Assembly: GCA_017455065.1 (NCBI GenBank)
Contig: JAFTBU010000043.1
Span: forward strand, 1 to 34,436
DNA from: Bacteroidales bacterium
GTDB taxonomy: Bacteria; Bacteroidota; Bacteroidia; Bacteroidales; UBA932
DNA: 34,436 nucleotides
Reading direction: 5' to 3'
Positions 1-34,436 of this stretch are shown here, one piece after another. The translations under genes and the position numbers were made by a program. How positions within the stretch are numbered: the stretch's first letter is position 1; the number at the start of each line of letters is the position of its first letter. A model generated the notes under the pieces. That model was not told where the DNA came from, did not search any database, and saw only the letters and a list, made by a program, of their open reading frames with translations.

Positions 1-93
1 CACTGGAAAAGTCGCCGTGATTCGCTCCGCAGCGGACAGCAACGGGCGGGCGAGGAGTGCACTCAAACATACCTCACCGCAGCCCGCCCGTAA

Positions 94-127
94 CCGCCGC
101 GCCTCGCCATCGCGCGGCGGTGGTGCC
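94..127 (+). repeat. REP-like palindromic element, left copy
   Basis: This is a 34-bp element made of CCGCCGCGC, a 9-nt loop, GCGCGGCGG (a perfect 9-bp stem) and a tail GTGGTGCC. The tail gives it a direction. The reverse complement of 642-675 matches it at 33 of 34 positions, so two oppositely oriented copies bracket the tandem array. The pattern resembles paired REP/BIME palindromes, but no relationship to the structured elements near 30-31 kb is visible. Confidence 0.7.
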
Positions 128-201
128 GCAGCCCTCGCCGCCGCAGGGCGTATATTGCGGCGGCGGAGCCGATCAACCCCTGGCGTCTGGTCTGCACCCT
201 A

Positions 202-557
202 CCCTTCGGTAGCAAAAAGGCCAATTTTTGCGACCGAACCCCCTGACAGACCCACCCTTCGGTAGCAAAAAGGCCCGAATTTGCGACCGAACCCCCGGCG
301 ACCCCACCCTTCGGTAGCAAAAAGGCCGGTTTTTGCGACCGAACCCCTGGCGCACCTACCCTTCGGTAGCAAAAAGGCCGGTTTTTGCGACTGAACCCCC
401 TGGCTGACCTACCCTTCGGTAGCAAAAAGGCCCGATTTTGCGACTGAACCCCTGGCTGACCTACCCTTCGGTAGCAAAAAGGCCGGTTTTTGCGACTGAA
501 CCCCCTGGCTGACCTACCCTTCGGTAGCAAAAAGGTCGGTTTTTGCGACTGAACCCC
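202..557. repeat. Seven-copy tandem array, 52-53 bp units
   Basis: Unit starts are at 202, 255, 307, 359, 412, 464 and 517. Each unit opens with CCCTTCGGTAGCAAAAAGG and continues with a variable 5-7 nt, TTTGCGAC, C or T, and GAACCCC, followed by a 9-12 nt tail. Two hairpins recur. One is CTACC/GGTAG across the unit junction with a CTTC loop. The other is GCAAAAA/TTTTTGC around a GGCCGG-like loop. Units 4 and 6 are identical and units 4-6 are nearly so, while units 1-3 and 7 have drifted. That pattern fits expansion from the middle or right. The period is not a multiple of three, so it is not a protein repeat. Function is unknown; it may be a VNTR or a structured RNA array. Confidence 0.9.
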
Positions 558-641
558 AGTCGGACTCTGCCTCACCCCTGACGGAAGCCGATACATATTG
601 GGTCAGCGGGGCTTCCGCGATCCGGCGGCGAGTCACGCCAG

Positions 642-675
642 GGCACCACCGCCGCGCGATGGCTAGGCGCGGCGG
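642..675 (-). repeat. REP-like palindromic element, right copy (inverted)
   Basis: This is the inverted partner of 94-127, with one mismatch in the loop. It keeps the CCGCCGCGC/GCGCGGCGG stem. It lies 35 bp upstream of the SGNH hydrolase start, so it or the array could form a structure in that gene's leader or mark the end of a neighbouring transcript. Confidence 0.7.
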
Positions 676-709
676 AGGGTATTTGAAGGAAAATGTCTAT
701 ATTCGGGGT

Positions 710-1594
710 ATGAAAAAGATTTTGACGTTTTTGATGGTCCTCGGGCTCGCCGCAGCCACCCAAGCCCAGCCCGCCTCCGCAGCAAAGCAAGCGCTGCCCG
801 CGACCCAGCCCGTCCCCGCTGCCAGGCAAGCTCAGCAGGCCCAGCCCGCCCCCGCAGCGAAGCAAGCCAAGCCCGCAGCCAAGCAAGCCACGCAAACCCA
901 GCCCGCGCCCGAACCCCAGCCCGCCCCCGCAGCCCAGCAGCTCCAGCCGGGCACGAAGGTGGTGATCTTCGGGGATTCGTACAGTACTTTCGAGGGTTTC
1001 ATCCCGGAGGGGTATGCATGCTGGTATCCCGAGTATGCGGATCGCAACGATGTGCATGATGTGGATTCGACATGGTGGCGCATACTCTGCGTCGAGAGGG
1101 GCTGGGACGTCATTTTCAATTCCAGCTACAGCGGAGCCACCATCTGCAACCACGGCTACGGCGGTGAGGACTACGCCGACCGCTCCTTCGTCACCAGGAT
1201 GGTCACGGACATCGTGACCCCGGACGGGCGCCCCGCCGCCTGCGGGCAGCTCCCGGAGCTGCTCCTCGTCCTCGCCGGCACGAATGACAGCTGGGCCGGA
1301 GCCGAGGCGGGAGAAGTCATCCCTCCCGAGCACATGGAAGGCGCCGACCTGTACAAATGCCTCCCCGCCACATCCTACATGTTCTACTACCTCAAGCGCC
1401 GCCTCCCCGACACCCGCATTGTCATGATACTCAACACCGACATGCGCCCTGAGATCACCGACGGTCTGGAAGCGGTCTGCGCCATGTACGGAGTGGAATG
1501 CATGCGCCTGCACGACATCCACAAGCAGATGGGGCACCCCTCCAACGCCGGCATGCGTGCCATCGCCGAGCAGGTAGGGGCATTCGTCAAATAA
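710..1594 (+). CDS. Secreted SGNH/GDSL-family hydrolase with Ala/Pro/Gln-rich linker
   Basis: This encodes a 294-residue protein. The start chosen is the ATG opening MKKILTFLMV, because it begins a clean signal peptide (cleavage near AATQAQ, residue 20); an upstream in-frame ATG at 659 would bury that signal. Residues 21-80 are a low-complexity linker of repeated PA, KQA and QPAP units. The SGNH fold follows. Block I is GDSYS with nucleophile Ser90, block III is GTNDSW, and block V is GHPSNAGM with His276. The Asp usually found three residues before that His (DxxH) is Gln here. Such proteins usually deacylate carbohydrates or lipids in the periplasm. The substrate cannot be told from sequence. 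It ends 24 bp before the VOC gene on the same strand. Confidence 0.8.
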   Translation: MKKILTFLMVLGLAAATQAQPASAAKQALPATQPVPAARQAQQAQPAPAAKQAKPAAKQATQTQPAPEPQPAPAAQQLQPGTKVVIFGDSYSTFEGFIPEGYACWYPEYADRNDVHDVDSTWWRILCVERGWDVIFNSSYSGATICNHGYGGEDYADRSFVTRMVTDIVTPDGRPAACGQLPELLLVLAGTNDSWAGAEAGEVIPPEHMEGADLYKCLPATSYMFYYLKRRLPDTRIVMILNTDMRPEITDGLEAVCAMYGVECMRLHDIHKQMGHPSNAGMRAIAEQVGAFVK

Positions 1595-1618
1595 TCATCT
1601 TAACAAGACTAAAGGACA

Positions 1619-2692
1619 ATGGAAAAATTCTTCATCACAGGCATCCAGCAGGTAGGAGTCGGCACCGTCGACTTCAGGAAATCCTGGGACTGGTTCATAG
1701 ACAAATTCGGCATTGACGTCAAGATACTCGAGGACGATACCGTGGCGGAGCGCATGCTTCCCTACACCGGCGGCGTCCCCCAGAAGCGCCACGCCTGCAT
1801 CGCCGTGAGCCTCCAGGGCGGCGGCGGTTTCGAGATTTGGCAATACTCCGAGCGCACCCCCGTCCCCGCGGGCTTCGACGTATCGGTCGGCGACCTCGGC
1901 TTCTTCGCCGCCAGGCTCAAATGCCGCGACGTCGCCGCCTTCCACGAGCAGCTCTCCGCCAAATGGCACGGCTGCGGCGAGGTCGGCGCCCTCCCGGACG
2001 GCACCCCCTGCTTCTATGTCAAGGACCTGTATGGCAATTTCTTCCAGGTCGTGCAGCAGGACGACATCTTCATCGATGAGCACCGTCTGTGTGGCGGCAT
2101 CGTCGGTGCGGTGGCGGGAGTGACCGACATCGAGGTGTCAATGAAATTCTACGGCGAGATCCTCGGTTACGACAAAGTCGTCTATGACGAGACCGGAGTC
2201 TTCACGGACTGGGCGGTGATGCCCGGGGCGAGGGAGAAATACCGCAGGGTCCTGCTCGAATCCACCGCTCCCCGCAAGGGAGCCTTCAGCGGACTGCTGC
2301 CGATGGGCCGCATCGAGCTCGTGCAGGCATTGGACCGCACCCCCCGCAAGATCTACGAAGGCCGCTACTGGGGCGACCCCGGCTTCATACAGCTATGCTT
2401 CGACGTGACCGGCATGAAAGAACTCGGCAGATTCTGCGCGATCAAGGGACACCCTTTCACCGTGGACAGCTGCCCCGGAGACATCCGCTTCGACATGGGT
2501 GACGCCTCCGGCCACTTCACCTACATCGAAGACCCCGACGGCACCCTCATCGAATTCGTCGAGACCCACCGCATCCCCATTGCCAAGAAACTCGGCTGGT
2601 TCCTCGACATGAAAAAGAGGGACCCCGAAAAAATGCTTCCGAAGTTCCTCTTCAGGGTCATTGGACTCGTGTCCAGGGAAAAGCTAAAGTAG
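1619..2692 (+). CDS. Two-domain VOC (glyoxalase/dioxygenase-like) protein
   Basis: This encodes a 357-residue cytoplasmic protein. Two vicinal-oxygen-chelate modules are visible. The first (about residues 5-145) opens GIQQVGVGTVDFRKSWDWF and ends DLYGNFFQVVQ. The second (about 155-315) opens VAGVTDIEVSMKFYGEIL and ends EDPDGTLIEFVETHRI. Ending with an acidic residue in the final beta strand is typical of metal-binding VOC domains. A helical, basic tail follows (KKLGWFLDMKKRDPEKMLPK). Family members include epimerases, glyoxalases, dioxygenases and resistance proteins, and nothing here decides among them. AAGGAC precedes the ATG. The gene ends convergent with and overlapping the end of the LytTR regulator by 9 bp. 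Confidence 0.75.
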   Translation: MEKFFITGIQQVGVGTVDFRKSWDWFIDKFGIDVKILEDDTVAERMLPYTGGVPQKRHACIAVSLQGGGGFEIWQYSERTPVPAGFDVSVGDLGFFAARLKCRDVAAFHEQLSAKWHGCGEVGALPDGTPCFYVKDLYGNFFQVVQQDDIFIDEHRLCGGIVGAVAGVTDIEVSMKFYGEILGYDKVVYDETGVFTDWAVMPGAREKYRRVLLESTAPRKGAFSGLLPMGRIELVQALDRTPRKIYEGRYWGDPGFIQLCFDVTGMKELGRFCAIKGHPFTVDSCPGDIRFDMGDASGHFTYIEDPDGTLIEFVETHRIPIAKKLGWFLDMKKRDPEKMLPKFLFRVIGLVSREKLK

Positions 2693-3487
2693 CGCGGACA
2701 GCTGGTCGTAATACTGCTTGCTCACAGGAATACGCCTCGGCTCACTGGTATCCAGCAGAGCCGAGATGGTGCCGTCCTTCTCGCGGCTAAGCACCTTCAC
2801 GTGCTTGGGATTGACGAAATATGAGCGGTGGCAGCGCACCAGGCCGAACTCCGCCGCATTGGCCTCCTGGCTCTTCATCGAATTGCGCAGCAGGAACTCC
2901 TTGACACCCTGGCCCTCCAGATACGAGACCTTGATGTAATTGAACTCCGCGCCGATGCTCAGCACAGACTCGGGCTCCACGGTGAGCTTGAGCCGCTTGT
3001 GTTCATCCATGAACTTCATCAAACCCTCTGACGGTCCGGCCTCCTTGCGCTCGATCTCCCTGTCCCTGTCCTTCAGCAGCTGCCGCATGAACAGGAAAAT
3101 GTAGGGATACACCAGAGCGAAGCCCGCGAATCTGCCGCAGTCTCCCAGGGTCTGGAAATACATCTGGCTCCCGCCCTGGAAAAGATTGGTGTAAAGAGCC
3201 ATGAAAGCCGACGCCACGGCCACCTCGATGACGCAGAAGACCCCGTAAGACCAGGCCTTCATGTCATAATGCTTCAGCACCGGCAGCAATATGCTCCGGG
3301 TGATCAGCACCGAGACCAGCAGGATGCAAGTCAGGATCACCAGGTGGAAACCGTAGCCCTTCCCCCCGAGCATGTAGTACTCCTTGATGCCGAAGGGGTT
3401 GTACACGAGGGAGAAAAGCATGAAAAACACCGGCAGCACGACGATGTAGACGAGCTGCGCAGAAAATCTTGCCGGTATCTTGAACAT
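2684..3487 (-). CDS. Membrane-anchored LytTR-family transcriptional regulator
   Basis: This encodes a 267-residue protein. The ATG at 3487 (MFKIPARF) is preferred over the GTG at 3511 because an AAAAAAGG stretch sits at the right distance upstream and the GTG lies inside the putative -7 box. The N-terminal half carries four hydrophobic segments (near LVYIVVLPVFFML, LVILTCILLVSVLI, VFCVIEVAVASAFMAL and FAGFALVYPYIFLF). A short charged coiled stretch follows (LLKDRDREIERKEA). The C-terminal LytTR DNA-binding domain runs LSIGAEFNYIKVSY, LLRNSMKSQEA, FGLVRCHRSYFVNPKHV, RRIPVSKQYYDQL. No receiver domain is present, so signalling is likely through the membrane part or a partner. It follows aroB in the same direction with its own promoter candidate. 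Targets are unknown. Confidence 0.85.
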   Translation of the reverse strand: MFKIPARFSAQLVYIVVLPVFFMLFSLVYNPFGIKEYYMLGGKGYGFHLVILTCILLVSVLITRSILLPVLKHYDMKAWSYGVFCVIEVAVASAFMALYTNLFQGGSQMYFQTLGDCGRFAGFALVYPYIFLFMRQLLKDRDREIERKEAGPSEGLMKFMDEHKRLKLTVEPESVLSIGAEFNYIKVSYLEGQGVKEFLLRNSMKSQEANAAEFGLVRCHRSYFVNPKHVKVLSREKDGTISALLDTSEPRRIPVSKQYYDQLSALL

Positions 3488-3510
3488 AGTTTCAGCCTTT
3501 TTTCGTCCCA

Positions 3511-3518
3511 CAAATATA
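3511..3518 (-). promoter_or_regulatory. Putative -7 box (TATATTTG) of the LytTR gene
   Basis: TATATTTG on the minus strand fits the Bacteroidota -7 consensus TAnnTTTG and lies 23 bp upstream of the chosen start. It overlaps one arm of the inverted repeat at 3514-3536. No clear -33 TTTG is seen. Confidence 0.4.
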
Positions 3519-3536
3519 GCGTTTTTTCCGCTATAT
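3514..3536 (-). repeat. 8-bp inverted repeat at the aroB stop (weak terminator or operator)
   Basis: ATATAGCG and CGCTATAT form a perfect 8-bp stem around a 7-nt loop. One arm contains the aroB stop codon and the other overlaps the -7 box of the next gene. It lacks a terminal U-run on the minus strand, so attenuation or an operator is as likely as termination. Confidence 0.4.
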
Positions 3537-4508
3537 CCGTTTTATGACGACATCGCCGACCCTGCGGATGAAGACAAAGTTGAGTTTCCCCTCCTCAGCC
3601 TTCTTGTCCTGGCGTATGGCCGGCAGCAGCTCCTCTTCGGGGCAGGGGATCTCGGTCGGGAGCCCGCAGAGCGCGAAGTCCGCCCTGAATTTCGCGGCCA
3701 ATCCCGCCGGGCAGATGCCCCTCTTCTCCGACTCCTCGGCTGCTTTGACAATGCCAATGGCGACCGCCTCCCCGTGGGTGCAGGGGTCGGCGACTCCGTG
3801 GCTGTGCTCCCACCATTCGATGGCGTGGGCGTAGGTATGCCCGAGGTTGAGCAGGCGCCGCTTCCCCGTCTCGAACTCGTCCCTCCGGACAATCGCCGCC
3901 TTCACCTCCGCTGCAGCCTTCACCAGGGGGGCCAGTGCCGTGAGGTCGGGGGTGCCGGAAAGCGCCTCCACGGCCTTCTGGTAATTGCCGTCATCCTTGA
4001 TGATGAAGGTCTTCAGCAGCTCGGCGGCACCGGAGCGCAGCTCCCGCGCGGGCAGCGACGAAAGCGTCTCCGGGCAGATGTAGGTCAATTCCGGCTGGCG
4101 TATGATGCCGACCATATTCTTGTAAGAATCCACATTGACCCCGGTTTTCCCGCCGATGCCGGCATCCACCATCGAAAGCAGGGTGGTGGGGATGTTGACA
4201 TAGCGTATGCCCCGTTTGTAGATGCAGGCCGCGAAACCCGCGAGGTCGGTGGTGACACCGCCTCCCATGGCCACCAGCAGTGAATCCCGTCCGGCCCCCA
4301 TGGACATCAGCCAACGGCAGATGGCCATCACGGTGTCCATGGTCTTGTGCTCCTCGTCGGCGTCGATAGCCATGGCGGGAGACTTGCCGAAAGCCTTGGC
4401 CTCGTGCAGGACCACGTTCCTGTCATAGACGATGAACATGTCCCTGTGGCGGGGCAGGGCCCTTTTCGCGCCGGAAAGGCTGCCGGATTTTATCTTGATC
4501 CTTGTCAT
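3531..4508 (-). CDS. aroB: 3-dehydroquinate synthase
   Basis: This encodes a 325-residue cytoplasmic enzyme that converts DAHP to 3-dehydroquinate, the second step of the shikimate pathway, using NAD and a divalent metal. Visible signatures are the glycine-rich nucleotide site MGGGVTTDLAGFAA, the motif GGKTGVN, the SGAAELLK glutamate, LGHTYAHAIE and HGEAVAIG; the last two hold the metal-binding histidines. It is a little shorter than the usual roughly 360 residues at the N-terminus. The ATG at 4508 is chosen because it overlaps the stop of the DAHP synthase gene as ATGA, the same coupling seen one gene upstream. It is the last gene of the aromatic operon. Confidence 0.96.
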   Translation of the reverse strand: MTRIKIKSGSLSGAKRALPRHRDMFIVYDRNVVLHEAKAFGKSPAMAIDADEEHKTMDTVMAICRWLMSMGAGRDSLLVAMGGGVTTDLAGFAACIYKRGIRYVNIPTTLLSMVDAGIGGKTGVNVDSYKNMVGIIRQPELTYICPETLSSLPARELRSGAAELLKTFIIKDDGNYQKAVEALSGTPDLTALAPLVKAAAEVKAAIVRRDEFETGKRRLLNLGHTYAHAIEWWEHSHGVADPCTHGEAVAIGIVKAAEESEKRGICPAGLAAKFRADFALCGLPTEIPCPEEELLPAIRQDKKAEEGKLNFVFIRRVGDVVIKRI

Positions 4509-5548
4509 ACCCAGAGTTCTGCCAGATCGTAAATCAGTTTCTCGGATTTCTCCCAACCCAGGCAGGGATCAGTGATGGACTTGCCGTAAACATGGCCGCT
4601 GGCCTTCTGGCAGCCATCCTCGAGGTAGGACTCGATCATCATACCCTTCACCATGCGGTGGATATCGGCATTGTGACGGGCGCTGTGCAGCACCTCCTTG
4701 GCGATGCGTACCTGCTCCAGATGATTCTTGCCGGAATTGGAATGGTTGGTGTCCACCACCACGGCGGGGAAACTCAGGCCGCTCTGGGCGTACAACTCCG
4801 CCAGATGGGCCAGATCCTCATAGTGGTAATTGGGATGGTTGATGCCGTCGGCATCCACGTAACCGCGCAGGATAGCGTGCGCCAGAGGATTGCCCTTGCT
4901 CTCCACCTCCCAGTTGCGGTAGATGAAAGTATGCTGAGACTGAGCCGCCTTGATGGCATTCATCATCACGGAGAGATTGCCGCTGGTGGGGTTTTTCATG
5001 CCCACAGGGATCTCCAGGCCGCTCGAAGTCATGCGGTGCTGCTGGTTCTCCACCGAACGGGCGCCCACCGCCACATACGACAGCAGGTCGGAGAGATACT
5101 TGTGGTTTTCCGGGTACAGCATCTCGTCGGCGCAGGAAAAGCCAGTGGTCTCGATGGCGTCCATGTGCAGTTTCCTTATGGCAATGAGGCCCTTCAGCAG
5201 GTCGGAACCGGCGGAGGGGTCCGGCTGGTGCAGCATGCCCTTGTAGCCGATGCAGGTGGTCCTGGGCTTGTTGGTATAGATGCGCGGGACGATCACGATC
5301 CTGTCCTTGACCTTCTCCTGCACTTCCCTGAGCCTGCTGATGTAATCTATCACCGCATCCTCCCTGTCAGCCGAGCAGGGACCTATCACGAGCAGGAGCT
5401 TGTCGCTCTCGCCGGTGAAGATGCTGCAGATCTCACGGTCGTTGGCTTCCTTGGCGCGAACTCCCTCCGGAGACAGGGGGTACATCTCCTTGATCTCCTT
5501 GGGTATCAGCAGCTTGCGCTTGAATATGAGGTTTTGCATGTCTGTCAT
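4505..5548 (-). CDS. aroF: 3-deoxy-7-phosphoheptulonate (DAHP) synthase, class I alpha type
   Basis: This encodes a 347-residue enzyme that condenses phosphoenolpyruvate with erythrose 4-phosphate, the committed step of aromatic biosynthesis. It aligns by eye with the E. coli AroF/G/H type: IGPCSADREDAV, PRIYTNKPRTTCIGYKG, GARSVENQQHR, VGMKNPTSGN, VVVDTNHSNSGKNH, and the ending YGKSITDPCLGWE. No chorismate mutase domain is attached, unlike the mutase-fused beta type found in some relatives; the mutase activity is instead in PheA of the same operon. The exact paralogue symbol is uncertain. It overlaps the tyrA stop and the aroB start by ATGA at each end. Its substrate erythrose 4-phosphate can be supplied by transketolase, which is encoded about 6 kb away. 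Confidence 0.95.
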   Translation of the reverse strand: MTDMQNLIFKRKLLIPKEIKEMYPLSPEGVRAKEANDREICSIFTGESDKLLLVIGPCSADREDAVIDYISRLREVQEKVKDRIVIVPRIYTNKPRTTCIGYKGMLHQPDPSAGSDLLKGLIAIRKLHMDAIETTGFSCADEMLYPENHKYLSDLLSYVAVGARSVENQQHRMTSSGLEIPVGMKNPTSGNLSVMMNAIKAAQSQHTFIYRNWEVESKGNPLAHAILRGYVDADGINHPNYHYEDLAHLAELYAQSGLSFPAVVVDTNHSNSGKNHLEQVRIAKEVLHSARHNADIHRMVKGMMIESYLEDGCQKASGHVYGKSITDPCLGWEKSEKLIYDLAELWV

Positions 5549-6405
5549 TTCTTGTCAAAATAAGATCTCCTGTGAGTGGAGAGTTTCATCATTTCCTTCA
5601 TGGTCCCGGTGTCCTCCCGGGCGAGGGCGTCGCGCAGCTGGGTGAATTTCCCCAGGAACAGGTCCATCTGCGAGAGGAGCTCGTCCTTGTTGTCCAGGAA
5701 CAGCTCGGTCCACATATTTTCATTGATACGGGCGATGCGGGTGAGGTCCCGGAACGAATCTCCCGTGTATTCTGCCAGGTGGCTGGACTCCTTGCAGGTC
5801 ATCAGCGCCACCGCGATGCAGTGGGTGAGCTGCGAGAGGAAGCCTATCATCTCGTCGTGCGCCTCCGGGGTGAGGGTGGCAATATGGCCGAAGCCCAGCA
5901 GGACGGCGATGTCGTGCATCAGGTCAATGGCTTCGGGGGTGTTGCGCTCCGTCGGGGTGATGATGAAATTGGCCCCGCGGAACACTCCGCAGTCGCTGTT
6001 CTCCACTCCGCTGACCTCGCGTCCCGCCATGGGGTGCGCGGGGATGAACTCCAGGTCTTCGCGGAGCATGCCCTGGATCTTTCCCACGATGGCCCGCTTG
6101 ACACCGGTCATGTCGGAAATCACCGCGCCCTCCTTCAGGAAGCCCTGGTATTTCTCTATCCACTCCACGAAGGCGCCGGGATAAAGGCCGGAGATCACCA
6201 GGTCGAACTGCCTGACGTATTCTTCACGCACCTGCGCCTCGCCGTGGGCGATGAAGCCATGGGACAGGGCGTAGTCTATGCTTTCCTGCCTGCGGGCCAG
6301 TGCGCCCACCTCGAAGCCTATCCGGCTGAGCCCCTGGGCGAAAGAGCCGCCCATCATACCCAGTCCGATGATAAGTATCTTTTTGTCTTTGATCAGTATC
6401 TGCAT
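5545..6405 (-). CDS. tyrA: Prephenate dehydrogenase
   Basis: This encodes a 286-residue enzyme that oxidatively decarboxylates prephenate to 4-hydroxyphenylpyruvate on the tyrosine branch. An N-terminal Rossmann motif GLGMMGGSFAQGL starts at residue 15. The substrate-region motif HPMAGREVSGVENS follows, with the helical dimerisation domain after it (FLSQLTHCIAVALM, FRDLTRIARINENMWTELFLDN). No chorismate mutase or ACT domain is present. The start ATG lies just downstream of a 13-bp repeat array that fills the gap to aroC. The stop overlaps the DAHP synthase start by ATGA. Confidence 0.93.
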   Translation of the reverse strand: MQILIKDKKILIIGLGMMGGSFAQGLSRIGFEVGALARRQESIDYALSHGFIAHGEAQVREEYVRQFDLVISGLYPGAFVEWIEKYQGFLKEGAVISDMTGVKRAIVGKIQGMLREDLEFIPAHPMAGREVSGVENSDCGVFRGANFIITPTERNTPEAIDLMHDIAVLLGFGHIATLTPEAHDEMIGFLSQLTHCIAVALMTCKESSHLAEYTGDSFRDLTRIARINENMWTELFLDNKDELLSQMDLFLGKFTQLRDALAREDTGTMKEMMKLSTHRRSYFDKK

Positions 6406-6406
6406 T

Positions 6407-6458
6407 TTTCTTAGCTCTGTTTCTTAGCCCTGTTTCTTAGCTCTGTTTCTTAGCCCGG
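6407..6458. repeat. Four tandem 13-bp repeats in the aroC-tyrA gap
   Basis: Units are at 6407-6419, 6420-6432, 6433-6445 and 6446-6458. Units 1-3 read TTTCTTAGC, C or T, CTG on the plus strand, and the last unit is one base off. On the minus strand each unit carries TAAGAAA. With a 13-bp period the TAA moves one frame per unit, so all three frames are closed downstream of aroC. The array spans most of the 64-bp gap and forms the tyrA leader, so copy number could affect coupling. Confidence 0.9.
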
Positions 6459-6469
6459 GGCCGCATCCG

Positions 6470-7570
6470 TCAGCGCGCGGCCAGCCAGTCGGTGCCGTAG
6501 CGGAGGGCCAGCGCGTCGCAGAGCACCACGGCCGTGAGGCTGCTCACCACGGGGCAGATCCTCCGGATGATGGCCGGGTCGTGCCTGCCCTTGAGGTTCA
6601 GCTCCACCTCCTTGCCCTGCAGGAAATCTACGCTCTGCTGCGTCCTGGCGATGGAAGGGGTCGGCTTCACCGCCATATTGAAGACAATGGGCATGCCGTT
6701 GGAGATGCCTCCGTTGATGCCGCCGTTGTTGTTGGTCGCGGTCACGACCTTGCCGTCGCGGATGCGCAGGCTGTCATTGACCTGCGAGCCCCTGAGGCCG
6801 TCCATCGCGAAACCCTTGCCGAACTCGACACCCTTGATGCCGCCGATGGCGAAGACCGCGTGGGCGATCATCCCTTCGAGCGAATCGAACCAGGGCTCCC
6901 CGACGCCCGCGGGTACGCCGCAGACGGCTGTCTGGATGGTGCCTCCGATCGAGTCCTGCTGCTCCCTTGCCTTCAGTATCCCGGCGCTGACTTCGGCTTC
7001 GATGTCGAGTATCACGGGGAAGCTTTTTGCATTGACCGTGCTTATTTTTCCGCCCAGCTCATCGGGGTCGCAGCCGGCGAGGTCCTCGTCCCGGACGCCG
7101 GCGCAGCTGAGGATATGCGTCGCGAGGCTTATCCCCTTGGCCTCCAGGGCCTGCCGGCAGATGGCACCGGCGGCGACTATGGCTGCCGTCACCCTGCCGG
7201 AAAAATGCCCGCCGCCCCGGGGATCCTCGAAGCCGTGGAACTTGGCATGGGCGGTGAAATCCGCATGGGAGGGCCGTGCAATGCCTTTTTCGTAGTCGGT
7301 GCTCCGCACATTCTCATTGGGAATTACGATCGCGAGCGGCTGCCCGGTGGTGAAGCCTTCGTACACACCGCTCAGGATGCTGAATTCATCCTTTTCCACG
7401 CGGGGGGTGTCGGTGGGGCTGCAGGGGCGCCTGCGTGCAAGCTGCGCCGCGATGAAGCCCTCGTCCACCTTGATGCCCGGGGCGATGCCGTCCAGGACCG
7501 CGCCTATGGCCGGTCCGTGGCTTTCTCCGAACAGAGTCAGTGTCACGCTGTTTCCAATGGTGTTTTTCAT
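6470..7570 (-). CDS. aroC: Chorismate synthase
   Basis: This encodes a 366-residue FMN-dependent enzyme that makes chorismate from 5-enolpyruvylshikimate 3-phosphate. Family signatures are all visible: GESHGPAIG near the N-terminus, FTTGQPLAIVIPNENVRSTDY, RPSHADFTAHAKFHG followed by DPRGGGHFSGRVT, NNNGGINGGISNGMPI, and the C-terminal GRHDPAIIRR. Length is normal. It starts 6 bp after the pheA stop and is separated from tyrA by the 64-bp gap with 13-bp repeats. Confidence 0.97.
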   Translation of the reverse strand: MKNTIGNSVTLTLFGESHGPAIGAVLDGIAPGIKVDEGFIAAQLARRRPCSPTDTPRVEKDEFSILSGVYEGFTTGQPLAIVIPNENVRSTDYEKGIARPSHADFTAHAKFHGFEDPRGGGHFSGRVTAAIVAAGAICRQALEAKGISLATHILSCAGVRDEDLAGCDPDELGGKISTVNAKSFPVILDIEAEVSAGILKAREQQDSIGGTIQTAVCGVPAGVGEPWFDSLEGMIAHAVFAIGGIKGVEFGKGFAMDGLRGSQVNDSLRIRDGKVVTATNNNGGINGGISNGMPIVFNMAVKPTPSIARTQQSVDFLQGKEVELNLKGRHDPAIIRRICPVVSSLTAVVLCDALALRYGTDWLAAR

Positions 7571-7576
7571 GCCGGT

Positions 7577-8665
7577 CTATCTTTTGAAGAACGAGCCGAC
7601 CAGCTTGAGCCGGTCGCACACGCTCCCGAGTTCGCGGAGCATCATATCCCCCTCAGCGGTCGCGATGTCGCCGTCGAGTTCTATGAAGAAATAGTAGCTC
7701 CACATCAAGGTCTTCATGGGCCTGCTGTGGAGGTTGCACATGTTGTAGTTGTGGGTTCCGATGATGTTGAGGGTCTTCGCCAGCGCTCCCGCCTCGTTCT
7801 TTACCGTGAACATCAGGATGAAATGCTTGCCCATCTTGCGGTTGTCCCGCACGAGGTTGAGGGTGCGGTTGAACGCCGCGAAGCGGGTGGTGTTGCTCCG
7901 GCTGGTGTTGATCCTCGCCTCGACCACCTTCAGACCGTAAATCTCCGCAGCTTCCCGGCTGCAGATCGCCGCCACCGTGGGATCCCCCTTGGCAGCGACA
8001 GCCTTGGCGGCGTCGGCGGTGTTGGAGAATTCCTCCTCCCGCAGCCCCTTCGCCTTGATGTATTCCTCGCATTGGGACAAAGCCTGCGGGTGGCTCACTA
8101 CGAGCTGTATCCCTGCGGGATCGGCGTCAGGCAGCGCTGCGAGGCAATGTTCCACCTCGACTTCGATGACCTGATTGACATACAGGTCCCCGGAGAACAT
8201 CAGGTCGGTGACCGTGGAGACATCCCCCGCGAAACTGTTCTCGAAAGGCAATACCACAGCGTCGCATTCCCCATCGGCGCAGGCCTTGTAGGCCTTGGTG
8301 AAGTCGGGGTAAGGGACGGGCAGCGCGTTGGGGAAGAGACGGGTCGCGGCGATGTAGGCGAATGCCCCCGGCTTGCCGCTGTAGGCCACCTTCATGCCGT
8401 CCATCAGAGCGCGCTGGTACTGCTTGGAGATTTCGATCACATCCTTCTCGAAGTTGATGTAATGGTCACGGATCTGCCGGTCGGAGACCAGCGAGGCATT
8501 CCTCTTGATCACCTCGGCCTCCCTCCCGGAATCGGTCACAGCCAAGCCGCGGGCCATCTTGTACTCGGCCACCTTGCGGCTCTGCTCCATCCTCCTCTCG
8601 AAAAGCCCTGCCATCTGCTCATCGATGGCATCTATCTCTCTGCGTATTTCTTCCAGATTCTCCAT
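7577..8665 (-). CDS. pheA: Bifunctional chorismate mutase / prephenate dehydratase (P-protein)
   Basis: This encodes a 362-residue enzyme of the phenylalanine branch. Residues 1-88 form an AroQ-type chorismate mutase helix bundle (LEEIRREIDAIDEQMAGLFERR, KVAEYK). Residues about 91-270 form the prephenate dehydratase domain (KVAYSGKPGAFAY, LPFENSFAGDV) with the catalytic TRF motif in SNTTRFAAF. Residues about 280-362 form an ACT domain, where LHSRPMK stands in place of the usual ESRP phenylalanine-binding motif, so feedback control is plausible. Its ATG directly abuts the TAA of the upstream thioredoxin-like gene (zero spacing), which suggests translational coupling. Confidence 0.95.
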   Translation of the reverse strand: MENLEEIRREIDAIDEQMAGLFERRMEQSRKVAEYKMARGLAVTDSGREAEVIKRNASLVSDRQIRDHYINFEKDVIEISKQYQRALMDGMKVAYSGKPGAFAYIAATRLFPNALPVPYPDFTKAYKACADGECDAVVLPFENSFAGDVSTVTDLMFSGDLYVNQVIEVEVEHCLAALPDADPAGIQLVVSHPQALSQCEEYIKAKGLREEEFSNTADAAKAVAAKGDPTVAAICSREAAEIYGLKVVEARINTSRSNTTRFAAFNRTLNLVRDNRKMGKHFILMFTVKNEAGALAKTLNIIGTHNYNMCNLHSRPMKTLMWSYYFFIELDGDIATAEGDMMLRELGSVCDRLKLVGSFFKR

Positions 8666-9763
8666 TTATTTCAGGAGCGCGGCGACTTTGTTGTAGAGGG
8701 CGTCACCGCGGAGGTTGCGCTCTATGATGGTGCCGTCGGGGCCGATGAGGACGGTAGCGGGGATGGAGCTGACGCCGTAGAGAGCTGCGCCTTCGCAGTC
8801 CCAGTACTTGATGTCGGACATCTGGGGCCAGGTCATGCCGAGGCGGGCGATGCCGTCTTTCCAGGCCTGCTCGTCACGGTCGAGGGACACGCCGACGATC
8901 TCGAAACCTTTCTTGTGGAAAGCCTCGTAGGTCTTCTTGACATTGGGCATCTCACGCACGCAGGGGCCGCACCAGCTTGCCCAGAAGTCCACCAGGACGA
9001 GCTTGCCCTTGCCGGCGTAGTCGGAGAGGCTGATGTCCTTGCCCTCGGGGGTCTTCATGGTGAAGTCGGTGAATTTCTTGCCGGGAGCGGTCTCGAGCTG
9101 CTTCTTGACGGACTCCTCGATGCGGTCCAGGCGCTCATTGTCCTCGCGGAGACCTGCGGGGATCTTTCCGATCAGGTCGAGCACCTTCTCGGGCTCCATC
9201 GAATAGTAGTTGGAAGAGAGCAGCTCCACTCCGGCGGCACTGCCGATGAGCTTGTCGATGGCGTTCTCGATATTGGCATAATACTGCTTCTCGATCTCTT
9301 CGCTTTCCTTGTCGATGGCGGCCTTCTCCTCGTCGGAAGCGGCGTCGTATTTTTCGCTGAGGCTGTTCAGTTTGTTCTCGAACTCGGCCTGCTTGGCGGC
9401 GTACTCGCTGACAGCGTCATTGACGGGGGTGCCCTTCACGATGCTGGGGACACCGTCGGCGTTCTTCTTCAGCTCGGCGGTCATCTTGCCCTCCTCCTGA
9501 TAGAACTTGGCATATGCCAATGTCGCGGGGTCTTCCATGTTGTAGACGAGGTAGCGGGCGGAGCCGTCGGTCTCGCTGCCTTTGATGCGGAACGCGCCGC
9601 CCTTGACCACTGCCGAGTCGGTAGGGGCGAGATTGGGGTTCTCCATCAGATATACTATGTCTCCGTCAGCGGCGTGAGCCACGGTGCCGTCGATCACATA
9701 ACCTTTGCCGGAGCATGCCACGAGGGCGCCGGCTGCCATGATAAGCGCAATAATTTTTTTCAT
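8666..9763 (-). CDS. TlpA/DUF4369-type thioredoxin-fold lipoprotein
   Basis: This encodes a 365-residue exported lipoprotein. The signal peptide ends in LVACS, giving an acylated Cys17. Residues about 20-120 match the DUF4369 N-terminal domain. Residues 130-220 form a charged, helical, probably coiled region (NKLNSLSEKYDAASDEEKAAIDKE). The C-terminal thioredoxin-like domain carries FWASWCGPC with the redox CxxC pair and the cis-proline segment SSIPATVLIGPDG. Relatives act as periplasmic disulfide reductases in respiration or envelope stress. It is the first gene of the aromatic operon, abutting pheA, and the reason for this pairing is not obvious. Confidence 0.88.
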   Translation of the reverse strand: MKKIIALIMAAGALVACSGKGYVIDGTVAHAADGDIVYLMENPNLAPTDSAVVKGGAFRIKGSETDGSARYLVYNMEDPATLAYAKFYQEEGKMTAELKKNADGVPSIVKGTPVNDAVSEYAAKQAEFENKLNSLSEKYDAASDEEKAAIDKESEEIEKQYYANIENAIDKLIGSAAGVELLSSNYYSMEPEKVLDLIGKIPAGLREDNERLDRIEESVKKQLETAPGKKFTDFTMKTPEGKDISLSDYAGKGKLVLVDFWASWCGPCVREMPNVKKTYEAFHKKGFEIVGVSLDRDEQAWKDGIARLGMTWPQMSDIKYWDCEGAALYGVSSIPATVLIGPDGTIIERNLRGDALYNKVAALLK

Positions 9764-9797
9764 TGTATTGAGATTAATTGATTAACCAACAAGGCTT

Positions 9798-9805
9798 CAA
9801 AGATA
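9798..9805 (-). promoter_or_regulatory. Putative -7 box (TATCTTTG) of the aromatic operon
   Basis: TATCTTTG on the minus strand fits TAnnTTTG and lies 34 bp upstream of the TlpA-like start. Immediately upstream, GATAAAAA and TTTTTATC form an AT-only inverted repeat just after the stop of the preceding gene. No clear -33 TTTG is seen. Confidence 0.45.
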
Positions 9806-9815
9806 AAAATTTTTT

Positions 9816-11096
9816 TTATCGGGCCATGAATTCCTCCAGAAGATTCTTCCAATGCCCGGGGAGGATGATGTGGTGGTTGCCGATGGGATCCTTCAGGAAA
9901 TACCCGGCATCCTCCGGGGGGAGCCGCAGCACCACCTGGGTGCGGCAGAGGTTGTCTTCGTACTGGTTGGCGGTCAGCTCCCCTTCGGAGACGAAATGCC
10001 TCCCGAGGTCGCCGGAGACCTTGAACACCGTCACCGGTCCTTCGGGGAAATGTCCGTGTATGCCCACGCCTATGCCCGATTCGAAGTGGGTGTCGTATTG
10101 CCAATCCGAGACCATCCCGAAGGGTATGGTGCAATGCGCAAACAGCATCTCGCCGGTCTGTATGTCAATGCGGGCGGGGTTGGCCTGGAAGCCGGTGACT
10201 CCGGTCAGGGCGTGCGCGATCATCATCGAGAGGAGGGCGGGGACGTCCCCTTCGCAGCTGGCGGGGATGCCGCTGCTGTTGAGTGCGGCCAGGGCGAGGC
10301 AGCCGGTGTTGCCGACGCTGCCCAGCAGGTCGAAGCATCTGAGTGTCAATGCGTCCAGGCGATACCGGGAGACCAGCGAGCGGAGGGCGTCGTGGATGCG
10401 CACGGCGCCGGGGAAGGCGTCCCGGACTTTCTGCGCCGTGCCTGGCGCCGGCGCCGGTATCTCCCCGCCGGAAGGGGCGGACGGGATCCCGCCGTCACCG
10501 GCCGGAGGAGCGGTAGCTGCAGAAGGTGCACCGGGGGCAGCAGGGGCCCCGTCGGAGATGGCGGCGAGCAGTTCCTCCATCGGGATGTCCTCGATGGCCA
10601 CGCCGAGGCGGGTGCGGACGGCGCGGGGGTCGGCATCCGATGAGATGAGCCAGTCGGAGGGTTTGCCGACGACGCCGATGCGCTGGCCGGAAAGCCTGCG
10701 GCGGGCCTCACCGACCTTGGCCAGGATACCGATACGCTCCTGCAGATACTCTGCGGAGCCGTGCAGCACCTCGCCCGGATAGCCCTGCTGGCGTAGCCAT
10801 GAGAGGATTTCCAGCGAAGCGGCCAGCGAATTGCTCTTGCCCGAAGTGAGCAGGTGGAAGCGCCCTGCGCCGCTTTTCAGCAGGGTCGGGAAAAGGGACC
10901 GGAAGATCCCTTCAGCGCCTCCGGTGCGCACATAAATGAGGTCGAGCGGGTGGCTTCCGAAATCGGAAAAATCTGCCCCCTTGAAATCGAAATCCCCCTC
11001 CGGGAAGATCCCGGCGAGGAACTCATCCGAAAGCTTTGAGACCGAGGCTTCGTCGTGAAGTCCGGAAGTGATGGTGTAAACTGCTGTCTTTTTCAT
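9816..11096 (-). CDS. L-fucose-isomerase-superfamily protein, Ala/Pro-rich linker
   Basis: This encodes a 426-residue cytoplasmic protein. The ATG at 11096 (MKKTAVYT) is preferred over a TTG at 11108, which falls in a -7 box. The N-terminal alpha/beta part (residues about 1-180) carries HLLTSGKSNSLAAS. A 40-residue insert rich in Ala, Pro and Gly (about 182-222) follows. The C-terminal part resembles FucI/AraA-type isomerases: IPASCEGD (Glu282, Asp284) and GNHHIILPGHW (His408/409) match the positions of the metal-binding Glu, Asp and His, and the protein 13524-14891 shares both motifs. An aldose-ketose isomerase role is inferred and the substrate is unknown. It is transcribed away from the aroK-transketolase operon across a 57-bp gap. 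Confidence 0.7.
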   Translation of the reverse strand: MKKTAVYTITSGLHDEASVSKLSDEFLAGIFPEGDFDFKGADFSDFGSHPLDLIYVRTGGAEGIFRSLFPTLLKSGAGRFHLLTSGKSNSLAASLEILSWLRQQGYPGEVLHGSAEYLQERIGILAKVGEARRRLSGQRIGVVGKPSDWLISSDADPRAVRTRLGVAIEDIPMEELLAAISDGAPAAPGAPSAATAPPAGDGGIPSAPSGGEIPAPAPGTAQKVRDAFPGAVRIHDALRSLVSRYRLDALTLRCFDLLGSVGNTGCLALAALNSSGIPASCEGDVPALLSMMIAHALTGVTGFQANPARIDIQTGEMLFAHCTIPFGMVSDWQYDTHFESGIGVGIHGHFPEGPVTVFKVSGDLGRHFVSEGELTANQYEDNLCRTQVVLRLPPEDAGYFLKDPIGNHHIILPGHWKNLLEEFMAR

Positions 11097-11153
11097 TTCT
11101 ATAAGCAAAGATACTGGAATTATTGCTATTTTAGCATAATAATCTCCAGACCC
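11097..11153. promoter_or_regulatory. Divergent promoter region with small inverted repeat
   Basis: This 57-bp gap serves two divergent genes. On the minus strand TATCTTTG (11106-11113) fits TAnnTTTG and ends 10 bp before the isomerase ATG, implying a very short leader. On the plus strand TATTTTAG (11127-11134) matches 7 of 8 positions. TGCTA/TAGCA (11124-11136) is a perfect 5-bp inverted repeat that could be an operator serving both directions. Confidence 0.4.
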
Positions 11154-11753
11154 ATGATCATCGTACTCTCAGGATATATGGCCAGCGGCAAAAGCAGCAC
11201 CGGACGCGTGCTCTCGCAGCGTCTGGGCTGCCCGTTCATCGACCTCGACGCGGCCATCGAGGAGCGCGAAGGACGCCGGATAAAGGAGATTTTCGCCGCC
11301 GACGGCGAGGAGCGCTTCCGAGAGCTGGAGGCCGAGGCCCTCGCCGAAATCCTCGCCGGCGCCGCCCGGCCTGAAACGGCCGCCCCCGCGACACCCGCCC
11401 CCGCCGACCTCGTCCTCGCCCTCGGCGGCGGCACCCTGATGAAACCGGCAGCCCGCGCCGTCCTGGAAGCCGCCCGCGCCGCCGGCGCCACCGCGCCGGA
11501 AGCCTCCCCGGCCCCCGCCCCGCGCCTGAGCGTCGTGTACCTCCGCACGGCCCCCGCCACCATCCGCCGCCGCCTCGCCGGCGCGGGCGACGACCGCCCC
11601 ATGCTCCACACCCACGACCTGGAAACCCTCCTCCTCCAACGCATCCCCACCTACGAAGCCACCGCCGACACTATCATCGACACAGACGGGCTCACCCCCG
11701 AGGCTATCGCGGAGAAAATCAGTATATTTGCATACAATAACCGTACAACATGA
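11154..11753 (+). CDS. aroK: Shikimate kinase with Ala/Pro-rich insertions
   Basis: This encodes a 199-residue cytoplasmic kinase that phosphorylates shikimate at the 3-hydroxyl. The start is the ATG at MIIVLSGYM. Visible motifs are the Walker A GYMASGKSSTGR (residues 7-18), the shikimate-binding DLDAAIE, ERFRELEAEAL, the ALGGGT segment, and the lid RRRLAGAGDDRPML. It is about 25 residues longer than usual. The extra length is in two Ala/Pro-rich stretches, PETAAPATPAPADL just before the GGG motif and AAGATAPEASPAPAPRL after it. Its TGA overlaps the ATG of the transketolase N-half (ATGA), so it heads the coupled eight-gene unit. Confidence 0.92.
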   Translation: MIIVLSGYMASGKSSTGRVLSQRLGCPFIDLDAAIEEREGRRIKEIFAADGEERFRELEAEALAEILAGAARPETAAPATPAPADLVLALGGGTLMKPAARAVLEAARAAGATAPEASPAPAPRLSVVYLRTAPATIRRRLAGAGDDRPMLHTHDLETLLLQRIPTYEATADTIIDTDGLTPEAIAEKISIFAYNNRTT

Positions 11754-12589
11754 ATATTAAAGAATTGACCCTATTGTCAGAGCGCTCCAGACTCCGCCTC
11801 CTGGAAGTCATCTACCGCTCCGGCGCCGGCCACACGGGAGGGGACCTCTCGTCCCTCAATGTCATGACCGCCCTCTACCACAGGGTGCTCCGCATCTCCC
11901 CCGCCACACTCGACGACCCTGACCGCGACCGCTTCGTCCTCAGCAAAGGACACTGCGCGGAAGCCCTCTATGTCACCCTCGAATCCGCCGGCATCCTCGA
12001 AAAATCCGTCCTGGACAGCTACGGACAGTTCGGCTGCCCCCTGGGCGGACACCCGACCAACGACCTCCCAGGAGTGGAAGTCAACACCGGAGCCCTCGGC
12101 CACGGCCTCTCCATCGGCATAGGCATGGCCCTCGCAGCCAAGATGGACGGCAAATCCTACCGCACCTTCGTCCTCATGGGCGACGGCGAGCAAGGGGAAG
12201 GATCCATCTATGAAGCCGCCATGGCAGGCTCCCATTACCATCTGGACAACCTCCTGGCCATCATCGACCGCAACGGCCTCCAGATCAGCGGCAGCACCGA
12301 AGACGTCATGGCCCTCGAAGACATCAAGGCCAGGTGGACCGCATTCGGCTGGGACGTCCGCGACATGGACGGAGACGACATGGCCGATGTCGTGAAGACC
12401 ATCGAAGCCACCGACTGGAAAGGCGGCAGACCCCACCTCATCATCTCCCACACCACCAAGGGAAAAGGCGTCTCCTACATGGAGAACGTCGCCAAATGGC
12501 ACCACGGCGTGCCTGATGAGGCCCAGTACGCCCAGGCCGTCGGAGAAATCAGCGCAAGGATCAAAAAGCTCGAGGAGGAAAAGGCATGA
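11750..12589 (+). CDS. Split transketolase, N-terminal (TPP-binding) subunit
   Basis: This encodes a 279-residue protein corresponding to the N-terminal, thiamine-diphosphate-binding half of transketolase. It carries GAGHTGGDLSS, LSKGHCAEALY, and the TPP/metal motif GDGEQGEGSIYEA followed by IIDRNGLQ, with TTKGKGVSYME near the end. Two-carbon transfer needs the partner subunit encoded next, whose start overlaps this stop by ATGA. Split transketolases are common housekeeping enzymes in some anaerobes. They also serve in dedicated sugar routes, for example apulose 4-phosphate or sulfofructose cleavage. The operon placement favours a catabolic role, though supply of erythrose 4-phosphate for the shikimate pathway is also possible. 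Confidence 0.92.
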   Translation: MNIKELTLLSERSRLRLLEVIYRSGAGHTGGDLSSLNVMTALYHRVLRISPATLDDPDRDRFVLSKGHCAEALYVTLESAGILEKSVLDSYGQFGCPLGGHPTNDLPGVEVNTGALGHGLSIGIGMALAAKMDGKSYRTFVLMGDGEQGEGSIYEAAMAGSHYHLDNLLAIIDRNGLQISGSTEDVMALEDIKARWTAFGWDVRDMDGDDMADVVKTIEATDWKGGRPHLIISHTTKGKGVSYMENVAKWHHGVPDEAQYAQAVGEISARIKKLEEEKA

Positions 12590-13518
12590 AAGACTGCAGA
12601 AAAGCATTTACCCAGGAACTCCTGGCCATCGCCAGGAAAGACCGTGACATAGTAGCCGTCACCACCGACGCCCGCGGCTCGGTGACCCTCAGCGACTTCG
12701 CCAGCGAGCTCCCCGCCCAGTTCGTGGAGTGCGGCATCGCGGAGCAGAACGCCGTCGGCATCTCCGCCGGCCTCGCCCACAGCGGCAAGAAAGTGTACTG
12801 CTGCGGCCCCGCCTGCTTCTACGTGGCCCGCAGCCTCGAGCAGGTCAAGGTCGACCTCGCCTACAGCAACATCCCCGTCACCATCGTTGGAGTGAGCGGC
12901 GGCTTCGCCTACGGAGCCCTCGGCGCCACCCACCACAGCATGCATGACATCGCTGTGCTCAGGTGCTTCCCCGGCATGTCCATTTTCCTGCCGAGCGACG
13001 CAGCGGTGACAGCCAGGCTCACTGACCTCCTCGCCGACTATCCCCACCCCGCCTACGTCAGGGTCGGAAGGGGAGCGGTGCCCGAGATATATGACCCCGC
13101 GAAACTCGACTTCAGTATAGGCAAGGCTATAGTCGCCCGGGAGGGCACTGACGTCACCATCGCCGCTACCGGCGAATCCGTCGCCCCCGCCCTCGAGGCA
13201 GCCAAGCTCCTCGAAACCAAGGGGATAGCTGCGGCGGTTCTGGACTATTCCTGCATTGTCCCGTTCGACAGCGAGACTCTCCGCAAATACGCAGCGCGCA
13301 GCGGCAGGGTGGTGACAGTCGAGCAGCACAGCCGCTGGGGCGGCCTCGGCTCCATCATCGCCGGCGAACTCTCCGAGACCGATGCCAAGGTGCGCATCCT
13401 CGGCGTCCCCGACGAGAACGCCCCCCACGGCAGCTCAGCCGAGATTTCCCATTATTTCGGTCTCGACGCCGAAGGCATCGCGGCCTCCACAAGTGAATTT
13501 TTAAATTTAAATAAATAA
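12586..13518 (+). CDS. Split transketolase, C-terminal (pyrimidine-binding) subunit
   Basis: This encodes a 310-residue protein matching the pyrimidine-binding plus C-terminal domains of transketolase/DXPS-type enzymes. ECGIAEQNAVGISAGLA contains the glutamate that activates TPP. GGFAYGALGATHHSMHDIAVLR, YVRVGRGAVPEIY and the C-terminal VVTVEQHSRWGGLGSIIAGEL follow the family pattern. It is coupled to the N-half by ATGA overlap and followed after 5 bp by the isomerase-like gene. It is presumably a heterotetramer with the upstream product. Confidence 0.92.
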   Translation: MKDCRKAFTQELLAIARKDRDIVAVTTDARGSVTLSDFASELPAQFVECGIAEQNAVGISAGLAHSGKKVYCCGPACFYVARSLEQVKVDLAYSNIPVTIVGVSGGFAYGALGATHHSMHDIAVLRCFPGMSIFLPSDAAVTARLTDLLADYPHPAYVRVGRGAVPEIYDPAKLDFSIGKAIVAREGTDVTIAATGESVAPALEAAKLLETKGIAAAVLDYSCIVPFDSETLRKYAARSGRVVTVEQHSRWGGLGSIIAGELSETDAKVRILGVPDENAPHGSSAEISHYFGLDAEGIAASTSEFLNLNK

Positions 13519-13523
13519 TAGAG

Positions 13524-14891
13524 ATGAAAGAAAAAGCCATCAACACCAAGCTTATCGTGCGTCCCATCATCGGATGCCTCACCCATTCCCATTTCTGGGA
13601 GGGACCTTGCCGCGCCGGCCACAAGGAGGACATGACCCCCGAGGCCGAGGCTGCAGCAGCTGATGCTGCATTCGCGGCGGCGGTGGAGGAGCTCAAAGGC
13701 GCCAACCCCGAAATCGAGTTCCTGCCCGCAGTGGACGCCCGCTATGATGAAAAATTCGTCGTCCCCAAGGAAGTCTGGGCCCAGATCGAGGACCGTATCG
13801 ACGAGGTGGACTTCTTCCTCTGCATGAACTGGCGCATCCCCAAGCTCGAGCGCTACCGCAAGACCGTGGTCATCATGCAGAACGGCAACGAAGGCATAGA
13901 CTTCGCCGCCTACTGCCGCTCCATCGGCCTGGAGGCCTATGTCTGCATGGATCTCAAGGACCTCAATGAGATCTCCCACTCCCTCTGGGTGCGCAAGGCC
14001 GTGGCCAACACCCGCGCCCTCGTGCTCACTGCCGGCGCCCTGCCGACCTTCGGCATGCAGAGCCTCATCCGCGACCCCGAGCTCATACGCCAGAGGTACG
14101 GGATGGAAGTGATCAAGCTGCCTTTCTACGAGATTTTCAAATACATGGACCAGATCACCGACGAGGAAGCCGCACCCATACGCGACCGCATCGCCTGCAA
14201 GGCCCTCGAGATCAAGGTCAACAAAGACTGGTTCATCAATGACATCAAATACTACCTCGCGGCCAAGAAGATGATGGACGTGTACGACTGCAACGCCTTC
14301 TCCACGGCCTGCCACGAGCTCTGCACCTCCGAGATACCCCAGAACCGCAAGTTCACCCCCTGCATGTGCCATTCGCTCATGAAAGACGACGGCATCCCCA
14401 GCGCCTGCGAAGAGGACCTGAACGCCCTGCTCGCGATGACCATCATGCAGTATGCCGCACACCGTCCCGCCTTCATGGGCAACCCCAACATGGAGTCCGA
14501 GGAGCTCATCCGCATCCACCACGCCGTCCCCGCCCTCTGCATGAACGGCTACGGCACCAAGCCCCTCGACTACAAGCTCTGGGCATTCACAGGCCAGGGC
14601 TTCGGAGCCAAGCTCCAGGTGGACTTCTGCCAGAATGAGACCAACGAGGTCACCCTCTGCCGCTTCAACCCCAAGGCCGACACCATGAGCCTCAAGGTCG
14701 GCAACGTGATCCGCTCCGAGTACGACGATGTCTATTGCAGCCCCTACTACTACATCCAGATGGATGACGCCCGCGCCTTCATGCACCAGCTTGCAGGCTT
14801 CGGCCATCACCAGGTGCTGATTTTCGGCGACTGGACCAAGGTCCTCCGCGGAGTGGCCGAAGTGATGAAATTCAGGCTGTTGGTAGGATGA
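13524..14891 (+). CDS. L-fucose/L-arabinose-isomerase-superfamily protein
   Basis: This encodes a 455-residue cytoplasmic protein. The N-terminal part starts LIVRPIIGCLTHSHFWEGPCR and continues with Rossmann-like segments (VVIMQNGNEGID, ALVLTAGALPTFGMQSL). The C-terminal domain has DDGIPSACEEDLNALL (Glu296, Asp298) and FGHHQVLIFGD, which fit the metal ligands of FucI-type aldose-ketose isomerases. The same motifs occur in the divergent protein at 9816-11096, but overall similarity is low and this one lacks the Pro-rich linker. Placement directly after the split transketolase suggests that it makes or reshapes a ketose substrate for it. Its stop overlaps the next start by ATGA. Confidence 0.75.
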   Translation: MKEKAINTKLIVRPIIGCLTHSHFWEGPCRAGHKEDMTPEAEAAAADAAFAAAVEELKGANPEIEFLPAVDARYDEKFVVPKEVWAQIEDRIDEVDFFLCMNWRIPKLERYRKTVVIMQNGNEGIDFAAYCRSIGLEAYVCMDLKDLNEISHSLWVRKAVANTRALVLTAGALPTFGMQSLIRDPELIRQRYGMEVIKLPFYEIFKYMDQITDEEAAPIRDRIACKALEIKVNKDWFINDIKYYLAAKKMMDVYDCNAFSTACHELCTSEIPQNRKFTPCMCHSLMKDDGIPSACEEDLNALLAMTIMQYAAHRPAFMGNPNMESEELIRIHHAVPALCMNGYGTKPLDYKLWAFTGQGFGAKLQVDFCQNETNEVTLCRFNPKADTMSLKVGNVIRSEYDDVYCSPYYYIQMDDARAFMHQLAGFGHHQVLIFGDWTKVLRGVAEVMKFRLLVG

Positions 14892-16024
14892 TCTATCTCA
14901 ACAACGCTGCCAGCTCCTTCCCCAAGCCTTCCGAAGTGCTTGAGGCGCAGGCTGCGGCGTTGGCTGCCGCTCCCGAGAGCCAGCATCGCTCCAATGCCGC
15001 AGACGGCGGCACTGACGCGACCGCCCTCTGCCGGGAGCGGCTGGCCTTTCTGCTGGGCACCTCCCGGCCGGAAAGGATATTCTTCTGCTCCGGTGCGACC
15101 CATGCGCTGAACCTCCTGCTCGGCGGCCTGCCGCAGCAGTACAGCTGCGCCGTCGTCACCGCCACCGAGCACAACAGCGTCCTCCGTCCCCTGTCCAACA
15201 GCCCCGTCTTCGCAGGGCGCATCGCCATTGTCCCCTGTGACAATGCCGGCAGAGTCCACCCTGCCGCATTCGAGGAGGCCCTCCGTGCAGCCGCGGAGCG
15301 CTGGGGACCGGGAGTCGCCGTGGTGAACCATTGTTCCAATGTCACCGGCGCCATTCAGGATGCGGCAGCCCTCGCACAGGCCGCCCGCAGCCACGGTTTC
15401 CTCTTCCTGCTGGACGCCGCGCAGAGCGCAGGCAGCGTGCCGTTGAGGCTGGACGGATGGGGAGTGGACATGCTGGCATTCACCGGGCACAAAGCCCTGC
15501 TGGGCCCCGCCGGGACCGGCGGTTTCTTCGTGAGGGATGGCCTGCGGCTGCGTCCCCTGATCTACGGCGGGACGGGCACGGACTCGGACAAATTGACCTA
15601 CGGCCCCGACGAGCAGGCGCCCCTCGAAGCCGGCACCCAGAACACCCCGGGCATAGCCGGGCTCCTCGCAGGCGTGGAATACGCCCTGGCCCATCCGGAC
15701 GCGGGAAAGAGCCTTCGGGACGAGCTGAAAAAAGAGCTGGACTCCATCCCCGGAGTCCGCACCTACGGACCAGAAACGGGCGCCGGAGCGGTGCTGAGCT
15801 TCAATATCGACGGCCTCAGCCCCTCGGACGCCGGCTACATACTCAGGAACGAATTCGACATTGTCGTGAGGACGGGACTGCATTGCTCCCCCCTCATCCA
15901 CGACGCCATCGGGGCGGGACCCCGGGGGACGGTGCGGGCCAGCTTCTCCGGCCTGAACACCCCCGCCGACGTCCGGGCCCTCGTGCAGGCCGTGCGGCAG
16001 ATGTCCAAAAGCCCCGCCCTATGA
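14888..16024 (+). CDS. Cysteine-desulfurase-family PLP enzyme (aminotransferase class V)
   Basis: This encodes a 378-residue cytoplasmic enzyme. It opens MIYLNNAASSFPKP as in NifS/SufS relatives. Further motifs are TEHNSVLRP, HCSNVTGAIQD, DAAQSAGS, the PLP-lysine motif FTGHKALLGPAGTGG, the mobile-loop RTGLHCSP with the candidate catalytic Cys, and a late RASFSGLNT arginine. The short-loop layout resembles the group often annotated only as 'cysteine desulfurase family'. In other bacteria such genes sit beside selenium or sulfur trafficking genes. Here the gene lies between an isomerase and a glycosidase, coupled by ATGA on both sides. Sulfur transfer, selenocysteine lyase or another PLP reaction are all open. 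Confidence 0.85.
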   Translation: MIYLNNAASSFPKPSEVLEAQAAALAAAPESQHRSNAADGGTDATALCRERLAFLLGTSRPERIFFCSGATHALNLLLGGLPQQYSCAVVTATEHNSVLRPLSNSPVFAGRIAIVPCDNAGRVHPAAFEEALRAAAERWGPGVAVVNHCSNVTGAIQDAAALAQAARSHGFLFLLDAAQSAGSVPLRLDGWGVDMLAFTGHKALLGPAGTGGFFVRDGLRLRPLIYGGTGTDSDKLTYGPDEQAPLEAGTQNTPGIAGLLAGVEYALAHPDAGKSLRDELKKELDSIPGVRTYGPETGAGAVLSFNIDGLSPSDAGYILRNEFDIVVRTGLHCSPLIHDAIGAGPRGTVRASFSGLNTPADVRALVQAVRQMSKSPAL

Positions 16025-16308
16025 AGATACTCGACAGGATAAAATCCCGCGAACCCTGCGTGGAATCCGGCTGGGACGCCTTCGACTTCCTGGTGGACGC
16101 CCCCATAGACGAGGCCTTCATACTCAGCCTGCGCCCCCTCGGGTCATTCTCCTACATGAAGGCTCTCAAGCGGCCCTTCTTCAAGATAGAGTCCCACCAC
16201 TACATCATCAAAGGCCTGCAGGGAGACAGCTTTTTCCGCGTCGCCGTGCACCGGGACCACATGGACGAACTACAAATGATAACAGGATACATAACCGGTC
16301 AAACATGA
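16021..16308 (+). CDS. Uncharacterised 95-residue protein coupled to the PLP enzyme
   Basis: I do not recognise this family. The 95-residue product is soluble, with no signal peptide or membrane segment. Notable stretches are a conserved-looking FLVDAPIDEAFILSLRPLG, ALKRPFFKIESHHYIIKG and FFRVAVHRDHMDEL, and there is a single cysteine (Cys13). It is real on context grounds: its ATG overlaps the PLP-enzyme stop and its TGA overlaps the GH31 start, both as ATGA. A partner or acceptor of the PLP enzyme is a natural guess. It does not look like the DUF3343 Se/S-carrier type, since the expected cysteine motif is missing. Confidence 0.8.
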   Translation: MKILDRIKSREPCVESGWDAFDFLVDAPIDEAFILSLRPLGSFSYMKALKRPFFKIESHHYIIKGLQGDSFFRVAVHRDHMDELQMITGYITGQT

Positions 16309-18515
16309 AAGCTACCAACTACCAACTGTTCGACTTCCTGGATTTCGACCCCGCGATGACGGGCCGCGAGACGCTCTGGCGCGCCTGCAAGCCCACCGCC
16401 ATCAGGGAAGAGGCGGGCGAGGTGGTCATCACCGTCCCCTTCCAGAAGCAGAACAATTCCAACGAAATCACCCCCGACACCTCGGTCCCTCCGGTGGACA
16501 GGGAAATACGCATCCAGGCCGTCTCAGACCACATTTTGCGGGTCATGCTCGAGGCCGGAGCCAGTATAGACAGGACCTCCCCGATGCTGGAGATTTCGCC
16601 TGAGCTCAAGGCCCTCGCCCTCCATGTGGAGGAAGCCGACGGGCAGTGGATTATCAAAGACTCCGCGGGCGCAAAACGCGCGGCAGTGGACCTTCGCGAC
16701 CCCGAGATCGAGTGGTGGAGCGACCTGCAGCCCGGCCCCAGGCCCACCATACGCCTCACCCTCTGGCCGGACGGACGCCACGAAGTGCCCTTCCAGGCCC
16801 TCGACTCCTTCTCCCCGGCCCGGCACGACGCCTTCGCATTTGCCTACGCCGAGACAGACGGAGAGGTGGACCGCATGACATGCTCCTTCCCCGCCGCCCA
16901 CGACGAGTGCTTCGCCGGCACCGGCGAGAGATTCACCAAGATGGACCTCAGCGGCCAGACCCTGCAGATGCGCAACCAGGACGGACAGGGCGTCAACAAC
17001 CGCCGCACCTACAAATGCATCCCCTTCTACCTTTCGTCCCGGGGTTACGGAGTCTTCCTGCACACTACCGACTTCGCCAAATTCTCCCTCGCCGACCATT
17101 CCAGGCGCTCCGCCCAGGTCTTCGTCGAGGACGCCCGGCTCGACCTTTTCGTGATGGCCGACGACAGCCCCGAGCGCATACTCTACCACTACCGCAGCCT
17201 CACCGGCTTCCCCGCCGTCCCGCCCCGCTGGAGCTACGGCATCTGGATGAGCCGCATGACCTATTTCTCCGCCGACGAGGTGGACGCCATCTGCCGCCGT
17301 CTCCGCGAAGAGCACTGGCCCTGCGACGTGATACACCTCGACACCGGCTGGTTCCGCACCGATTGGCTCTGCGAGTGGAAGTTCAATGACGAGAGATTCC
17401 CTGAGCCGGAGAAGTTCGTGCGCAAACTCCTCGCCGACGGCTTCAAGATCAGCCTCTGGCAGCTGCCGTACATCTCCTTCGGCGCCGCCCAGTACCGCGA
17501 GGCGATAGAAAACAATTATATCGGAAAATCCGAGCGCAAGATCAGCGGAGCGTCCAACTTCAGCTCCGAAGACTACGCCGGCACCATAGATTTCACCAGC
17601 CCCGAAGCCACCGCCTGGTACCAGGGACTGCTCCGCAACCTGCTGCAGATGGGTGTCAAATGCATCAAGACCGACTTCGGCGAGGACATCCACATGGATG
17701 CCGAGTACCGGGGCATGAGCGCCAAGCAGCTGCACAACCTCTACCCCCTGCTCTACCAGAAAGCCGCCTTCGACGTGACCCGGGAGGTCACCGGCGACGG
17801 CATCATCTGGGCACGTTCCTCCTGGGCGGGCAGCCAGAGGTACCCCGTGCACTGGGGAGGGGACTCCGCGGGCAATTGGGAAGGCCTTGCCGGTTCGCTC
17901 AAGGGCGGCCTGCACTTGGGCCTCAGCGGCTTCGCGTTCTGGAGCCACGACATCCCCGGCTTCCACTCCCTGCCGGACTTCATGAATTCCCCCATTCCCG
18001 ACGACATCTATGTCCGCTGGACGCAGTTCGGAGTGTTCACCTCGCACATGCGCTACCACGGCTCGCACGCCAGGGAGCCCTGGCTCTTCCCCCGGGTCGC
18101 AGACATTGTCAAAGACTGGTGGAACCTGCGCTACCGCCTGATCCCATACATCGAGGAGCAGGGCCGCAAATGCGCCGCGAGCGGCTACCCCATGACCCGG
18201 GCCCTGCTCTTCCACCACCCCGACGACAGCATCTGCTGGCACATCGACGACGAATACTACTTCGGCGACGACTTCCTCGTGGCGCCGGTGATGAACGCCG
18301 AGGGTGTCCGCGACATCTATCTGCCCGAGGGCAGTTGGGTGGACTTTTTCACCAAGGAGCGCTACCAGGGTCCCCGCATGCTCAAGGGCTTCCGGGTGTC
18401 TCTCGAGAGGATGCCCGTCTTCGTGCGCGAAGGCGCCCGCATCCCCGTGTACCCCGATCCGGTGGGCAGCACCGATGACATGAAAGACGACCGTACCACA
18501 TATCTCCAATACTGA
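16305..18515 (+). CDS. Cytoplasmic GH31 glycosidase, alpha-xylosidase-like
   Basis: This encodes a 736-residue protein with no signal peptide, so it should act in the cytoplasm on an imported glycoside. GH31 hallmarks are RWSYGIWMSRMTY, DVIHLDTGWF, KISLWQLPYI, the nucleophile motif KTDFGED (Asp457), RSSWAGSQRYPVHWGGD with the acid/base Asp520, and GFAFWSHDIPGF. These resemble YicI-type alpha-xylosidases more than maltase-type enzymes. The C-terminal beta domain is short. The regions I could compare do not resemble sulfoquinovosidase YihQ, but a substrate cannot be fixed from sequence. The TGA shares one base with the symporter ATG (TGATG). Confidence 0.88.
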   Translation: MKATNYQLFDFLDFDPAMTGRETLWRACKPTAIREEAGEVVITVPFQKQNNSNEITPDTSVPPVDREIRIQAVSDHILRVMLEAGASIDRTSPMLEISPELKALALHVEEADGQWIIKDSAGAKRAAVDLRDPEIEWWSDLQPGPRPTIRLTLWPDGRHEVPFQALDSFSPARHDAFAFAYAETDGEVDRMTCSFPAAHDECFAGTGERFTKMDLSGQTLQMRNQDGQGVNNRRTYKCIPFYLSSRGYGVFLHTTDFAKFSLADHSRRSAQVFVEDARLDLFVMADDSPERILYHYRSLTGFPAVPPRWSYGIWMSRMTYFSADEVDAICRRLREEHWPCDVIHLDTGWFRTDWLCEWKFNDERFPEPEKFVRKLLADGFKISLWQLPYISFGAAQYREAIENNYIGKSERKISGASNFSSEDYAGTIDFTSPEATAWYQGLLRNLLQMGVKCIKTDFGEDIHMDAEYRGMSAKQLHNLYPLLYQKAAFDVTREVTGDGIIWARSSWAGSQRYPVHWGGDSAGNWEGLAGSLKGGLHLGLSGFAFWSHDIPGFHSLPDFMNSPIPDDIYVRWTQFGVFTSHMRYHGSHAREPWLFPRVADIVKDWWNLRYRLIPYIEEQGRKCAASGYPMTRALLFHHPDDSICWHIDDEYYFGDDFLVAPVMNAEGVRDIYLPEGSWVDFFTKERYQGPRMLKGFRVSLERMPVFVREGARIPVYPDPVGSTDDMKDDRTTYLQY

Positions 18516-20086
18516 TGAAAAACGAAATAATCAATCTTTCCGGCCTCGATATCGGGATCATAGTCCTGTATATAGTAGCCCTGTTCGCCATAGCCCTCTG
18601 GGCCAGCTACGGCAAGAAAAACAAGACCGACAGCCTCTTCCTCGCCGGCAAGTCGCTGGGCTGGATGGCCATAGGCCTCACCATGTGGGGCACCAATGTC
18701 GGCCCCTCGATGCTCATAGCCAACGCCAGCAGCGGATACGAGAGCGGCATGGTGGCGGGAAACTTCTCCTGGATGGCCTTCCCCTTCATCATGCTCCTCG
18801 CCTTCGTCTTCGCTCCCAAATACATGGGCGCAGGCGTGTCCACCCTGCCTGAGTACATAGGCAAACGCTTCGGGGCCCGCACCCGCGGCTACATCGCCTG
18901 GTACACCATAGCCACGACCCTCATCTCCTGGCTGGGCCTGACCCTCTTCTCCGGAGGCGTGTTCATGGCCCAGATCCTGGGCATGAAACTCTGGGTCTGC
19001 ATCACCATCCTGGTCGTCGTCTCGGCCCTCTTCGCGATGGCCGGCGGCCTCAAAGCCATTGCCTACACCAATGTCTTCCAGATGCTGCTGCTCATCGCCG
19101 TGGCCATCATCCTGGTGGTGCTCTCCTTGGTCAAGGCCGGAGGCATGGGGACCGTGGTGGAGACCGTACCCCCTGACTATTGGAACATGTTCAAGCCCCT
19201 GAGCGACCCTGACTTCCCCTGGCTCGCTCTGGTCATCGGCTACCCCGTGATGGGTATATGGTTCTGGTGCACCGACCAGTCCATGGTGCAGTCCGTGCTC
19301 GGAGCCAAAAACATGGACCAGGGACGCCTGGGTGCCAATTTCTGCGCCTGGCTCAAGGTCCTCGACATTCCTCTGTTCATACTCCCCGGCATACTCTGCC
19401 TCGTGCTCCTGCCGGACCTCAAGAACTCCACCGACGCCTACCTCCAGCTCGCCCAGACCGTGCTGCCTTCGGGTCTGCTGGGACTCGTGGTGGTGGTGAT
19501 GCTGGCCGCCCTGATCAGCACCATCGGCTCGGCGCTCAACTCGCTCAGCACCATATTCACCCTGGACATCATGCTCCGCGGCAAGCCCGAGGGCAGCGTG
19601 ACCCCCGCCCAGACCAAGCGCATAGGCCGCATCATCGTGCTCGCCGGCGCCGTGATCTCGGTCTTCCTCGCCGTCGCCATCTCCTTCATCCAGGGCCTCA
19701 ATTTCTTCAATATCTTCCAGTCCGTGCTGAGTTTCATCGCACCGCCCATGGCCGTGACCTTCCTCGCCGCGGCCCTGTGGAAGAAGACCTCGCGCCGCGC
19801 CATCGACTTGGTGCTCTCAGCGGGCACCATCCTCTCGATAGGCGTGGGCATCCTGTACTACTGCGGTCTGATATTCCAGGGAGTGCACTACATGTACATT
19901 TCGGTGGGCCTCTTCATCTTCCTCATCCTCTTCGTGCTGATCTTCTCAGCCCTGGACACCAAGAACGTCCCGGCCCCCATGGAGATCCAGGATGCGGACA
20001 TAAAAGTAAAGCCCACGGTCATGATCGCGTGGGCTCTGCTGGTGGTAGTAATGATAGCTCTCTACATCATATTCAACGGCCATTGA
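18515..20086 (+). CDS. SSS-family sodium:solute symporter
   Basis: This encodes a 523-residue inner-membrane transporter of the solute:sodium symporter family, SGLT branch, with about 13-14 hydrophobic segments. Family features are the early GWMAIGLTMWGTNVGPSMLI, WLGLTLFSGGVFMAQ, AMAGGLKAIAYTNVFQ, WCTDQSMVQSVLGAKN, and ALISTIGSALNSLSTIFTLDI, where sodium-site residues usually lie. It is the last gene of the coupled unit and overlaps the GH31 stop by one base. It most likely imports the GH31 substrate or its sugar. Its 3' end overlaps the convergent fucosidase gene by 14 bp, leaving no room for a conventional terminator. Confidence 0.93.
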   Translation: MKNEIINLSGLDIGIIVLYIVALFAIALWASYGKKNKTDSLFLAGKSLGWMAIGLTMWGTNVGPSMLIANASSGYESGMVAGNFSWMAFPFIMLLAFVFAPKYMGAGVSTLPEYIGKRFGARTRGYIAWYTIATTLISWLGLTLFSGGVFMAQILGMKLWVCITILVVVSALFAMAGGLKAIAYTNVFQMLLLIAVAIILVVLSLVKAGGMGTVVETVPPDYWNMFKPLSDPDFPWLALVIGYPVMGIWFWCTDQSMVQSVLGAKNMDQGRLGANFCAWLKVLDIPLFILPGILCLVLLPDLKNSTDAYLQLAQTVLPSGLLGLVVVVMLAALISTIGSALNSLSTIFTLDIMLRGKPEGSVTPAQTKRIGRIIVLAGAVISVFLAVAISFIQGLNFFNIFQSVLSFIAPPMAVTFLAAALWKKTSRRAIDLVLSAGTILSIGVGILYYCGLIFQGVHYMYISVGLFIFLILFVLIFSALDTKNVPAPMEIQDADIKVKPTVMIAWALLVVVMIALYIIFNGH

Positions 20087-22172
20087 CGCCGCTGAACACG
20101 ATCTTTACGACATCGTCGGCACTGCCTCTCCGCTCTGCGGGGAGGCTTATTTTCAGCACTCCGCCCTCATAGCTGAAGGGGACTTCGCCGCCGTCCGCGA
20201 GCAGGGTGACTTTCTGGGGCCTCTTGGCTATGGTCAGCTCCAGAGGACCCTCGAGACCCTTGAGGAAGTGGGCGTAGGTCACATCGCCCAGATTCTTGGC
20301 GCCTATGGTGAGAGGCAGGTTGGAAATCTTCTGCCAGTCCTCGTAGTCGGTGGTGCCGATGACGGATTCTTTGTTGACGTCCATCCAGGCCTTGATCTTG
20401 GCGCACTCCTCATAGAAACCGGGCCTCATGCCGCCGTCGGGCTGTGGACCGATGTCAGGCAGGTAGTTGCCGCCGAAGCTGCGGGCGTACACGAGAGCCG
20501 CTATCACGACGTCGAAGTCACGGAAGCGGGCGCCCGGCGAATAGCCCCAGTGGCCGCTCCAGGTCTCGTTGAACTCCCACCATTCGCCGTGGGGATAAGG
20601 CCTGCCTTCGGTCATGCGCTTGCGCCATGAGATCTCCTCGGTGCGGAAATCGCCGAAGGGGGACTCTGCTCCGAACTCGGTGGTCTGGCCGAAATTGACC
20701 TGATGGCCCTGGACTTCCCAGCGGGGATTGATGATCATGCCGGGCTGGACGGCGCGCAGCCAAGAGTGCAGGATGTCGTCGTGGGTGTTGACTCCACCCC
20801 AGCCTATGCCGTCAAACCAGATCACGTCGATGGCTCCGTAGCGGGTGAGTATCTCGCTCATCTGGCCCACGGTGTAGCGGAAGAACTCGTCGTATTTCTC
20901 CTGGCTCTCTTCGGGTGTGTAAGGGAAGGGCTTGCGCTTGCCGTAGGTCCACTCATCGAAGGAGACGGGGTATTCGGGGTAGCTCCAGTCCCTGGGGGAG
21001 AAGTAGAGGCCTATCTTGAGGCCGTACTTGCGGCAGGCGGCCACCAGGGGCCCGATCAGGTCGCGTCCGCCCATGTAGGTGCGGGTGTTGTACTCGCCGT
21101 ATTCCGTCGGCCAGAGGCAATATCCGTCGTGGTGCTTGGCGGTGATGACCATGTAGGTGAAACCGGTCTCCTTCGCCGTGCGGGCCCACTCTTCGGGGTC
21201 GTAGGCGCTGGGATTGAACTCCTTGGCCAGGCGGTAATACTTGTCGTGGGGGATATAGACGTCGTTGGTGAGCCAGGGGATGCCGGCGAGCATGCTCCAG
21301 GAAGGGTCGCCTCCCGCCACGCTGTGTATGCCCCAATGGATGAAGAGTCCGAATCCGGCCTGGGGGTACCATGCCGCGTCGGGGCTCTGGGTGTGCCGGA
21401 ACGGTTCGCCCTTGATGGTGTCGAGCAGCTGCATCGCCGTCCTCTCGTTGTAGCCGCCGGGGCTGGTGGCGCCGCCGACGCAGAGGAGTTTGTCAATATC
21501 GACAGGCTCGTACATCATCCACGGTGCGTCCCCGGGGTGGTCGATGTTCTCCTGGTACCCGGCCATGAGGCCGTTCCAGACGTCCACGCGGGGGTTGTCC
21601 TTCGTGGTGAGGGGGTCCAGCTCGGAGAGGCTGCTGCCCTTGGGGTAGCTGATGACGAGCATCAGGCGCCGTCCGGCGTCCTTGTACACCCGCACCTGCT
21701 CATATCCGGCCCGTGCGAAGCCCTCAGCCACCTCGGGGAAGAGTTCGCCCTGCCGCTTGTGATAGTCCAGGTATTCGGCCTGTTTTGCCCCGTCCTCGAC
21801 CATGTTGCAGGTCATCACGGCGTAGTCCAGGCTCTTCACCGGAGCCTTGCCGGTGTGCTTCTCACGGTTGAAATCGTAGAAAGGCTGGTCGAAGCAGCTG
21901 ATCTGAGGCTTGCCGGAGGCCTTCAGGGCGGCGACCATTGCCTGGGCGTCCTTTGCGGGCACCAGGAACACGTACCTGTCTCCCGCGGCCTTCTGGAAGG
22001 TGCCGGGGCCGGCGCCTTTGATCAGGGCCACAGCCTCGTCGGAGGGCTGTCCTCCGATGTGATAGTCAGCTTCGATGACGACCAGGTCGTCTATCCTGCC
22101 GGCACCGGTGCTGCATGCCGTCAGAGCCAGCGCCGCCAGCGCTGCGATTGCAAATGCTTTGGTTGTTTTCAT
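20073..22172 (-). CDS. Lipoprotein fusing a mutarotase-like domain to a GH29 alpha-L-fucosidase
   Basis: This encodes a 699-residue protein with lipobox LTAC (Cys20), so it is probably membrane-anchored or surface exposed. Residues about 115-225 resemble L-rhamnose/L-fucose mutarotases (RhaM type): YLDYHKRQGELFPEVAEGFARAGYEQVRVYKD and the following beta strand. Residues 30-110 are an additional domain I cannot name. Residues about 260-690 form the GH29 barrel: WYPQAGFGLFIHWGIHS, MVITAKHHDGYCLWP, IGLYFSPRDWSYPEY and IDVIWFDGIGW, where Asp454 is the expected nucleophile. A small C-terminal beta domain follows. A fucosidase that also speeds anomer exchange of released fucose is a reasonable inference. 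A terminator separates it from susD upstream. Confidence 0.88.
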   Translation of the reverse strand: MKTTKAFAIAALAALALTACSTGAGRIDDLVVIEADYHIGGQPSDEAVALIKGAGPGTFQKAAGDRYVFLVPAKDAQAMVAALKASGKPQISCFDQPFYDFNREKHTGKAPVKSLDYAVMTCNMVEDGAKQAEYLDYHKRQGELFPEVAEGFARAGYEQVRVYKDAGRRLMLVISYPKGSSLSELDPLTTKDNPRVDVWNGLMAGYQENIDHPGDAPWMMYEPVDIDKLLCVGGATSPGGYNERTAMQLLDTIKGEPFRHTQSPDAAWYPQAGFGLFIHWGIHSVAGGDPSWSMLAGIPWLTNDVYIPHDKYYRLAKEFNPSAYDPEEWARTAKETGFTYMVITAKHHDGYCLWPTEYGEYNTRTYMGGRDLIGPLVAACRKYGLKIGLYFSPRDWSYPEYPVSFDEWTYGKRKPFPYTPEESQEKYDEFFRYTVGQMSEILTRYGAIDVIWFDGIGWGGVNTHDDILHSWLRAVQPGMIINPRWEVQGHQVNFGQTTEFGAESPFGDFRTEEISWRKRMTEGRPYPHGEWWEFNETWSGHWGYSPGARFRDFDVVIAALVYARSFGGNYLPDIGPQPDGGMRPGFYEECAKIKAWMDVNKESVIGTTDYEDWQKISNLPLTIGAKNLGDVTYAHFLKGLEGPLELTIAKRPQKVTLLADGGEVPFSYEGGVLKISLPAERRGSADDVVKIVFSGVNGR

Positions 22173-22186
22173 ATTGCAATATAGAC

Positions 22187-22225
22187 AAAAAAAATGAGAA
22201 GGGAGCCTCTAGAGGTTCCCTTCTC
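22187..22225 (-). terminator. Rho-independent terminator after susD
   Basis: On the minus strand GAGAAGGGAACCTC and GAGGCTCCCTTCTC form a 14-bp stem with one G-U type pair around a 2-nt TA loop, followed by A and eight T. It starts 17 bp after the susD stop and lies before the fucosidase start at 22172. It should end most SusC/SusD transcripts and set the fucosidase at a lower level or under its own promoter. Confidence 0.88.
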
Positions 22226-22241
22226 AAAATCAAGCTATAGA

Positions 22242-24005
22242 CTACTTGTACTTGGGTGCGCGAAGAGGTGCGTTGTCCGGAGTCTGCTCCAGGGCGCCAT
22301 GAGCGCCGTCGAGGTCAGTCTGAGGGATCTTCCAGAGGAAGCTCTTCTTGGGGATGAACTGCATCTCATACTCGAAACGGAGCTGGCGGCGGGAGTTGGC
22401 CACGCCGGGGATCACGAGCTCGTTCTTCGCATAGTCCTGATGATACTGGTGTACGTAAGGCTCGACCCTGTCACCGATGATGCCCTTGCGGAGCTCGGTG
22501 AAGTAGTTCTTGGCCTCACCGCCCTGCTCCCAGAGTTTCTCCTGGATGATGGCGTCGTCCATTGCGTCCTGTCCCATGGCACCGAGAGCGGGAAGACCTG
22601 CACGGGTGTGGACCTTGTTCAGCTCGGCCAGACCGTCACCTGCGGTGAGGAGGTTGGCGGCTTCTGCATAGTTCAGCAGCACGTCGGCGTAGCGGATAAG
22701 GGTGTAGTTGCATCCGGGCTGGGTGTTGCGGATGGCAGCCATGGTGGTCTCGTTGTCGATGGTCTTGGCATTCAGCAGAGTGTGATATGCGTAGGACTCA
22801 GGTGACCAGTAAGGATAGTTGGCGTTGGTGTTCTTGGAAGCGTCGAAGTCTCCGAAGGTCTCGTCCACGACGAAGAGCTCGAGATCGTGATCGTACACAT
22901 AGTGACGGAGATTTCCGCTGACCTTGCAGTAGAAATCGGTCAGGATGGCGTCCAGACGCTTGTCAGAAGGATCGAAAGTCTTGTAGTAGTACTCGGTGAA
23001 ACCGCAGCGGTTGTAGTAGGTGCCGCAGTAACGGTCGCCGTTGGCGTCGGTCATGGAGGTGTTGCCGCCGATACCGCAGTCCACGCCTGCACCGAAGCCC
23101 TGGCTGTCGAAGTTCATGAACTGAAGGTCGAACACGGACTCGATACCGTTCTTGTTCTTGTTGAAGTAGTAGAAGTTGTCGGTGAAGTTGGAATACAGAT
23201 CGTAGATGCCACTGTCGATGACCTTCTTGCTGTACTCCTTGGACTTCTGGAGCTCTGCGGTGTTGCCGCCGCGCTGGCCGTCGGGGCTCTGTACGGTAGC
23301 CTTGTAGAGGTAGGCATCGCCGAGGGCAGCCCAGCAGGCACCCTGGCTCACGCGCCATACGTCATATCCTGCGGTTCCCTTGGGAGGAAGCAGGGTGGAA
23401 GCCTCTTCGAGATCTTTGAAGATCTGCTCCCAGACCTTGTCCACGCTCTCCCTGGGCTTCTCGATACCCTCGATACTCTGGGTATAAGTGGTAGGGATGG
23501 GGCAGGCACCGTAGATACGGACGAGCATGTAGTAGCTGTAACCACGGATGAAGAGAGCCTGGCCACGGAGACGCTTCTTGGCGGTGTCGGAGATGTTGCC
23601 TCCGTTCTCCTCCAGACGTCCGAGGACGATGTTGGCGTCGTTGATGGCGATGTAGCTGCGGCTCCAGGTGTTGGCCATGGTGCGGGCTACATTGTTGATC
23701 TCCTCTTCCCAGAGGTTTGTCACATCGAGGAGGGGCTGCTCCTTACGATAGTTCGGAGCCATCTCCTCGGTGAGGAGGTTCAGACGGAAGAAAGTACCTC
23801 TCTGATCCGAGAACACGCGTGAGAAATAGTGGTAAGCGTTGTTCAGGGCTGCGTCGAAGTCCTCTTCAGTGGTGTAGAAGGTATTCGGATCGATGAAGGT
23901 GTAGGCCTTCTCGTCGAGGTTGGTGCAATTGGTAAAAGTCAGGCCGGACACTGCTACGGCAGCGATGGCGACGGTTTTAGCAATCTTTGAAAATATAGTC
24001 TTCAT
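22242..24005 (-). CDS. susD-like: SusD/RagB-family glycan-binding outer-membrane lipoprotein
   Basis: This encodes a 587-residue lipoprotein. The signal peptide ends FTNC (acylated Cys27), followed by NLDEKAYTFIDPNTFYTTEEDFDAAL, the standard SusD opening. TPR-like helices follow (RGQALFIRGYSYYMLVRIYG) and the C-terminus has CNYTLIRYADVLLNYAEAANLL, a typical SusD signature. It caps the partner SusC barrel and captures glycan at the cell surface. A good Shine-Dalgarno (AGAGGAGAG) sits in the 18-bp gap after susC, unusual in this window. Ligand is unknown; the fucosidases on both sides point to a fucosylated glycan. Confidence 0.95.
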   Translation of the reverse strand: MKTIFSKIAKTVAIAAVAVSGLTFTNCTNLDEKAYTFIDPNTFYTTEEDFDAALNNAYHYFSRVFSDQRGTFFRLNLLTEEMAPNYRKEQPLLDVTNLWEEEINNVARTMANTWSRSYIAINDANIVLGRLEENGGNISDTAKKRLRGQALFIRGYSYYMLVRIYGACPIPTTYTQSIEGIEKPRESVDKVWEQIFKDLEEASTLLPPKGTAGYDVWRVSQGACWAALGDAYLYKATVQSPDGQRGGNTAELQKSKEYSKKVIDSGIYDLYSNFTDNFYYFNKNKNGIESVFDLQFMNFDSQGFGAGVDCGIGGNTSMTDANGDRYCGTYYNRCGFTEYYYKTFDPSDKRLDAILTDFYCKVSGNLRHYVYDHDLELFVVDETFGDFDASKNTNANYPYWSPESYAYHTLLNAKTIDNETTMAAIRNTQPGCNYTLIRYADVLLNYAEAANLLTAGDGLAELNKVHTRAGLPALGAMGQDAMDDAIIQEKLWEQGGEAKNYFTELRKGIIGDRVEPYVHQYHQDYAKNELVIPGVANSRRQLRFEYEMQFIPKKSFLWKIPQTDLDGAHGALEQTPDNAPLRAPKYK

Positions 24006-24023
24006 AATATGCTCTCCTCTTTT

Positions 24024-27000
24024 TTAGAATTTAGCGCTGACACCGATAAGGACAGTCTTGGCCCAAGGGTTGGAGACGTCACCGTTCTCAGGGTTGTAAC
24101 CGCGGTTCTTGGGAGTAGTGAATGAGAAGAAGTTCTGGAGGTTCACATTCAGTGCGAGACCCTTGATTCCCTTGACATGCATGATGTTGGAGAAGTCATA
24201 GCCGAGCTGGATATTGCGAACCACGAAATACCACCAGTTGCCGTTGGTGCGGTCGCTCAGATAGCCGTTGAATCCGCGGCGGGGTGAGGTACCGTTCACA
24301 TTGGTAGTGCTCCACATGGCGTGGTAACCCTGGGTGGTGGGGATGTAGTTGTTACCTGCGATCACGTTGTCTGCATTGAACACGTAGTTGCCGGTGTTGG
24401 CGTAGGAACCGAGACCGATGGAAGCGGAAGCACGGTCCTCGTCACCGATGATGGAAGCGTAGTTCCATGCGCCCTGGCCGTACACGCTGAAGGTGAGACC
24501 CTTCCAAGCGAGGTTGAAGTTGAGACCGTAGTAGTACTTGGGCTCGGTGGAACCGATGCAGATGTAGTCGTTGGTGTTGATGGAACCGTCGCCGTTGACG
24601 TCCTCGAAGACCTCGTCACCGAGCTGGGTGGCGGTCACGAATGCGGGAACGGGGTTGGATCCGGTGTACTTGCCCTGGGCCTTCATCTCTGCATAGTATG
24701 CAGTCTGGTCGGCGAGGTACTTGTCGAGCTCAGCCTGGTTGTGGATGATGCCGAGAGAGTGGCGGGTCCACACACCGTTGACGGGCTTGCCTACCTCGAG
24801 GATGTTGGCGATACCGGTGTTGCCGGAGGTCACCTGCTGGCGGGTGACGGTGTAGTCGCCGGAGCCGTACAGGGCCTTGATCTGGTTGGTGTTGGTCGTG
24901 AAGTTGACGGAAGCGTCGATCAGGAGGTCGCGGGTGCGGACGATGTCACCGCTGATGGTGAGCTCGATACCGCGGTTGCCTACGACACCGACGTTGCTGA
25001 GCAGGGTGCTGAAACCTGAAGTTGAAGGGATAGGCACGTTGTAAAGCAGGTCGGAGGTGGTCCTGTCATACCAGTCGAACACGACGTTCATCCTGTTCCA
25101 GAGCTGGACGTCGAAACCGAGGTTGATCTGAGTGGTCTTCTCCCAGCGGAGGTCACCGTTGCCGATGCCCTCGCCGTAGCCGGTCAGATAGTTGTCACCA
25201 TCGTTGTAGCTGTTGCCGGCACCGGTGGAGAGCCTGGAGAGAGACATGTAGTTACCGATTTCCTGGTTACCGGTGATACCCCAGCTGGCGCGGAGTTTCA
25301 TATCGGTGATCACCTCATTGTCCTTGAGGAAGTCCTCCTGGGTGGGACGCCATGCGAGACCCACTGAAGGGAAGAGACCCCACTTGCTGTTCTTACCGAA
25401 ACGGGAAGAACCATCGTAACGGGCGGTAGCGGTGAGGATGTACTTGTCAGCGTAGGAGTAGTTGATACGGCCGGTGAAGGAGATGATCTTGTTGCCGTAG
25501 CGGTTGCTGTCGTGGCTGTAGACGGTAGGATCCTTTCCGCCGATGCTCCAGACCTCGAGCTTGTCGTTGTCGCCCTTGGCGCCTACGGAAGTGCTCTGGT
25601 AGTCATAGTCCTGATAAGAATAGACTCCGGTAGCGGTGAAGCGGTGCTGACCCCACTGGTTCTGATAGGTGAGGATGTTATCGAGCACGCGGCTTACGCC
25701 CCTGCCCCAAGAGTGGGAACCGGAACCCTCGGAGTTGTTGAGGATGTTGCCCGGGGCCTGTGAAGAAGTCCAGGAGTAACCACGGGTGTTCCTCATGTCA
25801 TAACCGAAGGAGAGCTTGTAGGTGAGGTGCTTGAGTATCTTGGCCTCAGCGTAGAAGCTGCCGAGGAACCTTGCGGAGTTGGACCAAGCATTGGTGGCGG
25901 CGATCTGTGCGACAGGGTTGAACACTGCAGCACCGGTCAGGATGTTCCAACTGCCGTCAGCATTGCGGACAGGCTGGTTGGGGAAACCCATACGGCCGAT
26001 TTCACCCACTGCGTTATCCACACCCCTGTCCTGGATACCGTTGGTGAACTGGATGCTGGAACCTACGGTGAGCCAGTCGTTGAACTTGTGGGTGAGGTTG
26101 GAGTGGACGGAAGCCCTTCTGTAACCCTGGTCGAGGATGAGACCCTTCTGGTTGTAGTAGCCTCCGGAGATCATGTAGTTGGTAGAGCCGCTGTGGCCGT
26201 CGAATGAGATGTTGTAGTCCTGGGTGAGAGCGTGGTGGGAGATGATCTCTCTCTGCCAGTCTGTCCAGACACCGTTCTTGGGAGCAGTCTCACCGAAGTA
26301 ATCAAGATACTCCTGGCCGGTGAGCATATCCATCAGACGATCGCGGAACTGGATACCGTTGTTGATGTTGACGGTGAGGTTCTTGGTGTCCTTTGCGCCC
26401 TGCTTGGTGGTGATGAGGACGACACCGTTTGCACCACGGGAACCGTAGATAGCTGTGGAGGAAGCGTCCTTGAGGATTTCCATGGACTGGATGTCGGAAG
26501 CCAGGATGTCGTTCAGGTTGCCGTCAGTCAGAGGGAATCCGTCGACCACATACAGAGGAGCGGAGCTCGACGTGATGGTACCGGTACCACGGATACGGAT
26601 ACCAGGGGCGGAACCGGGCTTGTTGTTGGTGAAGACGGCGACACCGGCGGACTTACCCTGGAGGGCTGTGATCGGGTTGGCGACCACGGCTGCGGTGAGG
26701 TCTTCAGTCTTCAGAGAGGTGGACGAACCGGTGAGGTCGGTCCTTCTCATGGTACCATAACCCACGACCACGACGTCCTCGAGCATTTCGGAGTCGACGG
26801 CGAGGGTGATGTTGATGACATTGCGGCCGGCGACCTGGATGGTCTGGCCGACATAGCCGAGCAGGGAAACGGAAATGGTTCCGTTTGCAGGCACATTGAT
26901 GGAGTAATTACCATCAAGATCAGAAGTAGCATAGACAGTGTTGCTGCCCTGCAACTGGACGATCGCGCCGGAGACTGCTTCTCCGTTGCTGGCATCCCTG

Positions 27001-27104
27001 ATGACGCCCTTGACGGCGATGGTCTGAGCGGACATGGCGATGCCAGCACACATCAGAACCGCGACAAGGACGGCTTTGAGTGAATAGCTTAAGATGCTTC
27101 TCAT
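24024..27104 (-). CDS. susC-like: SusC/RagA-family TonB-dependent glycan transporter
   Basis: This encodes a 1026-residue outer-membrane protein with a signal peptide (ending about AMSA). A carboxypeptidase-regulatory-like domain follows (VKGVIRDASNGEAVSGA, residues about 30-115). The SusC linker is EDVVVVGYGTMRRTDLTGS. The plug domain follows (PGIRIRGTGTI, PLYVVDGFPL, MEILKDASSTAIYGSRGANGVVLITTK), then a 22-strand-type beta barrel to the C-terminal aromatic VLIGVSAKF. It imports oligosaccharide across the outer membrane with SusD, powered by TonB. It is the first gene of the SusC-SusD unit and is divergent from the GH29-CE15 gene. No sigma/anti-sigma pair, HTCS or SusR-type regulator lies beside it. 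Confidence 0.96.
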   Translation of the reverse strand: MRSILSYSLKAVLVAVLMCAGIAMSAQTIAVKGVIRDASNGEAVSGAIVQLQGSNTVYATSDLDGNYSINVPANGTISVSLLGYVGQTIQVAGRNVINITLAVDSEMLEDVVVVGYGTMRRTDLTGSSTSLKTEDLTAAVVANPITALQGKSAGVAVFTNNKPGSAPGIRIRGTGTITSSSAPLYVVDGFPLTDGNLNDILASDIQSMEILKDASSTAIYGSRGANGVVLITTKQGAKDTKNLTVNINNGIQFRDRLMDMLTGQEYLDYFGETAPKNGVWTDWQREIISHHALTQDYNISFDGHSGSTNYMISGGYYNQKGLILDQGYRRASVHSNLTHKFNDWLTVGSSIQFTNGIQDRGVDNAVGEIGRMGFPNQPVRNADGSWNILTGAAVFNPVAQIAATNAWSNSARFLGSFYAEAKILKHLTYKLSFGYDMRNTRGYSWTSSQAPGNILNNSEGSGSHSWGRGVSRVLDNILTYQNQWGQHRFTATGVYSYQDYDYQSTSVGAKGDNDKLEVWSIGGKDPTVYSHDSNRYGNKIISFTGRINYSYADKYILTATARYDGSSRFGKNSKWGLFPSVGLAWRPTQEDFLKDNEVITDMKLRASWGITGNQEIGNYMSLSRLSTGAGNSYNDGDNYLTGYGEGIGNGDLRWEKTTQINLGFDVQLWNRMNVVFDWYDRTTSDLLYNVPIPSTSGFSTLLSNVGVVGNRGIELTISGDIVRTRDLLIDASVNFTTNTNQIKALYGSGDYTVTRQQVTSGNTGIANILEVGKPVNGVWTRHSLGIIHNQAELDKYLADQTAYYAEMKAQGKYTGSNPVPAFVTATQLGDEVFEDVNGDGSINTNDYICIGSTEPKYYYGLNFNLAWKGLTFSVYGQGAWNYASIIGDEDRASASIGLGSYANTGNYVFNADNVIAGNNYIPTTQGYHAMWSTTNVNGTSPRRGFNGYLSDRTNGNWWYFVVRNIQLGYDFSNIMHVKGIKGLALNVNLQNFFSFTTPKNRGYNPENGDVSNPWAKTVLIGVSAKF

Positions 27105-27251
27105 AAAATAAAGAGAATTTTGGTTAAATATAGTAATGTGTGTACTAATCTTGGTTATGTGTTCGTGCCAAACGGACCCGCAAATATGACAATAATAATC
27201 CGAAATACCAAATTTTAGTTATATTTGGAAAGCAAACAAAACGACACTCAA
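27105..27251. promoter_or_regulatory. Divergent promoter region of susC and GH29-CE15
   Basis: This 147-bp AT-rich gap feeds both strands. On the plus strand TATATTTG (27220-27227) is a full match to TAnnTTTG, 24 bp before the ATG at 27252. On the minus strand TATATTTA (27125-27132) matches 7 of 8 positions, 20 bp before the susC ATG. Clear -33 TTTG elements at the usual spacing were not seen. Shared control of the locus is plausible. Confidence 0.5.
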
Positions 27252-29873
27252 ATGAAAGCCAAACTCCTGCTGCCACTATTTTTGGCCATAGGCCCTCTGG
27301 CCTCCGCCCAGGCCCTTCCCGACTCGTTTGTCTATCCCACACGCGAAGTCGAGACCCAGTACGATGTCACCATGCAGCCCTATGACAAGATCTCCTGGAT
27401 GGTCCAGGACAAGATCGGACTCTTCGTGCACTGGGGCCTCTACGCCGGCCCTGCCAAGGGAGAGTGGTACCAGGAAAACAACGGCATCCCCCCGGAGCAA
27501 TATGCCATCCTCGCCACTCCTGAGGCGGGGGACGAATATTTCGATGCCAGCGCCTTCGACGCCCACGCCATCACGGCCCTCGCCAAGCGCCTCGGTGCCC
27601 GCTACATCACCTTCACCAGCCAGCACCACGACGGCTACGCCCTCTTCGACGAGTCGTACAATGATTTCAATTCAGTCCGCACGCACGGGCGCGACTTCTT
27701 GCGCGAATTCACCGACGCCTGCCGCGAGGACGGCCTCCATGTGGGCATCTACAAGACCCTGATCAACTGGCGCTACCCCGGCTACTACGACGTGACAGGA
27801 GAGGACTGCGCCCCCAACCGCTTCGGCTACGTCACAGACCCCGCCCATAAAGCCAACGCCCGCCTGCTGAAGGAAGAGCTCTACAGCCTCACCCGCGACA
27901 TTGTCACCAAATACGGCAAGATCGACCTCATCTTCTGGGACGGCGGCTGGCTGGGACAGCGCAACCATGACCCCGATGCAGCCTTCTTCTGGGAGCCCTC
28001 CCTCCACCTCGACCCCGCCAACGAATGGCCCGTGGGCGAGCAGTACATCGAGCGCGACGAGGAAGGAAAGCCCCTCGGCCTGATGGGCATGGTCCGCAAA
28101 TACCAGCCCGACGTGGTCACCAACAGCCGCTGCGGCTGGCTCGGAGACTTCAAAAATGAAGAAGGCATACGCCCCGTCACCGGCCCCATACGCGAAGGCA
28201 TCGTGGAGAAATGCTTCGCCATCGCCCCCTCCTACGGCAAGACCGACATCCTCTCCAGCCCGGCCTGGGGTTACGCCGAATCCATGGAGGACCCCGACCT
28301 TCTCCTGCCCCTCGAGGACATGAAGCGGATCCTCGCCGACTGCATGGCCCGCAACATGAACTTCTGCATCAACCTCGGCCCCGACCGCTTCGGCCGCATC
28401 CCCGGTCCTGTCAATGAGAGGCTCACCGCCCTCGGCGAATGGATCGCCCGCTATAGCGATGCCATCTACGGCACCATCGGAGGCCCCTGGCAGCCCGAAG
28501 ACGGCAAATGGGGATATTGCCATAAGGGCAACAAAATCTATGTCTGGCTCCACGCCGGCACCCCCTACGCTGAGTTCCACCTGCCCGCCCTCGACGGCGG
28601 CCTCCGCGTGATGGACGCCCGCGTGATCGGCGGCGGCAGGGTCGGCTTCACCCAGGACGGCAGCGACGTGTGGCTGACCCGCCTCGGCATCGACGGCAGC
28701 GACATCTCCGTCATCGAAGTCACCCTCGACCGCAGCATCGACCGCACCCCCGCCATCGCTGAAAGGATAAACTACTTCCAGATTGCCAATTACGACGAAA
28801 GCAAGATACCCGAGTACCACCTTCCCGACCCTCTGGTGATGGAAGACGGCACCCCCGTGCGCCGCGCTGCCCAGTGGAAGGCCCGCCGCGCTGAGATCTA
28901 CGAGCTCGCCCAGCAGGAGATGTACGGCCACATGCCGCCCCGCCCTGCCACCGAGCACTTCCAGGTCTATGCCGAAAACCCCGATGCCTTCGGCGGCCTC
29001 GCCACCATGAAGAAAGTGCACATCTGCCTCGACGCCGAGGAAAAGATCACCTACGATTTGACATTGTACATCCCCAACGGAGCCCGCCGCCCCGTGCCCG
29101 CCTTCCTCGGCCTCACCTTCGGAGCCAATGACAGGTGGCCCTGGGAACAGGTACTCCGCGCCGGGTACGCCGTCGGCGCCGTCGCCTACCAGGACATCAC
29201 CCTCGACCGCTCCAAGGGTCCCGTCAACGGAGTGCTGCCCTATGGCCTCCATGTCGATCCCACCCACGCAGTGGAGGGAGAATGGGGCACCGTCGCCGCA
29301 TGGGCCTGGGGCCTGAGCCGTGCACTCGACTACCTCGAGGTGGAAAAGGCCGTGGACGCCAAGAAAGTCATTTCCATCGGTCACTCCCGCAACGGCAAAG
29401 TCTCCCTCTGGGCAGCCGCCGCCGACACCCGCTTCGCGATGGCCGTGGCCAATGACTCCGGCTGCTGCGGTGCGGCCCTTTCCCGCCGCCGCATCGGCGA
29501 GACCTTCGCCGCCGTCTGCCAATACAGCCCCCAGTGGTTCAGCCCCTCATTCCATAAGTACCGCTACGACGAAGACAGCCTCCCCATCGACCAGCATGAA
29601 ATCATAGCCCTGATGGCGCCCAGGCCGATTTACATCGCCTCCGCGACCGAGGACGAATGGGCAGACCCCCACGGCGAATTCCTTTCCGCCTGCGAGGCCA
29701 CACCTGTATATGAGTTATTGGGAGTGCCCGGCCTCATCCAGGACGGCTATCCCGCCCCCGACAGCCCCCTGCAGCAGGGCCGCATCGCCTACCACGTCCG
29801 CACCGGCCCCCACGGCATGACCGCCTGGGACTGGGAGCAATACATCAAGTTCGCGGATAGGTGGGTGAAATAG
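27252..29873 (+). CDS. Secreted GH29 alpha-L-fucosidase fused to a CE15-type esterase
   Basis: This encodes an 873-residue protein. The ATG at 27252 gives a signal peptide MKAKLLLPLFLAIGPLASAQ; an upstream TTG at 27225 would overlap the -7 box. Residues about 45-410 form a GH29 barrel: GLFVHWGLYAGPAKGEWYQ, YITFTSQHHDGYALFD, IYKTLINWRYPGYY and IDLIFWDGGW with Asp230 as expected nucleophile. A beta-sandwich runs to about 495. Residues about 505-873 resemble carbohydrate esterase family 15: ISIGHSRNGKVSLWAAAAD (Ser712), NDSGCCGAALSRRRIGET, LPIDQHEIIALMAPRPIYIAS, WADPHGEF and TGPHGMTAWDW (His854). CE15 members cleave glucuronoyl or related esters. Two activities in one chain suggest a fucose- and uronate-ester-bearing plant glycan. 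Confidence 0.87.
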   Translation: MKAKLLLPLFLAIGPLASAQALPDSFVYPTREVETQYDVTMQPYDKISWMVQDKIGLFVHWGLYAGPAKGEWYQENNGIPPEQYAILATPEAGDEYFDASAFDAHAITALAKRLGARYITFTSQHHDGYALFDESYNDFNSVRTHGRDFLREFTDACREDGLHVGIYKTLINWRYPGYYDVTGEDCAPNRFGYVTDPAHKANARLLKEELYSLTRDIVTKYGKIDLIFWDGGWLGQRNHDPDAAFFWEPSLHLDPANEWPVGEQYIERDEEGKPLGLMGMVRKYQPDVVTNSRCGWLGDFKNEEGIRPVTGPIREGIVEKCFAIAPSYGKTDILSSPAWGYAESMEDPDLLLPLEDMKRILADCMARNMNFCINLGPDRFGRIPGPVNERLTALGEWIARYSDAIYGTIGGPWQPEDGKWGYCHKGNKIYVWLHAGTPYAEFHLPALDGGLRVMDARVIGGGRVGFTQDGSDVWLTRLGIDGSDISVIEVTLDRSIDRTPAIAERINYFQIANYDESKIPEYHLPDPLVMEDGTPVRRAAQWKARRAEIYELAQQEMYGHMPPRPATEHFQVYAENPDAFGGLATMKKVHICLDAEEKITYDLTLYIPNGARRPVPAFLGLTFGANDRWPWEQVLRAGYAVGAVAYQDITLDRSKGPVNGVLPYGLHVDPTHAVEGEWGTVAAWAWGLSRALDYLEVEKAVDAKKVISIGHSRNGKVSLWAAAADTRFAMAVANDSGCCGAALSRRRIGETFAAVCQYSPQWFSPSFHKYRYDEDSLPIDQHEIIALMAPRPIYIASATEDEWADPHGEFLSACEATPVYELLGVPGLIQDGYPAPDSPLQQGRIAYHVRTGPHGMTAWDWEQYIKFADRWVK

Positions 29874-30105
29874 GGGCTGGCTGCCCCGGCCAGGAGGCGC
29901 TGAGCCCCGCCGGGAGCCATTGCGCCCTCACCGGGGCCCTTAATGAACGAGGCGGGAGCAAGACCCCCCTCTGGAGTGCACTCTGGAGGGGGTCTCTGCG
30001 CCAGGTGTCGGGTCGGAGCCGACACCTGGAGCGCCACCCCCTCCTGCAGGCCCTTCTGTGGCCACCCCGTGCTCCCGTGATGTTCATTAACGGCAGCCGG
30101 GAGCC
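29874..30105. other. Intergenic stretch holding palindromic copy A
   Basis: No gene is seen. Bases 29880-29939 are GC-rich and contain GGAGCCATTGCGCCCTCACCG, which is closely matched before copy B (31242-31268). Bases 29940-30090 are the 151-bp structured element, and 15 bp remain before the RAYT stop. Confidence 0.7.
29940..30090 (+). repeat. 151-bp structured palindromic element, copy A
   Basis: Ends are TTAATGAAC and GTTCATTAA (perfect 9-bp inverted repeat), then GGGAGCA/TGCTCCC inside a 5x5 internal loop. Within lie hairpin 1 around CTGGAGTGCACTCTGG and hairpin 2 with 11-bp arms CCAGGTGTCGG/CCGACACCTGG around loop GTCGGAG (30012-30018). The right arm of hairpin 1 is degraded in this copy. 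Copy B has the same length and order and the same orientation. It lies just downstream of the RAYT gene, as REP elements do. Confidence 0.88.
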
Positions 30106-31071
30106 TCAAATCAAACCTTTGACCTCTTCGTAGTTAAGGCCGCAGAGGCGGGCGATCTGCTGAGGGGAGCTGTTGTACCGGGCCCTGAGGGTACGGGCGA
30201 GGCGAAGCCGGGAGTTGGTGTCGAGGGACCGGCTGGAAGTGGTGCCGAACATAGCTAAACAAAGGTCGGCCTTGTTCTGCCGCATCTCCTGCAGGGAAAT
30301 CGTCAGTTGCGAAATCTCGCCGCCGCGGGCTTCGACATCTTCATCCTTGGTTTTGCAGACGAAATAATGAAAACTGCGGTCCGTCTTGAAAAGGCGTTCC
30401 ACGAGCTCGTAGGCGACATACTCGCCGGGGAAGATGATATTGCCAATGATGCGAGGGTCCCCGAGGCCCTCGTCGTGAGTGTGCAGCAGGTCCCGCCTCT
30501 CCCGGAAGGTAAGCGTCGAAAGCTTGGGCAGACGGTCAGGATCGGTCCAGACCGGAGAAGTCCAAAGGCCGGACCTGCTGAAATAGAGGGAACCGCTTGA
30601 CCAAGGGTAATTGTGACTTTGCCAAGCCAGGCCGGCGGCCGGGGCGTTATTGATAGTGTAGCAGATGGCAGCCTTCAGGTAAATGTCGTCAGTGATTTCC
30701 TGGTAGCTGACTGGAAGACTTTCTAACTTGCGGCTGTCTCCGCGCCGGGCCTGGATGTACATCGAAGTCCGCCGGAGATATTCGCGGACGAAGTTCAGAC
30801 AGTCATCGAAATTTCCGTACAAAATGAAATGTACGTGGGTGTCCATCAGGGCGAAGGCCAATATGATGACCCTGTGCCGCCTCGCGACGACATAGATCCT
30901 GTTCATGCCTGCGACGAAATCCCTCTCGCCGAAAAACATGGCATCAACGCGTTTGCCGTCTGTGCTGAAATGCCAGCAATGCTTGATGGATATTTTCTGT
31001 CCCCTTATGAACGGGGCATTCAGCCCGAGGTCAGATTCGACCTGTCGGAGCAGCTCGTTTGAAATCTTCAT
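30106..31071 (-). CDS. REP-associated tyrosine transposase (RAYT, Y1/IS200-like HUH family)
   Basis: This encodes a 321-residue protein. The start is ATG 31071; a GTG at 31074 is one codon upstream. The Y1-transposase domain shows the HUH motif in ALMDTHVHF (His79, His81). The nucleophile region CYTINNAPAAGLAWQSHNYPWSS, with Tyr138, matches the RAYT consensus Y-x-x-N-x-x-A/V-x-x-G-L followed by YxWSS. It is longer than most RAYTs. The extra C-terminal part ends with a helix-turn-helix-like segment (NSSPQQIARLCGLNYEEVKGLI) that may read DNA. It is flanked by two direct 151-bp palindromic copies. RAYTs cut single-stranded REP hairpins and usually stay as single copies per genome. Confidence 0.85.
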   Translation of the reverse strand: MKISNELLRQVESDLGLNAPFIRGQKISIKHCWHFSTDGKRVDAMFFGERDFVAGMNRIYVVARRHRVIILAFALMDTHVHFILYGNFDDCLNFVREYLRRTSMYIQARRGDSRKLESLPVSYQEITDDIYLKAAICYTINNAPAAGLAWQSHNYPWSSGSLYFSRSGLWTSPVWTDPDRLPKLSTLTFRERRDLLHTHDEGLGDPRIIGNIIFPGEYVAYELVERLFKTDRSFHYFVCKTKDEDVEARGGEISQLTISLQEMRQNKADLCLAMFGTTSSRSLDTNSRLRLARTLRARYNSSPQQIARLCGLNYEEVKGLI

Positions 31072-31106
31072 CACAAAATTCCAGCGCCTCTAGTGGCTGC
31101 TTGTTT

Positions 31107-31114
31107 CAAAGATA
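31107..31114 (-). promoter_or_regulatory. Putative -7 box (TATCTTTG) of the RAYT gene
   Basis: TATCTTTG on the minus strand matches TAnnTTTG, 35 bp upstream of the RAYT ATG. No matching -33 element is seen. Confidence 0.45.
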
Positions 31115-31273
31115 GTGATTTTTCTTTATCATCTCACCCCCGGCGGCCACTTTTTCTTTGGCCCCTCGCCGGGAGGCCCTGCTAGGTGACGTGGTGCCCC
31201 CGCCCAGAGGAGTTGTGTTGCCGCCGGGAGTCATTACGCCCACCCCGGGGCCATTGCGCCCTTGCCGAAGCTC

Positions 31274-31424
31274 TTAATGAACGGGCTGGGAGCAAGACCC
31301 CCCTCTGGAGTGCACTCTGGAGGGGGGTCTTGCTCCAGGTGTCGGCTCCGACCCGACACCTGGAGCGCCACCCCCTCCTGCAGGCCCTTCTGTGGCCACC
31401 CCGTGCTCCCGTGATGTTCATTAA
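31274..31424 (+). repeat. 151-bp structured palindromic element, copy B
   Basis: It has the same ends (TTAATGAAC/GTTCATTAA), length and order as copy A, in direct orientation. Hairpin 1 is intact here: GGAGCAAGACCCCCCTC pairs perfectly over 17 bp with GAGGGGGGTCTTGCTCC around a loop containing the palindrome GAGTGCACTC. Hairpin 2 has the same 11-bp arms but loop CTCCGAC (31346-31352), the exact reverse complement of the loop in copy A. The last 60 bp are identical in the two copies. Confidence 0.88.
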
Positions 31425-31458
31425 GCCATTCGCCGCGAGGAATGAAAATTAATTTAAC

Positions 31459-31466
31459 TATCTTTG
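31459..31466 (+). promoter_or_regulatory. Putative -7 box (TATCTTTG) upstream of the broken membrane gene
   Basis: TATCTTTG fits TAnnTTTG and lies 49 bp before the ATG at 31516. It begins 34 bp beyond the end of copy B, so insertion of that element may have replaced the original upstream region. Confidence 0.4.
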
Positions 31467-31515
31467 GGCTGTTGCTGAATTCATAAAAAAGAAGTAACAG
31501 CTTTCCGACGAGCAA

Positions 31516-31870
31516 ATGATAAGCGCGCATCACCTGTTTTTGTTAGAGACGCCTGTGGAGCAGAGCGATAAAAGGAGGGTGGTGTATCTCCTTCTGGCAG
31601 CGCTGTGTGCGGGGCTTTTATGCGCATCACATCAATGACTGGCATCTGGCGGATGTGATCGGAAATGTCGTGGCGGTGCCGGCGGCGACGTTCTTCTTTT
31701 ATGCGCTGAACAAGACAGTGAAGTACACTAAGTTTGCTGTCTTGCTGATTGTTTTCTTCACCTGGTGCTTTTATGAGGTGTTCCTGTCCAATACTTTTGA
31801 TTGGTGGGATATCCTGGCGACACTGGTAATGATCTTTGTGATGTACCCGATCCTCAATGCACCTGCTTGA
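31516..31870 (+). pseudogene. Small membrane protein broken by a frameshift
   Basis: The ATG at 31516 opens a frame reading MISAHHLFLLETPVEQSDKR then a hydrophobic VVYLLLAALCAGLL, which stops soon after at TGA. The neighbouring frame carries on with GFYAHHINDWHLADVIGNVVAVPAATFFFYALNK, FAVLLIVFFTWCFYEVFL and WDILATLVMIFVMYPIL, without a good start of its own. Removing one G from the GGGG run at 31611-31614 fuses them into about 117 residues with four membrane segments. The layout (FDWWDILAT after a membrane helix) recalls VanZ-like small membrane proteins, but I would not name it. It may be a true pseudogene, a sequencing error or a slippage site. Confidence 0.65.
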
Positions 31871-31937
31871 ACTGCTTGTGGCCTTTGCAGATAGGGCAGC
31901 CCTTGCATGATCGTGTGGTTATTATTCGTTAGTGAAT

Positions 31938-32129
31938 CTACTTCTCAATACGCAGACTGCCGTCATCATCCAAGACAATGGTGTCACCCTCATTTACGGA
32001 CTCAAACCCCTCACCCGTGTCCACCGACAACATCGAAAACCCCATGCAGAAATACGGCGCCAGGACTTTGTCCCCGCAGAGACGCTTGACCTCGTCGTAG
32101 TTTGTGCCGGTGAATGTGATGCGCTGCAT
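31938..32129 (-). CDS. Small uncharacterised protein (63 aa)
   Basis: Function is not recognised. The product starts MQRITFTGTNYDEVKRLCGDKV and ends FESVNEGDTIVLDDDGSLRIEK; the GDTI-V-DD-G pattern looks like the small beta modules of phage or mobile-element proteins. It appears real because of protein-like composition and a full -7 box (TACCTTTG) only 4 bp before the ATG, which would give a nearly leaderless message. It is oriented opposite to both neighbours. Confidence 0.55.
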   Translation of the reverse strand: MQRITFTGTNYDEVKRLCGDKVLAPYFCMGFSMLSVDTGEGFESVNEGDTIVLDDDGSLRIEK

Positions 32130-32133
32130 GGGG

Positions 32134-32141
32134 CAAAGGTA
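32134..32141 (-). promoter_or_regulatory. Putative -7 box (TACCTTTG) of the 63-residue gene
   Basis: TACCTTTG on the minus strand matches TAnnTTTG and ends 4 bp before the start codon. If transcription begins the usual 4-7 bases downstream, the message is leaderless. Confidence 0.35.
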
Positions 32142-32247
32142 AGGATAATTGAATTATAAAAGCATAAAGAGATACCATTCAAGGTGACGCGCTCTTTTGT
32201 TTCGAGAGTATTCGATTTTTAAACTTAAACAATTAACACATCCAATT

Positions 32248-32484
32248 ATGATTATTTCTATCAAGCAGGACAATCTCACCGTTGCCGCAAAATTAGAGGA
32301 GGACGTTTTCGAGAAAAGCGTCTCATGTGAAGAGTTGATGCTGGCCGCCTTTGACCTCATCGGCCAAGTGTTTTCCCAGAAGAGCGTTGTCAAGGCCTAT
32401 TATAGGCTCGACCCAGACACAATGGCCTTCAGATCAAATGAAGATCCCATAATGCAGATGATTCCTCAGTGTTTAAAAGAATAG
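32248..32484 (+). CDS. Small uncharacterised protein (78 aa)
   Basis: I do not recognise it. The start chosen is ATG 32248 (MIISIKQDNLTVAAKLEEDV), because the in-frame ATG at 32197 adds a poor-looking, AT-biased leader. The product is acidic, soluble, and contains SCEELMLAAFDLIGQVFSQKSVV and a Met-rich end. AT content is higher than in the metabolic genes to the left. It may belong to an accessory element. Confidence 0.55.
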   Translation: MIISIKQDNLTVAAKLEEDVFEKSVSCEELMLAAFDLIGQVFSQKSVVKAYYRLDPDTMAFRSNEDPIMQMIPQCLKE

Positions 32485-32540
32485 CCGCCCAGTTAGCAAT
32501 AACGAAACGCTGGAGGACCGCACCTGGTATAGAAGTATCT

Positions 32541-32571
32541 TTTGTCTATCGGAATTTTTTCGGTATCTTTA
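32541..32571 (+). promoter_or_regulatory. Putative Bacteroidota promoter, both boxes
   Basis: TTTG (32541-32544) and TATCTTTA (32564-32571) are separated by 19 bp, the usual -33/-7 spacing for this phylum. The -7 box differs from TAnnTTTG at the last base. It lies about 50 bp before the ATG at 32623. It is the most complete promoter match in the window. Confidence 0.6.
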
Positions 32572-32622
32572 CATCAAACAGGCGCCTATTTACAACTATT
32601 CATACATTTATTTCCTTGTTTT

Positions 32623-32943
32623 ATGAGAATTAACAACCCCGATGGCTCCGTGATTTTTTCTATGGATCTTACTGATAAAGTTAATGATCTCACTAAGAAG
32701 ATTGTATTTGACCAGTATGCGCAAAGAGTCGCTTACTATCAGCGTATAGTCAAACCGTCACTATCTGAGAATATGGCCAAAGGCATACTTGAACTATGTG
32801 CGGCACAGATTTATAACCCAGATGCGACAAATGACGAAATGGATGAATTTGCGGTGAAAACTGCAGATAAATGGGGTGTTGATGCTGACGAATTGGTTTC
32901 TGAATATTTTGATTTTTTTGAATACTCTCATGAAGAATTGTAA
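32623..32943 (+). CDS. Small acidic uncharacterised protein (106 aa)
   Basis: I do not recognise it. The start at MRINNPDGS is placed just downstream of a good promoter; a frame extension to 32542 would overlap that promoter. The product is acidic and helical, ending DELVSEYFDFFEYSHEEL. There is no signal peptide, membrane segment or known catalytic motif. Acidic helical small proteins near restriction loci sometimes act as DNA mimics, but nothing here proves it. Confidence 0.6.
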   Translation: MRINNPDGSVIFSMDLTDKVNDLTKKIVFDQYAQRVAYYQRIVKPSLSENMAKGILELCAAQIYNPDATNDEMDEFAVKTADKWGVDADELVSEYFDFFEYSHEEL

Positions 32944-33002
32944 ACAGGTTTATATCAATAATTTATATCGAACAAAATAGCCTGATACTAATATCAATCT
33001 GC

Positions 33003-33296
33003 AGTGACGAGGGTTACCAGACCGCGATGGCTATCAGCGAAGTGCTCCAACAGCACATGCTGCGTGTCATCAAAGAACTTCCCTCCTCAACCTCGAAGGT
33101 CGCAACTGGCCAGGCCAAGGAGCTACTGCTGTTGAAGGCATCCTGGGACGCTCTCCCCGAAGAATTCGAAGCGAAGGACTTCAAGGCCATAGCCCAGGAG
33201 GTTGGCCTGTCTATTCCAACTGCCGAGCGTTATATCCGGCAGTGGGTAGACACCCGGCTTGACAAAGTCTCTCGAGGTCAATACCGAATGCGGTAG
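33003..33296 (+). pseudogene. Probable C-terminal remnant of a DUF3987-type protein
   Basis: Protein-like sequence begins upstream of the ATG at 33027: SDEGYQTAMAISEVLQQHMLRVIKELP reads on without a natural start. A winged-helix-like end follows (FKAIAQEVGLSIPTAERYIRQWVD, LDKVSRGQYRM). Tails of this kind close DUF3987 primase/helicase-like proteins carried on Bacteroidota mobile elements, so I read it as a truncated remnant. It could instead be a genuine 89-residue helix-turn-helix protein starting at 33027. Its GC-rich codons contrast with the AT-rich genes on both sides. A terminator follows. Confidence 0.5.
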
Positions 33297-33314
33297 TTTC
33301 AATACTCTGTCATT

Positions 33315-33348
33315 ACGCCCTGATCCCTCGATGAGTCAGGGCGTTTTG
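33315..33348 (+). terminator. Rho-independent terminator
   Basis: ACGCCCTGA (33315-33323) and TCAGGGCGT (33336-33344) form a perfect 9-bp stem with a 12-nt loop, followed by TTTTGTCT. It closes transcription from the left just ahead of the controller-protein operator. Confidence 0.8.
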
Positions 33349-33355
33349 TCTATTG

Positions 33356-33402
33356 CTCTACCTTTAGAGTGTAGAATACTAAAGGTAGAGTTCGTAAATT
33401 TG
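33356..33402 (+). promoter_or_regulatory. Operator-promoter of the controller/nuclease pair
   Basis: CTCTACCTTTAG (33356-33367) and CTAAAGGTAGAG (33379-33390) form a perfect 12-bp inverted repeat with an 11-bp spacer. It sits 4 bp upstream of TAAATTTG (33395-33402), a full TAnnTTTG -7 box, so the operator covers the -33 region. This fits autorepression or activation by the XRE protein encoded 8 bp downstream. Confidence 0.75.
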
Positions 33403-33410
33403 CATATCCA

Positions 33411-33665
33411 ATGAAAAGCAAAATAGACATTCAATTCGGGGCACGAATTGCGGAGTTGCGCAAGCAACTTAATATATCGCAGGAAGAACTCGCTGAGCGC
33501 TGCGGTGTACATAGAACGTATATTGGATCAATTGAACGTGGTGAGAAATCTCCTACTCTAAATACGATTGAAAAGTTTGCACGGGGATTAAATGTAAGCC
33601 TGCTTGAATTATTTAGCTTCACATTATCGGAATCAAATAGCAACTCTATAGATGAAAGAGAATGA
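33411..33665 (+). CDS. XRE-family helix-turn-helix protein, probable restriction controller (C) protein
   Basis: This encodes an 84-residue protein. The HTH runs ISQEELAERCGVHRTYIGSIERGEKSPTLNTIEKFARGLNVSLLELF, very close to the controller proteins of type II restriction-modification systems, which dimerise on palindromic C-boxes before their own promoter. Here a perfect inverted repeat lies just upstream. The gene overlaps the nuclease start by 14 bp, so both are expressed together. AT-rich codon use differs from the metabolic genes and points to transfer. Confidence 0.85.
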   Translation: MKSKIDIQFGARIAELRKQLNISQEELAERCGVHRTYIGSIERGEKSPTLNTIEKFARGLNVSLLELFSFTLSESNSNSIDERE

Positions 33666-34350
33666 TATTCTTTCAGAAGCGACTCGCTCAATTGAACAAC
33701 TGAAAGATCAAATAGTTGATGTCATAGAAGTAAAGCAACCTACTTCTCTGCTGTATGCTCTTCAACTCACCAAGATTGTATCAAAACTTTCACCTCTTCT
33801 TGGTAATCTGTTTGAGTTCCGGATTGTTGATACGTTGAATAACAATCTGCACGAGTCCACAGGACAATGGGTTCGTCAAGACCCAGGTTTCCCTGACGCT
33901 CGTTTTTTCAGTGAAGATATATCGGCCAATGTTGGCGTTGAGATAAAAGCCTGGTTTCCTTTCGCGACAGAAATCACAGGTCGATTTCGTGATAGTGAGG
34001 ATATATTTACTGGTAATTATATTAACGTGGCGATTGTTGCTTGGCTGCCGGAATTTGTATTCTGGGGTAAACCAGTGATAATCAAGACACTTATTGTATC
34101 TGGAAGTAGTGTCGCCAAGGCCAGGGATTCGCATTATCATAATCCTCCTCATTATATCGTTATAGAGCCAGAGGACACAACAGATCGGTCCGCGAATCTA
34201 CAACAGACAAATACTGGAGGCTATGTCTTTCAAGACCAAGATACGGTTAATAAACATCTCTATGAACAAGCACTTGCAGACGTAGATGCTTTGGGATGTA
34301 AATTGCCACCGAAAAGTGAACAGTTTTGCCAACGAAAGTTGAACAGTTAG
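33652..34350 (+). CDS. PD-(D/E)XK restriction endonuclease, C-terminally truncated
   Basis: The native part is 215 residues (to 34296). The last 17 codons appear to be read from an insertion sequence end. A nuclease core is visible: FPDARFF with Asp82, then VGVEIKAWF with Glu97 and Lys99, and Glu55 in an upstream helix. This is the PD-(D/E)XK arrangement of type II restriction enzymes. Overlap with the controller gene supports this. No methyltransferase is in the window; it may lie beyond the right edge or be lost. Whether the shortened protein is active is unknown. The cut site is not predictable. Confidence 0.7.
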   Translation: MKENDILSEATRSIEQLKDQIVDVIEVKQPTSLLYALQLTKIVSKLSPLLGNLFEFRIVDTLNNNLHESTGQWVRQDPGFPDARFFSEDISANVGVEIKAWFPFATEITGRFRDSEDIFTGNYINVAIVAWLPEFVFWGKPVIIKTLIVSGSSVAKARDSHYHNPPHYIVIEPEDTTDRSANLQQTNTGGYVFQDQDTVNKHLYEQALADVDALGCKLPPKSEQFCQRKLNS

Positions 34351-34436
34351 AGATCGTCTGCAAAGGTATTCATTTTTCTGGTTTTTGCTTCATTTTTCGT
34401 TCATTCATCCATTTTTCCGTGGCCTTGATTCTGTAA
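34297..34436 (+). mobile_element. Left end of a probable IS21-family insertion (partial)
   Basis: A terminus starting TGTAAATTG is followed by two imperfect 20-bp direct repeats, CCACCGAAAAGTGAACAGTT (34306-34325) and CCAACGAAAGTTGAACAGTT (34329-34348), 17 of 20 identical. Three CATTTTTC copies follow at 34371, 34391 and 34410, about 20 bp apart. Multiple terminal repeats behind a 5'-TG are typical of IS21-type ends. The expected istA/istB genes would lie beyond the window. The boundary falls exactly at the codon where the nuclease reading frame turns un-protein-like. Confidence 0.6.

What the first reader, a model, noticed from the sequence alone, without database searches (positions are those of the whole stretch)
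11154..20086. Coupled operon joining isomerase, split transketolase, PLP desulfurase, unknown protein, cytoplasmic GH31 and sodium symporter
Eight genes in one direction; six of the seven junctions overlap (five ATGA, one TGATG) and the seventh is a 5-bp gap. The content reads as a route: symporter import, intracellular GH31 cleavage, FucI-type isomerisation, transketolase cleavage. No sugar kinase is present. Known split-transketolase sugar routes (apulose 4-phosphate; sulfofructose in the sulfo-TK pathway) show that such pairs can be catabolic, and the sulfo-TK route needs no kinase because a sulfonate replaces phosphate. But no sulfoacetaldehyde reductase is seen and GH31 resembles alpha-xylosidases, so the substrate is open. 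Leadership by aroK may also tie erythrose 4-phosphate supply to the shikimate pathway.
Basis: partly seen in the sequence, partly recalled or inferred. Interest (0 to 1): 0.82.

Follow-up and report, generated by a model that had tools for sequence, protein, structure and literature searches.

The report
Sugar-isomerase and sulfur-relay gene trio
The eight-gene run is real but stitched together from three sources, and inside it sits a three-gene unit (a sugar-isomerase-like protein, a cysteine desulfurase and a small cysteine-bearing protein) that is shared among rumen and gut bacteria and may help break down a leftover piece of plant pectin.

Summary
The one-pathway reading is only partly right, because the run is composite. 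(1) aroK is this genome's only shikimate kinase. (2) The split transketolase is an extra copy; its nearest relatives found stand in a unit tktN-tktC-glycerol-kinase-like FGGY-SftI-like isomerase, in a region with an apiosidase-family gene, and this genome carries the matching kinase and isomerase on another contig. The 'missing' kinase thus exists, and a D-apiose route fits better than sulfo-TK. (3) The rest is a cassette seen across phyla. In 80 related loci isomerase, desulfurase and 95-aa orphan stay together (both partners near in 43 of 45 fully flanked loci), often with a GH31 (43 of 80), rarely with a transketolase (3 of 80), with aroK in none. Canonical L-fucose isomerase is in 17 of 18 triad genomes searched. 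Best reading: import and cytoplasmic cleavage of an alpha-xyloside of fucose, possibly 2-O-Me-Xyl-alpha1,3-Fuc, the one rhamnogalacturonan-II linkage that B. thetaiotaomicron leaves uncut, with desulfurase and orphan serving the isomerase as a sulfur relay. Substrate and relay are inferred, not shown.

The parts
11154..11753 (+). aroK, shikimate kinase; only copy found in this genome; head of the run, not part of the cassette
   Evidence: PF01202; sole PF01202 match in G000; no match in the 80 related loci
11750..12589 (+). tktN, thiamine-diphosphate half of a split transketolase (AptA-like by context)
   Evidence: PF00456; 58-66% identical to the tktN of Prevotella clusters with FGGY kinase and SftI-like isomerase; separate full-length TK at C42
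12586..13518 (+). tktC, pyrimidine-binding/C-terminal half of the split transketolase (AptB-like by context)
   Evidence: PF02779+PF02780; 64-66% to Prevotella L207/L208, 51% to L065
13524..14891 (+). ISO (iso1): FucI/AraA-superfamily isomerase-like protein, core of the triad
   Evidence: weak NF048012; hhalign 97% to the SftI-like C49 family; 71-80% identical in 80 loci; E265, E296, D298, H332, H333, H428, H429 in 81 of 81
14888..16024 (+). DES: SufS/CsdA-type cysteine desulfurase-like PLP enzyme, triad member
   Evidence: TIGR01977 306 bits, cut-off 377; PDB neighbours; H95 74/74, K202 73/73, C333 71/71, R350 70/71 of rows with a letter
16021..16308 (+). SML: orphan 95-aa protein with invariant Cys13, triad member, putative sulfur acceptor
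   Evidence: no relevant Pfam/NCBIfam/PDB family; S9 C13 E15 G17 W18 A20 G41 P52 F53 F54 G65 R73 invariant in 58
16305..18515 (+). GH31, alpha-xylosidase-type by profile score, no signal peptide seen by eye
   Evidence: PRK10658 481.5 bits vs PRK10426 242.3; best PDB chain 5f7c 1062.7 bits, then YicI; GH31 in 43 of 80 triad loci
18515..20086 (+). SSF sodium:solute symporter, putative importer of the glycoside
   Evidence: PF00474; homologous SSF in 14 of 80 triad loci, all Bacteroidota-type
9816..11108 (-). iso2: second SftI-like protein, divergent from the run; 52% homolog near the triad in 1 of 80 loci (L031)
   Evidence: NF048012 E 2.2e-12; for L031

Best explanation
The run is a composite of three units: aroK, the genome's only shikimate kinase; an additional split transketolase of the D-apiose (AptAB-like) kind whose kinase and isomerase are elsewhere in this genome; and a cassette ISO-DES-SML with GH31 and a transporter that has crossed phyla. 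The cassette takes up a small alpha-D-xyloside, GH31 splits it in the cytoplasm, the fucose half goes to canonical FucI, and the triad deals with the other half: ISO acts as an aldose-ketose isomerase (or runs a related reaction with the same ene-diol chemistry), and DES (Cys333 persulfide) hands sulfur to SML (Cys13), which serves ISO or its product. Shown: gene order, conservation, co-occurrence, intact catalytic residues. Inferred: substrate, direction of sulfur flow, reaction of ISO.
For: Triad linkage: of 45 fully flanked loci 44 have DES, 44 have SML, 43 both within 5 kb; 72 of 73 DES on the ISO strand; identity matrices of the three proteins correlate at r 0.77-0.82, 0 of 300 permutations as high. 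ISO at 71-80% identity in Bacillota, Bacteroidota and Spirochaetota. A probable congener (L035) has ISO-DES-SML-GH141-GH31-SSF without aroK or tkt in its 21 kb (congener inferred from identical FucI coordinates and score of G674 and G697). GH31 in 43 of 80 loci; the two tested differ in type but both lie nearest alpha-xylosidases or 5f7c/YicI. FucI in 17 of 18 triad genomes against, over the cut-off, 15 of 296 Bacteroidota and 16 of 61 of the genus, both controls including this genome; FucI follows the triad operon on the same strand in L068 and lies about 10.6 kb after ISO in L069, there with mutarotase-, aldolase- and kinase-like genes. A fucose-mutarotase-like gene stands directly before SML-ISO in L049 and L066 (L049's is 115.5 bits, under the cut-off of 141). 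GH141 after SML in 16 of 80, with GH31 next in 13 of these. Transketolase unit: contiguous tktN-tktC-FGGY-isomerase in L207/L208, matching FGGY (59%) and isomerase (77%) at C49 of this genome, apiosidase-family gene in both Prevotella regions. DES (40-42%) and SML paired without ISO in two loci of another Bacteroidota family, so the pair exists on its own. ISO Cys100 and Cys131 are in 81 of 81 triad proteins but not in the two triad-free homologs.
Against: 13 of 45 fully flanked triad loci have no GH31 or GH29/95/141 match in the fetched flanks, so the glycan context is not universal. L049 and L066 have SML-ISO without a linked DES, and their genomes hold only distant desulfurases (30-33% identity). 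FucI controls exist only for Bacteroidota; the 14 other triad genomes (13 with FucI) have none, and the triad status of the control genomes was not checked one by one. The 18 genomes were picked by me out of the 80 loci plus this genome. ISO scores far below any equivalog cut-off, and no structure could be predicted. Strong apiosidase-family matches (E below 1e-90) are in only 6 of 18 triad genomes, 8 of 18 have none, and this genome has only a weak one (8.5e-13). The best PDB relative of the GH31 is, from recall, a B. thetaiotaomicron protein, and that species leaves 2-O-Me-Xyl-alpha1,3-Fuc uncut (PMC7939467, passages).
Confidence: 0.45

Rival explanations
1. The run is one pathway as first read: symporter import, GH31 cleavage, isomerisation by ISO and cleavage of the unphosphorylated ketose by the neighbouring transketolase.
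For: Direct adjacency and a 5-bp gap between tktC and ISO in the window; tkt, FGGY and GH31/triad lie within about 14 kb of each other in L065, L075 and L077.
Against: Only 3 of 80 triad loci have transketolase halves in the fetched flanks and none has aroK; the closest transketolases go with an FGGY kinase and a different isomerase.
Confidence: 0.12
2. Sulfoglycolysis: ISO is a sulfoquinovose isomerase, GH31 a sulfoquinovosidase, TktNC the sulfofructose transketolase (sulfo-TK).
For: ISO's only NCBIfam hit is SftI, E 3.7e-6; the sulfo-TK route uses SqvD, SqwGH and SqwI (PMC11659671 and PMC12890257, passages); iso2 could supply a second isomerase.
Against: 26 bits against a cut-off of 700; GH31 YicI-like 481 vs YihQ-like 242 bits; no sulfoacetaldehyde reductase or sulfonate exporter among the window's family matches; does not explain DES, SML or the FucI association.
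Confidence: 0.04
3. DES and SML have nothing to do with sugar: they are a sulfur-trafficking pair for a general process (Fe-S, tRNA or cofactor thiolation) that happens to ride with ISO.
For: DES-SML without ISO next to pheS-like and carboxylase-like genes in L172/L173, an SML homolog inside a hyp-like hydrogenase cluster in L178 (neighbour names by eye).
Against: 43 of 45 fully flanked loci keep all three together across phyla with recurring overlaps and correlated divergence.
Confidence: 0.2
4. The alpha-xyloside comes from another glycan (fucosylated xyloglucan or the alpha-xylosylated, L-galactosylated arabinoxylan of grasses) rather than from RG-II, and ISO is a plain isomerase of one of its sugars.
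For: GH95 directly follows GH31 in L018, L023, L024 and L028; XylA is missing in 13 of 18 triad genomes while GH31 would release xylose; window neighbours are two GH29-type genes, one fused to a glucuronyl-esterase-like domain; single GH2-like genes near the triad in L056 and L031 and a GH3-like one in L047 (by eye).
Against: No beta-galactosidase or beta-glucosidase family stood out among the clusters shared by five or more loci (45 largest looked at); the GH141-GH31-FucI-apiose set points to RG-II chain A.
Confidence: 0.3

Closest known systems
D-apiose non-oxidative route (AptA/AptB split transketolase, FGGY kinase, apiose isomerase)
   Same: Split transketolase halves, FGGY kinase and an isomerase contiguous in L207/L208, with an apiosidase-family gene in the same regions; kinase and isomerase present at C49 here. 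aptA, aptB, the kinase (printed there as aplK) and apsI as pathway genes: PMC13001218, passages; the primary paper (Carter et al.) is only recalled and seen as a reference there.
   Different: Substrate untested; the isomerase is SftI-like here and its kinship to apsI was not tested; in the window the transketolase is parted from kinase and isomerase and stands in another operon.
Sulfo-TK sulfoglycolysis (SqvD, SqwGH, SqwI, SqwF)
   Same: Split transketolase plus two members of an isomerase superfamily near each other.
   Different: No sulfonate enzymes seen, GH31 not YihQ-like, ISO far below the SftI cut-off.
Group II cysteine desulfurase with its acceptor (SufS-SufU, CsdA-CsdE; TIGR01977 EF2568 family), grouping recalled
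   Same: DES keeps PLP lysine, stacking histidine, catalytic cysteine and carboxylate arginine (roles recalled) and is coupled to a small Cys protein.
   Different: SML matches no known acceptor family; DES is under the TIGR01977 cut-off; the usual third partner is a sugar-isomerase-like protein.
L-fucose / L-arabinose isomerase superfamily (COG2407, name recalled)
   Same: A profile of 40 rows (ISO proteins plus L007, L008, iso2 and the C49 protein) matches AraA (E 0.0012) and FucI (E 0.35) chains; ISO matches the C49 SftI-like family (97%) with the CExD and HH motifs aligned.
   Different: Nine cysteines kept in 97% or more of 83 aligned proteins, no Pfam model, canonical FucI also present in 17 of 18 of the same genomes.
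RG-II utilisation of Bacteroides thetaiotaomicron
   Same: GH141, GH78, GH95, apiosidase-family and FucI genes around triad or transketolase unit in Prevotella.
   Different: B. thetaiotaomicron leaves 2-O-Me-Xyl-alpha1,3-Fuc uncut (PMC7939467, passages); I did not search that genome for the triad.

Membership tests
Sulfo-TK sulfoglycolysis | sulfoquinovose isomerase (NF048012) over its cut-off | tested here: not met
   26 bits vs 700 for ISO, 46.5 for iso2; 0 of 3 matches in the genome over the cut-off
Sulfo-TK sulfoglycolysis | sulfoquinovosidase-type GH31 | tested here: not met
   PRK10658 (alpha-xylosidase) 481.5 bits, PRK10426 242.3 bits
D-apiose AptABK route | split transketolase linked to an FGGY kinase | tested here: inconclusive
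   linked in L207, L208, L065, L075, L077; in this genome kinase and transketolase are on different contigs
D-apiose AptABK route | activity on apulose 4-phosphate | not testable with these tools
   needs an assay
Cysteine desulfurase, SufS/CsdA type | PLP lysine, catalytic cysteine, substrate arginine | tested here: met
   K202 73/73, C333 71/71, R350 70/71 rows with a letter (roles of the residues recalled)
TIGR01977 (EF2568 family) | score over the curated cut-off | tested here: not met
   306 vs 377 bits
FucI/AraA superfamily | profile similarity with conserved putative metal-site residues | tested here: met
   E296 aligns with the glutamate of AraA's GEGDW (its role recalled)
L-fucose isomerase (Pfam FucI) | Pfam FucI domains | tested here: not met
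   no Pfam family for ISO at E 0.001
YicI alpha-xylosidase (NF007940) | equivalog cut-off | tested here: not met
   481.5 vs 606 bits; KTDFGE at 455 and GGDS at 518 present
Known sulfur acceptors (SufE, SufU, TusA, DUF3343) | family match of SML | tested here: not met
   58 SML proteins against Pfam and NCBIfam at E up to 5, PDB profile search: nothing relevant

The most novel reading that the evidence does not exclude
The cassette degrades the leftover disaccharide of rhamnogalacturonan-II. GH31 cuts 2-O-Me-Xyl-alpha1,3-Fuc, FucI takes the fucose, and the triad is a demethylating isomerase for 2-O-methyl-D-xylose: ISO draws the C2 proton and reprotonates at C1, which turns the C2 methoxy group into an O-methylated carbonyl, and the persulfide delivered by DES and SML takes the methyl group (or water replaces it), giving D-xylulose plus a methyl (per)sulfide or methanol. 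That would be a sugar O-demethylation without oxygen or corrinoid, and, as far as I know, the first use of a persulfide relay in sugar catabolism.
Probability: 0.09. Interest if true: 0.92.

Novelty: new variant of a known kind. Interest (0 to 1): 0.66.

Why it matters
If the triad is what it looks like, a rumen and gut gene unit couples cysteine-derived sulfur to the use of a plant sugar, for which I know of no precedent. It also offers a concrete candidate for the one RG-II linkage that B. thetaiotaomicron leaves uncut, and so makes that open point directly testable with a handful of purified proteins. For annotation it warns that an ATGA-coupled run can be a composite of parts with separate histories.

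Tried and rejected
Sulfo-TK reading: rejected on isomerase and GH31 scores and on missing sulfonate genes in the window. Erythrose-4-phosphate supply to the shikimate pathway: aroK is the sole copy found, close relatives have aro genes of this cluster without this operon in the stretches fetched, and a full-length transketolase exists at C42; nothing supports a functional tie. ISO as replacement of XylA or FucI: the window genome has both, and XylA is missing in 13 of 18 triad genomes, so a xylose role is neither shown nor excluded. RNA element near the triad: none at gathering score in six sources. SML by sequence families: nothing. Literature: no paper in the library holds cysteine desulfurase, fucose isomerase and alpha-xylosidase together; 'apulose' with 'apiose' gave none; 'rhamnogalacturonan II', apiose and transketolase gave two, by listing unrelated; of 16 papers naming 2-O-methyl-xylose (listing) I saw passages of two, PMC7939467 and PMC12168206: the first says the linkage is left uncut, the passages of the second name no enzyme for it; the other 14 I saw as listing only. 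RG-II enrichment by apiosidase family: mixed (6 of 18 strong, 4 weak, 8 none), and no control search was left for it. A comparison of the GH31 pocket around O2 was considered and not done. The careful ISO tree did not finish; the quick tree is what I cite.
Full report
Observation. The eight genes, their order and their junctions are as described: five ATGA overlaps, one TGATG, one 5-bp gap. Family searches name shikimate kinase, the two halves of a transketolase, an Aminotran_5/TIGR01977-type PLP enzyme, GH31 and a sodium:solute symporter; the isomerase-like protein has no Pfam family and only a weak SftI hit, and the 95-aa protein has none. A second SftI-like gene, iso2 (9816-11108, minus), diverges from the run. 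On the minus strand beyond it lie a thioredoxin-like gene and pheA, aroC, tyrA, DAHP synthase and aroB; downstream are a GH29 gene, susD, susC and a GH29 gene fused to a glucuronyl-esterase-like domain. The genome has 2.1 Mb in 64 contigs, the window being contig C28; that it is a Bacteroidota genome is inferred from susC/susD and from its probable congener L035, titled Bacteroidales.

The run is composite. aroK is the only shikimate kinase found in the genome. The genome also has a full-length transketolase on C42, so the split one is extra. Split transketolases at about 40% identity are common in the genus, but in the three genus examples read (L157-L159) without aroK or the isomerase in the 10-15 kb fetched. 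The aro genes of the closest relatives are not followed by this operon in the stretches fetched. The isomerase-like protein was found in 3 of 247 genomes of the order at E below 1e-20, this one included, the other two at 31-35% identity.

The conserved unit. A scan of the genome collection gave 104 pattern matches, 99 relatives of the isomerase-like protein, of which the best 80 were kept, at 71-80% identity, in Prevotella and other Bacteroidota, Lachnospiraceae and other Bacillota, and two spirochaetes. I call the three genes ISO, DES and SML. DES is in 73 of the 80 loci and SML in 71 by clustering (72 by BLAST), many loci being cut by contig ends. Of the 45 loci with at least 5 kb on both sides, 44 have DES and 44 have SML within 5 kb, 43 both. 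58 loci have the order ISO-DES-SML, 8 DES-SML-ISO. 17 of 64 ISO-DES junctions and 32 of 66 DES-SML junctions overlap by 4 bases, with starts inferred from the window's start. Pairwise identities of the three proteins correlate at 0.80, 0.77 and 0.82, with 0 of 300 permutations as high; shared descent of the genomes adds to this. aroK is in none of the 80 loci and transketolase halves in three, L065, L075 and L077. A quick tree puts the 29 labelled Bacteroidota proteins on one branch (support 90) nested among Bacillota, with the window and one Bacillota row (L056) next to them; I read this as transfer between phyla. L035, whose genome gives the same FucI coordinates and score as a congener in the genus search, carries ISO-DES-SML-GH141-GH31-SSF without aroK or transketolase in its 21 kb.

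What the three proteins are. ISO: comparison with the SftI-like proteins of C49, L207, L208 and L065 gives 97% probability over 296 columns, with the CExD and HH motifs aligned; a profile that also held L007, L008, iso2 and the C49 protein reaches L-arabinose and L-fucose isomerases in PDB weakly (E 0.0012 and 0.35), while the single sequence finds nothing. E265, E296, D298, H332, H333, H428 and H429 are in 81 of 81 triad proteins and, at these positions, in the two more distant homologs L007 and L008; C100 and C131 are in 81 of 81 but not in those two, whose fetched flanks (12.5 and 14 kb) hold no DES or SML. DES: nearest solved structures are cysteine desulfurases of the SufS/CsdA type; lysine 202, histidine 95, cysteine 333 and arginine 350 are kept. 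SML: no relevant family in Pfam, NCBIfam or PDB; Cys13 and eleven other positions are invariant in 58 sequences. In 395 Bacteroidota genomes SML-like proteins occur in 7: this one and six of a single other family. There SML stands next to a DES-like gene (40-42% identity) without ISO in L172 and L173, behind a purine-nucleoside-phosphorylase-like gene in L171 and L175, between hypB- and hypF-like genes in L178, and in other settings in L174, L176 and L177; the Cys is kept in these eight (neighbour names and the Cys by eye). L049 and L066 have a fucose-mutarotase-like gene, SML and ISO without DES, and their genomes show only distant desulfurases. So SML pairs with DES without ISO and with ISO without DES, the pattern expected of a carrier between the two; this is an inference.

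Context. GH31 is in 43 of 80 loci and GH29/GH95/GH141 in 24; of the 45 fully flanked loci 32 have one or the other and 13 have neither. The GH31 of the window resembles 5f7c and YicI; the one Lachnospiraceae GH31 searched (L024) resembles BoGH31A and other alpha-xylosidases. L068 reads LacI, rhamnulokinase-like kinase, DES, SML, ISO, AraC, GH31, two-component pair, ABC transporter, FucI (the kinase of the matching locus L088 passes TIGR02627 at 533 bits); in L069 FucI with mutarotase-, aldolase- and kinase-like genes begins about 10.6 kb after ISO. Canonical FucI is in 17 of 18 triad genomes against 15 of 296 Bacteroidota over the cut-off (24 at E 0.001) and 16 of 61 of the genus; both controls include this genome, the second probably also that of L035. 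The 18 are my pick, and there is no control for the 14 that are not Bacteroidota. XylA is in 5 of 18. L043 has XylB- and XylA-like genes beside the triad operon (by eye; one search gives only a sub-threshold TIM-barrel hit for the second).

The transketolase's own partners. In two Prevotella genomes with the triad (of L086 and L013) the closest relatives found of the window's halves stand in the order tktN, tktC, GlpK-like FGGY kinase, SftI-like isomerase, 6-7 kb from FucI, with an apiosidase-family gene upstream in both (PF13204) and GH78 and GH2 genes in the one upstream region read (L209). L065 has tktC, the same kind of kinase and isomerase, then GH31 and the triad. In the window genome the kinase (59% to L208) and isomerase (77%) are on C49 next to an MFS transporter and a rhamnosidase-like gene. 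Paper PMC13001218 (passages) names aptA and aptB as the two transketolases of D-apiose degradation with a kinase and the isomerase apsI; the original work is known to me from recall only. I therefore read the window's pair as AptAB-like; its substrate is not shown.

Proposal. PMC7939467 (passages) states that B. thetaiotaomicron cleaves 21 of 22 RG-II linkages, all but that in 2-O-Me-Xyl-alpha1,3-Fuc, and accumulates this disaccharide; its oligosaccharide shows the chain A order 2-O-Me-Xyl, Fuc, Rha, Api. The genes around triad and transketolase fit these parts: GH31, FucI, GH141 (its role on the Fuc-Rha bond is recalled), GH78, rhamnulokinase-like kinase, apiose-type transketolase. By elimination the triad would serve the methylated xylose. 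Against this: 8 of 18 triad genomes have no apiosidase-family match and this genome only a weak one, though scavengers of a disaccharide would not need it; 13 of 45 loci lack the glycosidases looked for; and the GH31's nearest solved relative comes, from recall, from B. thetaiotaomicron itself. I put about 0.3 on the RG-II disaccharide as substrate, 0.4 on a sulfur relay to ISO, 0.6 on the transketolase being apiose-type, and 0.95 on the composite nature of the run and the reality of the triad.

Verdict. Observation confirmed; the one-pathway reading is not supported for aroK and transketolase and partly supported for the rest. The triad is a conserved unit that I did not find in print in the searches named; its function is inferred.

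Noticed in passing
window 9816-11108 (-); L031 15730-16938 (-): A second SftI-like gene (iso2) diverges from the run; a 52% homolog lies 4.4 kb from the triad in a Prevotella genome (L031; the only one of 80 loci), beside a GH78 gene, so iso2 may belong to the same physiology.
   Followed up: partly
L178 8330-8632: An SML homolog sits between hypB- and hypF-like genes of a hydrogenase maturation cluster (neighbour names by eye).
   Followed up: no
L049 1283-2854: A RACo-type corrinoid-protein activator (PF14574, PF17651) lies between a LacI-like gene and an Rbs-like ABC operon that leads to mutarotase-SML-ISO; of interest if methyl groups are involved, but no other match in the loci held at that time.
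   Followed up: partly
L073, L076, L079, L082: An exporter-like gene (ArsP_2, PF11449, tested on L079) precedes DES-SML-ISO in four Lachnospiraceae loci.
   Followed up: no
L073 12426-14396: A protein with an ADP-ribosyltransferase exoenzyme domain (PF03496) lies near the triad in one locus.
   Followed up: no
window 27225-29873 (+): GH29-type domain fused to a fungal-type glucuronyl esterase domain (PF22244) in one protein.
   Followed up: no
window 20073-22172 (-): GH29 protein with an L-rhamnose-mutarotase-like domain (PF05336) in its N-terminal part.
   Followed up: no
window 32001-34000: G+C falls to 43% against about 55-65% elsewhere in the window; no family for the two ORFs tested there or just beyond.
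   Followed up: no
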